A stretch of 64,000 nt of DNA from Sulfuricurvum sp. (GCF_028713855.1 NZ_JAQTNN010000004.1:1-64000); one strand, 5' to 3'; shown: positions 1 to 64,000, numbered from the stretch's first letter. Notes: a model not told the origin generated them from the sequence alone. A program made the numbers and translations.

Positions 1-344
1 ATCTGTAGATTGTGCATTATTTTTATTTGAATATGAAATGATAGTGTTTTGCACTCATGAGAGGTTAAAATGGTACGTTACTATCATTTTAAATTCAAAT
101 TACTATCATTTTAAAATCGGTTGTACACTTTGAGTATCGATTATTTTCAATCGGATTGAATAATTAATTTAATCATACCATATTTGGTACGAATATTTAT
201 AATAATCGTATTTTTATCTCAAAAATATTTAATATTTTGATTGTGGACATGGATTAATTTGGACATAAAAAATAGACAAAGTGGCTAAACAAGGGGTTTG
301 TATTGGATTTTTTGGATGATTTTGGACTGATATAAACAAGAGGG
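1..344. other. AT-rich intergenic region with short repeats
   Basis: No credible coding region is visible on either strand. The stretch is very AT-rich. It holds a direct repeat TACTATCATTTTAAA at 79-93 and 101-115, exactly 22 bp apart, and the related inverted copy AATGATAGT at 37-45. This arrangement resembles a regulator-binding region, perhaps for a gene to the left of the window, but that gene is not visible. The part from about 120 to 344 shows nothing I can name. Confidence 0.5.
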
Positions 345-428
345 TGGTACCAGTGGCCGGACTCGAACCGGCACATATCGCTATACCGGATTTTGAATCC
401 GGCGTGTCTACCATTTCACCACACTGGC
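345..428 (-). tRNA. tRNA-Leu (CAA anticodon)
   Basis: Read on the minus strand, the acceptor stem GCCAGTG pairs with CACTGGT and the gene ends with an encoded CCA (345-347 on the plus strand). The anticodon stem CCGGA/TCCGG encloses the loop TTCAAAA, giving anticodon CAA, which reads the leucine codon UUG. A long variable arm and a T-loop TTCGAGT are present, as expected for a class II tRNA. The gene is divergent from flgL. Confidence 0.95.
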
Positions 429-447
429 ATGTGTTTGAAGAGGTGAA

Positions 448-453
448 ATTATA
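448..453 (-). promoter_or_regulatory. -10 element of tRNA-Leu
   Basis: The minus strand reads TATAAT, ending 20 bp upstream of the mature tRNA 5' end at 428. Spacing suits a short 5' leader. No convincing -35 element is seen. Confidence 0.6.
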
Positions 454-525
454 GGGAGGCTTTACTTAAAAAGACGTAAAAGTGGTTTTACTAATCCATT
501 TTCTATTTTTGCCGATAATAGAGTA

Positions 526-541
526 TGGAACTTTTATTGCT
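526..541 (+). promoter_or_regulatory. Sigma-54 (RpoN) promoter of flgL
   Basis: The sequence TGGAAC, five bases, then TTGCT matches the sigma-54 consensus TGGCAC-N5-TTGCW with the invariant GG and GC correctly spaced. It lies 35 bp upstream of the flgL start. In Campylobacter and Helicobacter, hook and hook-associated genes of the middle flagellar class use RpoN, so site and gene agree. Confidence 0.8.
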
Positions 542-575
542 TTAATGTATTTAAGCTTGCACAAAAGGATTTGAC

Positions 576-2672
576 GTGAGGATTACATCAGGATCGTATT
601 ACAATAATATATACGGTGAAAATAATAAAATAAATCAACAAATGTTTGATGTCAATAAACAAATTGCGTCAGGCCAAAAAATTCAATATGCCCATGAAGA
701 TCCCGGTGTTTTTATTGATACACTCCGTTTGGACAATGAAATTACAACTTTATCCCAAGTAAAAAGCAGTGCACAAAGCGCCTATAAAATTTCTACCCAA
801 ACAGATACTACGATCGGTGAAATCGTTAAAACGATTGAATCTATGAAAGTCAAACTGATCAATGCCGCCAATGATGTAAACTCTGATGCAAGTACACAAG
901 CTATTGCAAAAGAACTTCGCGGACTCCAAAATCATCTCTTAACTTTGGCGAACACCTCAATAGGAGGTCAATATCTCTTTTCCGGAACCGCCACATCGGT
1001 AAAACCAATCGGGGCGGACGGTACGTATCAAGGAAATGATCAAAATTTGGAAGCTTTTTTAGGCTCAGGTGTTAAACAAAAATACAATATCAGCGGCGAT
1101 CAGCTCTTTTTAGGTGAAGAAAACAAGATCAACCGTACAATAACTTCTAATCTAGCGCAAAAGAGTTTAACAGATCTATATCCGGATATCATGAAAGATA
1201 CGGGAATGACTCGCAGTTCTTCAAAAGATACTTATCTTACAGCTTCGAGTACTATTCGCGATCTGATGGGTGATACCGATACCAATTCAACCAATGATGC
1301 CGCCCGTTCTTCTTATTTTTATCTTCAAGGGACAAGAACCGACGGAACCACGTTCAAATCTAAAATACAGATGAATATGACAGATACTATGGACGATTTG
1401 ACCCATAAAATTGCTCTTGCGTATGATCCGAATCAACTAAATCCGACCACTAATCAAGTAAATGTCAGCCTCAATGCCAACGGTCAAATTGAAATCAGCG
1501 ATAAAAGTGCAGGGTCCAGTAAGCTTGATTTTCATATGGTGGGTGCCGTTGATTTTAGCGGAGCCGGCGGGGCAGATGTAACTGACATTGATAATTTACA
1601 GTCTGGTTCAACTGATTTCGAGACCGCTGCGGTTACTACACCGGGAGTTTATGTTAAAGAATTTACCAAAAGTGGATTTACGACACCAGCCGGAACACTA
1701 AATACCATAGAAGGGATCAATTACGATCGGACGAATTTTGAGCAAAATGGGGCTAAGCTCTTATCCAATATATCTCAAATCGATAAAACCACCAATAACT
1801 ATGCAACCAGTTCAACCAGACTGCTTGATGTGAGCGGAGAAACTACTTTAGATGGAAAGCAGTTCGTTGTCCAAGGAAAAAATGTAGCCGGAACCGCATT
1901 TACTGCCCAAATCAACTTTTCATCAGCCGGATCAACATTTTCACTTGATGGTGGTGTCACAAACTATAATATTTTTACAGCAACAGCTCCTCGTGTTGCG
2001 GTAGATGCAGACCAAATGACATACCAACAGATGATGGATGTTGTCAATATGGCGACATCGGGAACACTTCCGACAGCCAATACATCAGCGGCTTATGATA
2101 CAGCGATAACCGCATCAAATACCCTTTCTTCAACAACACTTGATTATGCCGGACGCATAATATTTGAAGACAAAATAAATCCATCAACGCAAGCATCAAT
2201 TGCAATGTACGATTCCGCTTCAGATACTTATCCGGCAGCCGGATCCACAAGTGGTTCAACATTGCTCTTCAACGCCAACAGCGCCCTAACAGTGAGGGAT
2301 TCAAAAACAGATTTCTTTTCCCAAATCGAAGAAATGATTAAATCGGTTGAAGAAGGGAAAAAGCGTGCTGATGGTTCTGATACCACAGACCCTCGAAATA
2401 TCGGCATCCAAAATTCCATTCAAATGTTAGATGACATGAGTGATCATGTCAGTCGTCTACAAACGGAGGTTGGATCCTATTCACAAGTGCTGCAAGCATC
2501 GTCTGATCGTACAGATATGCTCATAATCAGTACCAAAACACTCCAATCCGATGTTATTGATACTGATGTTGCAGAAGCAACCTTACAAATGCAGCAACTC
2601 AGCCTCAATTATCAGGCGCTTTTATCAAACATCTCAAAAGTTTCTAAACTTTCACTTGTAAATTATTTATAG
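576..2672 (+). CDS. flgL: Flagellar hook-associated protein 3 (hook-filament junction)
   Basis: The 698-residue product is a FlgL-type hook-filament junction protein, exported by the flagellar type III system. The flagellin-like D0/D1 helices are at the two ends: residues about 1-160 begin RITSGSYYNN and include the IASGQKI stretch, and the last 90 residues form a heptad-rich helix ending in SKLSLVNYL. The middle, roughly 190-590, is Ser/Thr/Asp/Gly-rich and would be surface-exposed. The protein is more than twice the enterobacterial length, as is usual for Campylobacterota. The start is GTG, preceded by AAAGGA. A sigma-54 promoter lies just upstream and a terminator follows, so it looks monocistronic. 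Confidence 0.92.
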   Translation: MRITSGSYYNNIYGENNKINQQMFDVNKQIASGQKIQYAHEDPGVFIDTLRLDNEITTLSQVKSSAQSAYKISTQTDTTIGEIVKTIESMKVKLINAANDVNSDASTQAIAKELRGLQNHLLTLANTSIGGQYLFSGTATSVKPIGADGTYQGNDQNLEAFLGSGVKQKYNISGDQLFLGEENKINRTITSNLAQKSLTDLYPDIMKDTGMTRSSSKDTYLTASSTIRDLMGDTDTNSTNDAARSSYFYLQGTRTDGTTFKSKIQMNMTDTMDDLTHKIALAYDPNQLNPTTNQVNVSLNANGQIEISDKSAGSSKLDFHMVGAVDFSGAGGADVTDIDNLQSGSTDFETAAVTTPGVYVKEFTKSGFTTPAGTLNTIEGINYDRTNFEQNGAKLLSNISQIDKTTNNYATSSTRLLDVSGETTLDGKQFVVQGKNVAGTAFTAQINFSSAGSTFSLDGGVTNYNIFTATAPRVAVDADQMTYQQMMDVVNMATSGTLPTANTSAAYDTAITASNTLSSTTLDYAGRIIFEDKINPSTQASIAMYDSASDTYPAAGSTSGSTLLFNANSALTVRDSKTDFFSQIEEMIKSVEEGKKRADGSDTTDPRNIGIQNSIQMLDDMSDHVSRLQTEVGSYSQVLQASSDRTDMLIISTKTLQSDVIDTDVAEATLQMQQLSLNYQALLSNISKVSKLSLVNYL

Positions 2673-2683
2673 CAATCTGCAAT

Positions 2684-2708
2684 AAAAGGGGTTTATATAC
2701 CCTTTTTT
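2684..2708 (+). terminator. Rho-independent terminator of flgL
   Basis: AAAAGGG pairs with CCCTTTT across a nine-base loop and runs into a six-T tract at 2703-2708, 12 bp after the flgL stop codon. Confidence 0.75.
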
Positions 2709-2716
2709 GCTATAAT
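2708..2716 (+). promoter_or_regulatory. Extended -10 promoter of ftsK
   Basis: TGCTATAAT is a perfect extended -10 element. It directly follows the T-tract of the flgL terminator and would start transcription about 30 bp before the proposed ftsK start. Confidence 0.65.
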
Positions 2717-2752
2717 AAAACCACTTTTCATACCTATTTTCAAGGATCTCCT

Positions 2753-4984
2753 ATTTTACGCGATACACTGTTTATAGCCGGTTTCGGTATTTTATTTTAT
2801 TTAGGCATTGCCACTATCATAGGTGATGCATCCATTATTGGTGCCTATGGAGCCTCTTTTGCCCAAACCAATGTATATATTTTCGGCTATGTTGCTTATA
2901 TCTACTTGCTATTATTGATGATTCCGCTTTTTTATTCCTATAAATATGATGGGGAGTTCTATCGTCGTTTTGAATTGGCTGGGATTTTTACCCTTTTGTT
3001 TTTTGCTATGCTCTTTTTTCAAGCCATGGTTGTCGAAGGAGTTTATCGCGGCATATTTGGCGGAACTATTGTTGACTTCTTATCCGTTTATATCGGTACC
3101 TTTGGTTTATGGACATTATGGCTGATGATGGTTACCGTATCGGTTGTATTGGTAATGGAGCAAAGTTTATCCGAACTCGCTCAGCCGCTCAAAGAGTACA
3201 TGGATAAACCGCTTAGCACTCCTAAACCCATCCAAAAAAGAGAATCAGCTCCCGTCCAATCAAAACCGAATCCGGAAACAATATCATATCCGGTCGAAGA
3301 TAATTATGAAAATACCTACACCTCTTTTGAAGAAATACCTTCGGAAACATCTGTAGAATACACCCCGTCAGTACCAATGCAGATGTCACCAGAACCGGCT
3401 TTCGAGGTAGAAACATCCATTAGCATCGAGACTGCCCCAAAAGAGTCAACAATTCTCAGTATGGCAAAAAAAGTCAAAGAATCCAAGAAGCATGCTCTTG
3501 TTGTCGATGAGCTTGAGGAGAACAAAATCCTTTTGGACCAAATCGATAAAGGGATCAGTGAAAAACCAAAAAACTTTAAACTTCCTCCTGTCGATTTCTT
3601 CCAAAATCCTCCGAAAAAACAGACGTTGGTCGATGAAGCCGAACTTGATGACAAAATTCGTGATCTCATCGAAAAATTGGGTCACTTTAATATCGACGGG
3701 GATGTTGTACGTACTTATGCAGGTCCTGTTGTCTCAACATTTGAATTTAAACCGGCCGCCAATATCAAAGTGTCTAAGATTTTAGGATTGCAAGATGACC
3801 TTGCTATGGCATTACGAGCTCAAACAATCCGTATTCAAGCCCCTATTCCGGGTAAAGATGTCGTAGGGATAGAAATACCTAATAAAACAGTCGAAACGAT
3901 CTATCTCCGCGAAATGCTGGAAAGCAAACTTTTCCAAGAAGCGGCCTCTCCGCTCACTCTTATTTTAGGAAAAGATATTGTCGGTAAACCGTTTATTACC
4001 GATCTTAAAAAACTCCCTCATCTCCTAATCGCAGGTACAACAGGGAGCGGTAAAAGTGTCGGTATCAACTCGATGATTTTGAGCCTGCTCTACAAAAACT
4101 CGCCTGATCAACTCAGACTGCTAATGATCGATCCAAAGATGCTTGAATTTTCGATTTATAATGATATTCCCCATCTTCTGACCCCTGTTATCACCAAACC
4201 AAAAGAAGCGATATCTGCCCTAAACAATATGGTATATGAGATGGAACGCCGTTATCAGTTAATGAGTGAGACACGTACCAAAAATATTGAGAACTACAAC
4301 GAAAAAGCGAAAAGCGAAAAACGCGATCCCCTCCCCTATATTGTTGTCATAATCGATGAGTTGGCCGATCTTATGATGACCAGCGGTAAAGATGTCGAAT
4401 ATTCGATTGCCCGTTTAGCTCAAATGGCACGTGCCAGCGGTATCCACTTGATCGTAGCAACACAGCGCCCGAGTGTCGATGTCGTAACAGGTCTTATCAA
4501 AGCCAATCTTCCGTCCCGTATCAGTTATAAAGTTGGACAGAAAATCGATAGTAAAATCATTCTTGACGGAATGGGTGCCGAATCACTCCTCGGAAGAGGA
4601 GATATGTTGTTCACCCCTCCGGGGATGAGCGGGCTTGTACGTCTCCATGCTCCATGGAGTACGGAAGTTGAAATCGAAAAAGTAGTTGATTTTCTCAAAG
4701 CTCAGCGTGAGCCCGAATACGACCGCAAATTTTTACGCGATAAAGAAGATATTCCTAAATCCGAAGGTGGTAACGGAAACGATGAAGAGGTAGATGAACT
4801 CTATGAGGAAGCTAGAAATATCATTCTCAGTGAGCAAAAAACCTCTATCAGTTATCTACAGCGGCGTCTTCAAATCGGGTACAACCGTTCTGCCCGTCTC
4901 ATCGAACAGCTAGAAAATAATGGTGTTCTCTCTTCTCCCAATGCCAAAGGCAACCGCGATATCATCGTAAACGATCCTTTTTAA
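2753..4984 (+). CDS. ftsK: DNA translocase FtsK
   Basis: FtsK is the septal, ATP-driven DNA pump that clears chromosome ends at division. Residues 1-150 hold about four membrane helices; a Pro/Glu-rich linker follows (about 150-290), then the RecA-like motor with Walker A GTTGSGKS and Walker B VVIIDELADLMM, and a C-terminal winged-helix gamma domain (YLQRRLQIGYNRSARLIEQLE). The first ATG in frame is at 2906, inside the membrane domain, so the true start must be upstream. No ATG, GTG or TTG exists there in frame. The ATT at 2753, six bases after a strong AAGGA (2742-2746), is the best candidate and gives 743 residues. CTG at 2768 is an alternative. XerH, the usual FtsK partner, is encoded at 15789. 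Confidence 0.88.
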   Translation: MLRDTLFIAGFGILFYLGIATIIGDASIIGAYGASFAQTNVYIFGYVAYIYLLLLMIPLFYSYKYDGEFYRRFELAGIFTLLFFAMLFFQAMVVEGVYRGIFGGTIVDFLSVYIGTFGLWTLWLMMVTVSVVLVMEQSLSELAQPLKEYMDKPLSTPKPIQKRESAPVQSKPNPETISYPVEDNYENTYTSFEEIPSETSVEYTPSVPMQMSPEPAFEVETSISIETAPKESTILSMAKKVKESKKHALVVDELEENKILLDQIDKGISEKPKNFKLPPVDFFQNPPKKQTLVDEAELDDKIRDLIEKLGHFNIDGDVVRTYAGPVVSTFEFKPAANIKVSKILGLQDDLAMALRAQTIRIQAPIPGKDVVGIEIPNKTVETIYLREMLESKLFQEAASPLTLILGKDIVGKPFITDLKKLPHLLIAGTTGSGKSVGINSMILSLLYKNSPDQLRLLMIDPKMLEFSIYNDIPHLLTPVITKPKEAISALNNMVYEMERRYQLMSETRTKNIENYNEKAKSEKRDPLPYIVVIIDELADLMMTSGKDVEYSIARLAQMARASGIHLIVATQRPSVDVVTGLIKANLPSRISYKVGQKIDSKIILDGMGAESLLGRGDMLFTPPGMSGLVRLHAPWSTEVEIEKVVDFLKAQREPEYDRKFLRDKEDIPKSEGGNGNDEEVDELYEEARNIILSEQKTSISYLQRRLQIGYNRSARLIEQLENNGVLSSPNAKGNRDIIVNDPF

Positions 4985-5014
4985 TTCTCCTTTCGGAGAA
5001 TCTTCCTATTTTTT
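4984..5014 (+). terminator. Terminator-like hairpin after ftsK
   Basis: ATTCTCC pairs with GGAGAAT around a TTTC tetraloop, overlapping the ftsK stop codon. A T-rich tract (5009-5014) follows after a short gap. Confidence 0.55.
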
Positions 5015-5170
5015 CTCAATTTGTAACGCTTTTACCTATACTATGTACTTCATTCTTTTTTATTGCACTATCCAAAAATAATTAATGTTACATTTATACA
5101 CATTTTTAGACTCTTTAATTAAAACAAATGAGTATTTTTGTAACACTATGTCAAAACTGTTTTTTTGTTC

Positions 5171-5179
5171 TGATATAAT
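5171..5179 (+). promoter_or_regulatory. Extended -10 promoter of acnB
   Basis: TGATATAAT lies 31 bp upstream of the acnB ATG. Upstream are T-runs typical of Campylobacterota sigma-70 promoters, which have poorly conserved -35 boxes. An AGGAG ribosome-binding site precedes the ATG. Confidence 0.65.
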
Positions 5180-5209
5180 CATTCAAAATTAATATGCACA
5201 GGAGTCACT

Positions 5210-7819
5210 ATGGCTTTTATGGACGAATACAAAGCACACGTAGCGGAACGCGCAGCACAGGGAATCCCTCCATTTCCTCTTACAAAAGAGCAAGTTACCG
5301 AGTTAGTAGCACTTATTAGCACGACAAGTTCTAAAGACGGTGAATTGGTTGAGATGTTGGCAGAGCGCGTCAATCCGGGTGTTGATGATGGCGCATACGT
5401 TAAAGCGGCATTTTTGCACCAAGTCGTCCAAGGGGAAGTAAAAGCATTCTTGGCAGACAACAGCGATATTAACAGTGACGATCACAAAAAAGCGGCAATC
5501 AAAATCCTAGGTAAAATGGTAGGCGGTTACAATGTTAAACCTCTTATCAATGCATTAAGCAACGATTCTATCGCAAACGAAGCGGCACATGAACTCAAAC
5601 ATACCCTTTTGGTATACGATGCGTTCAATGATATTGTTGAGCTTTCAAAAACCAATAAATATGCGAAAGAAGTTTTACAATCATGGGCCGATGCAGAATG
5701 GTTCACTAGCAAAAAAACATTGGCAGAAAAATTCAGTGTCGTTGTTTTCAAATTCCCGGGTGAAACCAATACTGATGACCTCTCTCCTGCGAGCGCGGCA
5801 TTTACCCGTTCTGATATCCCGCTTCATGCCACAACAATGTTGAGCGCTAAAATGCCTGAAGGTATCGCTAAAATCGCTGAACTCAAAGAAAAAGGGATGC
5901 AAATCGCTTATGTCGGCGACGTTGTAGGGACAGGTTCTAGCCGTAAATCAGCAGCGAACTCCGTTCAATGGCACATGGGTGATGATATCCCTGGTATCCC
6001 GAACAAACGTACGGGTGGAGTTGTTATCGGTAGCATCATCGCTCCGATCTTCTTTGCAACGTGTGAAGATTCAGGTGCACTCCCTATCGAAGCAGATGTA
6101 TCTCAAATGGAAACAGGCGATGTACTCGATATCGATACAAAAGCGGGAACCATCACTAAAAACGGTGCTGTTATCGCTAATTTTAGCCTTCGTCCAAATA
6201 CGATCGAAGACGAAGTACGTGCCGGTGGACGTATCCCTCTTATCATTGGTCGCGGATTGACGGCAAAAGCACGTACTGCGCTTGGCATGGAGCCGGCAAC
6301 TATTTTCGCAACTCCTATCCAACCAGCCGATACCGGCAAAGGATACACCCTTGCACAAAAAATGGTAGGTAAAGCATGTGGTATGGAGGGTGTACGCCCC
6401 GGTATGTACTGTGAGCCTATCACAAGCACTGTAGGAAGCCAAGATACCACTGGACCGATGACACGTGATGAGATCAAAGAACTCTCTGCTCTTGGATTCT
6501 CAGCGGATTTCGTTCTTCAGTCGTTCTGTCATACAGCGGCATACCCAAAACCGTCTGACGTAAAATTACACGCAACGCTTCCGGCATTCATCAGCTCACG
6601 CAGCGGTGTTGCTCTTCGTCCTGCAGATGGTGTTATCCACTCATGGTTGAACCGTATGGTTCTTCCTGATACTGTAGGAACAGGTGGCGATAGCCATACT
6701 CGTTTCCCAATCGGTGTGAGTTTCCCTGCAGGTTCAGGTCTTGTAGCATTTGCAGGTGTTACAGGCGCTATGCCTCTTGAGATGCCGGAATCAGTTTTGG
6801 TACGTTTCAAAGGTGAAATGCAACCGGGTATTACACTACGTGACTTGGTTAATGCGATCCCGTATTATGCGATCAAAGCGGGTCTTTTGACCGTTGAGAA
6901 AAAAGGTAAGAAAAACATCTTCAACGGACGTGTGTTGGAGATCGAAGGTCTTCCAAATATGAAAGTAGAACAAGCGTTTGAACTTTCCGATGCATCGGCT
7001 GAGCGTTCTGCGGCGGCATGTACCGTTCGTCTTAACAAAGAACCGGTCATCGAATACCTAAAATCGAACGTCACGTTGATCGAAGCAATGGTTGCTGATG
7101 GGTATGAGGATGCTCGTACTCTTCAACGCCGTGCAGACAAAATGAAAGAGTGGTTGGCCGCTCCGTCATTGATGGAACCGGATGCAGACGCAGAGTATGC
7201 AGCGATCATCGAAATCGATCTTAACGACGTTAAAGAACCGATCCTTGCATGTCCGAACGATCCTGACAATGTTAAATTGCTCAGTGAAGTTGCAGGTACT
7301 GAAATCAACGAAGTATTCCTCGGCAGCTGTATGACCAACATCGGACATTATCGTGCGGCGGGTGAAGTAATGCGCGGCGAAGGCAAAATCGCCGTTGAAA
7401 AATTCTGGATCGTACCGCCGACCCGTATGGATGAGCAACAACTCATCAACGAAGGGTACTACGACGTGTATAAAGCGATCGCGGCACAAACCGAAGTTCC
7501 GGGATGTTCACTCTGTATGGGTAACCAAGCGAGTTCACGCGAGGGTTCAACCGTGTTCTCAACCTCTACCCGTAACTTCGACAACCGTTTAGGGAAAGGG
7601 ACTCAAGTATACCTCGGTTCTGCTGAGCTTGCTTCGGTGTGTGCTAAACTCGGGCGTATCCCAACAGTAGCTGAATACATGAGTATCGTTCCTGAAAAAT
7701 TGGCTGGAAAAGCGGATCAAGTATATAAATATCTCAACTTTAATGAGATTGCTTCATACTCACTTCAAGCACGTAACGTAGCTGAAGAAAAATACGGCGT
7801 CACGATTAAAGCGGTATAA
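5210..7819 (+). CDS. acnB: Aconitate hydratase B (bifunctional aconitase / 2-methylisocitrate dehydratase)
   Basis: The 869-residue protein interconverts citrate and isocitrate, a step of the oxidative and the reductive TCA cycle, in the cytoplasm. It has the AcnB order: an N-terminal HEAT-like helical domain (about 1-160), the swivelling domain next (around [13 protein letters not shown]), and the catalytic [4Fe-4S] domains last. Cluster cysteines are visible in GSCMTN (about 706) and GCSLCMGNQ (about 766 and 769), and the substrate motif [13 protein letters not shown] is present. Length matches the E. coli enzyme. It has its own promoter and terminator and stands alone. Codon usage is regular, as in a highly expressed gene. 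Confidence 0.96.
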
Positions 7820-7831
7820 TCAACCCTTCTC

Positions 7832-7855
7832 AAAGCCCCTCCTCTGTGGGGTTTC
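7832..7855 (+). terminator. Terminator of acnB
   Basis: AAAGCCCC pairs with GGGGTTT (one G-T pair) around an eight-base loop, 12 bp after the acnB stop; a short T-run forms the tail. Confidence 0.55.
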
Positions 7856-7864
7856 CTCCATCTA

Positions 7865-7873
7865 TGCTATAAT
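7865..7873 (+). promoter_or_regulatory. Extended -10 promoter of dbpA
   Basis: TGCTATAAT lies 27 bp before the dbpA ATG. It is the same extended -10 form as in front of ftsK. Confidence 0.6.
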
Positions 7874-7900
7874 CCCGTATCTATATTACAAAGCGACACA

Positions 7901-9253
7901 ATGTCCTCATTCGACTCCTTAGCGTTACGCGCACCTTTGAAAGAGGCATTAAAACGCCTTGAATTCATCACAATGACCCCGATTCAGTCCACTTCTCTTC
8001 CTATCATTTTAGAGAAAAAAGATTGTATTGCCCAAGCAGCAACCGGAAGCGGAAAAACCTTGGCTTTTGGCTTGGGAGTTTTGAATCCGATTAACCCAAA
8101 ATCATTCGGTATCCAATCCCTTATCCTCTGCCCTACCCGCGAACTTGCCGAACAAGTGGCAAAAGTACTCCGATCATTGGCTTCTGAAATCGGCAATATC
8201 AAAATTCTTACCCTCTGCGGCGGTGTTCCGATGCGTGGACAACTCCACTCCCTCAAACACGGGGCCCACATCATCGTCGGTACTCCGGGGCGTGTTTTAA
8301 AACTTCTCCAAATGGATGCTTTCGATACGGCACAAATACAAACTGTGGTTTTGGACGAAGCCGATCAAATGATCGATATGGGATTTATCGAAGATATTAC
8401 CTCAATTTTGGGCTTTACTCCCCCATCACGCCAAACTCTCCTTTTTTCCGCTACATTTCCCGATTCGATTCAAACGATCACTTCGGAGTTTATGAAAGAT
8501 CCGGTTATGCTTCAAACCGCACATACGGTCAGTAAACCGAAAATCGAAGAAATAGCCTATCTGTGTAACGATAAACTCCCCGCAATCGCAAAAGTGCTCC
8601 ATCTTCACGGAATTACCAATACGATCATTTTCTGTAATACGAAAGTGGATGCAAATGCTTTGTGTGACGATCTTAACCGTATAGGAATACATGTTCTAAC
8701 ACTGCATGGAGATATGGAACAGTTTGACCGAAACGAAGCGATCATCCAGTTTCGTAACTTAAGTGCCCCTATTCTTGTTGCTACCGATGTCGCGGGACGT
8801 GGAATCGATATTGAAGGTCTTGACGCCATTATTAATTATGAAGTGCCGATTCAAAATGAGCGATATACCCATCGTATCGGTAGAACCGGACGTGCCGGGA
8901 AAAACGGCATTGCCATTACACTCGTCAATCACTTCCAATATGAACGATTCTTAGAGTTAAAACGCCCTGTCACACCTATCGATCTACCCGACATTCGAGA
9001 AAGATTTTCCATTGAAACTTTGATGCGTACTATCTGTATTGACGCAGGGAAAAAAGAGAAACTTCGAGCAGGTGACATTGTCGGAGCACTTATCAATGAA
9101 TGTGGCTTAACGCAAGAAGAAATTGGTAAAATCGATCAGCTTGATCATCTCAGCTATGTTGCGATTCCACGTAAGAAAGCGGAAAATATTTATCAAAAAT
9201 TTGTCAGTCGTCCGATAAAAGGGAAAACATTCAGGAAATGGCTGTTAGACTAA
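7901..9253 (+). CDS. dbpA: ATP-dependent RNA helicase DbpA
   Basis: This 450-residue DEAD-box helicase should act in 50S ribosomal subunit maturation. Motifs in order are the Q motif around TPIQ, Walker A AATGSGKT (46-53), PTRELAEQ, VLDEADQMIDMGF, SAT, DVAGRGID and HRIGRTGRAG. The C-terminal 70 residues (AGDIVGALINECGLTQEEIGKI) match the DbpA RNA-binding domain that in E. coli recognises 23S rRNA hairpin 92; this separates it from the RhlE-type helicase at 59321. No clear Shine-Dalgarno sequence is seen before the ATG. The gene is followed by the PAS/MCP pair. Confidence 0.92.
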   Translation: MSSFDSLALRAPLKEALKRLEFITMTPIQSTSLPIILEKKDCIAQAATGSGKTLAFGLGVLNPINPKSFGIQSLILCPTRELAEQVAKVLRSLASEIGNIKILTLCGGVPMRGQLHSLKHGAHIIVGTPGRVLKLLQMDAFDTAQIQTVVLDEADQMIDMGFIEDITSILGFTPPSRQTLLFSATFPDSIQTITSEFMKDPVMLQTAHTVSKPKIEEIAYLCNDKLPAIAKVLHLHGITNTIIFCNTKVDANALCDDLNRIGIHVLTLHGDMEQFDRNEAIIQFRNLSAPILVATDVAGRGIDIEGLDAIINYEVPIQNERYTHRIGRTGRAGKNGIAITLVNHFQYERFLELKRPVTPIDLPDIRERFSIETLMRTICIDAGKKEKLRAGDIVGALINECGLTQEEIGKIDQLDHLSYVAIPRKKAENIYQKFVSRPIKGKTFRKWLLD

Positions 9254-9296
9254 CATAAACGGTTTCTAATATATTTTTTGCAGAAAGGGGATGTTT

Positions 9297-9785
9297 ATGT
9301 CCAACCAAGAGTTAACATTCGGAGAGGAAGATTTTATCGTCTCCAAGACCGATCTAAACGGTAAAATTACGTATGGAAATTCCCTCTTTATCCAAATGTC
9401 CGGGTATAGTGAACTTGAACTCATTGATCAGCCCCATAATATATTGCGCCATGAAGATATGCCCGGAATTGTTTTTAAACTCCTTTGGAATCGGATTAAA
9501 GAAGGAAAAGAAATTTTTGCGTATGTTAAGAACAAGACAAAAGGGGGAGACTTTTATTGGGTATTTGCCCATGTTACCCCCTCATTCGATACTAATCGAG
9601 CAATCAGCAGTTATCACTCAGTGCGCAGAAAACCCTCTGAAAAAGCACTCAATGTTATCAAACCTTTTTATGCTACCTTACTCCAAAAAGAGCGTCAGGG
9701 TGGAATTTCGGCATCTGAAGCAGCACTGAACCAATTCTTACAAGACAAAGGAATGTCATACGATGAATTTATCCTCACTCTCTAA
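9297..9785 (+). CDS. PAS-domain protein, Aer-like sensor subunit
   Basis: The product (162 residues) is a single soluble PAS domain with the Aer-type opening [39 protein letters not shown], a flavin- or haem-binding redox fold in the Aer family, followed by a short helical tail. No membrane segment or kinase domain is present. The start at 9297 is preferred over the ATG at 9291 because AAGGGG (9285-9290) abuts the latter and is correctly spaced for the former. The end overlaps the next MCP gene by 23 bp, so the two are translationally coupled. I infer a two-protein aerotaxis or energy-taxis receptor. The ligand is unknown. Confidence 0.82.
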
Positions 9786-11211
9786 AGTACAATATGCAAA
9801 TGTTGCATCAATAGCCTTATTTATTATTGCTCTTGTGCTCGAAACAATGATTGATGGGTGGAGCTGGATCCGTATACTCAATCTTTTTAATTTTGCATTA
9901 GCATGGTTTATTTTTATAAATATTCATAAAACCCAAGAGACAATCCATGAGGTTGCTGCAGTGATTAAAGGTGCGGAAAAAGGAAATCTGGAAAATCGTA
10001 TTACCCACATCAAAGATCACGGAGAACTTAGTGATTTGTGCTGGAATACCAACAATATGCTCGATCAGACCGAAGTTTTTATCCGCGAAATACGTGCCAG
10101 TGTCGAAGCATCAAGCCGTGATGAGTATTATCGCCGAATCAATATACAAGGGTTACAGGGAGAATATAAAGAGGCAAGCAGCTTTGTAAATAAAGCTATT
10201 GATGCAATGCATACAACCTATATTCATATTCAAAAATCTATCCTAAACAGTGCTCTTGGGAAAATTGGTTCCGGTATCGGAGGTGGACTTGATGTGATCC
10301 AAAAAGATCTTCAAAATACCATTCAAAGACTTGGAAATATCACACAAATAAGCCATTCCACCTCTAAAAATGCTTCTGAAACAGTTCACGAGTTGGAACT
10401 CATTATTAGCAAACTCAGCCGGCTAATAGAATTGGTTCAAACGTCTGCGGATGCCATCAATTCACTCAATGAAAAAACCAATGAAATCAGTTCTGTTGTT
10501 AACCTGATCAAAGACATTGCCGATCAAACCAACTTATTGGCACTCAATGCCGCTATCGAAGCAGCTCGTGCGGGTGAACACGGAAGAGGCTTTGCCGTCG
10601 TTGCTGATGAAGTACGTAAACTTGCCGAACGCACCCAAAAAGCAACCGGTGAAATTGCCATAGCTGTCCAAACCCTTCAGCAAGAGACAACTGAAATTCA
10701 TACAAATTCCGAAGATATGAGTGACATTGCCAACGAATCAAGCAATGCAATCGAATCCTTTAGAGTTACCCTTAACACATTCAATGAAGATGCACTCAGT
10801 ACTTCATTGCAGACGAGTGTAATTGAAAATACAACTTTTGTTACGCTAGCAAAAATTGATCATATCATGTTTAAATCAAATGCATATAAAACACTTGTCA
10901 ACGGTAAGCCTGAAGTCTCCTTTAGTGACCATCATAATTGCCGTCTCGGCAAATGGTATGAAAGCGGTTCGGGAAAAGAACGATTTTCCCATCTCTCAAG
11001 CTATAAAGAGATCGAAAAACCACACGCAACGGTTCATACTGAAGTGCACAAAAATCTTAAATTCATTGAAAATGGGGATCACTCTGTTGAGCATGCAGAT
11101 GAAGTTATTAAAAATTTCCAATCTATGGAAGATGCAAGTCTTATACTCTTTACACTAATGGATTCTCTGATCAAGGAATCTGAACATGAGATTTGCGATA
11201 AACGCTCATAA
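9763..11211 (+). CDS. Methyl-accepting chemotaxis protein with C-terminal CZB domain
   Basis: The 482-residue inner-membrane receptor has two helices near residues 12-48 with only a tiny loop, so no periplasmic sensor domain. A HAMP-like linker follows, then the MCP signalling domain with the hairpin tip [40 protein letters not shown]. The last 120 residues form a CZB zinc-binding domain: [16 protein letters not shown] and HATVHTEVH carry the expected His and Cys ligands. CZB domains sense zinc or hypochlorous acid in known receptors. Lack of its own sensor and overlap with the PAS gene suggest that the PAS protein supplies redox sensing. The stop overlaps a terminator stem. Confidence 0.9.
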
Positions 11212-11226
11212 AGAGCGTTTTATTTT
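11200..11226. terminator. Bidirectional terminator between MCP and pgi
   Basis: AAACGCTC pairs with GAGCGTTT around ATAAA, with T-rich sequence on the plus-strand exit (to 11226) and A-rich sequence on the other side. It sits between two convergent genes and overlaps the MCP stop codon. Confidence 0.7.
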
Positions 11227-12458
11227 TGAAAATATCCAGTTAAGATTGTTTTTCCCAATTCCACACCCGGTTGATCGTACGTATTTATTTCCATCAGTGC
11301 ACCACTTATAGAGGTTAAAAGCTCATAATAAACGATCATTTCACCCACTGATATTTCATCAATACGTTTCCATGCAATTTCATCTACACTTACTCCGCTT
11401 TGCAAAACACTTTGCATGGTTGCCTTACATTGCGCATTAATAAGGTCATTAAAGCTCACACCGTTAACAAAATCGCTTTTTTCTAAAAACTTAAGTGATA
11501 GGTCAGGGATCATCAAGTGATCTTCCGAGTGATCAATATGGACGAAGGTCACTGTCTTATTCAGAGGCCCTTCAATAATAAGCTGTAAAAATGAGTGCTG
11601 ATCCACTGAACCTATTAAAGAAATAGGAGTCAATCCGACCCGCTCACCGCGACGTGTTCGTTTACCAAGTGATTCACCCCATAACTGTACAATCCATTTC
11701 CCCAATTCTTCAAACGTATCCGAATAAGCAAACAAGACGTTCATAGGATATTGATCTTTATGAGTAACATAAAAAGCTGCTTTTTGCAGTAAATGTTCTT
11801 CTTTGCGATTCCAAAATCGTTCCAAAAAGGCTTGAGAGCCTTTCAGTATGGCTGCAGTATCAAAACCGGCTAATGTGAGAGGGACAATTCCAACGGCACT
11901 TAAAACCGAAAAACGCCCTCCGACATTACTGGGAATTGCAAAACGACGAAGGTGATGTTCATCCGCAAAGTGTGAAAGTATCGAATCTTCATCGCTGACG
12001 ATATAAATTTGATCCGAGTGATCCAATGTCAGTTCAAAACTGACAATTAACCGCTTAAAAATCGAAAGTGTCTCTACTGTCCCGCCCGATTTTGAAATAA
12101 CAATAAAGAGAGTTCTAAACTTATCAATTTGTTTCATTTCACTGATAATACTGACAGGATCGGAGTTTTCGAGGTAAATGATTTTTTTAGCATTCGGAGT
12201 ACGAGGACGCAATAGCCGCTCAATCGCTTTGATACCAAGTGAAGATCCGCCGATTCCAATGACAGCTATGGTATTAAATCGGCGATCAATATCTTCTCGG
12301 ATTATATGCAACTCTTCTGCAAGTCCTTGAGACATCACAGGCAGATGATAATATCCGACTTCTTTGCTTTGTGCTTCATAATGAACCGCCTCAAACCCTT
12401 TTTCAAGGGTAAAAGGATCGAGTGTTTTAGTATCGAAATGGTTCGTATACTGTAACAT
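11220..12458 (-). CDS. pgi: Glucose-6-phosphate isomerase
   Basis: Interconverts glucose-6-phosphate and fructose-6-phosphate. The product is 412 residues, shorter than the roughly 550-residue enterobacterial enzyme but usual for the compact Campylobacterota form. The SIS sugar-isomerase motifs VIGIGGSSLGIKA and VISKSGGTVETL are clear. The ATG at 12458 overlaps the gap stop codon as TGATG; an in-frame TTG one codon earlier is less likely. Coupling to gap suggests a small central-carbon operon, probably used for gluconeogenesis in an organism of this type (inference). Confidence 0.93.
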   Translation of the reverse strand: MLQYTNHFDTKTLDPFTLEKGFEAVHYEAQSKEVGYYHLPVMSQGLAEELHIIREDIDRRFNTIAVIGIGGSSLGIKAIERLLRPRTPNAKKIIYLENSDPVSIISEMKQIDKFRTLFIVISKSGGTVETLSIFKRLIVSFELTLDHSDQIYIVSDEDSILSHFADEHHLRRFAIPSNVGGRFSVLSAVGIVPLTLAGFDTAAILKGSQAFLERFWNRKEEHLLQKAAFYVTHKDQYPMNVLFAYSDTFEELGKWIVQLWGESLGKRTRRGERVGLTPISLIGSVDQHSFLQLIIEGPLNKTVTFVHIDHSEDHLMIPDLSLKFLEKSDFVNGVSFNDLINAQCKATMQSVLQSGVSVDEIAWKRIDEISVGEMIVYYELLTSISGALMEINTYDQPGVELGKTILTGYFQK

Positions 12459-13453
12459 CAATGTGTTCCGACAAGAACCGTCATATCAACCAAACGACTG
12501 CTGTATCCCCACTCATTGTCATACCATGCCAATACTTTTACGGTATGCCCATCTACGACACTCGTCATATCCGGAACATACGTTGAACTGTAGGTTGAGC
12601 CGACAAAATCACATGATACACGCTTATCGTTATCGACTTCTATGAGTCCCTTGAATGAGCCTTCAGCTGCGGCATTAAACGCTGCGTGAATATCTTCTTT
12701 AGTAACCGATTGTTTCAAATTAACAGTTAAATCAACCACAGAAACATCCGGAGTCGGTACACGCATCGCATAACCGTTAAGTTTGCCGAGTAATTGAGGC
12801 ATTACTTTACCAATGGCTTTTGCAGCACCGGTAGAGGTAGGAATCATATTAAGAGCAGCTGCACGGGCGCGACGAGGATCTTTAGAGTGTTTAACATCCA
12901 AAATATTCTGATCGTTCGTATACGAGTGAATCGTTGTCATTAAACCGTTTTCAATACCAAATGCATCATCCAATACTTTACAAATCGGTCCAAGGCAGTT
13001 TGTTGTGCAACTCGCATTGGAAATAATTGCTTCACCTTTGTAACTGTCTGAGTTGACACCATATACATAGGTTGGAGAATCATCTTTTGCAGGTGCAGAC
13101 ATAACGACTTTTCGAATCCCGTTTTTCAAGTGTTTTTGACAGCTTTCCTGATCTAAAAATACTCCCGTACATTCAATAACGACTTCCGCTCCGGTGCTTC
13201 CGAAATCAACCTTGTCAATATCACGTTCACGGAACATGCGAACATTTTTTCCGCCAATAGCAATCGTATTTTCATCCACCACTTTGGCATCAATTCCACG
13301 ATGAACACTGTCAAATTTGAGTAAGTACTCAAGCATTTCAGGTTTAGCGGTCGTATTTAGAGCAACCAGTTCAATGTCACTACGCTCAGCAATAATTTTT
13401 GCTACGATAAGCCCGATTCTTCCTGTGCCATTTATCGCCACTTTGAGTGCCAT
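12458..13453 (-). CDS. gap: Glyceraldehyde-3-phosphate dehydrogenase, type I
   Basis: Catalyses NAD(P)-dependent, phosphate-using oxidation of glyceraldehyde-3-phosphate, or the reverse. The 331 residues hold the N-terminal Rossmann motif INGTGRIGLIVAK, the catalytic ISNASCTTNCLGP (Cys about 150) and a conserved C-terminal WYDNEWGYSSR. Glycolytic GAPDH usually has GxGRIGR; here it is GTGRIGL. AGGAG precedes the ATG. It is the first gene of a two-gene unit with pgi. Confidence 0.95.
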   Translation of the reverse strand: MALKVAINGTGRIGLIVAKIIAERSDIELVALNTTAKPEMLEYLLKFDSVHRGIDAKVVDENTIAIGGKNVRMFRERDIDKVDFGSTGAEVVIECTGVFLDQESCQKHLKNGIRKVVMSAPAKDDSPTYVYGVNSDSYKGEAIISNASCTTNCLGPICKVLDDAFGIENGLMTTIHSYTNDQNILDVKHSKDPRRARAAALNMIPTSTGAAKAIGKVMPQLLGKLNGYAMRVPTPDVSVVDLTVNLKQSVTKEDIHAAFNAAAEGSFKGLIEVDNDKRVSCDFVGSTYSSTYVPDMTSVVDGHTVKVLAWYDNEWGYSSRLVDMTVLVGTH

Positions 13454-13534
13454 GAGAGACTCCTAAAAAACTTAATATTTATGCTATATTCTAACAAAAA
13501 AAAGCTAAAAAAGGTATAAGTAAAGGGAAGATGT

Positions 13535-13553
13535 GTCCGCATAAATAGCGGAC
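13535..13553 (-). terminator. Hairpin downstream of the glycine-zipper gene
   Basis: GTCCGC pairs with GCGGAC around a seven-base loop, 9 bp beyond the stop codon of the gene at 13562 on the minus strand. There is no T-tract, so it may only stabilise the transcript end. Confidence 0.4.
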
Positions 13554-13561
13554 GAAAAGGA

Positions 13562-14080
13562 TTAGTAGCTGTAAGTAATCGTAACAGGAATTTGTTTAAG
13601 AGGTTCATCACTTTCTACTGTGATTTCTTTACCTCTGAATTTAGCGATATTGGTATAACCGCTCAAGACTTGACGGGAACGTACGGTATTAACTGTCTCA
13701 CATCTGCGAACATTGCGGTAAGTAGCAGGACTATTCCCACCATAGTTATTTGCAACGTTTTGTCCTGCTAGTGTACCCAATATAGCGCCCCCAACCGTTG
13801 CAACCGTTTTGCCCTTACCACCACCGATTTGATGTCCCAAAACACCGCCAATCGCTCCTCCGGCTACTGCACCGACAATACTATTTCCACCGCTGCCAGA
13901 ACTTACTTGTTCTTGAACGTCGTAACATTTTTCACTGGGAACCTGTTCTTGAATCGTCGACATAATAGGTATCGATTGATTCACTTTAACGTATTCTACA
14001 CTTGAAAAACCATCTGCCATTACAGTTGAGCCTGCGCAAAGTATTGCTAATGCAAAATGTGACATCGTGCGACTTGACAT
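13562..14080 (-). CDS. Glycine-zipper 2TM domain envelope protein
   Basis: The 172-residue protein starts with a signal peptide (residues 1-22, cleaved near VMADG). A glycine-zipper segment at about 65-110 (GAVAGGAIGGVLGHQIGGGKGKTVATVGGAILGTLAG) is of the Rick_17kDa_Anti/2TM type found in surface antigens and envelope lipoproteins. The C-terminal half is beta-rich, with paired cysteines (CYDVQEQ and RRCETV). No lipobox cysteine is seen, so it is probably periplasmic or outer-membrane associated. An AAGGA site precedes the ATG. Specific role unknown. Confidence 0.75.
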   Translation of the reverse strand: MSSRTMSHFALAILCAGSTVMADGFSSVEYVKVNQSIPIMSTIQEQVPSEKCYDVQEQVSSGSGGNSIVGAVAGGAIGGVLGHQIGGGKGKTVATVGGAILGTLAGQNVANNYGGNSPATYRNVRRCETVNTVRSRQVLSGYTNIAKFRGKEITVESDEPLKQIPVTITYSY

Positions 14081-14146
14081 AATTATCCTTTTAATCTTTT
14101 ACGTGTACTTATTGTAGGTACTTATTGTTAATCAATAGTGAACTTT

Positions 14147-14767
14147 TTACTTTACACCATACAAAAGAGTATTAATTTTTTCATAAATATCTAAAATTTC
14201 ACTTTTCTTCTCAAAAAAGCTGTTTTTATTCGCGATAAGGTGTGTCGTCGATTCCATGATAGTCTCAACCACTTCCAACCCGTTTTGTTTCATCGTACTT
14301 CCCGTCTCAACCACATCAACAATCATATCGGCAAGCCCTACGAGGGGAGCGAGCTCGATGGAACCATACAATTTGATTATGTCAGCCGCTACCGCACGCT
14401 CTGCAAAATAGCGCTTTGTGATATTCACCATTTTGGTCGCTACCTTGATCTCACTTTTCGTAAAATCCGGTTTTTCTCCCGCACGCATCCCGATAGCGAC
14501 ACGGCATTTTCCTTTTTGTAGATCCAAAAGACGAATGACATCCAATCCTTGCTCTTCGAGGGTATCAAGACCTACCACACCGATATCGGCGGCCTGATGA
14601 TAAACATAGGTTGCAACGTCCTGATTTCGTACCAACAAAAATTTAAAATTTTCGGTTTGAAGAATCAATTTACGATCATCAAATTTAAAACTGCTTCCAA
14701 AAATCGTTTCGAAAATTTCTAACGTATCCTCAGCAATTCGCCCTTTTGGGAGTGCGACACTTAGCAT
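14147..14767 (-). CDS. hisG: ATP phosphoribosyltransferase, short form
   Basis: First step of histidine biosynthesis: ATP + PRPP to phosphoribosyl-ATP. At 206 residues it is the short HisG(S) type, which lacks the C-terminal regulatory domain and normally needs HisZ as partner; no hisZ is visible in this window. Conserved segments include SVALPKGRIAED, QAADIGVVGLDTLEE and the PRPP-binding DMIVDVVETGSTMKQNGL. It overlaps coaX by 7 bp, so the cupin-coaX-hisG genes are probably cotranscribed. Confidence 0.93.
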   Translation of the reverse strand: MLSVALPKGRIAEDTLEIFETIFGSSFKFDDRKLILQTENFKFLLVRNQDVATYVYHQAADIGVVGLDTLEEQGLDVIRLLDLQKGKCRVAIGMRAGEKPDFTKSEIKVATKMVNITKRYFAERAVAADIIKLYGSIELAPLVGLADMIVDVVETGSTMKQNGLEVVETIMESTTHLIANKNSFFEKKSEILDIYEKINTLLYGVK

Positions 14768-15378
14768 TTAACACCTTTTTCAATCAACTTTTTCATCCCT
14801 TGAAAGATCAAATCTTCCACCACAACTGCCTCAGGTAAAAAATGAGACAATTGCCGAGCATCTCCTCCGGTTAAAAAAATGGTTTTTTCAAAACCCTTGA
14901 TCTTTTCAATCAAAGGGGCGAAAAAACCGACCGTAAGTGCATCGGGAGTATTTTTCGCCATTATAGTCAAATCAACCTCAAAGTTAAATGACATTTCAAG
15001 TGCAGGAGAGAGTCGCCCGTACGCTTCTTGCGCAGCACGAAGTCCCAGTGAGATAAATCCCCCCTGATATACACTATCATGCATTAGATCAACGGTAATG
15101 GCACTCCCCGCATCGACAATGACCCCATTATCTACCGCTTCGCACACCATAATCCGGTCAAGGCCCATCGTCGGGTAATATTTATCCCAATCAATGAACG
15201 CTCTAAGATCGTGCCAATTCGGATAGCCTCGAATACGTTCATTGAAAGCAGTGTTCACACTCACAAAATAGACATCATCTCGAAGTGTTGCGGGATCAAA
15301 ATCCTCTGCACTGAACTTACTGCATTGCCCCTCGATGAACAAATCAACCGATGTATTGCCAACGTCACATAATATCAT
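14761..15378 (-). CDS. coaX: Type III pantothenate kinase
   Basis: Phosphorylates pantothenate, the first step of coenzyme A synthesis. The 205 residues show the CoaX signatures: phosphate-binding DVGNTSVDLF at the N terminus, GLDRIM, the DAGSAITVDLM core and GGFISLG. It is a little shorter than the typical 240-260 residues, as in Helicobacter. Start at 15378, 7 bp after the cupin gene, and overlapping hisG downstream. Confidence 0.92.
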   Translation of the reverse strand: MILCDVGNTSVDLFIEGQCSKFSAEDFDPATLRDDVYFVSVNTAFNERIRGYPNWHDLRAFIDWDKYYPTMGLDRIMVCEAVDNGVIVDAGSAITVDLMHDSVYQGGFISLGLRAAQEAYGRLSPALEMSFNFEVDLTIMAKNTPDALTVGFFAPLIEKIKGFEKTIFLTGGDARQLSHFLPEAVVVEDLIFQGMKKLIEKGVKC

Positions 15379-15385
15379 GACGATA

Positions 15386-15727
15386 TTATAGCTTAAGTAC
15401 CCCGCTTACCCGTGCGACACTGTCCCCTTTATGCAGACTCAGGCGAACAATCGAATCTTCTAGTGCGTTGAGATCATGGATCACATTGGGTTCCAGCGCA
15501 ATAACATCTCCCGCACCAAAAATGATTCTCTCATCAGCGATACCGAAATCGATCTCACCCGATACGATCATTACCGTAATCGGAAACGATGTTTTGTGGG
15601 CTTTCATCGATTGCCCTGCGCGGAAAGCTATCCGTATCTCTTTGGTAAACTCGTTCGTAATCAGTGGTGTAATAACAGGCTGTTTATCGCCAAAGATAAC
15701 ATCCGCTGTAAATGAAGCATAGGTCAT
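15386..15727 (-). CDS. Small cupin-domain protein
   Basis: The 113-residue single-domain cupin has the first motif around FRAGQSMKAHKTSFPITVMIVSGEIDFG and the second around FGAGDVIALEPNVIHDLNALEDS. Several expected metal ligands are replaced or weak in motif 1 (one His only), so it may bind a small ligand rather than act as an enzyme. It heads the operon with coaX and hisG. AAAGGATAT precedes the ATG. Function unknown. Confidence 0.72.
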   Translation of the reverse strand: MTYASFTADVIFGDKQPVITPLITNEFTKEIRIAFRAGQSMKAHKTSFPITVMIVSGEIDFGIADERIIFGAGDVIALEPNVIHDLNALEDSIVRLSLHKGDSVARVSGVLKL

Positions 15728-15788
15728 AGGTATATCCTTTTTTAACGTAGATAATAGCTTTTTAAAAACGAAAAAAACTTGATCAATA

Positions 15789-16610
15789 TCAACTTATTGC
15801 CATGGGATGATGTCTCAATACGGTATCTTGAAGATTTTGTTTTTGAACATGGGTATAAATTTGAGTTGTTAACAGTGAAGAATGTCCCAACAACTCTTGA
15901 ACAACCCGTAAATCCGCTCCGCCGAGAATCAGTGCCGTCGCATAAGAATGGCGCAGAGCATGGGGAGAAATACCTAAATATTTTTGGTTAATTTTAAAAA
16001 CAGAGACACGGCTAAGAGGCTCTCCGCGATAGTTTAGCCACAATGTTCGACGATGATACGGAGATGCGTTCTGATAGGCTCTTAATGCTTTCAGTGCCTC
16101 CTGTGCAATGGGAACATAACGTTCTTTCTCCCCCTTACCGTGACGAATACGGAGCCATTCTCCCTCAATATCACCCTCTTCAACCATTAAACATTCACTA
16201 ACCCGTACTCCGGTCGCGTACAAAAAGAGAAGTATCGCGTAATCGCGCAGTCCGATCCATTCGCTGCGATCAATCATTTCTAAACCGGATTGTATGGTTT
16301 CAAAAGTTAAATATTTGGGAAGATTTTTCGGTACTTTTGAGAGGGTAAATTTCGACGATGCCGAGTCAAATCGACTGCGATGGCAAAAATCTAAAAAGGA
16401 GTTAACCGAAGAAAGCTTTCGATTGAGGGTACGTTTATTAGGAATAGTCCCAAGTATCCGGAAAATCATATTTGAATCGATTTCCACAAGAGGTTTGTGA
16501 GCGGCTTCTTCGATATCATTCAAGTCACGAGTATAAGCCTCGATGGTTCGAGGGCTTAGTGCCTTTATGACCGTAATGTATTCAATAAAAGCTTCCAGCT
16601 CTCCGGACAT
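15789..16610 (-). CDS. xerH: Tyrosine recombinase, Xer family (probable chromosome-dimer resolvase)
   Basis: The 273-residue protein has an N-terminal SAM-like core-binding domain (1-100) and a C-terminal catalytic domain. All catalytic residues are visible: R in TGVRVSE, K in RHGKGEKERYVP, HxxR in HALRHSY, H in LLGHSSLLTTQ and the nucleophile Y in IYTHV. Campylobacterota use a single Xer (XerH) with dif-H and FtsK; the length is nearer to XerC/D, so the symbol is likely rather than certain. It is in a housekeeping context without att sites or phage genes. Its start touches the stop of the BamB-like gene. Confidence 0.85.
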   Translation of the reverse strand: MSGELEAFIEYITVIKALSPRTIEAYTRDLNDIEEAAHKPLVEIDSNMIFRILGTIPNKRTLNRKLSSVNSFLDFCHRSRFDSASSKFTLSKVPKNLPKYLTFETIQSGLEMIDRSEWIGLRDYAILLFLYATGVRVSECLMVEEGDIEGEWLRIRHGKGEKERYVPIAQEALKALRAYQNASPYHRRTLWLNYRGEPLSRVSVFKINQKYLGISPHALRHSYATALILGGADLRVVQELLGHSSLLTTQIYTHVQKQNLQDTVLRHHPMAIS

Positions 16611-17608
16611 TATTTGATATTAATATAGCGGTCATCAAAATAGAACTGACCGTCTCCCACAAATATTTTATTATCACTGTCCAAATCAACATCATACACA
16701 TCATGCATCAAAAGATTTTTGCTCAATGCAATCAGGTAACCTTCTTGTTCCAAAACAAACACACGGTCATTTTGGATACTGATCCCGACAAAATGGGCAA
16801 ACGGAAATTTTTTCTTTGCTTTAAACTGCAATGTTGGACTTAGTGCGATAACTTCACCCTGTTTCGTTGTTAACCATATCCCATCAGCAGCATAAGCAAT
16901 ATTTCGAATCTCATATTTTTCACGTGCCTCTTTTTGTGAAAGAGCTAATACCGTATTCCCGGTTGACGCAACAAGATTATTGTCGATAACGTTCATATAC
17001 GTAATATTATTGAAATATTCATCTGAACCCACAACGACCGAACGCAAAACTTGTTTTGTCTCAGAATTAACGATAACGATTTTCCCGTCCAACGTTAAAA
17101 ACATAACAAGTTCTTTAAGAAAATAAGGATTCGCGATTCGAGTATCCACGGCAATGGCGGCATTAGAAGACTCTTTAAAAAGAAGTTTTTTACTCTCAAG
17201 TGAATACAAAGCCATTTCGTTATTGGTAAATAAAACCGCAACGACATCACCTTGAATGCTTGCCGCAGCAACGCCACGTTTAAAATCAAACGTTACCTTC
17301 GAATCACTCCCATCATGTGGTAATAAAACTATATTGCCATCGGGACTCGCGGTGATAATCCATGTATCATTGGCATTAATCAGACGATAATCCTTCGGAA
17401 GTTTGAGTACTTTCTCTCCGTCTTTGGAAAGAAGATGCCCATTCTCCAAAACAGCAGCCGATTGGGTTACCTGCTGTATGGATGAACTCAGATGTCCGGC
17501 ATTGCGCCATTCACCTTTCACATGTTCAGGCTTAAAGACTTCTTTGTGTGAGCATCCGCTGAACATAACGGCCAATGCGGCGGATAACGCGATTAAGGTG
17601 ATTTTCAT
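16610..17608 (-). CDS. BamB-like beta-propeller lipoprotein
   Basis: The 332-residue product starts with a lipoprotein signal (residues 1-19, lipobox FSGC), followed by repeated beta-strand blades rich in patterns such as GNIVLLPHDG, DGKIVIVNSETKQ and KQGEVIALSP, as in PQQ-type propellers and BamB. The gene directly follows a YfgM-like gene (shared base at 17608), the same order as yfgM-bamB in gammaproteobacteria. I infer an outer-membrane assembly or envelope scaffold role. Sequence similarity to BamB itself cannot be measured here. Confidence 0.62.
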   Translation of the reverse strand: MKITLIALSAALAVMFSGCSHKEVFKPEHVKGEWRNAGHLSSSIQQVTQSAAVLENGHLLSKDGEKVLKLPKDYRLINANDTWIITASPDGNIVLLPHDGSDSKVTFDFKRGVAAASIQGDVVAVLFTNNEMALYSLESKKLLFKESSNAAIAVDTRIANPYFLKELVMFLTLDGKIVIVNSETKQVLRSVVVGSDEYFNNITYMNVIDNNLVASTGNTVLALSQKEAREKYEIRNIAYAADGIWLTTKQGEVIALSPTLQFKAKKKFPFAHFVGISIQNDRVFVLEQEGYLIALSKNLLMHDVYDVDLDSDNKIFVGDGQFYFDDRYINIK

Positions 17609-18204
17609 TATTTTACTCCGTAATGAGAGAGCGACTGAGCCACTGTATAAAGTGGTGAATCTTCAGGGATAAGAGATATTTTTTGGTGTGCCAATACTGT
17701 ATCACCCTTTTCAATCGCACTAACAGCAAGCTCTAGCAACGCTAGATCTTTGTACAATGCACCCTGTTGTTTGGTGTATGCGTCAAGCGCTTGCATATCC
17801 CCCTTGATCGCAGCGGCTTCATATGCGGCAATATCGGAAACACCAAATGCTTCAGATTTTTTCAATCCCTCTAACACAGTAATGTCGTTATGAGAAATTC
17901 CTTGTGAAAGTTTCCAGACATCGTACAATGCAGGATTATCATTTTTAAGAGTCTGCTGTGCTATTGTATCTGCCGGATTAGCTAATAAAGCATTAAATGC
18001 TACATTCGAACTCTCAATTTTAGCTTTTGTATAGGTTTGATATCCTATAGCTCCACCTACGGCAAACAGCGATGCAACTACGACAGCGATCAAAGGTTTT
18101 TGATACCGTTTCACAAAACGTTCGGTTCGAATAGCACTTTCGAAAAATTTCTCTTCAGAACTAAGTTCCTCTTTGAGGGCATCCATATTCTCTTTTAGAC
18201 TCAA
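17608..18204 (-). CDS. YfgM-like membrane-anchored TPR protein
   Basis: The 198 residues contain a cytoplasmic N-terminus, one membrane helix (about 35-55, PLIAVVVASLFAVGGAIGYQTY) and a periplasmic helical-repeat domain. This matches the layout of YfgM, an ancillary SecYEG/periplasmic chaperone-network subunit. Adjacency to the BamB-like gene, with a 1-bp overlap, supports the assignment. It is divergent from gatC. Confidence 0.65.
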   Translation of the reverse strand: MSLKENMDALKEELSSEEKFFESAIRTERFVKRYQKPLIAVVVASLFAVGGAIGYQTYTKAKIESSNVAFNALLANPADTIAQQTLKNDNPALYDVWKLSQGISHNDITVLEGLKKSEAFGVSDIAAYEAAAIKGDMQALDAYTKQQGALYKDLALLELAVSAIEKGDTVLAHQKISLIPEDSPLYTVAQSLSHYGVK

Positions 18205-18286
18205 AACAGCTCCTGTCTTTCACAATCATTAATTAGAGCAATAATATCTTACCCTACGTTAAAGTTTTGTGAACCTATTTTTAGGG

Positions 18287-18292
18287 TACAAT
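18287..18292 (+). promoter_or_regulatory. Candidate -10 of the gatC-pilT operon
   Basis: TACAAT lies 35 bp upstream of the gatC ATG in the divergent intergenic region. The -35 is not recognisable. Confidence 0.35.
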
Positions 18293-18327
18293 TATTTTTC
18301 ATAAATTTATCACAACTTAGGTTAACC

Positions 18328-18618
18328 ATGCAAATCGACGAAAACCTCTTACAACGTTTAGAAAAACTCTCATATCTTCAAATACCGCAAGATCAACGAG
18401 AGGAGATGATATCGCAGTTAAGTGAAATCGTTTCGTTCGTTGACAATCTCTCCGAATTAAATACGGATGGTATCAGTGCAACATTTGCAATGTCCGATAC
18501 GGCAACGTCTCTTCGTGAAGATATAGGAATCGTCGATCAATCTATCAATGATGATATTTTGTCACACGCACCCCATGCGTCAGAACATTTTTTCATCGTT
18601 CCAAAGATCATCGAGTAA
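18328..18618 (+). CDS. gatC: Asp-tRNA(Asn)/Glu-tRNA(Gln) amidotransferase subunit C
   Basis: The 96-residue GatC wraps around GatA/GatB in the enzyme that makes Gln-tRNA(Gln) and Asn-tRNA(Asn) by transamidation. The pattern LLQRLEKLSYLQIPQDQREEMISQLSEIVSFVDNLSELNTDGI and the C-terminal LREDIG...LSHAPHASEHFFIVPKIIE are typical. The gatA and gatB genes are not in the window, as is common in this phylum. It is first in an operon with the Spx-like gene (3 bp apart) and pilT. Confidence 0.92.
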   Translation: MQIDENLLQRLEKLSYLQIPQDQREEMISQLSEIVSFVDNLSELNTDGISATFAMSDTATSLREDIGIVDQSINDDILSHAPHASEHFFIVPKIIE

Positions 18619-18621
18619 AAT

Positions 18622-18966
18622 ATGACACACATTTATGGGATTAAAAGCTGCGGGAGTGTTAAAAAAGCTCTTCAGTTTTTGGATGCACATTCCATAGTTT
18701 ATACTTTTCATGATTTCAAAGTGACACCTGTTTCACGAGAAAAAATTGAAGAATGGCTAAAAAAATCCGATATGAGTGTACTGTTGAATACAAAAGGTAC
18801 AACCTATCGAACACTCGGCATTAAAAATCTGTCGTTAGATGAAAATGGCAAAATTGAATGGATGGGGAATCATAACCTTCTCCTCAAACGCCCTATTATT
18901 GAATATAGCGACAACCTTATTATCGGATACGATCAATCTCATTACGAAGGAATATTTCACTCATGA
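18622..18966 (+). CDS. ArsC/Spx-family thioredoxin-fold protein (YffB-like)
   Basis: The 114-residue protein has the ArsC/Spx fold with a single cysteine in the N-terminal YGIKSCGSVKKAL, then DFKVTPVSREKIEEWLKK and a conserved KRPIIEYSDNLIIGYDQ. In this family that single-cysteine form (YffB type) is associated with glutathione or thiol reactions, not proven arsenate reduction. It overlaps pilT by 4 bp (ATGA). Confidence 0.78.
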   Translation: MTHIYGIKSCGSVKKALQFLDAHSIVYTFHDFKVTPVSREKIEEWLKKSDMSVLLNTKGTTYRTLGIKNLSLDENGKIEWMGNHNLLLKRPIIEYSDNLIIGYDQSHYEGIFHS

Positions 18967-20033
18967 ATGCTGGATTAGATATTTATAAACTCCTTAAAAG
19001 TGTCGTCGCCTATAAAGCGTCAGATCTACACCTTGTTAGCCGTTCAGAACCGCAAATACGTATTGACGGACGTCTGGTTGCCCTAAATCTTCCTATTCTT
19101 GACGGACGTGAGATTGAAGAGATGGGATACTCTCTCCTCACCGAGAAACAGAAAAAAATGTTTGAGGAGAATAATGAACTTGACTTTTCAATCGTTATTC
19201 CTGATGTAGGACGATTTCGTGCCAACTATTATCGTACAATGGATGATGTGGCCTGTGCCTTCCGTATTATCCCTGTTATTATCCCCTCTCTCGATGATTT
19301 AAATGCAAAAAGAATCTTCAAAGAGATTATAAAAAGGGAAAAAGGACTAATCCTTGTAACCGGCCCTACCGGTAGCGGTAAATCGACGACATTGGCCGCT
19401 ATGCTTAATGAAATCAATATGAATGAAGCACGGCATATCGTAACGGTCGAAGATCCTGTTGAGTTTGTCCACACCAACAAAAAATCGCTCTTCTCCCATA
19501 GAAATGTCGGAACCGATACCAAAAGTTTCTCTGCAGCATTGAAATACGCAATGCGTGAAGACCCGGATGTTATTCTAATCGGGGAGATGCGTGACCGTGA
19601 AACAATCTCTGCTGCCCTAACTGCTGCGGAAACGGGTCACTTGGTTTTCGGAACACTCCATACTAATTCGGCTCCTCAAACGATTAACCGTATTATTGAC
19701 GTTTTTTCGGGGGATGAACAGCCTCAAGTACGTGCACAGCTCTCTACGTCCCTGATCGCCGTTATTGCACAGGCTCTTTTGCCGAAAATCGGTGGAGGTC
19801 GTATTGCGGCCCAAGAGATTATGATTACTAATCCTGCAATCGCCAACTTGATCCGCGAAGATAAGGTTCATCAACTCTATTCACAAATGCAGCTCAATCA
19901 AACAGCTACAAGTATGACAACACAAACACAGGAAATCATTGAATTCCTCCGTAAGAAAATCGTCAGTAAAGACATTGCATTGCAATATTCCAACAAGCCG
20001 GATGAACTACTCCGTATCATCGAATCGATGTAA
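18963..20033 (+). CDS. pilT: Type IV pilus retraction ATPase PilT
   Basis: The 356-residue hexameric ATPase drives pilus retraction (twitching) at the inner membrane. Motifs are Walker A GPTGSGKST (about 137-145), the Asp box VEDPVEFVH, Walker B DPDVILIGEMRDRETI, the His box GHLVFGTLHTNSA and the PilT-specific motif ANLIREDKVHQLY near residue 300. Length equals that of typical PilT. No pilin or pilB genes are nearby. A hairpin follows the stop. Confidence 0.93.
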   Translation: MNAGLDIYKLLKSVVAYKASDLHLVSRSEPQIRIDGRLVALNLPILDGREIEEMGYSLLTEKQKKMFEENNELDFSIVIPDVGRFRANYYRTMDDVACAFRIIPVIIPSLDDLNAKRIFKEIIKREKGLILVTGPTGSGKSTTLAAMLNEINMNEARHIVTVEDPVEFVHTNKKSLFSHRNVGTDTKSFSAALKYAMREDPDVILIGEMRDRETISAALTAAETGHLVFGTLHTNSAPQTINRIIDVFSGDEQPQVRAQLSTSLIAVIAQALLPKIGGGRIAAQEIMITNPAIANLIREDKVHQLYSQMQLNQTATSMTTQTQEIIEFLRKKIVSKDIALQYSNKPDELLRIIESM

Positions 20034-20056
20034 ATTTCTCCCTGCCGGGGGGAAAT
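20034..20056 (+). terminator. Terminator-like hairpin after pilT
   Basis: A nine-pair stem, ATTTCTCCC with GGGGGAAAT (one T-G pair), begins right after the pilT stop codon. No T-tract follows, so termination may be partial. Confidence 0.5.
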
Positions 20057-20124
20057 ATCTTAAAAATTATTTCAAGAATCTTCCCGTTTAAATCTCTTTA
20101 TGCTTTTTAACTCTAAAAATATCT

Positions 20125-20130
20125 TATAAT
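20125..20130 (+). promoter_or_regulatory. -10 element of the PerR-like gene
   Basis: TATAAT ends only 9 bp before the ATG at 20140, so transcription would begin at or within a few bases of the start codon. No Shine-Dalgarno sequence exists between. The phased T-runs upstream fit the promoter style of this phylum. Confidence 0.6.
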
Positions 20131-20139
20131 TCCCTCATT

Positions 20140-20544
20140 ATGAAACATGAACACTTACTAAAATCTCATCAGCTCAAAGCAACACCGCAGCGGATTGCTA
20201 TTATAGAATTAATGTACCATACCGGACATATCAGCATTGATGATCTCTATAGTGCTATTCGTAAAAAATTTTCCTCTATTTCATTAGCTACACTCTATAA
20301 AAATGTTCATACCATGTTGGATGTCAGTCTGATTCGCGAAGTGAAAATACCGGGGCAAAAAACCAAATATGAAATTGAAAAAGAATCCCATGCCCATGTC
20401 ATGTGTAAAACGTGCGGTGAGCTCAAAGATGTACCGTTTAATCCGTTGGTATTACTTCAAGACACAACAAGGATGAGCCAATACGTTGCAGAAGAAATAT
20501 CGATTGTAATTTCAGGCGTTTGCCCAAGCTGTCAAAAGAAATAA
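20140..20544 (+). CDS. Fur-family regulator (PerR-like)
   Basis: The 134-residue protein has the Fur winged helix (about 1-80, with LKATPQRIAIIELMYHTGHISIDDLYSAI) and a metal-binding dimerisation domain. Structural zinc cysteine pairs CKTCGE (about 89-92) and CPSCQKK (about 128-131) are present, and HAHVMCKTC supplies metal-ligand histidines. It is shorter than, and distinct from, the Fur at 23692. Campylobacterota typically have one Fur and one PerR, so a peroxide-stress role is the best inference. It appears to have a very short or absent 5' leader. Confidence 0.8.
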   Translation: MKHEHLLKSHQLKATPQRIAIIELMYHTGHISIDDLYSAIRKKFSSISLATLYKNVHTMLDVSLIREVKIPGQKTKYEIEKESHAHVMCKTCGELKDVPFNPLVLLQDTTRMSQYVAEEISIVISGVCPSCQKK

Positions 20545-20559
20545 AAAAGTTCAGGCTAC

Positions 20560-20615
20560 CGTTCGTCCTGAGCTCGTCGAAGGATGTTCATGGTTCGACA
20601 AGCTCACCACGAACG
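20560..20615. repeat. Interspersed palindromic repeat
   Basis: Two 22-bp arms form a near-perfect inverted repeat with three mismatches around a 12-base loop. The arms contain CGTTCGT..TGAGCT.GTCGAA. I recognise the core TGAGC(T/C)(T/C)GTCGAA as a short intergenic repeat found in many bacterial genomes. It lies between convergent genes and could fold as a bidirectional transcript terminator. Confidence 0.7.
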
Positions 20616-20620
20616 ATTAA

Positions 20621-21967
20621 TTAGCGATGCGCTTCTTTAAGTGTATCAGCGATCAAAAATGCAAGTTCAAGCGACTGATCCGCATTCAAACGAGGATCAC
20701 AGTGCGTATGGTAGCGGCTTTTTAGATTCTCAGACGTAATCTCAAACGATCCACCCAAACACTCGGTAACATTTTTGCCGGTCATCTCTAAATGAACCCC
20801 TCCCGCATAGGTGCCTTCTGATTTGTGAACTTGGAAAAACTGTTTCATCTCTTTCAAAATCGAGTCAACGGGGCGTGTTTTATATCCACCGCTGGTGATA
20901 GTATTACCATGCATCGGATCACAGCTCCAAAGAACTTTTTTCCCTTCTCTCTCAACGGCACGGATTAATGCAGGCATTCCGTCTCCAACTTTATCCGCCC
21001 CCATACGGACGATGACATTCAATCGCCCTGCTTCGTTATGAGGATTTAAAATATCACACAATCGAATCAAATCTTCCGGATCCATAGAGGGGCCTGCTTT
21101 AACCCCGATCGGATTTTTGATTCCGCGCATAAACTCAACATGTGCACCATCAAGTTGTCGGGTACGGTCACCGATCCACAACATATGTGACGATACATCA
21201 TACCATTCACCGGTAAGTGAATCTTGTCGCGTAAATGCTTCTTCATAATTTAGCAACAATGCTTCATGAGAGGTATAAAAGTCGGTCTCACGTAACGTAC
21301 GATAAGTATCCGAAGTGATCCCGCATGCCGCCATAAAACGTAGTGAGTCATCGATTTGGCGTGAAAGTTCATCGTATTTTTTAGTCATCTCATTTTGTCC
21401 GACAAAACCTAGATTCCATGCATGGACCTGATGTAAATCGGCTAATCCGCCGGATGCGAATGCACGGAGTAGATTAAGTGTAGCCGCCGATTGATTGTAG
21501 GCTTGCACCATACGGTGCGGATCGGGAATACGGGCTGTTTCATTAAAATCAACACCGTTGATAATATCACCGCGATAACTAGGGAGACTTATACCGTCAA
21601 TCGTTTCGTTATCCGATGAACGGGGTTTTGCAAACTGTCCGCCCAAACGCCCTACTTTGACGACCGGAACTCCGCCGGCAAATGTCATAACAACGGCCAT
21701 TTGCATCATGACTTTAAAAGTATCACGAATATTGTGGGCGTGAAATTCTGAAAAACTCTCGGCACAATCTCCGCCCTGGAGTAAAAATGCTTTACCCTCG
21801 CATACATCTGCAAAATTCTTTTTCAGGGTACGTGCTTCACCTGCAAAAACAAGAGGAGGATAATTGCGAAGCTGTGATTCGATTTGCTCCAAAACTGCCG
21901 TATCCGGATAAGTCGGCTGTTGTTTAATCGGTTTTTCTCTCCAACTGGATCGGCTCCATGTGCTCAT
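20621..21967 (-). CDS. 3-deoxy-7-phosphoheptulonate synthase, class II
   Basis: First step of the shikimate pathway: PEP + erythrose-4-phosphate to DAHP. The 448-residue sequence is of the class II (plant/Mycobacterium AroG) type, with [30 protein letters not shown] and the C-terminal [22 protein letters not shown]. The start at 21967 is chosen over an upstream in-frame start because GCAGGAG sits five bases before it. It stands alone and convergent with the PerR-like gene. aroE is encoded at 29861. Confidence 0.93.
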
Positions 21968-22078
21968 ATCATCTCCTGCGTGCTTACGCACCATAATTAT
22001 TAGTTCACGAATTTTATCCTTTTATCCTAAAAAGGGACTGATTGGCAGGAGCAAAAGTTAGATTTATGTTAGAAAAAG

Positions 22079-22084
22079 TATAAT
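22079..22084 (+). promoter_or_regulatory. -10 element of the diguanylate cyclase operon
   Basis: TATAAT about 85 bp upstream of the ATG at 22169 would give a transcript leader of roughly 80 nt. Confidence 0.45.
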
Positions 22085-22168
22085 GGCATAACTTTTAGAA
22101 AGTTTTATAATTGCCTTTTTCTCCACGATAAAGAGGTATTTGAACCTTCGAAACACAAATAAGGTCAA

Positions 22169-23098
22169 ATGGTGGAAACGAACCTAGTCAACCCTTTACT
22201 TATCCATTTTTGCAGAGAACTCACAATCCAGTTGGACTCTTTAAGTAACTCACAGGCAACCATTAACCCTACCGAGTTTGCAGAACTTATTGCTACTGCT
22301 ACCCACGAAGTTTTGGATGCTTATGTCTCAGGCGAATTTGATTTACAAGCCTATCGAAGCAGTACAACCGAAGAGTATAAAGAATTAGCACAAAAAAGTA
22401 TCGATTCTTATGCTGCTACCAATATGAAAATCGGGGAAATTACCGAAAGACATGCTGAATTGCTTGGAGAAACAACTGCCTCAGCTCTGATTGATTTCGG
22501 AAAAATTTCCGAAAAATTCAGTGCTATTCAAGACCATTTGAGCGATGAAGTAACTCGAGCCAATGATGTGATTTACACCCTTTTGGAACAAGTTAAAACT
22601 TTAGAGATGAAGACTTCTCTCGATCCTCTCACCAAAGCATTTAACCGCTATGCACTTCAAGAACATTTAAAAGCAGTTCTCGAAAAAGAAAAACTGGATT
22701 TTGAAAGTTTTGCACTCATGATCGATGTCGATAATTTTAAATTAATTAATGACCGATTCGGCCATATTGCCGGAGACAAAGTTCTTATCTTCATTGCGAA
22801 ACTTTTGAAAAAAGCATTAAGAGACGGAGATCGAGTTTATCGATTCGGAGGCGAAGAGTTTATCATATTGCTCAACCGAACCGATTCAGCCGGAGCTCAA
22901 CTCGTAGCGGAACGACTTTTGAATCTCTGTCGCAACAACAAACCGTTATTCCAAAATCAACAGATTCCGGTCACACTCAGTATCGGATTAACCAAGATTA
23001 TTGAAGGTGATACGATGGATGCAATTATCACACGCTCAGATGTTGCTTTATACCGAGCTAAAAAGAATGGCAAAGACCGTCTTGAAATGGAGTTTTAA
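22169..23098 (+). CDS. Diguanylate cyclase (GGDEF domain)
   Basis: Makes cyclic di-GMP from two GTP. The N-terminal 130 residues are helical with no membrane span and no named sensor domain. The GGDEF domain occupies about 145-309, with LDPLTKAFNRYAL, MIDVDNFKLINDRFGHIAGDK and the active-site loop RFGGEEF. An RxxD inhibitory site (RDGD) is seen shortly before the loop. It ends in a TAATG overlap with the CvpA gene, so the two are coupled. Confidence 0.88.
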   Translation: MVETNLVNPLLIHFCRELTIQLDSLSNSQATINPTEFAELIATATHEVLDAYVSGEFDLQAYRSSTTEEYKELAQKSIDSYAATNMKIGEITERHAELLGETTASALIDFGKISEKFSAIQDHLSDEVTRANDVIYTLLEQVKTLEMKTSLDPLTKAFNRYALQEHLKAVLEKEKLDFESFALMIDVDNFKLINDRFGHIAGDKVLIFIAKLLKKALRDGDRVYRFGGEEFIILLNRTDSAGAQLVAERLLNLCRNNKPLFQNQQIPVTLSIGLTKIIEGDTMDAIITRSDVALYRAKKNGKDRLEMEF

Positions 23099-23688
23099 TG
23101 GATATGAATTATTTTGACCTTGCTGTAGGATCGATCATTTTGCTTTTGGGGCTTAAAGGATTGTTAAACGGTTTTTCAAAAGAAATATTTGGAATGGTCG
23201 GTATTGTCGGCGGCGTCTATGTCGCTTCACACATCGGCGGGTTTATCGGAAAATTTTTAAGTGAAAATATTTTTCATTTTGAAAGCGCAACGGCAATTAA
23301 TCTAGTCGGATTTATTTTTGCCTTGGGGATTTTTTGGCTGCTTATGGTGGCACTGGGTGCCGGATTTAAAAAGTTAAGTTCTCTCAGCGGTTTAGGGCCT
23401 CTCGATCGGGTCCTTGGATTTCTTGTCGGAAGTAGTAAATTTTTCTTTATTATCTCTATAATCGTCTATGCTCTTTTCAGCGTAACGGCTATACGAGAAA
23501 ACTTTGAGCCTAAAATGGCGAATAGCTTTTTTTACAAACCGATGTTTGCTACGGGAGATTTTATCCTCCACATCGAAACAGATGATGTCACATCGCTAGT
23601 TGGAGATGAAAATAAAACCGATAGCGCAGAATCTAGTGAAAAAACGAATGAAAAAACTATCCAACATGGTTCGAAAAAGGAAAAATAA
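23098..23688 (+). CDS. CvpA-family inner-membrane protein
   Basis: The 196-residue protein has four predicted membrane helices (about 7-25, 30-50, 65-90 and 105-130), with the CvpA motif FDLAVGSIILLLGLKGLLNGFSKE at the start and LGPLDRVLGFLVGSSKF before helix 4. A charged cytoplasmic tail follows. CvpA proteins are linked to colicin V export and envelope stress; the exact role is unsettled. It is 3 bp upstream of fur. Confidence 0.85.
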   Translation: MDMNYFDLAVGSIILLLGLKGLLNGFSKEIFGMVGIVGGVYVASHIGGFIGKFLSENIFHFESATAINLVGFIFALGIFWLLMVALGAGFKKLSSLSGLGPLDRVLGFLVGSSKFFFIISIIVYALFSVTAIRENFEPKMANSFFYKPMFATGDFILHIETDDVTSLVGDENKTDSAESSEKTNEKTIQHGSKKEK

Positions 23689-23691
23689 TTT

Positions 23692-24174
23692 ATGAATTCT
23701 TATACCGATTTCACTGAAAGAACTATTGAATACAATAAACTTTTAAATGACTTCAAGCAATTATTAAAGATTAACGGTCTCAAATTTACGATTCAGCGTG
23801 AAGTCATTTTAGAGATGCTTTATAATTCTGATGAGCATCTCACCCCTGAGGGACTCCATCATTTGATTCAACAAAAGCATCCGGAACTCAATACAGGAAT
23901 TGCTACCGTTTATCGTACGTTGTCGCTTTTGGAAGAGTCTGACATGGTTACTTCTCTCTCATTTGGAGCGCAAGGGAAAAAATACGAATTAGGGGCAAAA
24001 GATCATCATGATCATATTATTTGCACAACTTGCGGCACTATTACCGAGTTTGTTGATGAAGCGATTGAAGAGCGTCAAAAAAATATTACCGAAGCATTAG
24101 GGTTCATCATGCAAGAGCATTCTATGCAAATATACGGCATTTGCAAAAATTGCCAGGACAAAACGACAAAATAA
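23692..24174 (+). CDS. fur: Ferric uptake regulator Fur
   Basis: The 160-residue iron-dependent repressor has the winged-helix domain ([35 protein letters not shown]), the [25 protein letters not shown] metal site and a second cysteine pair ICKNCQ. An N-terminal extension of about 20 residues is typical of Campylobacter and Helicobacter Fur. Its position before lysS-glyA agrees with Campylobacter gene order, which separates it from the PerR-like protein at 20140. Confidence 0.92.
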
Positions 24175-24196
24175 ACATAGTAAAGAAGGAAAAAAA

Positions 24197-25714
24197 TTGG
24201 CATTTGAAAACCAATACGTACAACAACGAATCGAAAAAGCTGAAGCGCTCAGAGCCCTCGGGATTGATCCGTATGCAAATAACTCCAATCGTAACACAAC
24301 GATCGATAAGTTTCACAACGTTAACTCCGATTTGTTCCAAACAGAGGAAAAACGTGATGAACACCGCCATTACACGGTAGCCGGACGGATTAAACTTTAT
24401 CGACTCATGGGGAAAGCGAGCTTTCTTAAAATCGAAGATGAAAGCGGTATGCTCCAAATCTACGTTGCACGTGACAACCTTCCTGAAAATTTTTACAATG
24501 ACGTCTTTAAAAAATTGATCGAAGTCGGTGATATCATCGAAGTGAGCGGGTATCCGTTTGTCACTCAGCACGGTGAGCTTTCACTCCATGCCGACAAACT
24601 CACCATACTTACCAAAGCAATTTCCCCGCTACCGGAAAAGTTCCATGGTATCCAAGACAAAGAAATGCGCTATCGTCAGCGCTATCTTGATCTTATTATG
24701 AACTCGGAAGTGCGTAAAACATTTCACATTCGTTCCAAAGTAATCAGTCTAACCCGCCGTTTCTTCGAAGATAAAGGATTTTTGGAAGTTGAGACTCCGA
24801 TGATGCATCCGATCGCCGGCGGTGCCAATGCCAAACCATTTGTCACCCATCATAATGCTTTGGGCGTTGATCGATTTTTACGTATTGCCCCTGAGCTTTA
24901 TCTCAAACGTCTTATCGTCGGCGGATTTGAGGCGGTGTTTGAGATCAACCGCAACTTCCGTAACGAGGGGATGGATGCAACCCATAACCCTGAGTTTACC
25001 TCCATCGAGTTTTATTGGGCGTATAAAACCTATAAAGACCTAATCGAGATTACCAAAGAATATTTCGAATATCTTTTCGATCATCTTAATCTCCCTAAAC
25101 GTCTCCCTTACGGTGAGTTTGAAGTCGATTTCGATCAATTTACCGAAATCGAATTGATCCAAAGTTTGAGTGTTATCGGCGGTGTTCCGGAGGAGATCGT
25201 TAATGACAAAGAAGCTATTTTGGCCTATTTGAAATCCAAAAACCTCGAAGCCAATGCCGCAATGAATCTCGGACAGCTTCAAGGCGAATTATTTGATGAA
25301 TTTGTCGAAGAAAAACTGATTAATCCGACGTTTATTACCCATTATCCCGTTGAAATTTCACCGCTTGCACGCCGTAATGACGAACGTCCTGAACTGACCG
25401 ACCGCTTCGAACTTTTCATTGCCGGACGTGAAATTGCAAACGCATTTAGCGAACTTAACGATCCTGTCGATCAATTAGAGCGTTTTGAGGGGCAAATGGC
25501 AGCCAAAGACTCCGGCGATGATGAAGCCCATGAGATGGATGAAGATTTTGTTACTGCTCTTTCTTACGGAATGGCACCAACCGCAGGACAAGGAATCGGA
25601 ATCGACCGCCTCGTCATGATGCTGACCAACCAACACTCGATCCGGGACGTATTGCTCTTCCCGGCTATGAAACCTTTACAACACAACCAAATCAACAACG
25701 GAGAAGAAGAATGA
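24197..25714 (+). CDS. lysS: Lysyl-tRNA synthetase, class II
   Basis: Charges tRNA(Lys). The 505 residues contain an N-terminal OB-fold anticodon-binding domain (about 60-160) and the class II catalytic core with motif 2 [15 protein letters not shown] and motif 3 GIGIDRLVM. The start is TTG at 24197, seven bases after GAAGGA; no in-frame ATG lies nearby. It overlaps glyA by 4 bp. Confidence 0.96.
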
Positions 25715-26958
25715 GTTTCCTCAAAGAATTCGATAACGAAATTTACGCCCTATGTGAGCAAGAGCTCGAACGTCAAAGTGACCATTTGGAGATGATCGCT
25801 TCTGAAAATTTTACCCTTCCGGCCGTAATGGAAGCAATGGGTTCGGTCTTTACCAACAAATACGCTGAGGGTTATCCGGCAAAACGCTACTACGGCGGAT
25901 GCGAATACGCAGACGGTGTTGAGCAACTCGCGATTGATCGTGCATGCGAACTATTCGGATGTAAATTTGCCAACGTGCAACCACACTCCGGTTCATCAGC
26001 AAACGGTGCAGTGTACGCAGCATTATTGCAAGCGGGAGACAAACTTCTCGGTATGGATCTCAGCCACGGCGGTCACTTGACCCACGGTTCAAAAGTAAGT
26101 TTTTCGGGTAAAAACTACCACAGTTTTTCCTACGGTGTAGAGCTTGACGGTCGTATCAACTACGAGCGTGTTATGGATATTGCTAAAATCGTTCAGCCGA
26201 AAATCATTGTCTGCGGTGCTTCAGCCTACGCTCGTGAAATCGATTTTGCTAAGTTCCGTGAAATCGCTGATGCAGTCGGAGCACTTTTGTTCGCGGATAT
26301 CGCTCATATCGCAGGTCTTGTATGTGCCGGTGAGCACCCTAGCCCGTTCCCATACGCCGATATTGTTACTACGACAACGCATAAAACTCTCGCAGGTCCT
26401 CGCGGCGGTATGATTATGACCAACGACGAAGAGATCGCCAAAAAAATCAATTCCGCTATCTTCCCTGCGCTTCAAGGTGGACCGTTGGTTCACGTTATCG
26501 CGGCAAAAGCGGTCGGATTTAAATTCAATCTCTCTCCTGAATGGAAAGTATACGCTAAGCAAGTGAAAGCGAATGCGGCAGTGTTGGCCGATGTGTTAAT
26601 GAAACGCGGTTATGATATCGTCAGCGGCGGAACCGATAACCATCTCATCCTCGTTTCCTTCTTGAACAAACCGTTCAGCGGGAAAGAGGCCGATGCTGCA
26701 CTGGGACGTGCAGGAATCACCGTTAATAAAAATACCGTTCCGGGTGAAACACGTTCTCCATTCGTCACATCGGGAGTCCGTATCGGAAGCCCTGCTCTCA
26801 CGTCACGCGGTATGAAAGAAAAAGAATTTGAACTCATCGCCAATAAAATTGCAGACGTTTTGGACGATATCGAAAATACTGAAAAGCAAGCCGCCATCAA
26901 AGATGAGTTGAAAGCATTAGCACAAAATTTCATTATTTATAAACAACCAACCTATTAA
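25711..26958 (+). CDS. glyA: Serine hydroxymethyltransferase
   Basis: PLP enzyme interconverting serine and glycine with tetrahydrofolate, the main source of one-carbon units. The 415 residues include [35 protein letters not shown] and the PLP lysine in [14 protein letters not shown] (about 229). Length and motifs are canonical. It is translationally coupled to lysS (ATGA overlap) and followed closely by the DUF1882 gene. Confidence 0.96.
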
Positions 26959-26974
26959 TAAATAAAGGTAGCCC

Positions 26975-27517
26975 ATGACATCGATGGATATGAAACTCAT
27001 TAAAATGATCTCGGATCATTACTGGCTGAAGCATGATAATGTTGTGAATAAAATCGATTACAAAGGGCGGACTTTTTTCAATAAATACGAAAAGATTGAT
27101 AAGGCATTGACCCAGTCAATCATCGATCAGCATCTCAAAAAACAGATTACTGTTGCCCACTCGCTGATTAACCAGTTCAATAAAGTAGAAAATATTGTTA
27201 TCGACTACAACGGAAACGATCCTCAACGTTTTTACCACAAAACACAACTTCTTTTGCGTGAAGAGGGATTTATCAATTTTACAGCGTTTGAAACCAAAAC
27301 ACCGGGCCATTTGCATGTTTATATCCATAAAGGTCATACTACTTTACAAGAGGCTGATCAACTGGGTAAAATGATTTCCATGAAATTAGCCGCAAAACAA
27401 CCAAAACAGTGGAGAATGTTCCCTACGCTTGAGTTGCCGATGGAATATAACATTCTCAACCTTCCCTATGAAGTGTACGCAAAAGAGCGTGGTGCTTCAT
27501 GGTCGAAGCACATGTAA
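26975..27517 (+). CDS. DUF1882-domain protein
   Basis: The 180-residue soluble protein is, by its sequence and its place after glyA, the DUF1882 protein restricted to Campylobacterota. It has no signal peptide or membrane helix. Recognisable stretches are HYWLKHDNVVNKIDYKGRTFFNKYEKIDK, VENIVIDYNGNDPQRFYHK and KTPGHLHVYIHKGHT. AAAGGTAG precedes the ATG. Function unknown; its operon position with the SPOR gene suggests a cell-envelope or growth link, but that is only context. Confidence 0.8.
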   Translation: MTSMDMKLIKMISDHYWLKHDNVVNKIDYKGRTFFNKYEKIDKALTQSIIDQHLKKQITVAHSLINQFNKVENIVIDYNGNDPQRFYHKTQLLLREEGFINFTAFETKTPGHLHVYIHKGHTTLQEADQLGKMISMKLAAKQPKQWRMFPTLELPMEYNILNLPYEVYAKERGASWSKHM

Positions 27518-27559
27518 CTCGATACTCTATAACTATGACACCTAAGGAACGGGACTAAG

Positions 27560-28450
27560 ATGGAAGAAAAAAACGAACTCAACGATATCATCCTCAACAA
27601 AAGCGGATCACGATCAAACAGTAAAAAGCTTTTATTGGCAATTGCGGCATTAACTCTTATTCTGATCATTGTATTGGTGATTATGAATTCACTTAAGACG
27701 CAAAACGAAGCCCCAGCGCCGCATGCTGCTGTTCCTCCGGTACCATCCGCACCCACTGAAGTGATCGATGATCCGCTTTTCGAACCGGTAGAAGTGATCC
27801 AAGAGGGAGGAAATGAAACGTCTGCTCAGGATTTAGGGAAAATTGCGCAAAAAATCAAACAAGAATCATTTCAAACTGCCGCGCCAGCAGCATCTCAGCC
27901 TGCTCCAACAGCACCGGTGCAACAAAATGTTCCTGTTCAACAAGCAAAGCCGATAACACCAGCTCCTGCTGCCGCAGTCATTCCTAAAGTGGAAGCAAAA
28001 ACTCCGGCTAAATCGACGGTGGCACAAACTGCACCTAAAGCGGCTCAACCGGTCGTCAATACCCCTACGATTAAAAGTGTCAAACCAACTGAACCAAAAA
28101 AAGCTGCAGAAGCGAAAAAAGTAGCAGAAGCGAAAAAAATCCCTGCTCAAGAAAGCAAAACGATAGCTGTAACTGCTCAAAAAGCAGCTGAGAAAGCACC
28201 TGTGGAAACTACCCCGAAAGCTGCTGCAGACGGAGGAACGTATTACATTCAAGTAGGGTCATTCAGCAAAGAGCCGAATAAAGCGTTATTTGATCGTCTT
28301 AATGCAAGCGGATTAAAATACATCACCGTTCCAAACGGAGCATCAACCAAAGTAATGGTTGGACCGTTCCAAGGTGAAAAAGCAGCACGTGACGTGCTCG
28401 GAACCGTTCGTAAGAACATTGAATCCGGCGCCTATATAACAGGGAAATAA
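27560..28450 (+). CDS. SPOR-domain membrane protein
   Basis: The 296-residue bitopic protein has a short cytoplasmic N-terminus, one membrane helix at about 28-46 and a long Ala/Pro/Lys-rich periplasmic linker (60-220) with the repeat KKAAEAKKVAEAKK. A C-terminal SPOR domain (about 225-296, GGTYYIQVGSFSKEPNKALFDRLN...KVMVGPFQGEKAARDVL) follows. SPOR domains bind denuded peptidoglycan at the septum, so a division or wall role is likely. It is in the conserved block with glyA and aroE. Confidence 0.87.
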   Translation: MEEKNELNDIILNKSGSRSNSKKLLLAIAALTLILIIVLVIMNSLKTQNEAPAPHAAVPPVPSAPTEVIDDPLFEPVEVIQEGGNETSAQDLGKIAQKIKQESFQTAAPAASQPAPTAPVQQNVPVQQAKPITPAPAAAVIPKVEAKTPAKSTVAQTAPKAAQPVVNTPTIKSVKPTEPKKAAEAKKVAEAKKIPAQESKTIAVTAQKAAEKAPVETTPKAAADGGTYYIQVGSFSKEPNKALFDRLNASGLKYITVPNGASTKVMVGPFQGEKAARDVLGTVRKNIESGAYITGK

Positions 28451-28451
28451 T

Positions 28452-29864
28452 GTGATCACATCGCGCCATTTTTCTCTCGACCAATTCGCTCCGATCGCCG
28501 TCTATGAAAAGGCTAAAAGCTTTTTCCCGGGTGAGGTGAGTTTTTTACTTGAAAGTGCCGGAAACAGCGAAGGCAACTACACTATTATCGTCATAGGAGC
28601 ACGTGAACGGCTTATCTATGCCGATAAAAAAAGTGTCTATATTGATTCAATAAATGAATCACACCAGCTTGACATCTCCCCGTTTGATTTTTTAAAAGAG
28701 TATTATCGTAAACTCGATCAAGCGGCTTATCGTGAACGTGCACGTGAGCTGAAGGTAGGTTACATCGACGGATTTATCGGTTATATCGGATACGATATGG
28801 TACAGGTATTCGAACATGTTCTCGAAGATTCCATGAGCAATCTTATCGATCAGACACAAACCCCCGATATGGATCTCATCCTGCCGAAGCTTACTCTCGT
28901 CGTCTCTCATAAAAATGCGACGATTACCCTTTTAAGCTGTGTAGAATCAATGATAAGCCGTTTTGAGGAGATCGAGACGAATCTCAAGGCTCCTTATCAA
29001 TACACCCCGTTAAAAGCGATACGGGAAGATCAAGGGGGAGAGTTTATCCATACCAAAGAGAAATTTTTCTCTATGGTCGATGAATCCAAAGAGATGATTA
29101 AAAGCGGGGATGTTTTTCAGATTCTGATGACCAACCGCTACATCCGCCATGCGCAGGTTGATCCGTTTAGTTTTTACCGTATTTTGAGACTTAAGAATCC
29201 TTCTCCCTACATGTATTTAATGGAATATGAGGGTTTCAGTATCGTCGGAAGCTCACCCGAGGTAATGGTACGTCTCAGCGACGGAGATATCTTGCTGCGT
29301 CCTATCGCAGGAACCCGTAAACGCGGAGGGACCAAACAACGGGATTTAGAACTCGAGGAGGAACTCCTTTCCGATCCCAAAGAACTCTCTGAACATTTGA
29401 TGCTGATCGATTTGGGTCGTAATGATGTCGGACGTGTTGCCAAAACCGGAACGGTAAAAGTAGAGGAGATGATGCACGTCGAGCGCTATTCTCATGTCAT
29501 GCATATCGTATCCGATGTCCATGCCCAAATCGCAGAGGATAAAGATATGTTCGACCTCCTTGCCGCAACTTTCACCGCAGGAACCATGACCGGTGCCCCT
29601 AAAATCCGTGCGATGGAACTTATCGCCCAGTTTGAAGGGGTAAAACGCGGTTTTTACAGCGGAACCATCGGTTATTTCGGATTTGACGGGAATATGGACA
29701 GTGCGATCACTATCCGAACCGCCCTTATCAAACCGGATTTCGTTATTTTACAAGCGGGAGCGGGAGTTGTCGCCGATTCGGTGCACGAGCTCGAATACCT
29801 TGAAGTGACCAACAAACTCGGTGCTCTTACCAGTACTTTAGATGATTTGGTCAAACCGCTATGA
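28452..29864 (+). CDS. trpE: Anthranilate synthase component I
   Basis: Converts chorismate to anthranilate with a glutamine amidotransferase partner (TrpG), which is not present nearby. The 470 residues show the chorismate-binding core: PSPYMYLMEYEGFSIVGSSPEVMVRL, RPIAGTRKRG, DPKELSEHLMLIDLGRNDVGRV, FTAGTMTGAPKIRAMELI and GYFGFDGNMDSAITIRT. The DLGRNDVGRV block favours TrpE over PabB. It starts with GTG one base after the SPOR stop and overlaps aroE by 4 bp. It stands apart from any other trp gene and between two genes that are adjacent in Campylobacter, as I remember that order. Confidence 0.88.
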   Translation: MITSRHFSLDQFAPIAVYEKAKSFFPGEVSFLLESAGNSEGNYTIIVIGARERLIYADKKSVYIDSINESHQLDISPFDFLKEYYRKLDQAAYRERARELKVGYIDGFIGYIGYDMVQVFEHVLEDSMSNLIDQTQTPDMDLILPKLTLVVSHKNATITLLSCVESMISRFEEIETNLKAPYQYTPLKAIREDQGGEFIHTKEKFFSMVDESKEMIKSGDVFQILMTNRYIRHAQVDPFSFYRILRLKNPSPYMYLMEYEGFSIVGSSPEVMVRLSDGDILLRPIAGTRKRGGTKQRDLELEEELLSDPKELSEHLMLIDLGRNDVGRVAKTGTVKVEEMMHVERYSHVMHIVSDVHAQIAEDKDMFDLLAATFTAGTMTGAPKIRAMELIAQFEGVKRGFYSGTIGYFGFDGNMDSAITIRTALIKPDFVILQAGAGVVADSVHELEYLEVTNKLGALTSTLDDLVKPL

Positions 29865-30652
29865 AGATTTTCAGTATCTTCGGTGATCCCATCAGCCATT
29901 CACGCTCACCCTTGATGCATAACAGTGTCTTCAAAGCGTTAGGCATTTGTGCTTGCTACTCCCGAACCCATTTGAATAACAGCTCACAGCTGCGTGACGT
30001 TTTTTTAGCCAAAAAACTCAGTGGTGCCAATATCACCGTCCCACACAAAGAAGCAGCATACGCCCAATGTGACGAAGTACGAGGTATCGCAAAAACGATT
30101 AAAGCCGTCAATACCATTGTGTATGAAAAAGGAAAACTCATTGGTTATAACACCGATGCAGACGGTTTTATGAGTGCCATACAATCGTTCGGCCCTATCA
30201 AAAATGCGCTAATTTTAGGAGCAGGCGGAACAGCACGTGCACTCTCGATCGCACTGCTTCGAGGAGAAATAACCCCTACCATTCTCAACCGCTCACCCGG
30301 GCGGCTGGATTTTTTTACCAAGGAAGGGATAACTGCATACTGTTGGGACGGTTTTACCGCTAAAGATTATGATCTGATTATCAACACCACTTCGGCGGGA
30401 CTAAGTGATGAGGAATTGCCCATCCCACGACCGCTGCTTTTAGAACTCTTATCCCGATCCAAAGGGGCGGTTGATGTTATCTATGGGAAAGAAACCCCTT
30501 TTCTACGTGAAATCAAAGTCAGCGGCCTCCCCTACAAAGATGGTTCTGATATGCTCTTGGCACAAGGCGTTTTAGCCTCGTACCTCTTTTTGGGCGGTGA
30601 GTTTGCACTTAAAACCATCGAAGTACCTATGAAACACAGCTTTAACCTCTAA
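29861..30652 (+). CDS. aroE: Shikimate dehydrogenase
   Basis: NADPH-dependent reduction of 3-dehydroshikimate to shikimate. The 263 residues have the substrate domain motif GDPISHSRSPLMHN, the catalytic Lys in NITVPHKEAA and the dinucleotide loop LILGAGGTARAL. The stop overlaps the modE start as TAATG, which links an aromatic-amino-acid gene physically to the molybdenum island. Confidence 0.94.
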   Translation: MKIFSIFGDPISHSRSPLMHNSVFKALGICACYSRTHLNNSSQLRDVFLAKKLSGANITVPHKEAAYAQCDEVRGIAKTIKAVNTIVYEKGKLIGYNTDADGFMSAIQSFGPIKNALILGAGGTARALSIALLRGEITPTILNRSPGRLDFFTKEGITAYCWDGFTAKDYDLIINTTSAGLSDEELPIPRPLLLELLSRSKGAVDVIYGKETPFLREIKVSGLPYKDGSDMLLAQGVLASYLFLGGEFALKTIEVPMKHSFNL

Positions 30653-31428
30653 TGAAAATCGACGGACGTTTTTGGCTCACCAAAGAGGGGCAAAGTTTTC
30701 TCGGTTCAGGACGGATCGAACTGCTGGAGCGAATCGATAAAATCGGTTCAATCCATGCTGCCGCCAAAGAGATGAAAATGAGCTACAAAGCGGCATGGGA
30801 GCGAATCAACGGCATGAATGCCCTCGCCGATCAGCCCCTCATCGAACGGACAACCGGAGGCAAAGGGGGCGGAGGAACAAAACTTACCCCCTATGCCCGT
30901 GAACTGATCGCAACCTTCCACCGATTTAACGAACTTCACCGCCAGTTTATCGACCGATTCTCAGAAGCGGGTAATGATCCTGAACGTCTGGCACGAATTT
31001 TAAGCCGTACCTTCCTGACTACCAGTGCTCGTAATCAGCTCCCGAGTGTACTCAAAGAAATCCATACAAACGGTCTGCATTCCACCCTCACCCTCGCCCT
31101 CAGCGGTTCGGATGTCATGCGCTCTACCATCACCGCCAAATCGGTACTCAATATGGGGCTCACAGTGGGATGCGATACCTACGCAATTATCAAATCGAGC
31201 GATATCCATGTCGTCTCCACACCACCCTCTTCCGACGCCGAGGATAACGTCCTCGCCGGTACGGTAGAAACCCTTGAAACTTCAGGGGTAAATATCGAGA
31301 TCGGATTGCGCTTGGATGGTGGTACCTTTCTCATCGCCCTCGAAAAACAAGATTCACTCCAAAATCTACAAGTCGGAATGACCGCCTACGCTATTATTTC
31401 GCCGTTGCATATTATTATCGGGCTGTAA
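30652..31428 (+). CDS. modE: Molybdate-responsive transcriptional regulator ModE
   Basis: The 258-residue protein has the full ModE layout: an N-terminal winged helix (1-110; GSIHAAAKEMKMSYKAAWERINGMN is the recognition part, with TTGGKGGGGTKLTPYARELI as the wing) and two C-terminal Mop/TOBE domains. Mop 1 starts near TSARNQLPSVLKEIH and Mop 2 near DNVLAGTVETLETS. With bound molybdate, ModE dimers repress uptake genes at Mo-boxes and may activate Mo-enzyme genes. It is coupled to aroE (TAATG). Four candidate boxes lie in the genes that follow. Confidence 0.95.
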   Translation: MKIDGRFWLTKEGQSFLGSGRIELLERIDKIGSIHAAAKEMKMSYKAAWERINGMNALADQPLIERTTGGKGGGGTKLTPYARELIATFHRFNELHRQFIDRFSEAGNDPERLARILSRTFLTTSARNQLPSVLKEIHTNGLHSTLTLALSGSDVMRSTITAKSVLNMGLTVGCDTYAIIKSSDIHVVSTPPSSDAEDNVLAGTVETLETSGVNIEIGLRLDGGTFLIALEKQDSLQNLQVGMTAYAIISPLHIIIGL

Positions 31429-31434
31429 TCTCTC

Positions 31435-31463
31435 TTGACAGAATGTATCTTTTAGGATACTAT
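31435..31463 (+). promoter_or_regulatory. Promoter and operator of the toxin-antitoxin pair
   Basis: TTGACA (31435-31440), a 17-bp spacer and TACTAT (31458-31463) form the best -35/-10 pair in the window. The spacer contains the perfect palindrome GTATC-TTTTAG-GATAC (31445-31460), an obvious operator for autoregulation by the antitoxin. Its half-sites and six-base gap resemble the ModE-like boxes nearby. Confidence 0.75.
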
Positions 31464-31470
31464 TATTCCT

Positions 31471-31770
31471 ATGTATAAAACCAAAAAGACAGATGAATTC
31501 ACTCATTGGCATTCAAAGCTCAAAGATATTAAAGCCAAGATCGCTATAGGTCGAGGAATCGACAGAATGGCGCAAGGGAATTTCGGAAAGTCTGAGCCGG
31601 TTGGTGATGGTGTGTCCGAGTTAAAGATCGATTTGGGTCCGGGATATCGGGTTTACTATTTCGTTCAAAACAAAGAAATCATCATCCTTTTAATCGGTGG
31701 GGATAAATCAACCCAACAAAGAGATATTAATAAAGCCAAAGAAGTGGCAAAGGAGTATAAAAATGGCTAA
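31471..31770 (+). CDS. RelE/ParE-superfamily toxin (HigB/Gp49-like)
   Basis: The 99-residue toxin has the addiction-module killer pattern of COG3657: F..W...L.D.KAKIAIGRGIDRMAQGNFG, then VGDGVSELKIDLGPGYRVYYFVQNKEIIILLIGGDKSTQQRDINKAKE. Members of this group are usually mRNA interferases, which I cannot confirm here. It overlaps the antitoxin by 8 bp and has a consensus promoter. The order toxin-then-antitoxin is as in higBA. Confidence 0.87.
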   Translation: MYKTKKTDEFTHWHSKLKDIKAKIAIGRGIDRMAQGNFGKSEPVGDGVSELKIDLGPGYRVYYFVQNKEIIILLIGGDKSTQQRDINKAKEVAKEYKNG

Positions 31771-32080
31771 TCATCTTACAGATTTTGATATGTCTGAATA
31801 TTTAGACAGCGAAGAAGCTATTGCCGAATACATTTCACAAGTTCTTGAGGATGGTGATCAAGACGAACTCTTAAGAGCCGTCGGCTATATAGCTAAAGCA
31901 AAAGGAATGACCCAAATTTCCAAAGAAACAGGATTGGGGAGAGAAAGCCTTTACAAAACATTTCAAGAGGGTGCTGAGCCGAAATTCAGTACTGTTATGA
32001 AGGTTATGAAGGCAATCGGTCTTAATCTTCATGCAGACCCTATCAATGGAGCCATACAGCCGAAAATCGCACACGCATAA
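31763..32080 (+). CDS. HTH antitoxin (addiction module antidote protein)
   Basis: The 105-residue protein has the family opening LTDFDMSEYLDSEEAIAEYISQVLEDGD and an Xre-type helix-turn-helix (about 50-95, GYIAKAKGMTQISKETGLGRESLYKTFQEGAEPKFSTVMKVMKAIGL). The start at 31763 has AGGAG upstream and overlaps the toxin, which is the family norm; an in-frame upstream start is less likely. It probably represses its own operon through the palindrome at 31445. Confidence 0.86.
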   Translation: MANHLTDFDMSEYLDSEEAIAEYISQVLEDGDQDELLRAVGYIAKAKGMTQISKETGLGRESLYKTFQEGAEPKFSTVMKVMKAIGLNLHADPINGAIQPKIAHA

Positions 32081-32112
32081 ACTCGGCGAGCTTTTCAAAC
32101 TATAATAGCTGG

Positions 32113-32133
32113 ATTCCCGATCAAGTCGGGAAT
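32113..32133. repeat. Short palindromic intergenic repeat
   Basis: ATTCCCGA-TCAAG-TCGGGAAT is a perfect eight-pair hairpin inside the phrase GGATTCCCG...CGGGAATGACG, a short palindrome that I recognise from many bacterial genomes. It may end transcription of the toxin-antitoxin unit before the mop promoter. Confidence 0.6.
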
Positions 32134-32238
32134 GACGAATCTTTTAACAATATAAAATACTACGAAATACCCTATCATAAAACAATACTTTTATAACGCA
32201 TTATTATCAACGGTCGGACAATTTTAAGACTTTTTTCT

Positions 32239-32244
32239 TATAAT
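32239..32244 (+). promoter_or_regulatory. -10 element of the mop-modA operon
   Basis: TATAAT touches the left edge of the palindromic ModE box (32244-32271). A bound repressor would cover the transcription start. The -35 region (GGACA around 32216-32220) is weak. Confidence 0.5.
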
Positions 32245-32271
32245 TCGTTATATCTTACAAAACATAACGAA
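32244..32271 (+). promoter_or_regulatory. Candidate ModE box A (perfect palindrome)
   Basis: TTCGTTAT and ATAACGAA are perfect inverted repeats 12 bp apart. The E. coli Mo-box ATCGnTAT-12-ATAACGAT has the same half-sites and spacing, with a difference only in the outermost bases. It lies about 80 bp upstream of mop, overlaps a -10 element, and is 820 bp from the modE stop. Confidence 0.75.
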
Positions 32272-32321
32272 ATTGTCGTATTTTTTGCGAACCGTTTTTG
32301 CAATGTTAGGTTTGTAGTTAT

Positions 32322-32342
32322 CGTTATATCAAAACAGATACA
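32322..32342 (+). promoter_or_regulatory. Candidate ModE box B
   Basis: CGTTATATC, six bases (AAAACA), then GATACA, directly abutting the AAGGAG ribosome-binding site of mop. The same CGTTATATC-N6-GATACA occurs at 35579 and 42402. The left half is identical to that in the palindromic box A. Confidence 0.65.
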
Positions 32343-32353
32343 AAGGAGCCTCC

Positions 32354-32770
32354 ATGTTAACCTCTGCCCGTAATACCCTATACGGTACCGTCGATTCAGT
32401 TATCACCGGTGCGGTAAATTCTGAACTCATTTTATCAGTCGGTTCGGAAAAACTTGTCGCTACTCTCACCAATGAGTCGGTTAAGAATCTCGAAATAGCC
32501 ATCGGGTCAAGTGCCTATGCCCTCATCAAATCGAGCTCAATTATTTTGGCGAAAACCAAACCGTTGCGTATCAGCGCGCGTAATGTTCTCCGAGCTACCG
32601 TAAGCGAAGTGATCAAAGGGGCGGTAAATGCTGAGATCAAAATGACAATCGGAAACACTACCCTCACTTCAATCATTACTAATGAATCGTGCGATGAGCT
32701 GATGATGAAAAAAGACGATGATGTCTATGCTATCTTCAAAGCTTCTAGTGTCATTATCGGCATGTTGTAA
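32354..32770 (+). CDS. mop: Mop-type molybdate-binding protein (tandem TOBE domains)
   Basis: The 138-residue cytoplasmic molbindin consists of two Mop domains, about 1-68 (TSARNTLYGTVDSVITGAVNSELILSVG) and 70-138 (ISARNVLRATVSEVIKGAVNAEIKMTIG). Such proteins oligomerise and store or buffer molybdate. It is first in the operon with modA behind boxes A and B. No ATPase or DNA-binding domain is present. Confidence 0.92.
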   Translation: MLTSARNTLYGTVDSVITGAVNSELILSVGSEKLVATLTNESVKNLEIAIGSSAYALIKSSSIILAKTKPLRISARNVLRATVSEVIKGAVNAEIKMTIGNTTLTSIITNESCDELMMKKDDDVYAIFKASSVIIGML

Positions 32771-32782
32771 AAAGGAACCTCA

Positions 32783-33541
32783 ATGAAACTGATAAAAATT
32801 GTATTGGCATCCCTTGTGTTTGCCTCCGCACTTGCGGCACAAACGATCACTGTTGCCGCTGCGGCCAATATGAAGTATGCGGCGGATGATATCGCCAAGG
32901 TGTTCACTAAAGAAAGCGGAATCGGCGTCAAAATCATCACCGGATCTTCCGGTAAACTAACGCAACAAATCATGAGCGGTGCACCCTACGATGCGTTTCT
33001 CTCTGCCGACGTCGAGTTTCCGGCAAAATTGGCACAAGGTGGGTTTACGACGACTCCATCACAAGTATATGCTTATGGGACGCTAATCCTCTGGAGTGCT
33101 ACAGGTGCCGATCTCTCAAAAGGGGTTGCCGTTGTCGCTGATCCATCGGTTAAAAAAATCGCCGTTGCCAATCCAAAAACAGCCCCATACGGTATCGAAG
33201 CGATGAACGCGATGAAATATTACAAAGTAGCGAATGATGCGGCACCTAAAATCATTACCGCCGAATCCATTTCACAAGTGGGTGCCTATGTCACGACTCA
33301 AGCGGTCGATATCGGGTTTATGGCCAAATCAATCGTCCTCTCCCCTGAGATGAAAAATGTCGGGAAATGGGTTGAAGTCGATCCTAAATCGTATAACACC
33401 ATCGATCAGGCAATGGTAGGACTCAAAAACGCTTCTCCTGAAAATCAAATCGCGGCTAAAAAGTTCCTCCGATTTATGTCATCAGCTAAAGCATTAGAAA
33501 TTTTAAAAGCAAACGGGTATGGCTTACCTGCTAAAAAATAA
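32783..33541 (+). CDS. modA: Molybdate ABC transporter, periplasmic binding protein
   Basis: The 252 residues begin with a signal peptide (1-19, cleaved after ALAA). ModA features follow: ITVAAAANMKYAADDIAKVF, TGSSGKLTQQIMSGAPYDAFLSADVEFP and PKTAPYGIEAMNAMKYY. The Ser-Ser loop and AP(Y)D segment bind the oxyanion. The partners modB and modC are 14 kb downstream (47627 and 48298), so the transporter is split around the TonB/FecCD section. Confidence 0.94.
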   Translation: MKLIKIVLASLVFASALAAQTITVAAAANMKYAADDIAKVFTKESGIGVKIITGSSGKLTQQIMSGAPYDAFLSADVEFPAKLAQGGFTTTPSQVYAYGTLILWSATGADLSKGVAVVADPSVKKIAVANPKTAPYGIEAMNAMKYYKVANDAAPKIITAESISQVGAYVTTQAVDIGFMAKSIVLSPEMKNVGKWVEVDPKSYNTIDQAMVGLKNASPENQIAAKKFLRFMSSAKALEILKANGYGLPAKK

Positions 33542-33550
33542 GGATCTGTC

Positions 33551-34921
33551 ATGACAAAATTAAGTATTGCAACCGCACTGATTTTAGGAACCTGTGTGTT
33601 TGCTCAAGCGGCGGATGATTTAGCCTCAGCATTTAAAGAGGGAAAACTGGACGGTCGTCTCAGAGCTCAATATTTTGCTACTGATTGGGATAACGATGCC
33701 AAATACAGTGCGACCGGATTTGCCATCGGCGGAAGTTTGATTTATAAGACGGCACCTTTGTATGGATTTAGTTTCGGTACAGGTCTCTATACCACCCAGA
33801 ACCCGGGCGGATGGACGGACAAAGAAGACGGTACAAATGCCAATACAGCCAAAGATCTATTCTTACGAGGACCGGGATCAGCTTATAGCTACGGTGAAGG
33901 GTATGCGGTTTTAGCGCAAGCGTATTTGCAATATGACCTTGCAAAAAGTAAAATCAAAGCGGGTCGAATGCTGATGAGTAATCCATGGATGTCTCCGAAC
34001 GATACTAAAATGATCCCTATTGCGCTTGAGGGGGCTGATGTCGTTTCCAATGATCTGCTCAACACGACGATACAGTTGAACTATGTCGATAAAATCAAAG
34101 AACGCGGTATGGACTATTTTGGGAATATGGCCGAAACACTGGACACACCTACAAAAATCAGCAATTATTATGACACGGGGTATCACACAAGCGGAGCGAC
34201 ACACGGTGAGGCTCCAAATGTCACTATCGTCGGAGTAACCAATAAATCGATTGATAATCTTGAGCTCCAAGGTTGGGTAATGCATTGGCCGGATTTGGTC
34301 GATCATCTCCGTCTCGAAGCTAATTACGCACTCGAAGCGGGAGATGTTATCCTCGGATTCGGCGGTTTATACATGCAACAGTATGACAAAGGTGCAGGAG
34401 ATATTATCTTGCCTAAAGTTAACAACTATGATAGTGACAACAGTGTCGATACCTATCTTTGGGCATTAAAAGCAACAGCAAATTATCGTGCGGCAACTTT
34501 TTTACTCTCAACATCACACACGGATGGCGGTGCAGATATGATTGCACCTTGGCGCGGATTCCCGACGCAGGGCTATACTCGCAGTATGACGCAAACCGAT
34601 TGGAATGCCAATACAGACGCCTACAAAGCTCAGTTTGATTATGACTGTAATGCTATCGTATCAGGGGTCAGCACCATGCTAAGCTATTCGTATTATGACC
34701 GTGATCCGAGTAAAAAACCGTATCAAAGCATGACCGACAGAGCTTTCGGAAACGGTGACACCCGTCAATGGAACTTTGATGTGACCTACAAACTTTCCGG
34801 TAATTGGAAAGGGACAGAGCTTAAAGCCCGTCTAATGGATCAGAACAATGATCAAACAACTTTGGCAACGGCAGAAACATCTAACCGCGAAATGCGTTTG
34901 GAAGCGAACTACCGTTTTTAA
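33551..34921 (+). CDS. Outer-membrane porin, Opr family
   Basis: The 456-residue beta-barrel protein has a signal peptide (1-20, cleaved after AQA), alternating amphipathic strands and a terminal phenylalanine (LEANYRF). The opening DDLASAFKEGKLDGRLRAQYFATDWDN is typical of Campylobacterota OprD-like porins. It is 9 bp after modA, so it is likely cotranscribed and could be the outer-membrane pore for free molybdate. Selectivity cannot be read from sequence. Confidence 0.86.
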   Translation: MTKLSIATALILGTCVFAQAADDLASAFKEGKLDGRLRAQYFATDWDNDAKYSATGFAIGGSLIYKTAPLYGFSFGTGLYTTQNPGGWTDKEDGTNANTAKDLFLRGPGSAYSYGEGYAVLAQAYLQYDLAKSKIKAGRMLMSNPWMSPNDTKMIPIALEGADVVSNDLLNTTIQLNYVDKIKERGMDYFGNMAETLDTPTKISNYYDTGYHTSGATHGEAPNVTIVGVTNKSIDNLELQGWVMHWPDLVDHLRLEANYALEAGDVILGFGGLYMQQYDKGAGDIILPKVNNYDSDNSVDTYLWALKATANYRAATFLLSTSHTDGGADMIAPWRGFPTQGYTRSMTQTDWNANTDAYKAQFDYDCNAIVSGVSTMLSYSYYDRDPSKKPYQSMTDRAFGNGDTRQWNFDVTYKLSGNWKGTELKARLMDQNNDQTTLATAETSNREMRLEANYRF

Positions 34922-34928
34922 TATATCT

Positions 34929-34941
34929 CCCCTCTGAGGGG
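34929..34941 (+). terminator. Weak hairpin after the porin gene
   Basis: CCCC-TCTGA-GGGG lies 7 bp past the stop codon without a T-tract. It may attenuate rather than end transcription into the globin gene, which has no clear promoter of its own. Confidence 0.35.
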
Positions 34942-34978
34942 GCTAACGTAAAGTTTTAAGAATACGAAAGGAAATAGC

Positions 34979-35557
34979 ATGACAATTTTAATGTCTGAGG
35001 GAAAACCGGTATCAATGTTCAGTGCATGCGGAACAAAACCATTTCAAAGCGCAAGTATGACACCCCATACTGCCGAAGCTAAAATCGACTTTGTCTATCC
35101 CGAAGTCGCTTTTCCTTCCATCCTCCTTTATCAACAATGGGGTGAAGAAAATATACGTCAAATGGTCCGTTACCATCATGGTTTACTTCGTAAAAGTGCT
35201 ATCGGCAATCTCTTCCCTGCTGATGATTCCATGTTTACCTTTGCAACCGAAAAGACCGCCGATTTTTTCGTCGAAGCACTCGGAGGGGAAAAAGCCTATA
35301 CCTCGGTACATGGTCATCCCGCTCTAAGAATGCGCCATTTTCATATCACTATCGATGAAAAAGGGCGTGAAATTTGGCTGATGATGTACAAAAAAACAAT
35401 CAATGATCTGAGTATGCCACCTGAGCGTATCGAAGAGTTTTGGAACTGGATCGAGCCGCTTTCTATCCGTATGATCAACCGTCGAACCACCGTTGCACCG
35501 ATCGAACGCCACCCTTATGCCTCTATTTGGAAGCAAATGGGAAACGAGGAAAACTGA
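34979..35557 (+). CDS. Globin-domain protein (truncated-haemoglobin type)
   Basis: The 192-residue protein contains a truncated-haemoglobin fold at about 45-160. The sequence YHHGLLRKSAIGNLFP is near the B-E helices, and HGHPALRMRHFHITIDEKGREIWLMMYKKTI carries the candidate proximal histidine. A 35-residue N-terminal extension and a C-terminal tail flank it. These globins bind O2 or NO. The ribosome-binding site is GAAAGGAAAT. It ends one base before tonB, so it is in the Mo-uptake operon. Its function there is unknown. Confidence 0.75.
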   Translation: MTILMSEGKPVSMFSACGTKPFQSASMTPHTAEAKIDFVYPEVAFPSILLYQQWGEENIRQMVRYHHGLLRKSAIGNLFPADDSMFTFATEKTADFFVEALGGEKAYTSVHGHPALRMRHFHITIDEKGREIWLMMYKKTINDLSMPPERIEEFWNWIEPLSIRMINRRTTVAPIERHPYASIWKQMGNEEN

Positions 35558-35558
35558 G

Positions 35559-36332
35559 ATGTTTTTTTTAAACCCTACCGTTATATCAAAAAAGATACAC
35601 AATAAGAACTCTTTATCAAAAACAAAATCATTTGCCGCTTCAATCGGGGTACATGCTACCCTGTTGGCGGCCATATCTTATTATATAGCGCTTCATCCGA
35701 TCCCTATGCCCGAAGCAGAAAAAACGATCACGATCTCCCTCTCGGATTTTACGTCGACCAGCGGTGATATACAACGGATGGAGACCTCTGTTTTGCACAA
35801 AACTCAGATGATACAAAAACCGGTTCAAACATCCAAAGTACAACCTCTAACGGTTCCTTTAAAACCTCTGATTTCTACGACCCCTGAGCGGACACCGTCA
35901 TTAACTCCTTCGGTGTCCTCTGAGGCGTCCGCGCCCCTAGCCGTGTCCCAATCCGCGTCTTCAGTTTCGCCAGCCAAAAACGACAATGATTCTCCTCATT
36001 TGACACCATCCGGCTCTGAAAAAGAATTACCAAAAAACTCAGATAATCAAATCGGCGGAGCGGCATTGGGACACATTCGAGCTATGATCGAAAATGCCAT
36101 CACCTACCCTACTATTGCACGAAAATTGCGATTGGAAGGGGTTGTAATGGTCACATTTATTCTACAACCAAACGGTACTGTTGAAATGGCACAGGTTAAA
36201 TCAACCAGTGGCAGTAACGTACTCGATACCAAAGCGATACAAACGATTCTCAGCCTCAGCGGTGATTTTCCCGCATTGGGAAAAACCTTTGAACTGAGTA
36301 TCCCTATCGCTTTCAGTTTACATAAATCCTAA
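35559..36332 (+). CDS. tonB: TonB-family energy transducer
   Basis: The 257-residue protein spans the inner membrane once (about 28-46) with the TonB-type S-x3-H pattern (SIGVH) in that helix. A long Pro/Ser/Thr-rich periplasmic stretch follows, then the C-terminal TonB domain (about 180-257, YPTIARKLRLEGVVMVTFILQPNGTVEMAQV). It transmits proton-motive force to outer-membrane receptors; two are encoded just downstream. No exbB/exbD is in the island, so it must borrow ExbBD from elsewhere. The ATG at 35559 is one base after the globin stop; codons 7-14 overlap box C. Confidence 0.88.
   Translation: MFFLNPTVISKKIHNKNSLSKTKSFAASIGVHATLLAAISYYIALHPIPMPEAEKTITISLSDFTSTSGDIQRMETSVLHKTQMIQKPVQTSKVQPLTVPLKPLISTTPERTPSLTPSVSSEASAPLAVSQSASSVSPAKNDNDSPHLTPSGSEKELPKNSDNQIGGAALGHIRAMIENAITYPTIARKLRLEGVVMVTFILQPNGTVEMAQVKSTSGSNVLDTKAIQTILSLSGDFPALGKTFELSIPIAFSLHKS
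35579..35599 (+). promoter_or_regulatory. Candidate ModE box C, inside the start of tonB
   Basis: CGTTATATC-AAAAAA-GATACA is the same motif as boxes B and D. It falls within the first 14 codons of tonB. It could act as an internal roadblock or mark an internal promoter. Alternatively tonB translation may start downstream, though no in-frame ATG lies before the membrane helix. Confidence 0.6.
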
Positions 36333-36341
36333 AGGAAACCT

Positions 36342-37364
36342 ATGAATACGTTGCTTAAAGTACTCCTTTTATCGGTGTTTGTTGTTGGAGCCCATGCAAA
36401 AACAATCACCGATATGGATGGACATCCGGCTATACTTCCCGATCAAACCGATCGTGTTTTCGGTTCATCTCCCCCGATGAATTATCTCATTTATACCCTC
36501 AATCCGGAAAAAATGATTGGTCTCAATTTCGCGGCAAAAAATGCGAATAACAGCGCTGATGAGAAGTATCTGAATAAAAAATTTCTCTCTCTGCCGGTAA
36601 TAGGTTCCTTTCACGGTGGTGGACAAAATATCAATCTCGAAACACTCATGACATACAAACCGCAACTCGTACTCGTATGGCAAGATGATATGCTGGTTCA
36701 AACCGTCGCACATGAAATCGAAAAAACCCATATTCCGACCTTTATGATTCCGTTTCGGGAAATCAACGATATGCCGCGTGCATTCCGTCTTGCCGGGGAG
36801 GCTATCGGTGAGGCTAAACGTGCAGGCGTATTGGCTTCCTATTCCCAAAGTATTATCAATGAGGTACATAAGAGTGTTGTCAAAACCAAACCTGTTCGCT
36901 ATTACTATGCGGAAGGATTGGATGGTCTCTCTACCGAGTGCGACAAATCGTTTCATGTCGAAGCGCTTAATTTCGCCGGAGGAGAGAATGTCCATAAATG
37001 CCAACAAAGCGGTATCTTAGGGTTAGAGAAAATCAGTTTTGAGACTCTCCTTTCTTACAATCCTGATGTCATTGTCGTCCAAAATAAAAGTGTTTATTTT
37101 GATCTCAAAAATGATCCTATGTGGAAAAATCTCCGTGCGGTACAAACAGGACGTATTCACCTTGTCCCCGTGCAACCGTTTAACTGGATAGACCGACCAC
37201 CGTCTTTTATGCGAGTACTAGGTATTCAATGGGTTGATTCAATTTTCCATCCAAAAACTTATAAAGTAGACCTGACCCAGCGTACAAAAGAGTTCTATAC
37301 GCTTTTCTTACACGTCAAACTCAGTGATCAAGAAGCTAAAAATCTATTAGGAGCCAACCAATGA
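36342..37364 (+). CDS. Periplasmic metal/metallophore binding protein (BtuF/MolA-like), copy 1
   Basis: The 340-residue class III (FecB/BtuF fold) binding protein has a signal peptide ending AHA and no lipobox. Two Rossmann-like lobes are joined by a long helix. Signatures shared with the second copy at 41414 are TITDMDGHPAILPD near the N terminus, YYYAEGLDGLSTECD, GLEKISFETLL and FNWIDRPPSFMRVLGIQW. Fold and operon match MolA of the Haemophilus MolBCA system for molybdate/tungstate; vitamin B12 or iron chelates are the alternatives. Confidence 0.82.
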   Translation: MNTLLKVLLLSVFVVGAHAKTITDMDGHPAILPDQTDRVFGSSPPMNYLIYTLNPEKMIGLNFAAKNANNSADEKYLNKKFLSLPVIGSFHGGGQNINLETLMTYKPQLVLVWQDDMLVQTVAHEIEKTHIPTFMIPFREINDMPRAFRLAGEAIGEAKRAGVLASYSQSIINEVHKSVVKTKPVRYYYAEGLDGLSTECDKSFHVEALNFAGGENVHKCQQSGILGLEKISFETLLSYNPDVIVVQNKSVYFDLKNDPMWKNLRAVQTGRIHLVPVQPFNWIDRPPSFMRVLGIQWVDSIFHPKTYKVDLTQRTKEFYTLFLHVKLSDQEAKNLLGANQ

Positions 37365-39607
37365 AGCTTTCCCCTCTTGTAATTTCCATCGCCGCGTGTG
37401 CGGTACTTGCCGCGAGTCCTTTAAGTATCGAACGTATCGTAGTTAGCGATACGGTTGATTATAACGATCTCTTAGGCGCAGAAAGCAATCTCTCCAAGGG
37501 CTCACAAACCTTTGGAGCTAAAAGCATCGCCACCCTCAGTACACAGGCTAATATGAACCCTTACAGCGTTATCGCTTATTCGCCTTCGGTCAATTTTACC
37601 CCTGTCGATCAGGCCGGATCGAATGAGCCTTCTTATCATGACCCAATCCGTATCCGCGGTAAAAGCCAAAGTGGTCCCGGAGGGGTCTTTATGATCGACG
37701 GTATGCCGATCTCCAGTAATCCCGGTGGCGGAAAACAGTTGATGGATATGGAAAATGTATCCTCAATTGATTTGTTCAAAGGGTATCTCCCATCTGATAA
37801 AAACCTCGGATTTTCATCTTTGATCGGTAAAGTCGATATGAATGTTCTCGGTGCAAAATCGAAATCCGCCGCAGAAGTGTCTCAATCGTTCGGTTCGGAC
37901 AACTTCCAACGTACCTTTGTCCGCTTCGATTCGGGTAAAGTCGGCGATATAGCGGTATTCGGTTCATTCTCACAACTCACCAATGACAAAACAAAAGGCG
38001 AAGGGGATCTCAAACGGCTCAACGGTACTGTAGGACTCACCTATACCCCTAACAGTACGTTTAAAGCTAAACTCACCGCGATCCGTAATGCGGACGATCA
38101 TCATAACTATTACAATCTCAGCTATGCGGAAGCCAATGATTTGGGTAAATATTTTTCAAAAGATTATGCAACAACCAAACCGACTACCGCTAATAACGTC
38201 AACTACTATGATTTCAATAAACAAAAATTTTATACCACGGCAGTTTTAGGCGAATTTGAATATAAACCGACGTCATCAGATGTCATTACCATCAAACCCT
38301 ACTATAAAAAAGACAAAGGAGAATATTGGTATTCCAGTGTCAGCAGCGATGGTAATGCCAGTAAAAATCGTGTCATTAACTGGAAGATCGATCATGATCT
38401 CTTCGGTGCCGTAACCTCGTATGATCATACTTTTTCCGAAGCGCTCAAAACGTCTATAGGGTATTGGTATCATAAACAGCTCCCTCCCGGACCTCCTGCT
38501 GATCAAGAAAAATATACGGTTAACAGCAGCGGTAATTTGGTATTTAACGGATATGCCGTACTTGCCGACAACGACTACCATATTTTGCAAGCCCCTTTCG
38601 CACAACTGAGTGGAACAATCGACCGATTAACCTATACCGCAGGATTACAATATCAAACTTTCAAACTCGGTTCGCTCCACAGCTATACGAACGGGACAGG
38701 TGCATCTACCAGCTCGAACTATGATACTGCAATTGCCAACGGGACATTGGATACATACTCAAGTGTCGATGCAAAAACCTTTCATACTTTTATTCCATCG
38801 CTCTATGTAGGATATGCAATATCCCCATCGACTTCAGCGTATATCGATTACTCACGTACTTACGGATTTGACGTCAATCTTTTCCCTACGTATGTTTCGA
38901 ATCGAGCCAACTTCGTCAGTAAGAACGTAACGCTCCAACAGCTTTGGGATAAACTTGATTTGGAACTCTCCGATAATATTGATTTAGGCTTCAAATCCAC
39001 CATTGGTTCGATCACTCTGAATCCAAACCTTTTTGTATCTTACGTACAAAACAAACAAGCCAACGTTTATGATCCGCAGTACGGTGTCTCGTATCCTGCA
39101 AATATCGGTGATGCATTCGGATACGGTGCGGAGTTCTCAGCCTATGGACCGATCAATGAAAATCTTGAGTTTCTTTTGGCACTTTCATATAATCAGTACC
39201 AATTTACCCAAAACTTTCAAAGCGGTACAAGTACAACGGTCAACACAGATGGCAAACAGCTCCCTGACGCACCGGAGTATATGGCTAAAGTCGCTCTCTC
39301 TTACCACCTAGGGGATTGGACGCTAACTCCAAGCGGACGTTATACCTCCAGCCGATGGGGAGATGTACAAAATACCCAAAAAATCGATGCATTTACGCTG
39401 GTTGATTTTGATGTAGCTTACCGTATGACACAGTTTATGGGTTCACATGATGCTCTTTTCCGTCTCACAGCCACGAATCTGACCAATGAAAAATACATTG
39501 CAACCATCAATGCTGCGGATAATTATCTCGCTGCCACCGGTGTCACGACTACCTATCAAACCGGTGAACCGTTCGGACTGTTCGGCAGTATCAATCTGAA
39601 GTTTTAA
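37361..39607 (+). CDS. TonB-dependent outer-membrane receptor 1
   Basis: The 748 residues comprise a signal peptide (1-19), a possible TonB box near ERIVVSD, a plug domain (about 40-170, with PIRIRGKSQSGPGGVFMIDGMPISSNPGGG) and a 22-strand barrel ending in the required aromatic (INLKF). Unusually for this family, the gene is translationally coupled (4-bp overlap) to its presumed periplasmic binding protein. Substrate is inferred from the ModE-linked context to be a molybdenum or tungsten species. Confidence 0.88.
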   Translation: MKLSPLVISIAACAVLAASPLSIERIVVSDTVDYNDLLGAESNLSKGSQTFGAKSIATLSTQANMNPYSVIAYSPSVNFTPVDQAGSNEPSYHDPIRIRGKSQSGPGGVFMIDGMPISSNPGGGKQLMDMENVSSIDLFKGYLPSDKNLGFSSLIGKVDMNVLGAKSKSAAEVSQSFGSDNFQRTFVRFDSGKVGDIAVFGSFSQLTNDKTKGEGDLKRLNGTVGLTYTPNSTFKAKLTAIRNADDHHNYYNLSYAEANDLGKYFSKDYATTKPTTANNVNYYDFNKQKFYTTAVLGEFEYKPTSSDVITIKPYYKKDKGEYWYSSVSSDGNASKNRVINWKIDHDLFGAVTSYDHTFSEALKTSIGYWYHKQLPPGPPADQEKYTVNSSGNLVFNGYAVLADNDYHILQAPFAQLSGTIDRLTYTAGLQYQTFKLGSLHSYTNGTGASTSSNYDTAIANGTLDTYSSVDAKTFHTFIPSLYVGYAISPSTSAYIDYSRTYGFDVNLFPTYVSNRANFVSKNVTLQQLWDKLDLELSDNIDLGFKSTIGSITLNPNLFVSYVQNKQANVYDPQYGVSYPANIGDAFGYGAEFSAYGPINENLEFLLALSYNQYQFTQNFQSGTSTTVNTDGKQLPDAPEYMAKVALSYHLGDWTLTPSGRYTSSRWGDVQNTQKIDAFTLVDFDVAYRMTQFMGSHDALFRLTATNLTNEKYIATINAADNYLAATGVTTTYQTGEPFGLFGSINLKF

Positions 39608-39612
39608 GGGCT

Positions 39613-40635
39613 ATGATGAAAAATATCAAACCGATCAGTTGGATAATCGGCTCAACAGTGCTTTTACTCGTTGTCGCCACATTATCTCTATTATGGGGAC
39701 AGTATCCGATTACACTGGAGACATTGATCGGCTATCTCCAGTTTAAAGTTCTCGGAGGAGTAGGCAATGATACCTATACCCTCCTCGATAACATTATTTT
39801 ACAGATTCGTCTTCCTCGTGTCCTACTCGCCATCCTCATCGGATCAGCTCTAGCAACCTCCGGTGCCGCGTTTCAGGCAATGTTTGTCAATCCTCTCGTC
39901 TCACCGGGGATTTTAGGAGTACTCGCTGGGGCATCATTCGGTGCGGCAATGGGGATGCTTATAAGCGAGCAATGGTACGTCGTTCAGTTGCTCGCATTTG
40001 CCTTCGGATTTGTCGCGGTCGGAGTTGCGGTACTCATCGGGACAATGGTAACCAACTCACGCTCAACCGTGATGCTGGTTCTCGGAGGGGTTATCAGTAG
40101 TGCGCTCTTTACCTCGCTCCTCTCCATCATCAAATACCTCGCTGATCCCTACAGCACTCTCCCAGCCATCGTTTACTGGTTGATGGGGAGTTTGACCATG
40201 GCGGATTTACATGGAGTATTGCTTATCTCGATTCCGATGCTTGTCAGTGTCATTGGGATGATTGTATTGGGCAAATACTTCGATCTCATGAGCTTGGGAG
40301 ATGAAGAGGCAAAAGCATTAGGGATTAATGTTACGATGATTCGTCTAGGGGCAATTATACTCGCAACATTAGCCAGTTCACTCTCCGTCGTTATGGCGGG
40401 GATTATTGGATGGATCGGGCTTATCATCCCTCATATCATCCGTATGGCGGTGGGACCCTCACATCGACTGTTGATGCCTCTTTCGGCGATAGTGGGAGGG
40501 GCATTTTTGCTCCTTGCCGATACCATCTCACGACTGGCTTTCACCGTCGAAGTCCCTATCGGAATTCTCACGTCGCTTATCGGGATTCCTGTCTTTATCA
40601 TCGTACTTAAAAACGCGAGGGCAGCATGGAACTAA
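39613..40635 (+). CDS. FecCD/BtuC-type ABC permease
   Basis: The 340-residue inner-membrane protein has about ten helices and the FecCD signatures LPRVLLAILIGSALATSGAAFQAMFVNPLVSPGILGVLAGASFG and GIIGWIGLIIPHIIRMAVGPSHR. It would form a homodimer with the ATPase that overlaps it by 10 bp. The BtuCD/MolBC class carries bulky chelates and, in Haemophilus MolB, molybdate. Confidence 0.92.
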   Translation: MMKNIKPISWIIGSTVLLLVVATLSLLWGQYPITLETLIGYLQFKVLGGVGNDTYTLLDNIILQIRLPRVLLAILIGSALATSGAAFQAMFVNPLVSPGILGVLAGASFGAAMGMLISEQWYVVQLLAFAFGFVAVGVAVLIGTMVTNSRSTVMLVLGGVISSALFTSLLSIIKYLADPYSTLPAIVYWLMGSLTMADLHGVLLISIPMLVSVIGMIVLGKYFDLMSLGDEEAKALGINVTMIRLGAIILATLASSLSVVMAGIIGWIGLIIPHIIRMAVGPSHRLLMPLSAIVGGAFLLLADTISRLAFTVEVPIGILTSLIGIPVFIIVLKNARAAWN

Positions 40636-41417
40636 AACCTATCATTACGGTAAATGATCTCCATTTTTCGTACCCTAAGCGTCCGGTATTGGAAGGGATC
40701 GATTTCACCCTCCGTCGCGGTGAGGTCGTCAGTCTGTTAGGACCAAACGGATGCGGTAAAAGTACCCTTATTCGCCTTATCCTCAAACTTATCAACGCTA
40801 AACGGGGTGAGATATGGCTCAACGACAAAACGCTGCACCGCTATTCGCATCGTGAGATCGCAGAACATATCGCCTATATCCCCCAATATCACAACGTACC
40901 GTTCAACTACAGTGTACTGGAGATGGTCATCATGGGTCGTGTATCCAAGCTCGGATTTTTCGCTGCCCCCTCCGCTCGTGATTATACTATTGCCCATGAA
41001 GCATTGGAAAGAGTCGGGATTGCCGATTTAGCCGCGCGTCCTTTCGGTCAGCTTAGCGGCGGACAAAAACAGATGGTACTTCTCGCTCGTGCCCTTACCC
41101 AGGGGGTGGATACGTTTATCATGGATGAACCGGTATCGGGTCTCGATTACGGTAACCAAATTCGCCTTTTGGAACTGATTGTATCTCTCAGTACCCAAGG
41201 CTATACCTTTCTCAAAACGACCCATTATCCCGATCATGCTCTGCTGGTTTCCAGCCGAGTCGCAGTAATGAACCACGGTAAAATCATCGCTGACGGCACT
41301 CCTGAAGAGGTAATAACCCCTGATATGATCCATGACGTTTATGGAATAGAAGCCGACCTCATCGTCCACGATACCCATACCCGCTGTCTCCCGATTTTTA
41401 ACAAAGGAACTCTATGA
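40626..41417 (+). CDS. FecE/BtuD-type ABC transporter ATPase
   Basis: The 263-residue nucleotide-binding subunit has Walker A GPNGCGKST (about 38-46), Q-loop IPQYHN, signature LSGGQKQMVLLAR and Walker B TFIMDEPVSGLD, then an H-loop TTHYPDH. It overlaps both the permease before it and the second binding-protein gene after it. One ATPase therefore seems to serve two binding proteins. Confidence 0.93.
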   Translation: MELKPIITVNDLHFSYPKRPVLEGIDFTLRRGEVVSLLGPNGCGKSTLIRLILKLINAKRGEIWLNDKTLHRYSHREIAEHIAYIPQYHNVPFNYSVLEMVIMGRVSKLGFFAAPSARDYTIAHEALERVGIADLAARPFGQLSGGQKQMVLLARALTQGVDTFIMDEPVSGLDYGNQIRLLELIVSLSTQGYTFLKTTHYPDHALLVSSRVAVMNHGKIIADGTPEEVITPDMIHDVYGIEADLIVHDTHTRCLPIFNKGTL

Positions 41418-42385
41418 AAATACTTATCCTCATAATCGGATTGCTTATTACAAACGTACAAGCTCGTACCATCACCGACGATTACGGCAGAGTTGTTACG
41501 ATTCCCGATAAAATCACCAAAATCTATTCGGCTTCTCCACCGCTGACTATCAGCCTAACAGCGTTCGATCCCTCTCTCGTTGCAGGATTAAATTTTCCGT
41601 TTAGACCCGACCAAAAACCCTATGTCGGTGTAGCCGCTTCACGTCCGGTGGTTGGTGGATATTTTGGACAAGGCAACACTCCTAACATAGAAATTTTAGC
41701 TTCCATAAAGCCCGATGTTATTCTCATGTGGGGGAATGCAACCGGTGTTGAAAATCAACTCGGTAAGTTATCCGCGTTAGGTATCCCCGTACTCCTCGTT
41801 CGTGACGACACGATCAATGATCTTGTGGGAGAGTTCAATCTCTTAGGCAAACTCACCGGAAACACTAAACGATCCTCCGAACTCATCGCCTATACCCAAG
41901 AGACCTTAGGATTGATAAAATCGCTTCAGGCCAAAGTCAATGCACGTAAAGACGTTCGCTACTACTTTGCCGAAGGGTTGGATGGAATGTCGAGCGAGTG
42001 TGAAGGTTCAAGACACCTCGAGCCTTTCACCTACAGCGGAGCCAAAAATGCTATTAATTGTAAAGTCTCTTCCCATTACGGGATGGAAAAAATATCACTG
42101 GAAACAATCCTCCTCGCCGATCCGGATGTCATCGTTGCCATGGAAGAGTCATTTGCAACATCGCTTAAAACCAATCCTCAGTGGAAAAATCTTCGTGCGG
42201 TTAAGAGTGGACACGTTTTAACTGTCCCTACCCTACCGTTCAACTATATCAGCCGTCCCCCGTCTCTCACGAGACTCATGGGAATACGGTGGCTGATACA
42301 CACCTTTTATCCCGATCTGATCGCCCCAATCGATCAGGAGAAAAAACGGTTTGAAAAACTCTTTTTCCCTGCCTATCGGGGATAA
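41414..42385 (+). CDS. Periplasmic metal/metallophore binding protein (BtuF/MolA-like), copy 2
   Basis: The 323-residue paralogue of the protein at 36342 has a signal peptide ending VQA and no lipobox. It shares TITDDYGRVVTIPD, RYYFAEGLDGMSSECEGSRHLEPF, GMEKISLETILLADPDVIV and LPFNYISRPPSLTRLMGIRW. The conserved Glu-Gly-Leu-Asp-Gly and Arg-Pro-Pro-Ser segments in both copies are candidates for the ligand pocket. Two copies may differ in ligand or affinity. It is the last gene before box D. Confidence 0.84.
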   Translation: MKILILIIGLLITNVQARTITDDYGRVVTIPDKITKIYSASPPLTISLTAFDPSLVAGLNFPFRPDQKPYVGVAASRPVVGGYFGQGNTPNIEILASIKPDVILMWGNATGVENQLGKLSALGIPVLLVRDDTINDLVGEFNLLGKLTGNTKRSSELIAYTQETLGLIKSLQAKVNARKDVRYYFAEGLDGMSSECEGSRHLEPFTYSGAKNAINCKVSSHYGMEKISLETILLADPDVIVAMEESFATSLKTNPQWKNLRAVKSGHVLTVPTLPFNYISRPPSLTRLMGIRWLIHTFYPDLIAPIDQEKKRFEKLFFPAYRG

Positions 42386-42401
42386 GCGTTTTTTTAACTA
42401 T

Positions 42402-42422
42402 CGTTATATCATATTTGATACA
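42402..42422 (+). promoter_or_regulatory. Candidate ModE box D
   Basis: CGTTATATC-ATATTT-GATACA ends 13 bp before the ATG of the luciferase-like gene, overlapping the region just upstream of its AGGAAG site. Same motif, orientation and N6 gap as boxes B and C. Confidence 0.65.
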
Positions 42423-42435
42423 TATAGGAAGTACC

Positions 42436-43443
42436 ATGAAAATAGGACTATTTTGCCTTAGCGAAAACTACTCCGGCAATGTGCAAGAGAGCATTATGGA
42501 ACAGCTCCGTCTCGTTGAGTTGGCCGATGAACTCGAATTTGATGAAGCGTGGTTCGGCGAACACCATTTCAACGCTTTTAGCGTCATTCCCGATCCTGCG
42601 GTAATGATCGGTTATGCGGCGGGGCGTACCGGATGTATCCGACTGGGGAGCGCAGGGTTTCTCGCCCCCTTTTACCACCCCGTCCGACTCGCTGAAAGTA
42701 TCGCGGTGCTCGACAATCTCTCAGACGGTCGGATCAATGCGGGATTTGCCAAAGGGGGATTCGCTCCCGACACCAGATATTTTCTTCAAAACAAAGAGGA
42801 TCTAAGAGCGGTGATGTACGAGAGCGTCGAGTCCATCGATGCCTTGTTGCACGGCAACGATACTGAGTACAACGGTGATTTCGTCCAAACCAAAAACATT
42901 CCCATCGCACCTCATCCGATCCAAACGCGAGTCCCCTTTTTCGTCGCGACCTTCTCCTCCGAAGAGACGATAGCATTTGCCGCACGGCACGGCTATGGGC
43001 TGATGATGTCCCAAGGTGCCTCTTTAGAGGAGTGTATCGAGGCACGTAACCTTTATCGCTCGATCGCAGAATATGAGCCCGAAATGGTCATCATGCGGGT
43101 TTTTTATGTCGCCGATACGTACGAAGAGGCATCACGCGCTGTTTGGCCGGCGATCGATCATTTTGTTCGGTGTATGCGCGCCGTCCAAGAAGAGCAAACC
43201 CAGCCGACATTCGATCTCGAAGCCTACCAACTGCTTCTAAACGAGCGCAAAGGGTTTTTCAACGGTCAGAAGTTTTTTGACAACGCCATTTTGGGAACCC
43301 CCCAACAGTGCATCACTACCATTAAAACCATCCAAAAGGAGCTTAATCACGTCCACCTCGTCCTCAAACCCTCTTCCACCGATCATGCTCAAAATCAGTG
43401 GATGCTATCACGGTTCAATGCCGAAATCCGACCCTACATTTAA
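42436..43443 (+). CDS. Luciferase-like flavin monooxygenase (LLM)
   Basis: The 335-residue TIM-barrel protein of the bacterial luciferase family starts MKIGLFCLSENYSG and contains FDEAWFGEHHF, the LGSAGFLAPFYHPVRLAESIAVLDNLSDGRINAGFAKGG block and an AILGTPQQCITTIK tail. These enzymes use reduced flavin and O2, some to break C-S or C-N bonds in scavenged compounds. The start at 42436 has AGGAAG upstream and is preferred to a TTG at 42415 that lies inside box D. I infer a substrate connected to the neighbouring transport system. No flavin reductase is adjacent. Confidence 0.86.
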   Translation: MKIGLFCLSENYSGNVQESIMEQLRLVELADELEFDEAWFGEHHFNAFSVIPDPAVMIGYAAGRTGCIRLGSAGFLAPFYHPVRLAESIAVLDNLSDGRINAGFAKGGFAPDTRYFLQNKEDLRAVMYESVESIDALLHGNDTEYNGDFVQTKNIPIAPHPIQTRVPFFVATFSSEETIAFAARHGYGLMMSQGASLEECIEARNLYRSIAEYEPEMVIMRVFYVADTYEEASRAVWPAIDHFVRCMRAVQEEQTQPTFDLEAYQLLLNERKGFFNGQKFFDNAILGTPQQCITTIKTIQKELNHVHLVLKPSSTDHAQNQWMLSRFNAEIRPYI

Positions 43444-43458
43444 ACTTAAGGAAAAAGA

Positions 43459-45537
43459 ATGAAGAAACATATGTTATTACTATCACTGGCAACTGCGTCG
43501 GTTTTATACGGTACAGAGGGAGTCTTTGAACTCGGCAAAGTTGATGTAACGAGTACCTCGGATACATCGAGTTCTACGACTACGATCATCGATGCACAAG
43601 CGATGCAAGATCATGAACGAAAAACCGTCGTCGAAGCGCTTAACCTTCTACCGGGTGCAACGATCCAAAGTTTTGGTGCCCGTAATGAACAGATGATTAT
43701 GATACGAGGATTTGACGTTAAACACGCCCCGCTCTTTATCGACGGTATCCCTATCGCCGTACCGTATGACGGATACGTTGATTTCTCGCGATTCACGACG
43801 TTCGATCTCTCCGAAATCGAAGTCTCCAAAGGACTCGCGTCTCCCCTTCTGGGAGCCAATACCTTTGCGGGTGCGATCAATCTCGTTACCAAAAAACCGA
43901 CCAAAGAGTTCGAAGGGGAAGTCGGAGCAGGATTTTTCAGCGGAAACGGACGAACCGAATACATCAACCTCGGAACCAATCAAGGGAGCTATTACATTCA
44001 GGCATCCGGATCTAAAACCCAGCGCGATACCTATCCCCTCTCCGATGATTTCACCCCTGTACGCACGATCAATGAAGACGGCGGCGATCGCAACAACGCC
44101 TATGCAACCGACGACAAGCTCAATCTAAAAGTCGGATTTACCCCGAACTCAACCGACGAATACGCCATCAACTACATCCGCCAAAATGCCGACAAAGGGG
44201 TTCCACCGGATGAGGCGATGAACTTGTCGGGGCGCGGGTTCTGGCAATGGCGCTATTGGGACAAACAAAGTCTCTATTTCCTCTCCAAAACCGATTTTGG
44301 AAACTGGTATCTCAAAAGCCGCGTCTTTTATGACAAATTCCAAAACTCACTCGCGATCTATACGAATAACGGCTTGTACAACACCTTTGCCTATGGAGGA
44401 GTCGGTAATCCTAGCTGGTATGACGAATACACCAAAGGGGCATCATTAGAGAGCGGAGTAAAACTCTCTTCCGATAATACCCTCAAAATGGCGCTTCACT
44501 ACAAAATCGACGACCACCAAGAAGGGGGCGTTAATCAAGTGGCGGTCTATGAGATGAAAGATACCATCAGCTCATTCGGCATCGAAGATACCCATACCTT
44601 CTCTAAAACACTCAAACTGACCATCGGAACCAGCTATGACCGCGAAGAGATCGATACGGCGCAAAATACCCAATACGGCAAACCCAATACCAATTATTAT
44701 AATGATGGTGCTGGAGTGAGCCAAAACACAACGACCGGATACACAACAAGCCAAGAGTTTGCCCACGGAGACACCTCCTCCTTTAATCCTATGATCAAAC
44801 TGGAGGGACAAATCGATGATTCCCTCTCATGGTACGGCGGTGTTTCAGGGAAAAGCCGTATCCCATCGATCAAAGACCGCTACTCGTTTAAATTCAACAC
44901 CTTTGTCCCGAATCCTGCACTAGATGTTGAAAAAACCATCAACTACGAAGTGGGCGGAACCAAATCACTCGGAAATGCGTCGTTTAGCGGAGCCTTGTTT
45001 TACGCGGATGTGAGCGACTACATCCAAAGCGCTTATATACCGCTCTGGTACAAAAGCGGAGCAACCTACACTCAACAGCAACAACTCCAAAACGTCGGAA
45101 AAGTAACCCAAAAAGGGTTTGAACTATCCACCGTCTATGCACCATTCGAATCACTTTCCTTTGAGGGGAGCTACACCTACCTGAAAATGACCAACGAAGT
45201 CGATGAGAGCCAAAAAATCACCGACGTACCGAAAGAGAAGTTCATCGCTACCGTCGCCTACACTCCGATCGAAAACCTGACATGGTTCAATACCTATGAG
45301 TATGATTCAGAGCGTTATGCCGCTACGGGAACGACCGGAACCGCACCCAATACGAAAAATCTCTATAGTTCAACAGGATGCGTCTCGGTGTGGAATACCA
45401 AAGCGACCTTGAGAGCTACCAAAGCGGTCTCATTCGATTTGGGTATCAACAATGTATTCGATCGAAACTTTTACTACAGCTACGGCTATCCTGAAGCGGG
45501 ACGCAGTGTCTTCGGCAATATCCGTTACAAATTTTAA
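43459..45537 (+). CDS. TonB-dependent outer-membrane receptor 2
   Basis: The 692-residue receptor has a signal peptide (1-18), a TonB-box-like KVDVTST, a siderophore-receptor-style plug (VVEALNLLPGATIQSFGARNEQMIMIRGFDVKHAPLFIDGIPIAVPYDG) and a barrel with a terminal IRYKF. A hairpin follows the stop. It is not closely similar to receptor 1, so the island has two different outer-membrane gates. It follows the monooxygenase by 15 bp and is probably under box D. Confidence 0.9.
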   Translation: MKKHMLLLSLATASVLYGTEGVFELGKVDVTSTSDTSSSTTTIIDAQAMQDHERKTVVEALNLLPGATIQSFGARNEQMIMIRGFDVKHAPLFIDGIPIAVPYDGYVDFSRFTTFDLSEIEVSKGLASPLLGANTFAGAINLVTKKPTKEFEGEVGAGFFSGNGRTEYINLGTNQGSYYIQASGSKTQRDTYPLSDDFTPVRTINEDGGDRNNAYATDDKLNLKVGFTPNSTDEYAINYIRQNADKGVPPDEAMNLSGRGFWQWRYWDKQSLYFLSKTDFGNWYLKSRVFYDKFQNSLAIYTNNGLYNTFAYGGVGNPSWYDEYTKGASLESGVKLSSDNTLKMALHYKIDDHQEGGVNQVAVYEMKDTISSFGIEDTHTFSKTLKLTIGTSYDREEIDTAQNTQYGKPNTNYYNDGAGVSQNTTTGYTTSQEFAHGDTSSFNPMIKLEGQIDDSLSWYGGVSGKSRIPSIKDRYSFKFNTFVPNPALDVEKTINYEVGGTKSLGNASFSGALFYADVSDYIQSAYIPLWYKSGATYTQQQQLQNVGKVTQKGFELSTVYAPFESLSFEGSYTYLKMTNEVDESQKITDVPKEKFIATVAYTPIENLTWFNTYEYDSERYAATGTTGTAPNTKNLYSSTGCVSVWNTKATLRATKAVSFDLGINNVFDRNFYYSYGYPEAGRSVFGNIRYKF

Positions 45538-45545
45538 TCACCTTT

Positions 45546-45562
45546 GGGGAGTCGATCTCCCC
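45546..45562 (+). terminator. Hairpin after TonB-dependent receptor 2
   Basis: GGGGAG-TCGAT-CTCCCC is a perfect six-pair stem 8 bp past the stop, without a strong T-tract. Confidence 0.5.
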
Positions 45563-45572
45563 GATATTTCAG

Positions 45573-45578
45573 TATAAT
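45573..45578 (+). promoter_or_regulatory. -10 element of the methyltransferase-modD-modBC operon
   Basis: TATAAT lies 21 bp upstream of the ATG at 45600, behind the terminator-like hairpin. No ModE box of the CGTTATATC type is seen here, so this last unit may be expressed independently. Confidence 0.5.
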
Positions 45579-45599
45579 AATAACAACTTAGGAGAGACC

Positions 45600-46394
45600 A
45601 TGTTTTTAGAACCGATCAATTTTTCCGCAATGTACCGTGAACACAAAGCCACCACTGATTTCAAAGGAAAAACGAGCAGTGACTGGGATGAAAAATCTGC
45701 CGATATGGCGGCGTCCGTCATCAACAGTCCCTATGTGGACGATTTCATCTCCCGCATGAATATCACGGGGGACGAAGTGGTTCTCGACATCGGATGCGGA
45801 CCGGGAACCCTCGCGATCCCCTTGGCAAAACGGGTCAAAGAGGTGATCGCTATCGACTTCTCCGCCCAAATGCTCGAAGAGTTAAAAGCCTACGCCGCGC
45901 GCGAAGGGGTAACTAATATTAAAACATATCATATAGGTTGGGACGATGACTGGAGCAGTTTGCCGCTGGCTGATATTGTCGTTGCCTCACGCTCCATAGA
46001 GGTCTCTGATGTCGATACAGCGTTAGCGAAAATGTCTGCTCATGCACGCCGTGGATGTTATCTCACCTACAAAGTCGGGGGGAGTTTCGTCGATATGAAT
46101 ATCCTCGATTACATTGGTAAAAAGGTCAAAACGAAACCCGACTACTGGTACATTCCGATCATCCTCTATTCTCACGGCTACCTCCCCCGCGTCGATTACA
46201 TCGAAACAGGTCGGGGAAGCGTCCGAAGCGCCAATGAAGAGGATTTCGTCGAATCGCTGATTTGGAGTGTCCATTCACTCGATGAAGAACAGCAGTTCAA
46301 AGCACGAGAGTATTACCGTGAGGTGATTATCGGACAAAACCGCCCTCCTCGTGCTGTTAACTGGGCATTTATCGGCTGGGAAACATCGATATGA
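45600..46394 (+). CDS. Class I SAM-dependent methyltransferase
   Basis: The 264-residue protein has a Rossmann-type methyltransferase core: motif I VVLDIGCGPGTLAIPLA (about 60-76), the acidic end of strand 2 (VIAIDFSAQMLEEL) and a post-I region IKTYHIGWDDDW. An N-terminal helical extension and a C-terminal lid surround it. The substrate is unknown. It overlaps modD by 4 bp, so its product is probably tied to Mo handling, but no defined pathway includes such an enzyme that I can name. Confidence 0.8.
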   Translation: MFLEPINFSAMYREHKATTDFKGKTSSDWDEKSADMAASVINSPYVDDFISRMNITGDEVVLDIGCGPGTLAIPLAKRVKEVIAIDFSAQMLEELKAYAAREGVTNIKTYHIGWDDDWSSLPLADIVVASRSIEVSDVDTALAKMSAHARRGCYLTYKVGGSFVDMNILDYIGKKVKTKPDYWYIPIILYSHGYLPRVDYIETGRGSVRSANEEDFVESLIWSVHSLDEEQQFKAREYYREVIIGQNRPPRAVNWAFIGWETSI

Positions 46395-47239
46395 TCACTC
46401 TCAACGATTTTGAACTCGAAGCACTGCTGAGCGAGGATGTCCCCTACGGCGATCTAACGACCGCATCACTGGGGATCACCGACCAACGCGCCCGTATCAC
46501 CTTTGCTAGCCGTGAACGTCCTCTCGTCGTTTCATGTATGGAAGAGGCAGTGCGTCTGTGCGGTCTGTACGGGTTAGAGATCGATGGGTTTGTTAAATCA
46601 GGAACCCTCATCCCGCCCAAAAGTGTCTTTCTCGAAGCACACGGTGAAGCCGGAAATATCCACCGTATCTGGAAAAGTGTCCAAAACCTCCTCGATTATG
46701 CGAGCGGTATCGCTACCTATACCCGTGAAGCCGTGTTATTAGCGCATTCGATCAACCCCGATATCGTGGTCGCCACCACCCGTAAAACGACTCCGTTTAC
46801 GAAAAAAATCGCGATTAAAGCGGTCGAATCCGGCGGAGGTGTCGCACACCGTCTGGGACTCTCCGAATCAATCCTGGTGTTTGAATATCACCGTGTGTTT
46901 TTCCCATCGGATAAAGTGTTTGCGGAAGCACTAATCAAAACCAAAAAAGTAAATCCGGAGAAAAAGATCGTCATGGAAGCCGAAGACATTGCCCAAGCGC
47001 TCAAATTTGCCGCGATGGGAGCTGATATCCTCCAGCTCGAAAAACTCCCTCTGAGCAAGCTCTCCGATGCGGTACGTATCCTCCGAGCCGATTATCCCCA
47101 CATCACCCTCATCGCAACCGGAGGAATCAGTGCCAAAAATATCGCCGAATACGCGGCAACAGGTGTCGATATGATCGTCACCTCATCGCCCTACAACGCA
47201 CAACCTGCCGATATCAAAGTGAGAATAGAACTTTTATGA
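46391..47239 (+). CDS. modD: ModD (quinolinate phosphoribosyltransferase-like)
   Basis: The 282-residue protein is of the NadC fold, with EDVPYGDLTT at the start, RIWKSVQNLLDYASGIATYT, ATTRKTTPFTKKIAIKAVESGGGVAHRLGLSE and IATGGISAKNIAEYAATGVDMI. ModD proteins are NadC paralogues found in molybdate-transport operons; their reaction is not established. It overlaps both its neighbours, the methyltransferase and the TOBE gene, by 4 bp. Confidence 0.9.
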   Translation: MITLNDFELEALLSEDVPYGDLTTASLGITDQRARITFASRERPLVVSCMEEAVRLCGLYGLEIDGFVKSGTLIPPKSVFLEAHGEAGNIHRIWKSVQNLLDYASGIATYTREAVLLAHSINPDIVVATTRKTTPFTKKIAIKAVESGGGVAHRLGLSESILVFEYHRVFFPSDKVFAEALIKTKKVNPEKKIVMEAEDIAQALKFAAMGADILQLEKLPLSKLSDAVRILRADYPHITLIATGGISAKNIAEYAATGVDMIVTSSPYNAQPADIKVRIELL

Positions 47240-47637
47240 ACATCATATCCGCCACTATCACCTCCGTAACCTCCTCTGAACATCTCTCCTGTTTAGGGGT
47301 TAATGTAGAAAAAGATACTTTTTATCTTCTTCTCGCCGAAATTTCGGACGAAAACCAGTTACTGAATACTCCGGTCACTCTGGCATTTAAAGAGACCGAA
47401 GTTATCCTCTCTAAAACACGCATCGCCACCACCGCAAATATTCAGCGCGCTGTTGTTCAAACCATAGAGCGCGGAAGCATCCTTTCTCAAATCACCCTCA
47501 CCTACCATAAGACGACGCTTAGCGCTCTCGTCCCTACACTGACATTCGATACACTCAGTATTGATCAAGATGATGAAGTGTTTTGGATGGTGAGTCCAAG
47601 CGAAATATCCTTATTGAGAGAGACCCATGGAATCTGA
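47236..47637 (+). CDS. TOBE-domain molybdate-binding protein
   Basis: The 133 residues fold as two degenerate TOBE/Mop units (about 1-65 and 66-133), starting NIISATITSVTSSEHLSCLGVNVEKD. It lacks the strong SARN motif of the Mop protein at 32354, so it is a distinct member. Overlaps with modD and modB suggest that it acts with the ABC transporter, perhaps replacing part of the short ModC regulatory domain. Confidence 0.72.
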   Translation: MNIISATITSVTSSEHLSCLGVNVEKDTFYLLLAEISDENQLLNTPVTLAFKETEVILSKTRIATTANIQRAVVQTIERGSILSQITLTYHKTTLSALVPTLTFDTLSIDQDDEVFWMVSPSEISLLRETHGI

Positions 47638-48301
47638 ATTCATCAGCACGATGGTGCTGACCTTTAAACTCGCATCCATTACTACATTGATATTGCTTTT
47701 TATCGCTATTCCCCTCGCATCATTTTTGGTTTTTTCAAAAATGCGGTTCAAAAGTATCATTGAAACAGTGGTGAGCATGCCCCTCGTACTACCGCCTTCA
47801 GTTCTGGGGTTTTATCTTCTACTGGCATTCAGCCCCGCATCCGCTATCGGGAGCTTTTTAACCGAGCACGGTATCCGCTTGGCATTCAGTTTTGAGGGGT
47901 TAGTAATCGGCTCCGTCCTTTTCAGCCTCCCGTTTATGGTTCATCCGATCCAATCCGCCTTAGCCCAAGTCCCTCCATCGATCTTTGAAGCCGCCTACAC
48001 CCTCGGCAAATCAAAACTGGAGACAATGCTACGTGTTATCCTCCCCTCAATCCGTCACGGACTGATTTCGGGAATCGTCCTCGCATTCGCCCACACGGTC
48101 GGAGAGTTTGGGGTGATCCTGATGATCGGAGGAAATATCCCCGACGAAACGCGTGTTGCCTCCATCGCCATCTACGACGAAGTCGAATCGCTCAACTACG
48201 CAATGGCGCATCAATACGCTCTCACCCTCTTTATCGTGACATTCTCGATACTGCTCCTCGTCTACACCCTCAATAAAAAATCACTCGGCGGTATTCGATG
48301 A
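47627..48301 (+). CDS. modB: Molybdate ABC transporter permease
   Basis: The 224-residue inner-membrane protein has about five helices and the EAA loop EAAYTLGKSKLETMLRVILPSIRHG that contacts ModC. The MPLVLPPSVLGFYLL and HTVGEFGVILMIGG segments are typical of ModB. It overlaps the TOBE gene by 11 bp and modC by 4 bp. modA is remote, at 32783. Confidence 0.94.
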   Translation: MESEFISTMVLTFKLASITTLILLFIAIPLASFLVFSKMRFKSIIETVVSMPLVLPPSVLGFYLLLAFSPASAIGSFLTEHGIRLAFSFEGLVIGSVLFSLPFMVHPIQSALAQVPPSIFEAAYTLGKSKLETMLRVILPSIRHGLISGIVLAFAHTVGEFGVILMIGGNIPDETRVASIAIYDEVESLNYAMAHQYALTLFIVTFSILLLVYTLNKKSLGGIR

Positions 48302-49173
48302 TAGTAATTAATATTACCAAGCGTCTCGATACTGCTGAAGGCTCAATCAATGCCCATTTTGACCTTGCCATCAACGACGGCGAGTTCCTAACCCTCTTCG
48401 GTCCCTCAGGTGCCGGAAAAACGACATTGATGCGTATGATTGCCGGACTCGAAAAACCTGATGGCGGTACTATCGAAGTAGACGGAGAGGTGTGGTTTGA
48501 CGGCAGTAAGAAAATCAATCTCCCACCCCAGAAACGGAGCATCGGGTTTGTCTTCCAAGATTACGCTCTCTTCCCGACAATGAGTGTCCGGGAAAATCTC
48601 CTCTTCGCCGCCGAAAATGCACAGCAGCGTCATAATGTCGATGAGCTGATCGAACTCGTTGAACTCTCTCAACTCTCAAACCGTCTCCCCGCGACTCTCT
48701 CAGGGGGACAGAAACAGCGTGTTGCCCTTGCCCGTGCATTGGTACGTCATCCGAAGATATTGCTCCTCGATGAGCCCCTCTCGGCGCTCGACCCTTCCAT
48801 GCGCCAAAAGCTCCAAGATGAACTAAGCCTTATACATGATCGGCTCGGTGTCACAACGCTACTGGTGAGCCACGATATCGCCGAGACCGTCAAACTCTCC
48901 GATCGTCTCGCGCAGGTCGAATCAGGTCATATCAAGCGGCTCTGCTCGCCTATGGAGTTCTTTAGCCCCCAGAGCCTAAGCGGAAAACTTCAGCTAATCG
49001 GAGAGGTTCTTAAAATCGAAGAGGATACTCCGGTTTTTATCGTCACCCTGCTTGTCGGTTCTTCTATCGTCCGTACCGTTTTGAGTTCCAGTGAAGCTTC
49101 AGAGCTTACAATAGGTGGACACGCTATAATCTCGACCAAAGCGTTTAATCCGATTCTTATACCATTACCCTAA
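48298..49173 (+). CDS. modC: Molybdate ABC transporter ATPase
   Basis: The 291-residue ATPase has Walker A GPSGAGKTT (about 38-46), Q-loop FVFQDYALFP, signature LSGGQKQRVALAR and Walker B ILLLDEPLSALDP. It is about 60 residues shorter than E. coli ModC and has room for only one TOBE domain after residue 230. The separate TOBE protein encoded two genes upstream may compensate. The end is 9 bp before the SlyD-like gene. Confidence 0.94.
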   Translation: MIVINITKRLDTAEGSINAHFDLAINDGEFLTLFGPSGAGKTTLMRMIAGLEKPDGGTIEVDGEVWFDGSKKINLPPQKRSIGFVFQDYALFPTMSVRENLLFAAENAQQRHNVDELIELVELSQLSNRLPATLSGGQKQRVALARALVRHPKILLLDEPLSALDPSMRQKLQDELSLIHDRLGVTTLLVSHDIAETVKLSDRLAQVESGHIKRLCSPMEFFSPQSLSGKLQLIGEVLKIEEDTPVFIVTLLVGSSIVRTVLSSSEASELTIGGHAIISTKAFNPILIPLP

Positions 49174-49182
49174 GGAAATCTC

Positions 49183-49656
49183 ATGACCATTAAAAAAGAC
49201 TGCCTCGTTACCCTCGACTATCACATCAACGATACCGAAGGAAATCTTCTCCATGAAGAGGAAGAATCACTCGTTTATCTCCACGGTAATTACGGTCACA
49301 TCTTTCCAACCGTTGAAAAAGGGTTAGAAGGGAAAAGTATCGGCGAAACGTTTAAAATTGAACTCTCTGCGGATAAAGCATTCGGAAACTATGATCCTTC
49401 CCTCGTTATCACAGAAGCCCTCAGCGAATTACCGGTAGAGGTAAGTGTCGGAATGGAACTCGATGGGTATTTTGAAGAGGATTCTGACGATGTAATCATT
49501 TATACCGTCACCGAGATAGAGGGTGATCACGCGACACTCGATGGTAATCACCCGCTCGCCGGTATGGATCTCGTTTTCGAGGGAACCGTATTGGATATCC
49601 ATGAAGCAACCCCAGAAGAGATCAAAGAGGTGTTGGAGTTTCATCACCATCATTGA
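49183..49656 (+). CDS. FKBP-type peptidyl-prolyl isomerase, SlyD-like
   Basis: The 157-residue protein has the SlyD architecture: FKBP half (TIKKDCLVTLDYHINDTEGNLLHEEEE...LVYLHGNYGHIFPTVEKGLEGKSIGETF), an inserted flap (about 70-125) and return strand NHPLAGMDLVFEGTVLDI. It ends EFHHHH, a short histidine tail reminiscent of metal-binding SlyD tails. SlyD is a chaperone and nickel carrier. Close spacing after modC suggests cotranscription and perhaps a metalloenzyme-maturation role. Confidence 0.86.
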   Translation: MTIKKDCLVTLDYHINDTEGNLLHEEEESLVYLHGNYGHIFPTVEKGLEGKSIGETFKIELSADKAFGNYDPSLVITEALSELPVEVSVGMELDGYFEEDSDDVIIYTVTEIEGDHATLDGNHPLAGMDLVFEGTVLDIHEATPEEIKEVLEFHHHH

Positions 49657-49690
49657 TTACAAAAACATCATAGACCTCCCAATATTAAGC

Positions 49691-49696
49691 TATAAT
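49691..49696 (+). promoter_or_regulatory. -10 element of the MASE1-GGDEF gene
   Basis: TATAAT lies 29 bp before the ATG at 49726, the first recognisable promoter after modC-slyD. No -35 is clear. Confidence 0.5.
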
Positions 49697-49725
49697 GATT
49701 TTTTATCATTTCTAGCGAGGGCAGG

Positions 49726-51231
49726 ATGAACGTCCATAATCAGACAAACGCCATTAGATCCTATCCGATTTTTTTCCTTTCTCTGATAATCACATACATT
49801 GCCCTCATCAAAATCAGTCTTTATTTCACCACAATGAGTGAGGGATTATCGATTGTCTGGTTCCCAAACGGTTTATTATTAGCGGTATTTCTCTTACGCC
49901 CTATACGCGAATGGATATGGATTGTTCTAGCAATCATTCCCGCAGAAATTATCGCAGATATACCGATGTTGACCTCGCTTCAGACATTACAATTTATACT
50001 CATAAATTTAGGCGAAACATTATTTTCGGCGTATCTTCTTCGTCGTCTTTGTCCTAATGATGATAGTTTCAATAATATTCGATTTACCCTTTTGTTTATC
50101 GTTATCGCTCTGGCAATCAACCCATCGGTAAGCGCTTTTTTTACCACACTTATCTACAATACCCAAATCGAATCTCAAACCAATTTTATAGCTTTTTGGC
50201 GTATCAGCTTTTTCGGAGATTCTCTGGGTATTTTGTTTCTTACTCCGCTCATTATTTTATGGGCAGAGTACCCGAAAAAATTTCTCTTTACTCAACATCT
50301 TTTTGAATCGATACTGACCGATACGTTAGCTATTTTACTTGCTATTGCCCTCTTTTCTATCGAATTTACCCCAAGTGTTCTACCTACGACTCCTATGATT
50401 TTTATTTTAATGACATTATGGATTGTCTATCGTAACGGTCTTCGTTCAGGTATGGACATAGGGATGATTATTAGTATGATTGCCATTTATTATACTATCC
50501 GTCATCAGGGTCCGTTTGCGATTTTTGATTCGGTACAAAACACATTGTATATACAGGAATTTATCGCAGCACTTATGACATCCACCCTCTTTTTCGGCGC
50601 TTTTCTCCGTCAAATGAATGAAACCAACGCCTTACTGCTGCAATCCAATGCCGCGTTAGAATCATTAGCCCAGAATCTCGAAAATGAAGTGCTCAACAAA
50701 ACAGCCGAACTTCAAAAAGCCAATGATCTGCTTATGGAATTAGCCACTACCGACCCACTCACTCATATTTACAACCGACGCTATCTCGAAGAGAATGTTG
50801 TAAGAGAAATCGCTCAATCCATACGGCATGAATCGCCATTATCTCTGATCATCTTTGATATCGATTTTTTTAAATCCATCAATGATACATACGGTCATCA
50901 GAATGGGGATAATGTTCTAATCTATATTTCACAAAGTGTCAAAACCCGTATTCGCAAAGATGATATTTTTGCACGTATCGGAGGGGAAGAATTTGTTATT
51001 CTAATGCCCAATACCTCTGTCGAACACGCCGTCATTTTGGCAGCATCCATTAAAGAAAGTATTGCTTTATTGGTCATTCCGACGAAAAATGGATCTATAT
51101 CGTGCACGGTCAGTATGGGGGTATCCGAATTCAGCACACAGTTTGACGGGTTTAGCGAATTCCTAAATGATGCAGACATGAAACTCTATCGGGCAAAAGA
51201 GAGCGGACGTAACAAAATTATCTGGGAGTGA
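49726..51231 (+). CDS. Membrane diguanylate cyclase with MASE1 sensor domain
   Basis: The 501 residues contain an N-terminal MASE1-type integral membrane sensor with about eight helices (15-305), a coiled coil (about 305-335) and a GGDEF domain (340-501). The last has TDPLTHIYNRRYLEENV, IFDIDFFKSINDTYGHQNGD and an intact RIGGEEF loop. The MASE1 motif SIVWFPNGLLLAVFLL is visible near residue 40. It is a likely c-di-GMP producer with unknown signal. It converges with the lipoprotein gene, with only 4 bp between. Confidence 0.87.
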   Translation: MNVHNQTNAIRSYPIFFLSLIITYIALIKISLYFTTMSEGLSIVWFPNGLLLAVFLLRPIREWIWIVLAIIPAEIIADIPMLTSLQTLQFILINLGETLFSAYLLRRLCPNDDSFNNIRFTLLFIVIALAINPSVSAFFTTLIYNTQIESQTNFIAFWRISFFGDSLGILFLTPLIILWAEYPKKFLFTQHLFESILTDTLAILLAIALFSIEFTPSVLPTTPMIFILMTLWIVYRNGLRSGMDIGMIISMIAIYYTIRHQGPFAIFDSVQNTLYIQEFIAALMTSTLFFGAFLRQMNETNALLLQSNAALESLAQNLENEVLNKTAELQKANDLLMELATTDPLTHIYNRRYLEENVVREIAQSIRHESPLSLIIFDIDFFKSINDTYGHQNGDNVLIYISQSVKTRIRKDDIFARIGGEEFVILMPNTSVEHAVILAASIKESIALLVIPTKNGSISCTVSMGVSEFSTQFDGFSEFLNDADMKLYRAKESGRNKIIWE

Positions 51232-51235
51232 TGGC

Positions 51236-51838
51236 TTACTTTGACACCGTCATCATGGTATTAATGACCTTAAACGGTATCTTCTGTTTTAAAAGGGCTT
51301 GTATCTCATCATACGAATACTTTTTATAAGGGAGTTTAGCCGCTTTGATATGTGATACGATCTCTTTCTCACGCAAACGGCCGTTTCGTAATCCTTCGAT
51401 AATGTCTATCACTCTCCAGCCGCTAGGACCGACATAAAGCAGTTTTTTTTCCGACTCTTCGATCATATCAATGGCTTTTGGATTTGCGTTTAAAATCTCA
51501 CGTACTTCACGTGTTTTACTCTCTTTAACCTTTTGATTGAGCTCTTTTATCGCTGATTCTGACTTATCCGTATCTGTTTCATTGTTGAGAGAAGTTTTAT
51601 TGGATTTTTTAGTTGCATCTTTTTTTCCAACCGATTTAGCGGACGGATTTTTTTTAGGCTCAACCTTTTTTTCTATTGTTGGTGCGGGAATCGAAGTGTT
51701 TAACTCGGGAGGGGAAATTTCAATGCCCTTGTTTATTTGATTTGTATCCATACTATTTTCCATGTTGTGCGAAGAGCATCCGGTAAAAATTATAAATACA
51801 GACATAAATACAATATATTTTGTAACGTTTAGGGACAT
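51236..51838 (-). CDS. Predicted lipoprotein of unknown function
   Basis: The 200-residue protein has a lipoprotein signal (1-19, lipobox IFTGCSS). A Lys/Pro/Asn/Thr-rich low-complexity segment follows (30-115), then a helical C-terminal domain with repeated phrases (VREILNANPKAIDMIEESEKK, VIDIIEGLRNGRLREKEIVSHIKAAKLPYKKYSYDEIQALLKQKIP) that look like two short helical repeats. I do not recognise the family. It may contact peptidoglycan or another envelope partner, but nothing shows this. Confidence 0.65.
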   Translation of the reverse strand: MSLNVTKYIVFMSVFIIFTGCSSHNMENSMDTNQINKGIEISPPELNTSIPAPTIEKKVEPKKNPSAKSVGKKDATKKSNKTSLNNETDTDKSESAIKELNQKVKESKTREVREILNANPKAIDMIEESEKKLLYVGPSGWRVIDIIEGLRNGRLREKEIVSHIKAAKLPYKKYSYDEIQALLKQKIPFKVINTMMTVSK

Positions 51839-51897
51839 TCAAATTACCTATTAATTATTTTTAATATAATATAATTTTTAAGCTTATGTGCTGTTGA

Positions 51898-52758
51898 TTA
51901 AAGATCAATTCCTAATGAGCGGATAAACTGCTCAACCCTCTCGGTATAACCGCTTGGCTTGCCGAGTTCATCATTAATCTCACCATGGTTCAGCGGTTGT
52001 TCGTTCATCTCGATTCTAAGCCCCATATTAACCCCTTTTATCATAAACGGTTTGGAATTCTCACACGGTTTATCTTCACGAATACTGGAGCAGACGAGCA
52101 ACATCGGAGGTGCGGAACGATCAAGTTGATAGAGCGGAGAATCTTGCATCCAAATATCCTTATCGCTCCCAAACACATCATCGTAAAAATCGTAATGCTT
52201 CCGCTGCATTGTCTGTACCAAATCCATCGTTGCCGTATCGAGAGATATTGTACCAAGCCACGGTTGGAGACCGAGCGAAACGTATTTTTGAGGATTAGCC
52301 GAGATCAACGAGACCAAATGTGCCCCCGCAGAGTGCCCCATCAAAATTACTTTTGAAGCATCACCATCCCACGAAGCTGCATGCGACTCAACAAACGCAA
52401 GAGCCGTTGCGACATCTTCAGCTTGTTGCTGTGGAGCCACTTTCGGAACTAATCGATAATTGACCGATACAAATATAGCACCTTTAGAAACCCATCGATT
52501 CATTTTGTTTTGAACGACGTTATCCGATTTCTTATCCCCCATTTTCCATGCACCGCCGTGAACCATGACGATGATAGGAGCATTTTTAGGGTTTGAGGGG
52601 AGATAGACATCGAGAGACTGTTTTTTGTCCACGCCGTAGGCTATGTCGGTGAGTTTTTTGACCTCTTGGACAGAAGATCGTTTTTGAAACATATCGCGGA
52701 TGATTCCGGCTTCAAGACTCAATGATATAAATAACAAAACAACTATTTGCATACGCAT
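51898..52758 (-). CDS. Alpha/beta hydrolase (esterase of the BD-FAE/HSL type)
   Basis: The 286-residue secreted or periplasmic hydrolase has a signal peptide (1-17, ending LEA). The oxyanion motif MVHGGAWKMGDK is at about 67-78, the nucleophile elbow GHSAGAHLVSL places the catalytic Ser near residue 144, and a late HGEINDELG supplies the likely catalytic His. An aspartate lies in the intervening C-terminal part. The substrate is unknown. It is divergent from the DUF3592-like gene. Confidence 0.82.
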   Translation of the reverse strand: MRMQIVVLLFISLSLEAGIIRDMFQKRSSVQEVKKLTDIAYGVDKKQSLDVYLPSNPKNAPIIVMVHGGAWKMGDKKSDNVVQNKMNRWVSKGAIFVSVNYRLVPKVAPQQQAEDVATALAFVESHAASWDGDASKVILMGHSAGAHLVSLISANPQKYVSLGLQPWLGTISLDTATMDLVQTMQRKHYDFYDDVFGSDKDIWMQDSPLYQLDRSAPPMLLVCSSIREDKPCENSKPFMIKGVNMGLRIEMNEQPLNHGEINDELGKPSGYTERVEQFIRSLGIDL

Positions 52759-52803
52759 GTTTTTCCTTCATGAATAAATAATTTTTTCATACTATTAAAG
52801 TTT

Positions 52804-52809
52804 TATAAT
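52804..52809 (+). promoter_or_regulatory. -10 element before the DUF3592-like gene
   Basis: TATAAT in a very AT-rich divergent region, 38 bp before the TTG start at 52848. Confidence is limited by the base composition. Confidence 0.4.
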
Positions 52810-52847
52810 GATATATTATTATTGATAATTAATTAATAAGGTTTCTC

Positions 52848-54089
52848 TTGGCTCTAGCATTTTTTGCATTATCGATCATTTTTTTTCCTTTTATTATTGC
52901 CGCACTTATTTTCGGGGTCGAATACATGTACATTCCGCCTCTACGCATCGCATTAATCGTGATGATTGCAGGAATCTATCTATGGTTCTCAACCTTTCGA
53001 AAAAAGTATAGCGATAGACACAACGGCTATTTCGAAGATATAAATCTAATGAGTGGAATGATCGAGGGGACAACCTATTATTATACACTTGGGCATAAAA
53101 AAGATGATTCGGTAGTTTCGATAAGTATATCAATTGAAAATATCTATGGATACGATTTTTCTCTCAAATTTGAAACACCGTTTGAACGTTTTTTCAAATC
53201 TTTGGGACTTAGCACCGAATGTCAAAGCGGAGATAGTCGATTTGATGAAACTATCTATATCATCTCCGATGATGAATGGCTCTGCAACGAATTAAGCAAT
53301 AACAAATCTTTGAGAGAAGCTCTTTATTCCCTATTCTGGTCTCATCATGAAAAAGGGATAAAAGTACAAAAAATAGAGTGTTTTGACGGTCGGTTTCTTC
53401 TAAAAACTAAAAATACGACGGAAACCCTCAGCGATGATCAGGCAAAAGGATTATTTAAAACCATTGTCCCCTTGATGAAACAAGCCATAGAGCATCTCCC
53501 CTCCAAAGCAGCTCCACACCATCCGATCTATCGTGAATATTCAGGAAAGATCGCTTTTGTATTTCACACTCTTATCGTTGCACTCATCGTAAATGGTGGA
53601 ATGATGCTCTATTTTGAACATAATAACTATCTAACCTTCCCCCAGCTGAGTGATTCTTACAGCATCCTCCCAATGGGTATTGCAGTAACAATAATCTCTC
53701 TCGTCGCCATCATCGTTATCGTCTACAAATATCTGCGTCAAAGTTCCCGTTTTTCTCCTGTGTTGTTTGAGCTGTTCACATTGGGGTCTTTGGGATTATT
53801 TCTCAGTGCATTGGTAGAGATTAAAGAGGTCAATGTCTATCTCGATTCTTCTGATGCGACTACCTTTGCTTCTTCCATCACCTCAAAAGAGATACACAGC
53901 GGACGTAAAAAATCAACCACCTATTTTCTAAATCTCTACGGATGGAATAATCAGCCCATGCAACACCGTATCCAAATCGATTCAACCCTCTATCATCAGT
54001 ATAATGAAAATGATCACATTAGAGTCTATCTACATAAGGGATTTTTAGGGTATCCATGGGTTGAAAAGATTGAACAAATAACAAATTAA
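52848..54089 (+). CDS. DUF3592-like membrane protein
   Basis: The 413-residue protein has two N-terminal helices (about 1-47), a soluble domain (50-225) and three more helices (about 235-325). The C-terminal beta-rich part (FLNLYGWNNQPMQHRIQIDSTLYHQYNENDHIRVYLHKGFLGYPWV) resembles DUF3592 domains. Start is TTG with a weak AAGG site; no in-frame ATG or GTG precedes it. Its stop codon overlaps that of the convergent TPM gene. Function unknown. Confidence 0.66.
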   Translation: MALAFFALSIIFFPFIIAALIFGVEYMYIPPLRIALIVMIAGIYLWFSTFRKKYSDRHNGYFEDINLMSGMIEGTTYYYTLGHKKDDSVVSISISIENIYGYDFSLKFETPFERFFKSLGLSTECQSGDSRFDETIYIISDDEWLCNELSNNKSLREALYSLFWSHHEKGIKVQKIECFDGRFLLKTKNTTETLSDDQAKGLFKTIVPLMKQAIEHLPSKAAPHHPIYREYSGKIAFVFHTLIVALIVNGGMMLYFEHNNYLTFPQLSDSYSILPMGIAVTIISLVAIIVIVYKYLRQSSRFSPVLFELFTLGSLGLFLSALVEIKEVNVYLDSSDATTFASSITSKEIHSGRKKSTTYFLNLYGWNNQPMQHRIQIDSTLYHQYNENDHIRVYLHKGFLGYPWVEKIEQITN

Positions 54090-54712
54090 TTAGAAGTGTC
54101 TACAATCAACTCATTCGGCAACTCGTCCACATCCCCTGCTTCGGCAGGAAACTCTCGCTTTAAAATCGCACCACATGCTTCGATAGCTTCCAGATAGCCC
54201 TGCGCTACATTTTTCGTCTCTAAATTTTGGCGAAATGTATCGATAACCACTTGCCATGTTTCAGTAGATATTTTCGCATCGATTCCGATATCGGTGATAA
54301 TCTCGGCATATTTTTCATCAATAGAGACAAAAAATAAAATAGCTCGCCGTTTCGACGTCCGATACAATCCAAATTTTCTAAAACTCTGCTGTGCGACCAA
54401 TGCTGCTTGACGTTGTTTTACTGCAAATGGGGCTAACGCATTTGTGACCACTGATAATTGGGTAAGGATCATCAATAAAATAAAGGATGTGATCTGCCAC
54501 TGAAATATTTTTTCAATACTAAACCAATCTGTTAGCCAAAAAATCAAATGGGGGATCAATAATGCGCTCAATGCCGCAACAAAGAAGGCATATATTCTAT
54601 AATTTCCGCTTTTTTGAGTAATCACTGCGACAAACTCGCACGAGCTTTGAGCTTCGGCACTCTCTATTGCCTCTTTAATCTGAGTTTTTAGTGTCTCATT
54701 TAACTGTTTCAT
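54086..54712 (-). CDS. TPM-domain membrane protein
   Basis: The 208 residues form one TPM domain (TPM_phosphatase, Pfam PF04536) interrupted by two membrane helices (about 40-58 and 70-90). Recognisable parts are the early IKEAIESAEAQSSCEFVAVITQKSG and the later KRRAILFFVSIDEKYAEIITDIGIDAKI. It is coupled to the second TPM gene and to lemA upstream, a frequent trio. The biochemical role of the trio is uncertain. Confidence 0.82.
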   Translation of the reverse strand: MKQLNETLKTQIKEAIESAEAQSSCEFVAVITQKSGNYRIYAFFVAALSALLIPHLIFWLTDWFSIEKIFQWQITSFILLMILTQLSVVTNALAPFAVKQRQAALVAQQSFRKFGLYRTSKRRAILFFVSIDEKYAEIITDIGIDAKISTETWQVVIDTFRQNLETKNVAQGYLEAIEACGAILKREFPAEAGDVDELPNELIVDTSN

Positions 54713-55593
54713 TAACTCCCCAATCCATCTAATAAATCACCGATATCGACACTAGAACCGCCACCGCCGAAACTGCCGCCACTCCCACTAAAAATATCAA
54801 ACGAATCACTGCTCATTGATCCAGACGAATTGCCAATTGTATCGATAATAGAACCAAAGTCAGAATTTTTGTTAGAGAAGTAGGTAATGATAAATACAAT
54901 CAAACCCACAATTGCGCTAATTATTACTAGATGGCTTGCTATCCAAATTAACATACCGACGATTCCTCCAATAAAGAGTGAAGCCGTCAATTTAAGAATA
55001 ACCATCACTTGTTTTGAAAAATAATAGGTACCTGCCCAAAAAATTAAAACTAAAAGTGGTATCAATGCAATTAAAAGAATATAGAAAAGGTGCGATTTTT
55101 CCTTGACAGGTTCTGCCTGATACTCTTTTGAAATAATTACTTTGATTTCTTCCATCGTATCTTTGATACCACCATAAACATCTTTTTGTTTAAAACGTGG
55201 AACCATTTTCGTTAAGATTAGATCATTTGCTTGAGCATCCGTAATATCACCTTCTAGCCCATACCCAACCTCAATACGGACTTTGTGATCATTCGGTGCG
55301 ATGATAATCAAAAGACCGTTATTCTTATCTTTCTGCCCTATTTTCCAGTAGCGTCCGAGCTGATAGCCGTAATCAGAGATATCGTACCCTTCCAGTGATT
55401 TGAGAGTGACAACGACGACCTGAGCAGTGCTGTTATCTTCGATCGTTTTCGAGAGTTCGGATAGGGATTGTTCCTGATCTGGTGTAAGCAATTCTGCCTG
55501 ATCGACAACACGACCACTCAGCTCTGGAAAGGTTGGAGCCGCCCAAGTGGCAACTCCGATAAAAAAGAGAAGAGTTACAAAAAAACGTATCAT
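54712..55593 (-). CDS. TPM-domain protein, YgcG family
   Basis: The 293-residue protein has a signal peptide (1-18, ending TWA) and a periplasmic TPM domain (about 20-160, LSGRVVDQAELLTPDQEQSLSELSKTIEDNSTAQVVVVTLKSLEGYDISDYGYQLGRYW). Two or three membrane helices (175-245) and a Gly/Ser-rich tail ending GGSFGGGGSSVDIGDLLDGLGS complete it, typical of YgcG. It overlaps the next TPM gene and is 3 bp after lemA. Confidence 0.88.
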   Translation of the reverse strand: MIRFFVTLLFFIGVATWAAPTFPELSGRVVDQAELLTPDQEQSLSELSKTIEDNSTAQVVVVTLKSLEGYDISDYGYQLGRYWKIGQKDKNNGLLIIIAPNDHKVRIEVGYGLEGDITDAQANDLILTKMVPRFKQKDVYGGIKDTMEEIKVIISKEYQAEPVKEKSHLFYILLIALIPLLVLIFWAGTYYFSKQVMVILKLTASLFIGGIVGMLIWIASHLVIISAIVGLIVFIITYFSNKNSDFGSIIDTIGNSSGSMSSDSFDIFSGSGGSFGGGGSSVDIGDLLDGLGS

Positions 55594-55596
55594 TAT

Positions 55597-56196
55597 TTAA
55601 AACGATACAGTAGGTGCTTTTTGACTCTGCGGTTCTGCGGAAAATGTCTCTTTTACCGTCGCATCGGGATAGAGAATAGCGGCTACCCATCGACCCGGAA
55701 CGGTACGCAATTCGAGATTATATTCTTTCACGGTATCGATGTAATCACGGCGTGCAACGCTGATACGGTTTTCAGTCCCCTCCAACTGTGATTGTAATGC
55801 CATAAAGTTTTTATCGGCTTTGAGCTCAGGATAACGCTCACTTACCATCATCAGCCGTGACAGCGCACTGCTAAGTTCCCCTTGCGCTTTTTCAAATGCG
55901 GCAAATGCTTTTGGATCATTCAAAACCGCCGGAGTGATGTTCATTTGTCCCACTTTGGCACGCGCTTCAGTAACACCGACTAAAACTTCTTTTTCATGTG
56001 ATGCGTATCCTTTGACCGTGGCAACAAGATTAGGAACCAAATCGGCACGACGTTGATACTGGTTTTGTACCTGTGCCCATGAGGCTTTTGCCGACTCATC
56101 CAATGTTGGGACGCTGTTCATATGCCCCGCAAACATCATCACGATTGCTCCAATGATGACTGCCGCTAAAATTCCGCCGATTGCTTTCATACACAC
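55597..56196 (-). CDS. LemA-family protein
   Basis: The 199-residue protein has one N-terminal membrane helix (about 7-25) and a helical-bundle LemA domain with the hallmark WAQVQNQYQRRADLVPNLVATVKGYASHEKEVL and RRDYIDTVKEYNLELRTVPG. It heads a lemA-ygcG-tpm operon. Probably membrane-tethered with the domain outside the cytoplasm. Function in bacteria is poorly defined. Confidence 0.9.
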   Translation of the reverse strand: MCMKAIGGILAAVIIGAIVMMFAGHMNSVPTLDESAKASWAQVQNQYQRRADLVPNLVATVKGYASHEKEVLVGVTEARAKVGQMNITPAVLNDPKAFAAFEKAQGELSSALSRLMMVSERYPELKADKNFMALQSQLEGTENRISVARRDYIDTVKEYNLELRTVPGRWVAAILYPDATVKETFSAEPQSQKAPTVSF

Positions 56197-56246
56197 CCTT
56201 TTACTATTAATAATGATAAATTGTAACTGTTTTTTGTTTAAAAAAA

Positions 56247-56894
56247 CTAAATTGGATTAATCTCTCCGACTATTCCCATCATCCCCCGCCCTTTCTCCGA
56301 TAAAAACGGGGCAATATGGATTTTAAACATCGTCTCTTTTGTCTCCCGTATCGACTCACGACTCACTTCGCCATCCATCGAGGCAAACACTTGCCAATAC
56401 GCCGTAACAAACCAATAGAGCTTGGCACGTAGAGGAATATCCTCTTTAGCTATATTTTCTAAAATCTCTTCGCTAATAAGGAATCTAATTAGCCCTGTTA
56501 TCTGAATAATCCGTTTCTCTTGGTTAGCGACAAAGACCTTTTTTAACTCGCTATCGAGTGCCATCAACACCGGAGCATCTCGCATAAAAAATCGGTATTC
56601 CCAAAACAAATCCCCAAAATGCTCTTGCGATTCATCCAATACCCTCAAAGGGTTATCAGAACTAACCATTTTTTCAAAACTTTTTGATAATTCCATCCGC
56701 TGAGACATATCAGAATAAATTTCTCGGATGATTTCCTCTTTATTGCGGTAATGATAGTAAAGATTCCCCGCAGAAATTCCCGCCGCTTTGGCAATATGGT
56801 TAGTTGTGATAGAGAGTGAATCATGGGCATTAAACAGCTCTATCGCCGTGCTTTTAATCCGCTCTTTAGTCGTTATCTTTTTTGGCTTTGTCAT
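56247..56894 (-). CDS. TetR-family transcriptional regulator
   Basis: The 215-residue regulator has an N-terminal TetR helix-turn-helix (about 10-55, KERIKSTAIELFNAHDSLSITTNHIAKAAGISAGNLYYHYRNKEEIIREIY) and a helical ligand-binding domain with the FFMRDAPVLMALDSELKK segment common in lipid- or solvent-responsive members. It is divergent from the DinB-like gene and probably controls it and itself through the inverted repeat at 56942. Confidence 0.88.
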   Translation of the reverse strand: MTKPKKITTKERIKSTAIELFNAHDSLSITTNHIAKAAGISAGNLYYHYRNKEEIIREIYSDMSQRMELSKSFEKMVSSDNPLRVLDESQEHFGDLFWEYRFFMRDAPVLMALDSELKKVFVANQEKRIIQITGLIRFLISEEILENIAKEDIPLRAKLYWFVTAYWQVFASMDGEVSRESIRETKETMFKIHIAPFLSEKGRGMMGIVGEINPI

Positions 56895-56941
56895 GGGAAA
56901 ATTCTACCATATTTAGAGTACATATACGAATTATATTTTAC

Positions 56942-56965
56942 AAATTAGAGTATTTGCACTAATTT
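56942..56965. promoter_or_regulatory. Candidate TetR operator
   Basis: AAATTAG and CTAATTT are seven-base inverted repeats separated by ten bases, centred in the divergent region between the TetR gene and the gene at 57027. Arm length and spacing suit a TetR dimer. The AT-rich setting lowers certainty. Confidence 0.45.
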
Positions 56966-57026
56966 TAAGATTTAATTTAGAAAATTGAGACTACTATGCA
57001 CCTATCTGATTGGGCGAGGAGCTGAT

Positions 57027-57599
57027 ATGGTACAGGGAAAACCGGGTGATGGATTGCCGCGAGGAGAATTTTTACTCATACGGCTATTGTTGATTCCGCT
57101 GGTGCGGACATTTTTTACATGGCAAATCGCTTTTTGGCTTTTTAAACGCGAAGCACGTATTATCATCTCTCTTTTGGAGGGGTTAGAAGAAGTGGAGCGG
57201 TTGCAACAAGTCGTTATCGACAAAACGTTCGCCATCGAAGATCACTCACGCCAATTTTCCCTCAACATGGTTATAGAGCACCTCTGCATCACGGGACGAA
57301 AAGTGATGGGGATTATCACCGCCCTATCCGAGGAGAGAGAATACAGTGAAATCGTCACGATAGCAGGGGTAAAACCGTTCGCCAACCGTTCCGGTACACT
57401 CGATGATTTTAAAGCCTTTATCGATGAATACCAAACCTTTTTCAATGCTTTGCCAAAATATCACTCCAAAATGACCAAACCCCATCCATGGTTCTACTCG
57501 TTCAACAACTTCGACTGGAACTCGTTTATGTACATGCACACCTTCATCCACCGACGACAAATCCAAGCGATCATTAAAGCGTTAAAGGAGCACCGATGA
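57027..57599 (+). CDS. DinB-like four-helix protein
   Basis: The 190-residue protein is a helical bundle resembling the DinB/DUF1569 type, with metal-ligand-like histidines: EDHSRQFSLNMVIEHLCITGRKV (first helices), KMTKPHPWFYSFNNFDWNSFMYMHTFIHRRQIQAII (last helix). Start at 57027 is chosen because GAGGAG precedes it; a longer in-frame start lacks a site. DinB-fold proteins are often thiol-dependent transferases. It overlaps the next small gene by 4 bp and may be TetR-controlled. Confidence 0.66.
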   Translation: MVQGKPGDGLPRGEFLLIRLLLIPLVRTFFTWQIAFWLFKREARIIISLLEGLEEVERLQQVVIDKTFAIEDHSRQFSLNMVIEHLCITGRKVMGIITALSEEREYSEIVTIAGVKPFANRSGTLDDFKAFIDEYQTFFNALPKYHSKMTKPHPWFYSFNNFDWNSFMYMHTFIHRRQIQAIIKALKEHR

Positions 57600-57799
57600 G
57601 CAACACATTCGGAACGATCTGCCGTGTCATAGGTTTGTTTATACTTTTACTAAGCGGATGGTTTTTAGCGGTAACGGCACTCTATTGTTTAGTTATTTTG
57701 ATGATCGGAGCCACATTTGAGTGGAGTCATGTCGGAATACTATTTGGTGTGGTTGTGATCGGGAGAATGTTTTACCCTCGTAATGTTTTTAAGTGGTAG
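57596..57799 (+). CDS. Small membrane protein
   Basis: The 67-residue product has two hydrophobic helices (about 10-40 and 46-58) and a short basic tail PRNVFKW. Translationally coupled to the DinB-like gene by a 4-bp ATGA overlap, which supports it as real. No family recognised. Confidence 0.6.
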   Translation: MSNTFGTICRVIGLFILLLSGWFLAVTALYCLVILMIGATFEWSHVGILFGVVVIGRMFYPRNVFKW

Positions 57800-57868
57800 A
57801 GGTTATGCGACACTAATATCATTTCATTTTTTCAGCATCGTTTATTTCACATTTTTGTGTTTATTAGT

Positions 57869-57874
57869 TATAAT
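57869..57874 (+). promoter_or_regulatory. -10 element of the AT-rich membrane-protein gene
   Basis: TATAAT, 35 bp upstream of the ATG at 57910, in an AT-rich stretch. Confidence 0.4.
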
Positions 57875-57909
57875 CAAACATAAATTTGTTCTTAATATAA
57901 AGGCTTAGA

Positions 57910-58677
57910 ATGATAGACTCGCAAGAAACTCCACCTCTTTTTTATCATAATAATTTTAATATTATCGACATCATAAAAACAGGTTTCCAGTATACAAATG
58001 GATTTAAAGCTACTGCTTGGAAAGTTATATTTATATTAGCAACAATTATGTATATTCTGTATAAATTAGCGTGGTTTATTTTTCCTGATCTCAAACCTTA
58101 TTCCGAACAAGTTAAAGAAAGTTTTAATATCATCGATTTTATTGTTATACCTGTAATAGCACCTCTCATGACTGGTTTTGATATGATTATCATCAACTAT
58201 TTAAGGGGTAAAAATGTATCCTATAAATCTATATTCCAATATTATCCAATCATATGGAAATTATCATTAGCTAGTTTATTTGTATATTTAATACAAGATG
58301 TTATCTCACTAATTACAAATTCAATTGGCAATTATTTGCACTTAAAGTGGTTCGTCATTATGTCTTATATATTATCTATGATAATTACAACAATATATAT
58401 GTTTACCTTACCTCTTATTGCCGACAAAAGCTTAAAAATATGGGATGCAATGGAGCTATCACGTAAAGCAGTCTTTGCCCATTTTTTCAGCATCATAATT
58501 TTATATATTTTATTAGTAATTATCACAATTTTAAGTTCAATTCCACTTGGAATTGGGATGATATGGACAGTACCAATGATGTTTATTGCATTTTATGGCT
58601 TACTATATCGTATGATGTTTGATGGAGTTAGTTACGATATTGAAAAAAAATTATCACTCAATAAGCACAATTTTTAA
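57910..58677 (+). CDS. Polytopic membrane protein of unknown function
   Basis: The 255-residue protein has about six membrane helices (around 40-58, 75-95, 117-135, 145-170, 193-215 and 218-238) joined by short loops. Layout resembles integral-membrane domains of the DUF975 or GlpQ-membrane type, but I cannot assign it. The coding sequence is visibly richer in A and T (many ATA, TTA and AAT codons) than its neighbours, which suggests a different origin. It has its own promoter. Confidence 0.6.
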   Translation: MIDSQETPPLFYHNNFNIIDIIKTGFQYTNGFKATAWKVIFILATIMYILYKLAWFIFPDLKPYSEQVKESFNIIDFIVIPVIAPLMTGFDMIIINYLRGKNVSYKSIFQYYPIIWKLSLASLFVYLIQDVISLITNSIGNYLHLKWFVIMSYILSMIITTIYMFTLPLIADKSLKIWDAMELSRKAVFAHFFSIIILYILLVIITILSSIPLGIGMIWTVPMMFIAFYGLLYRMMFDGVSYDIEKKLSLNKHNF

Positions 58678-58678
58678 T

Positions 58679-58870
58679 ATGCACCTATCCCCTATCCGAA
58701 CCGAAGCCGATTACGAAAAAATATTAGAACGTATCGATGTGTTGATGGAACAAGAACCTGAAATCGGAAGCCGTGAAGGTGACGAGCTCGAAATCCTCGC
58801 GCTGTTGGTCGAAAAATACGAAGAGCAACACTGGCAAATTGCCACACCCGATTCTAAAGTTTCGGTATAA
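58679..58870 (+). pseudogene. Truncated HigA-like antitoxin (N-terminal part only)
   Basis: The 63 residues (LSPIRTEADYEKILERIDVLMEQEPEIGSREGDELEILALLVEKYEEQHWQIATPDS) match the N-terminal half of HigA-type antitoxins of COG5499, which normally continue with a helix-turn-helix of about 50 residues. Here a stop follows KVSV before that domain. No toxin gene is adjacent and no ribosome-binding site is seen. It is probably a remnant, although a short functional antitoxin-like protein cannot be excluded. Confidence 0.55.
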
Positions 58871-58876
58871 AGTTTT

Positions 58877-59299
58877 TTACCCCTCCCCTTTATCCACTCT
58901 CCCCCGCATCTTCTTGATATTCCCATGCTTCGTTTTACTATCCATCCGTCGCTTCTGTGAGTTCTTCGTCGGTTTGGTTGGTTTGCGCTTTTTCTGGACT
59001 ATGGTGACGCTTTTAATCAGTTCTTTGAGCCGCTCCAATGCCGCTTCTTTATTTTCTTCCTGACTTCTCGATTCTTGAGATTTGATGTTGATAATACCGT
59101 CTTTGGTGATACGGTGATCGGTAATAGTAAGGATACGTTCTTTGTAAAAATCAGGGAGCGATGAGGCGTTAATATCGAAGCGTAGGTGGATTGCGGTGGA
59201 GACTTTGTTGACATTTTGCCCGCCCGCACCTTGGGAGCGGATAGCGGTTATCTCGATCTCAGAGTCGGGAATGCTAACGGTGTGGGAAATGTGCAGCAT
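58877..59299 (-). CDS. arfB: Alternative ribosome-rescue factor ArfB (release-factor-like hydrolase)
   Basis: Releases peptides from ribosomes stalled on mRNAs without a stop codon. The 140-residue protein has the catalytic GGQ in [24 protein letters not shown] (about residues 26-28) but no codon-recognition domain. The basic tail (about 100-135, [24 protein letters not shown]) fits ArfB, which inserts it in the empty mRNA channel. It is 21 bp after rhlE on the same strand. Confidence 0.92.
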
Positions 59300-59320
59300 G
59301 TCAGATTTCTAGGAGAGAAA

Positions 59321-60700
59321 TTATCTCCCCCGTCCGCCCGATTTTTTCGGTGAAGGTTTTTTGGTATTGCCAAAGGCACTGCCTCTGGCTGAAGAGTCGC
59401 TTTTACCGGCAGGTTCATCGCGTGCGACGCGGGGTCCCCGTTTAGTGGCAAATTTCGACTGGACGGGAGCTTTTTTACGCTTGTTTCCAAATGCCCCTTC
59501 CGTTTTACCCTTTTTCTCACCCTCTTTTGAGAGACTTTTACCCCGTGTTTTTACCAGTGCGTTATCCGCAGGCGGTTCAAATCCGGGAACCAATATCGTC
59601 TCGACATTTTTGCCGAGCATGGTGATGATTTTTGACCATGAGATATGCTCTGCTGAGGAGAGAAGCGTGATGGCGAGTCCATCATTGCCTGCACGACCTG
59701 TACGACCGATTCGGTGAAGGTAATCGGTGCTAACGTGAGGGATATCGTAGTTAATAACGACGTCTAGCCCCTCGATATCGAGACCACGTGCGGCGATATC
59801 GGTTGCGACGAGGATACGGGCAGAGCCTTCTCTAAACTCACTGAGCGCACGATCGCGTGCACCGTGTTTTTTATCGCCATGGATCACGACATTTTTGAGT
59901 CCACTTGCAGTGAGCTCCGTGCTTACCTCATCGGCTTCTGCTTTGGTACGGGTAAATACGAGCACTTGAGGATAGTTGTTGGAGCCGATTAGGAACGACA
60001 ATAACTCTTTTTTGCGCTCTTTTTCGACCGGATGAACCACTTGGCGCAGTGTCATATCGGCGGCTTTGAGGTTATCGATTTCAACCAATAGCGGTTTGTT
60101 CAGGATCTTTTCACTCAACTGTTTGACTGCACCCGTCATCGTTGCTGAGAAGAGCATATTTTGGCGTTTTACGGGGAGTAAATCGATGATCTGACCTACT
60201 TCACGGATAAAGCCCATATCGAAGATCGTATCGGCTTCGTCAAATACGAGATACTCAATTCGTGATAGAGGGACATGTCCTTGTTTATTCAGCTCGATAA
60301 GACGTCCCGGAGTGGCGACAATAATATCTACCCCCTCCTCTAGCTCTTTAGCCTGACGAGCCATATTCGCCCCGCCAAATAGTGCGATACACGTAAGCTC
60401 AAGCCCCTCGGCGTAAGAGCGGATCGCCTCTGCCACTTGGGATGCAAGTTCTCGTGTCGGGACGATTACCAACGCTCTGGCACTGGCTTGTTTGGAATCG
60501 GTCGCGCTGATGAGTTTTTGGATGATCGGAAGGGCAAACGCAGCCGTTTTTCCTGTCCCTGTTTGGGCGGCACCGAGGATATCTCGACCACGCAATACGA
60601 GAGGAATCACCTGTGCTTGAATCGGAGTCGGCTCACTGTACCCTTTTGCATTAAGAGTATCTAGGAGGTGCGGGCTAAGCCCTAAAGTCGTAAATGACAT
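59321..60700 (-). CDS. rhlE: DEAD-box RNA helicase, RhlE type
   Basis: The 459-residue helicase has the Q motif (YSEPTPIQAQVIPLVL), Walker A AQTGTGKTAA (about 45-54), PTRELA, VFDEADTIFDMGF, SATMTG, DIAARGLDI and HRIGRTGRAG. The last 80 residues form a basic, Gly/Ser/Lys-rich tail (GKSLSKEGEKKGK...KKSGGRGR) typical of RhlE and absent from the DbpA at 7901. RhlE acts in RNA turnover and ribosome assembly. It lies immediately upstream of arfB. Confidence 0.9.
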   Translation of the reverse strand: MSFTTLGLSPHLLDTLNAKGYSEPTPIQAQVIPLVLRGRDILGAAQTGTGKTAAFALPIIQKLISATDSKQASARALVIVPTRELASQVAEAIRSYAEGLELTCIALFGGANMARQAKELEEGVDIIVATPGRLIELNKQGHVPLSRIEYLVFDEADTIFDMGFIREVGQIIDLLPVKRQNMLFSATMTGAVKQLSEKILNKPLLVEIDNLKAADMTLRQVVHPVEKERKKELLSFLIGSNNYPQVLVFTRTKAEADEVSTELTASGLKNVVIHGDKKHGARDRALSEFREGSARILVATDIAARGLDIEGLDVVINYDIPHVSTDYLHRIGRTGRAGNDGLAITLLSSAEHISWSKIITMLGKNVETILVPGFEPPADNALVKTRGKSLSKEGEKKGKTEGAFGNKRKKAPVQSKFATKRGPRVARDEPAGKSDSSARGSAFGNTKKPSPKKSGGRGR

Positions 60701-60818
60701 GTGGTTATTACCTTTTTGGTATTTTATTAATATATATTAACATTTTATCGCTTCAAACCTCCCATTTATGGCATTTTTTTTGCTACGATACGGCAATTGA
60801 TTTAATGGGAGAAGATGG

Positions 60819-62027
60819 GTGAGAGCACTGGCGATTTTAATAGGGTATATAACACTGACATGGGGGGCATACACCAGCGGAACAGTTTTCGATAAAGCAA
60901 CTTCCAAACCGATCGCAAATGCTATCATTATCGCAAACAGCAAAGAGTATCGAACCGACAGTAACGGCTCATTTACGGTCCCTTCAACAGGGATAATCGG
61001 AGTACGTGCGATCGGATATGACCGCAAGTTTTATAAAAGCGGCGGGAAAATGTACCTCAACCCTTTCTTACCGAAAGCCCTCTATCTCTCCAGCTTCGGT
61101 GCAACAAGCGGTAAAATCATGGGAAATGCCAAGCATCTGCTCCAAACAACGGAGATCAACGCCTTTGTTATCGATATTAAAATGGATCGGGGACAGATCG
61201 CATTTAAAACGGCAAACCCGACAGCCAATAAAATCGGGGCGCAGGATCTGATCTTGTTCAAAGATATAAAAAAGTTTATCGCCGATTTGCATAAAGAAGG
61301 GGTATACGTCATTGCCCGTATCGTTTCATTCAAAGACACCCCATACGTCACGGCCTACCCGCAGTACGGAGTGCGCACCACTGACGGGTCGCTTTTCAAA
61401 GACAAAGAGGGGCTGTACTGGATCGATGCATCACGTAAAGAACCTCGCACGTATATCCTCTCCATCGCAGCAGAAGCTGCAGCCGCCGGATTTGATGAGA
61501 TCCAATTCGACTATGTCCGTTTCCCTGATCGCAAAGGGGTAAAATTTTCGGTAGAAAACACCCAAGCCGAACGGGTCAAAGCAATTTCAGGCTTTTTAGA
61601 AGAGGCACGTCGAACACTGCTCCCCTACAACGTCTTTTTATCGGCTGATATTTTCGGATACGTCAGCTGGCATGATGCCGATATCGAGATCGGGCAACGG
61701 GTCGATGCCCTCGCACCGTATGTCGATTATCTCTCCCCTATGCTTTATCCATCAGGCTTTAATGCAGGTATCCCCGGATATCCGAATCCGGTAAAAGCCA
61801 ATTATGAGATCGTGAAAAACTCGCTCGATAAAGCACTCGAAAAATCGGGCGGATCATCCAAATCATATCGTCCATGGCTCCAAGCGTTTCGGGATTACGC
61901 CTTTGATCGCCGTATCTATGGGGACAAAGAGATTCGTGACCAAATCAATGCGTGTGAAGCGTTCGGAAGTTGCGGCTGGATTTTATGGAATCCTCGCAAT
62001 GTTTACACCGAACAAGGTCTAAAGTAA
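60819..62027 (+). CDS. Putative glycoside hydrolase (DUF4015, GH13-like barrel)
   Basis: The 402-residue secreted protein has a signal peptide (about 1-17), an N-terminal carboxypeptidase-regulatory-like beta domain (20-80, GTVFDKATSKPIANAIIIANSKEYRTDSNGSFTV) and a TIM-barrel of the DUF4015 type. The latter has AFVIDIKMDRGQIAF, the acidic EIQFDYVRFPDRKG, SADIFGYVSWHDADIEIGQ and YVDYLSPMLYPSGF. The aspartates in these motifs are the candidate catalytic residues. Start is GTG with GGGAGAAG upstream. The substrate, perhaps an envelope or exopolysaccharide glycan, is unknown. Confidence 0.82.
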   Translation: MRALAILIGYITLTWGAYTSGTVFDKATSKPIANAIIIANSKEYRTDSNGSFTVPSTGIIGVRAIGYDRKFYKSGGKMYLNPFLPKALYLSSFGATSGKIMGNAKHLLQTTEINAFVIDIKMDRGQIAFKTANPTANKIGAQDLILFKDIKKFIADLHKEGVYVIARIVSFKDTPYVTAYPQYGVRTTDGSLFKDKEGLYWIDASRKEPRTYILSIAAEAAAAGFDEIQFDYVRFPDRKGVKFSVENTQAERVKAISGFLEEARRTLLPYNVFLSADIFGYVSWHDADIEIGQRVDALAPYVDYLSPMLYPSGFNAGIPGYPNPVKANYEIVKNSLDKALEKSGGSSKSYRPWLQAFRDYAFDRRIYGDKEIRDQINACEAFGSCGWILWNPRNVYTEQGLK

Positions 62028-62058
62028 AAATGAAGTACAATAAAAAGAAAGAGGTCTT

Positions 62059-62436
62059 ATGAATTCCGAAAAAGTGATTTCCGGTTTTTTTATCATCCTT
62101 GCCCTTACTCTGAATTTCGGGTTTGTTTACGGTGATTTTGATGTTATAGCCTATCACAGTGTGTATGAACTGGTTGCCGCTATTACGGTCAACATTATCG
62201 CCACAATCATGAAATTGGGAGACAAAACCCAGACGGGGTCAGTTCTCCTTGCCACCAGTTTTGTTGCCGATTTACAACTGATCGCTGCTGCATTATTTTG
62301 GGGAATCGTCAACATGACCGGTGTGATGAGCGTAGAGCTTTTTACCATCGTCGTCTCTTTGGCAGCCGGTGCATTGGTCGCCAATGTTATATCTGTCACC
62401 CTCTTCGTCGGTGAAACGCTCTTACTTAAACGTTGA
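62059..62436 (+). CDS. DUF6394-family membrane protein
   Basis: The 125-residue protein has four membrane helices (about 7-25, 33-50, 62-85 and 92-118). Sequence and position directly before a TrkA-N channel gene match the DUF6394 proteins of Campylobacterota. It probably works with that channel, by context only. GAGGTC precedes the ATG. Confidence 0.78.
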   Translation: MNSEKVISGFFIILALTLNFGFVYGDFDVIAYHSVYELVAAITVNIIATIMKLGDKTQTGSVLLATSFVADLQLIAAALFWGIVNMTGVMSVELFTIVVSLAAGALVANVISVTLFVGETLLLKR

Positions 62437-62447
62437 TATACTGATCG

Positions 62448-64000
62448 ATGAGCAACGAATCGACCATTTGGCTTTTTTTACGAAAAATGAGGGCTCCCCT
62501 CATTATCCTCAATCTCGCCCACGCTTTTCCCGTGATTCTTCTCACCCTCGTTCCCGGAACCGGAGATAACGGACAGCCTGTTTACCTCAGTTTTTTTGAT
62601 GCGATGTATATCGTCGGTTATACCGCCACAACCATCGGATTCGGAGAAATTCCCTACGCATTTAGCTATCCGCAGCGTATGGTCGTGCTGCTCACTATTT
62701 ATGCCACCGTACCGGCATGGATTTACGCATTGGGTTCAATCATTGCATTGTTGCAGGAAAAAACTTTTACCACTGCGATAAAAATGAATGCCTTCCGTCG
62801 GAGGGTTCACCATCTCGGACAAGATTTTATCATCGTCTGCGGATATACCGATGCTGGAAAATTACTGATTGACAAAATTAACAAAGACAATCGTTACCGT
62901 ATTATTGTGATCGATAAAAGCATCGAAAAAATTGAAGCGTTGCAAAGTGAAATGTATCTCCCCTCTATCCCGGCGATTGTTGCCGATGCGTCGATGACGG
63001 ATGTTTTGAAATCTTCAGGGATCGAGTCTCCCCACTGTAAATTTCTCGTAACACTTTTCGATGACGATCAACTCAACCTAAAAATCTCCGTTCGTGCCCG
63101 AATTCTGAATTCAAAGCTTTGTATTATCGCTCGTTCAGGGATCAAACAAGGGGGAGAAAATTTAGCCAATATCGGTGTCAATCATATTATCGACGCGTTC
63201 TCCATCATCGCAAAACGGATCGATTTTGCGCTCCGTTCTCCCTATCTCTTTAATCTGCTTAGCTGGGTACAGGGGGGAAATCTGCACGTTAGTAAGAGCG
63301 ATATTCTTCCTGTGGGAAAATACATCGTATGCGCTAAGGGTCGCTTCGGGAAAACGCTCCAAAATACCCTCGACAACAATCAAATCGAATACACCTATCT
63401 GGATATCAATAAAGATACCCATGAAAAGGTTTCTTCGGATCAAGATTTCTTCATTCAGGCAGGAATTATGGAAGCTGCCTGCATTATTGCCGGAACCAAC
63501 GACGATGCGATTAATCTTTCGATCGTCGCTACCGCGCGCAGTCTCAATCCCGCTATTTTTGCCATCGTTCGGGAAAATGAGCTCGAAGAGCGAAGTCTTT
63601 TTAGTAATCTCAAAGTCGATAAAATTTTTATCCTTGATCAAATTGCCGCATTGGACGGCTATAACTACATAGACCGACCGATGACGTTTAAGTTCATCAA
63701 CGAGATTTCCAAGCAGAACACAGAGATGTTTGTCGACACCCTGTTACTGATTACGAGTAAGGTCAACAAACGCCCTGCTCTCCTTGAGATGGAAATCGAT
63801 GAGCACCATATGTACGCCCTTAGCCGATATTTAACCGAAGCATCGGTAACTATTGGACAATTACTCCGGAATCCGTACCGTGACGGTGAAGATTTAGAAA
63901 TCGTTATTTTAGGACTTGAACGATCAAACGGTGATTTTATCCTCTTACCGCAGGATACTACTCTCCTTCAACCGAACGACCACATACTCTTTGCGAGTAC
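62448..64000 (+). CDS. Ion channel with TrkA-N (RCK) domains, cut by the right edge
   Basis: The reading frame is open from ATG 62448 to the window end (517 residues seen, no stop). It has two membrane helices (about 18-40 and 72-98) around a pore loop with filter-like TTIGFGE, where potassium channels usually have TVGYGD. An RCK/TrkA-N domain follows (about 122-240, DFIIVCGYTDAGKLLIDKI), a second Rossmann-like unit, and a region with TrkA-C character near the end (DGEDLEIVILGLERSNGDFILLPQDTTLLQPNDHILFAS). It is likely a ligand-gated K+ channel. It starts 11 bp after DUF6394. Confidence 0.85.
   Translation, partial: MSNESTIWLFLRKMRAPLIILNLAHAFPVILLTLVPGTGDNGQPVYLSFFDAMYIVGYTATTIGFGEIPYAFSYPQRMVVLLTIYATVPAWIYALGSIIALLQEKTFTTAIKMNAFRRRVHHLGQDFIIVCGYTDAGKLLIDKINKDNRYRIIVIDKSIEKIEALQSEMYLPSIPAIVADASMTDVLKSSGIESPHCKFLVTLFDDDQLNLKISVRARILNSKLCIIARSGIKQGGENLANIGVNHIIDAFSIIAKRIDFALRSPYLFNLLSWVQGGNLHVSKSDILPVGKYIVCAKGRFGKTLQNTLDNNQIEYTYLDINKDTHEKVSSDQDFFIQAGIMEAACIIAGTNDDAINLSIVATARSLNPAIFAIVRENELEERSLFSNLKVDKIFILDQIAALDGYNYIDRPMTFKFINEISKQNTEMFVDTLLLITSKVNKRPALLEMEIDEHHMYALSRYLTEASVTIGQLLRNPYRDGEDLEIVILGLERSNGDFILLPQDTTLLQPNDHILFAS

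Follow-up and report, generated by a model that had tools for sequence, protein, structure and literature searches.

Comparison with described systems

The Mo-box consensus of Escherichia coli, as given in PMC545781, is ATCGNTATATA-N6-TATATANCGAT. The operator of E. coli modA reads CGTTATATTGTCGCCTACATAACG, and within the Sulfuricurvum sp. window (the whole stretch of DNA analyzed, 64,000 nucleotides) a near-symmetric box, here termed O1, shares with it the outer arms CGTTAT...ATAACG, the 12-bp inner spacing and the place before modA, in agreement with the Mo-box geometry that had been proposed for this locus in the initial annotation. The helix-turn-helix (HTH) and the wing of E. coli ModE are likewise conserved in the ModE of Sulfuricurvum. 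The two systems differ in the inner bases of the box, which are C/G in Sulfuricurvum (TATATC...GATA) and A/T in E. coli, and in that Sulfuricurvum has extra asymmetric copies at gene starts, either merged with Shine-Dalgarno sequences or lying inside tonB. For the predicted ModE regulons of Geobacter (PMC545781, PMC2700814), the excerpted reports describe an E. coli-like Mo-box before modDABC beside modE, with a similar site (ATCGTTATgTcaTgAAggtTATAGCGtT), but, unlike what is found in Sulfuricurvum, those excerpts describe no asymmetric gene-start or intragenic copies and no TonB/Mol operon.

Two further systems are relevant to the locus. The Sulfuricurvum permease and binding proteins match HI1471 and HI_1472 of the Haemophilus influenzae molybdate/tungstate importer MolBCA (HI1470-1472; PMC4031551), whereas the Sulfuricurvum operon is clustered with tonB and TonB-dependent receptors, has two binding proteins and has a substrate that is putative. 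The mode of action that we suggest for the asymmetric boxes is a repressor roadblock, in which a protein bound within transcribed DNA halts elongating polymerase; an example is the Kpn2I C-protein, which acts on elongation according to the abstract of PMC6237814. That protein is unrelated, and for the Sulfuricurvum boxes such a role is proposed only here. No description of a Sulfuricurvum ModE regulon was found in the literature searched, the scope of which did not extend to the survey of ModE sites by Studholme and Pau (2003).

From the present analysis, a candidate ModE operator and regulon can be described for the sulfur-oxidising bacterium Sulfuricurvum (Campylobacterota). We consider it highly likely that the ModE encoded just upstream uses the boxes as its operators, with shut-off of mop-modA at O1 and the asymmetric boxes as second-tier sites, all of them being candidate sites at this stage. 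The locus is unusual in that operators of an apparent second class stand at the starts of genes and within tonB, and in that the predicted regulon reaches as far as a TonB/Mol route.

Gene cluster and predicted uptake route

The closest relatives of its modE identify the host as a Sulfuricurvum. Genes and boxes are arranged in the order aroE, modE, a toxin-antitoxin pair, O1, O2, mop, modA, an OprD porin gene, a globin gene and tonB, followed by BP1, a TonB receptor, a FecCD permease, an ATPase, BP2 and a luciferase-like monooxygenase, and then by a second TonB receptor, a methyltransferase, modD, a gene for a 133-aa protein, modB and modC. The + strand carries modE, the genes from mop to modC, and all boxes and promoter elements of the window discussed below. 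The modE gene (30652..31428) encodes a molybdate-responsive LysR-type repressor of 258 aa with an HTH and two Mop/TOBE domains (TIGR00637, PF00126, PF03459, PRK10676); its TIGR00637 score, 97 bits, is slightly below the curated cut-off of 98.5, its identity to E. coli ModE is 32%, and the HTH/wing motifs SYKxAW..IN.MN and TGGKGGGG are kept. A full-length ModE, with both HTH and molybdate-binding Mop domains, is accordingly encoded in the same genome as the boxes. The toxin-antitoxin pair (31471-32080; Gp49/HigB-like, with an HI1420-type antidote) lies between modE and O1, and in most relatives O1 is too close behind modE to leave room for such a pair.

Downstream of the operators, mop (32354..32770; TIGR00638, PF03459) encodes two Mop/TOBE domains and no HTH, and modA (32783..33541) encodes the molybdate-binding protein (TIGR01256, 159 bits against a cut-off of 62.5). 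These are followed by the OprD-type porin (33551..34921; PF03573), a truncated-globin-like protein (34979..35557; PF01152) and the tonB-like gene (35559..36332; PF03544 and reading frame). A MolBCA-like uptake operon consisting of BP1, the TonB-dependent receptor, the FecCD permease, the ATPase and BP2 occupies 36342..42385 (PDB matches, Pfam). The stretch 42436..49173 contains the luciferase-like (LLM) monooxygenase (PF00296), the second TonB-dependent receptor (PF07715/PF00593), the methyltransferase, modD (TIGR01334), the 133-aa protein, modB (TIGR02141) and modC (modC-like ATPase); the monooxygenase gene itself, 42436-43443, is situated between the MolBCA-like genes and the second receptor.

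Among solved structures, the best PDB match of the FecCD permease was HI1471 (MolB; E 9e-60). BP1 and BP2 both matched 4pag and HI_1472 (MolA), the latter standing third in both lists after two uncharacterised binding proteins, so that, within this set of structures, MolBCA is the closest match for the permease but not for the binding proteins. Based on these matches, the downstream route is probably one for molybdate/tungstate and not for iron. Molybdate control is predicted for a TonB-dependent MolBCA-like route and a luciferase-like enzyme and, in some relatives, for globins, ExbB, TonB-dependent receptors and nifH. This hints at active uptake of molybdate or tungstate, possibly in complexed form, across the outer membrane.

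Recurrence of the motif and layout of the boxes

Three copies of CGTTATATC-N6-GATACA had initially been noted as identical in both halves, in the six-base gap and in orientation. In a pattern scan of the window the exact motif was found at 32322, 35579 and 42402, each time on the + strand, which confirms the halves and the orientation; the gaps (AAAACA, AAAAAA and ATATTT, respectively) share their length but not their sequence. Scanning of the whole genome, which had been suggested together with footprinting as a check, was carried out by pattern and profile searches. The same three sites were the sole exact matches in the 2,811,533-bp genome, all within one 10-kb stretch, rather than being scattered at random. 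Across 41 Sulfuricurvum genomes the exact motif was found 20 times, compared with 0 for a reversed control pattern, and the matches fall within mod/tonB/Mol/TonB-receptor clusters. When up to 3 mismatches were allowed there were 142 matches versus 67 with the control, indicating that looser patterns return largely background. The recurrence of the motif is real and not due to chance.

Phylogenetic footprinting of ~40 Campylobacterota loci around modE relatives revealed a recurring layout, in which TATAAT is followed after 1-2 bases by CGTTATATCTTACAAAACATAACG (O1) and then by O2, the latter having the form CGTTATATC-N6-GATACAAAGGAG and running into the Shine-Dalgarno sequence of mop or modA. 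Two types of candidate operator can be distinguished: type A is near-symmetric and sits on a TATAAT promoter, and type B is asymmetric, is without that promoter and is found at gene starts. One locus (L046) has lost the leader, and a single near-perfect palindrome lies between its TATAAT and Shine-Dalgarno sequences. The distance between O1 and O2 falls into two classes, 70-71 and 75-77 bp (~20 loci). The presence of two operators ~71-77 bp apart in so many loci is what would be expected if ModE bridged O1 and O2 in a DNA loop, but the two classes are about half a helical turn apart, and hence show no helical phasing, and ModE is a dimer with a single DNA-binding face; we regard looping as highly improbable.

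O1, a probable symmetric operator at the mop-modA promoter

The -10 element of the mop-modA promoter, TATAAT at 32239..32244, was recognized from the sequence and from orthologous sites, and O1 (CGTTATATCTTACAAAACATAACG, 32246..32269), a symmetric type-A Mo-box overlapping the promoter, begins 1 bp after it. Together with its flanks, TT..AA, O1 extends over 32244-32271. A perfect palindrome had originally been reported at 32244; the outer arms CGTTAT-N12-ATAACG are indeed perfect, but the site itself is 32246-32269 and its inner bases are not perfectly palindromic. In the pattern scan O1 was the only perfect CGTTAT-N12-ATAACG in the genome, with half-sites of the CGTTATAT type. Scored on the published E. 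coli consensus, it was the top match of the window, at 15/20, where scores up to 14/20 are reached by chance in 64 kb. Judged by sequence and context, O1 passes as a Mo-box and the type-B boxes do so in degraded form, all of them as candidate sites.

O1 is present in 31 of the 41 Sulfuricurvum genomes. Of 24 orthologous sites, 23 have a 6/6 match to TATAAT as the best hexamer upstream of O1, the background mean being 3.1/6. This anatomy indicates that O1 probably represses initiation as the operator of E. coli modA does. When molybdate is plentiful, ModE-molybdate would occupy O1, over the start of the TATAAT promoter, and initiation of mop-modA would be shut off.

Between O1 and O2 there is a strongly conserved leader element, GAAyNNTTTTTGCA (32289..32302), at a constant distance from O1 and a variable distance from O2. 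It resembles a -24/-12 (sigma-54) element, the first G of the GG being absent in most species, and no such element was seen upstream of the other type-B sites.

Type-B boxes at Shine-Dalgarno sequences

The type-B box O2 (CGTTATATC-AAAACA-GATACAAAG, 32322..32345) begins 32 nt from the mop ATG at 32354, its right half being fused to the mop Shine-Dalgarno sequence (32342-32348), and orthologs of O2 are in the same place in ~20 related loci. The box at 42402..42425 (CGTTATATC-ATATTT-GATACATAT) directly precedes the Shine-Dalgarno sequence of the luciferase-like gene (AGGAA, 42426-42430; ATG at 42436). Boxes of this type also adjoin the Shine-Dalgarno sequence of oprD in the loci of five relatives and, in one Sulfurimonas (L061), that of tonB. 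The asymmetric boxes do not stand out when the E. coli consensus is used by itself: two of them score 14/20, a level for which random sequence of the same composition gives ~5.6 matches per 64 kb on both strands, and the tonB box is outside the top list of matches in the window.

In cluster contexts (n=59), the sequence to the right of exact CGTTATATC copies matches GATATAACG at 6.4 of 9 positions at a spacing of N6 and at no more than 3.6 at the other spacings from 0 to 12, the size of the N6 peak being somewhat favored by the loose right-half demand with which the curated contexts were first gathered. For CGTTATATC elsewhere in the related loci (n=8) the value at N6 was 2.6/9. At the type-B sites the left half conforms to the Mo-box and the right half matches at 5.7-6.6 of 9 positions at N6. 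Since the right half matches the inverted half at N6 alone, the type-B boxes are degraded palindromes and not one-sided motifs. Their right half departs from symmetry where AACG becomes AAGG or AAAGG at Shine-Dalgarno sequences, or where it is replaced by codons in tonB, and on this basis most of the asymmetry is accounted for by the ribosome-binding or coding sequence that the boxes overlap. Such overlap does not explain why several unrelated sites prefer GATACA to GATATA. In addition, the strong half of every type-B box faces upstream, an orientation that a purely symmetric dimer site would not call for.

It had been suggested at the outset that the asymmetry reflects embedded promoter elements. 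This was not upheld: TATAAT is found 1 bp before the symmetric operator but not at the asymmetric ones, where the best TATAAT-like hexamer averages 3.4-4.1/6, as against 5.96 at O1 and 3.1 for background. A related reading, and the main rival to the blocking of elongating polymerase that is set out below, is that the type-B boxes are operators within weak promoters of their own, with TATATC as the -10 and transcription starting in the right half before the Shine-Dalgarno sequence. At mop and the luciferase-like gene, the distance from box to ATG would leave room for a short 5' leader, and a few other boxes in relatives are ~40 nt upstream of the Shine-Dalgarno sequence. On the other hand, TATATC is without the conserved final T of a -10, the box in tonB comes after the start codon, and the TTTTTGCA block is not the -35 of such a promoter, as the spacing between it and O2 varies by 6 bp. 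Taken with the restriction of TATAAT to the O1 sites, these points make promoters of this kind unlikely.

The position of the boxes at Shine-Dalgarno sequences and first codons is also the usual place for translational control, and O1 and O2 contain complementary sequences, ATAACG and CGTTAT, respectively. The boxes might therefore act in mRNA, by being bound by a small RNA or an RNA-binding protein or through pairing between the right arm of O1 and the left arm of O2. However, the same 9-mer, at O1, is in a promoter and for the most part precedes the point where the transcript is expected to start, and so works there as DNA; the O1-O2 helix shows uncompensated mismatches and 0 pairs changed on both sides; an alignment of the leader gave no predicted structure other than the DNA palindrome itself, and no covariation; and the two-fold symmetry of the right half at exactly N6 would be needless for an RNA target. 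Control at the level of mRNA consequently seems very unlikely.

The box inside tonB

The boxes had been described as each preceding or beginning a gene. This is correct for 32322 and 42402, which are upstream of their genes, whereas the third box (CGTTATATC-AAAAAA-GATACACAA, 35579..35602) is inside the tonB reading frame, 20 nt past the ATG at 35559, and covers codons 7-15. About a dozen loci were seen by footprinting to have a box within tonB, 20 nt past the start codon. The codons of the box, in 16 distinct tonB starts, are GTT ATA TC(A/T/C) NNN (AAG or ATG) ATA, a series which in part equals the search pattern. The second Ile codon of the box, not fully selected for by that pattern, is ATA in 16 of 16 sequences, compared with 11% of the Ile codons in the genes of the window, although the 16 sequences are related and do not represent 16 independent events. 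The Lys codon of the box is always AAG, its G being selected for, whereas after the box the two conserved Lys positions (columns 14 and 16) use AAA in 25 of 25. The Ser wobble base, which corresponds to the gap, varies. A constraint at the nucleotide level is visible in the first codons of tonB, as judged from these codon patterns. In a Sulfurimonas locus (L066:2715 onwards) a box is found 20 nt into a short frame that starts with GTG (MNLTTLIVISKKIYNTL...) and is not obviously tonB.

Linkage of the boxes to modE

Among the Sulfuricurvum genomes, O1 was found in 30 of the 32 with a strong modE match, the two exceptions having modE at a contig end, and in one of the nine without such a match (the fragmented G002). 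A sequence profile was built from 36 sites. In the genome of the window it returned exactly four matches with E<1e-3, all of them the island sites (9e-7 to 2.5e-4; O2, 9e-7; tonB box, 7e-5; 42402 box, 2e-4), values that are partly circular in view of the training on island and related sites. Less circular are a fifth match (E 0.011), CGTTATATCAAAAAATAAATAGAGG after CATAAT, which lies directly before a second modA on another contig (C14:60039), and the zero matches obtained in two complete genomes without modE. Boxes stand before molybdate-uptake genes (modA, mop, the second modA and the luciferase-to-modBC cluster) and co-occur with modE. The earlier proposal that these are lineage-specific, partly asymmetric ModE operators is strongly supported by the full-length modE alongside, the near-absence of the boxes where modE is lacking, the conservation in the genus, the Mo-box geometry and the second-modA match.

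An antitoxin gene directly precedes O1, and the TonB/FecCD genes resemble iron-siderophore systems, so the boxes could conceivably belong to another regulator of the island, either the antitoxin of the pair at 31471-32080 or an iron regulator. This has next to no probability: the boxes are kept where O1 comes almost directly after modE, with no space for a toxin-antitoxin pair, and they co-occur with modE, one of them preceding the second modA.

Proposed action of the type-B boxes

We propose that the copies at 32322, 35579 and 42402 serve as second-tier ModE operators within the transcribed cluster. The strong half-site, CGTTATATC, would be kept in each, and the weak GATACA... half would yield its outer part to a Shine-Dalgarno sequence or to tonB codons. 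The action that we consider most likely is steric. Bound ModE would stop polymerase that comes in from upstream, read-through out of aroE-modE included, or would block initiation at weak local promoters; in either case every segment of the long uptake cluster would gain a separate molybdate gate. The roadblock step, taken alone, is put forward tentatively, as slightly the less probable outcome. The same reserve applies to the combined proposal that the asymmetric boxes form a distinct class of post-initiation ModE operator, stopping elongating polymerase segment by segment, and that the operator has dictated part of the TonB N-terminal tail (VISxKIQ), which is an arguable but doubtful possibility. 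The locus would provide a natural case of an operator conserved within coding sequence and fused to ribosome-binding sites.

Further candidate sites in other species

In other species the profile picked out further, near-symmetric sites, several of them after TATAAT; they stand before globins, a Mop gene, ExbB, a di-haem peroxidase operon and nifHD. In three relatives the globin gene comes after a near-symmetric box. A TATAAT-associated box in G023 (contig 4, L217:2441) precedes genes for a 159-aa protein with no Pfam match and a di-haem cytochrome c peroxidase/MauG-like protein. On contig 11 of the same genome (L216:2606), a near-palindromic ModE-like box is situated ~220 bp upstream of nifH-(119 aa)-nifD, which suggests that the Mo-nitrogenase genes of G023 may be under molybdate control. 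Lastly, contigs C1 and C9 of G000 gave identical matches, such as NifH-family genes with equal score and repeated motif matches, which suggest a duplicated stretch or assembly redundancy.
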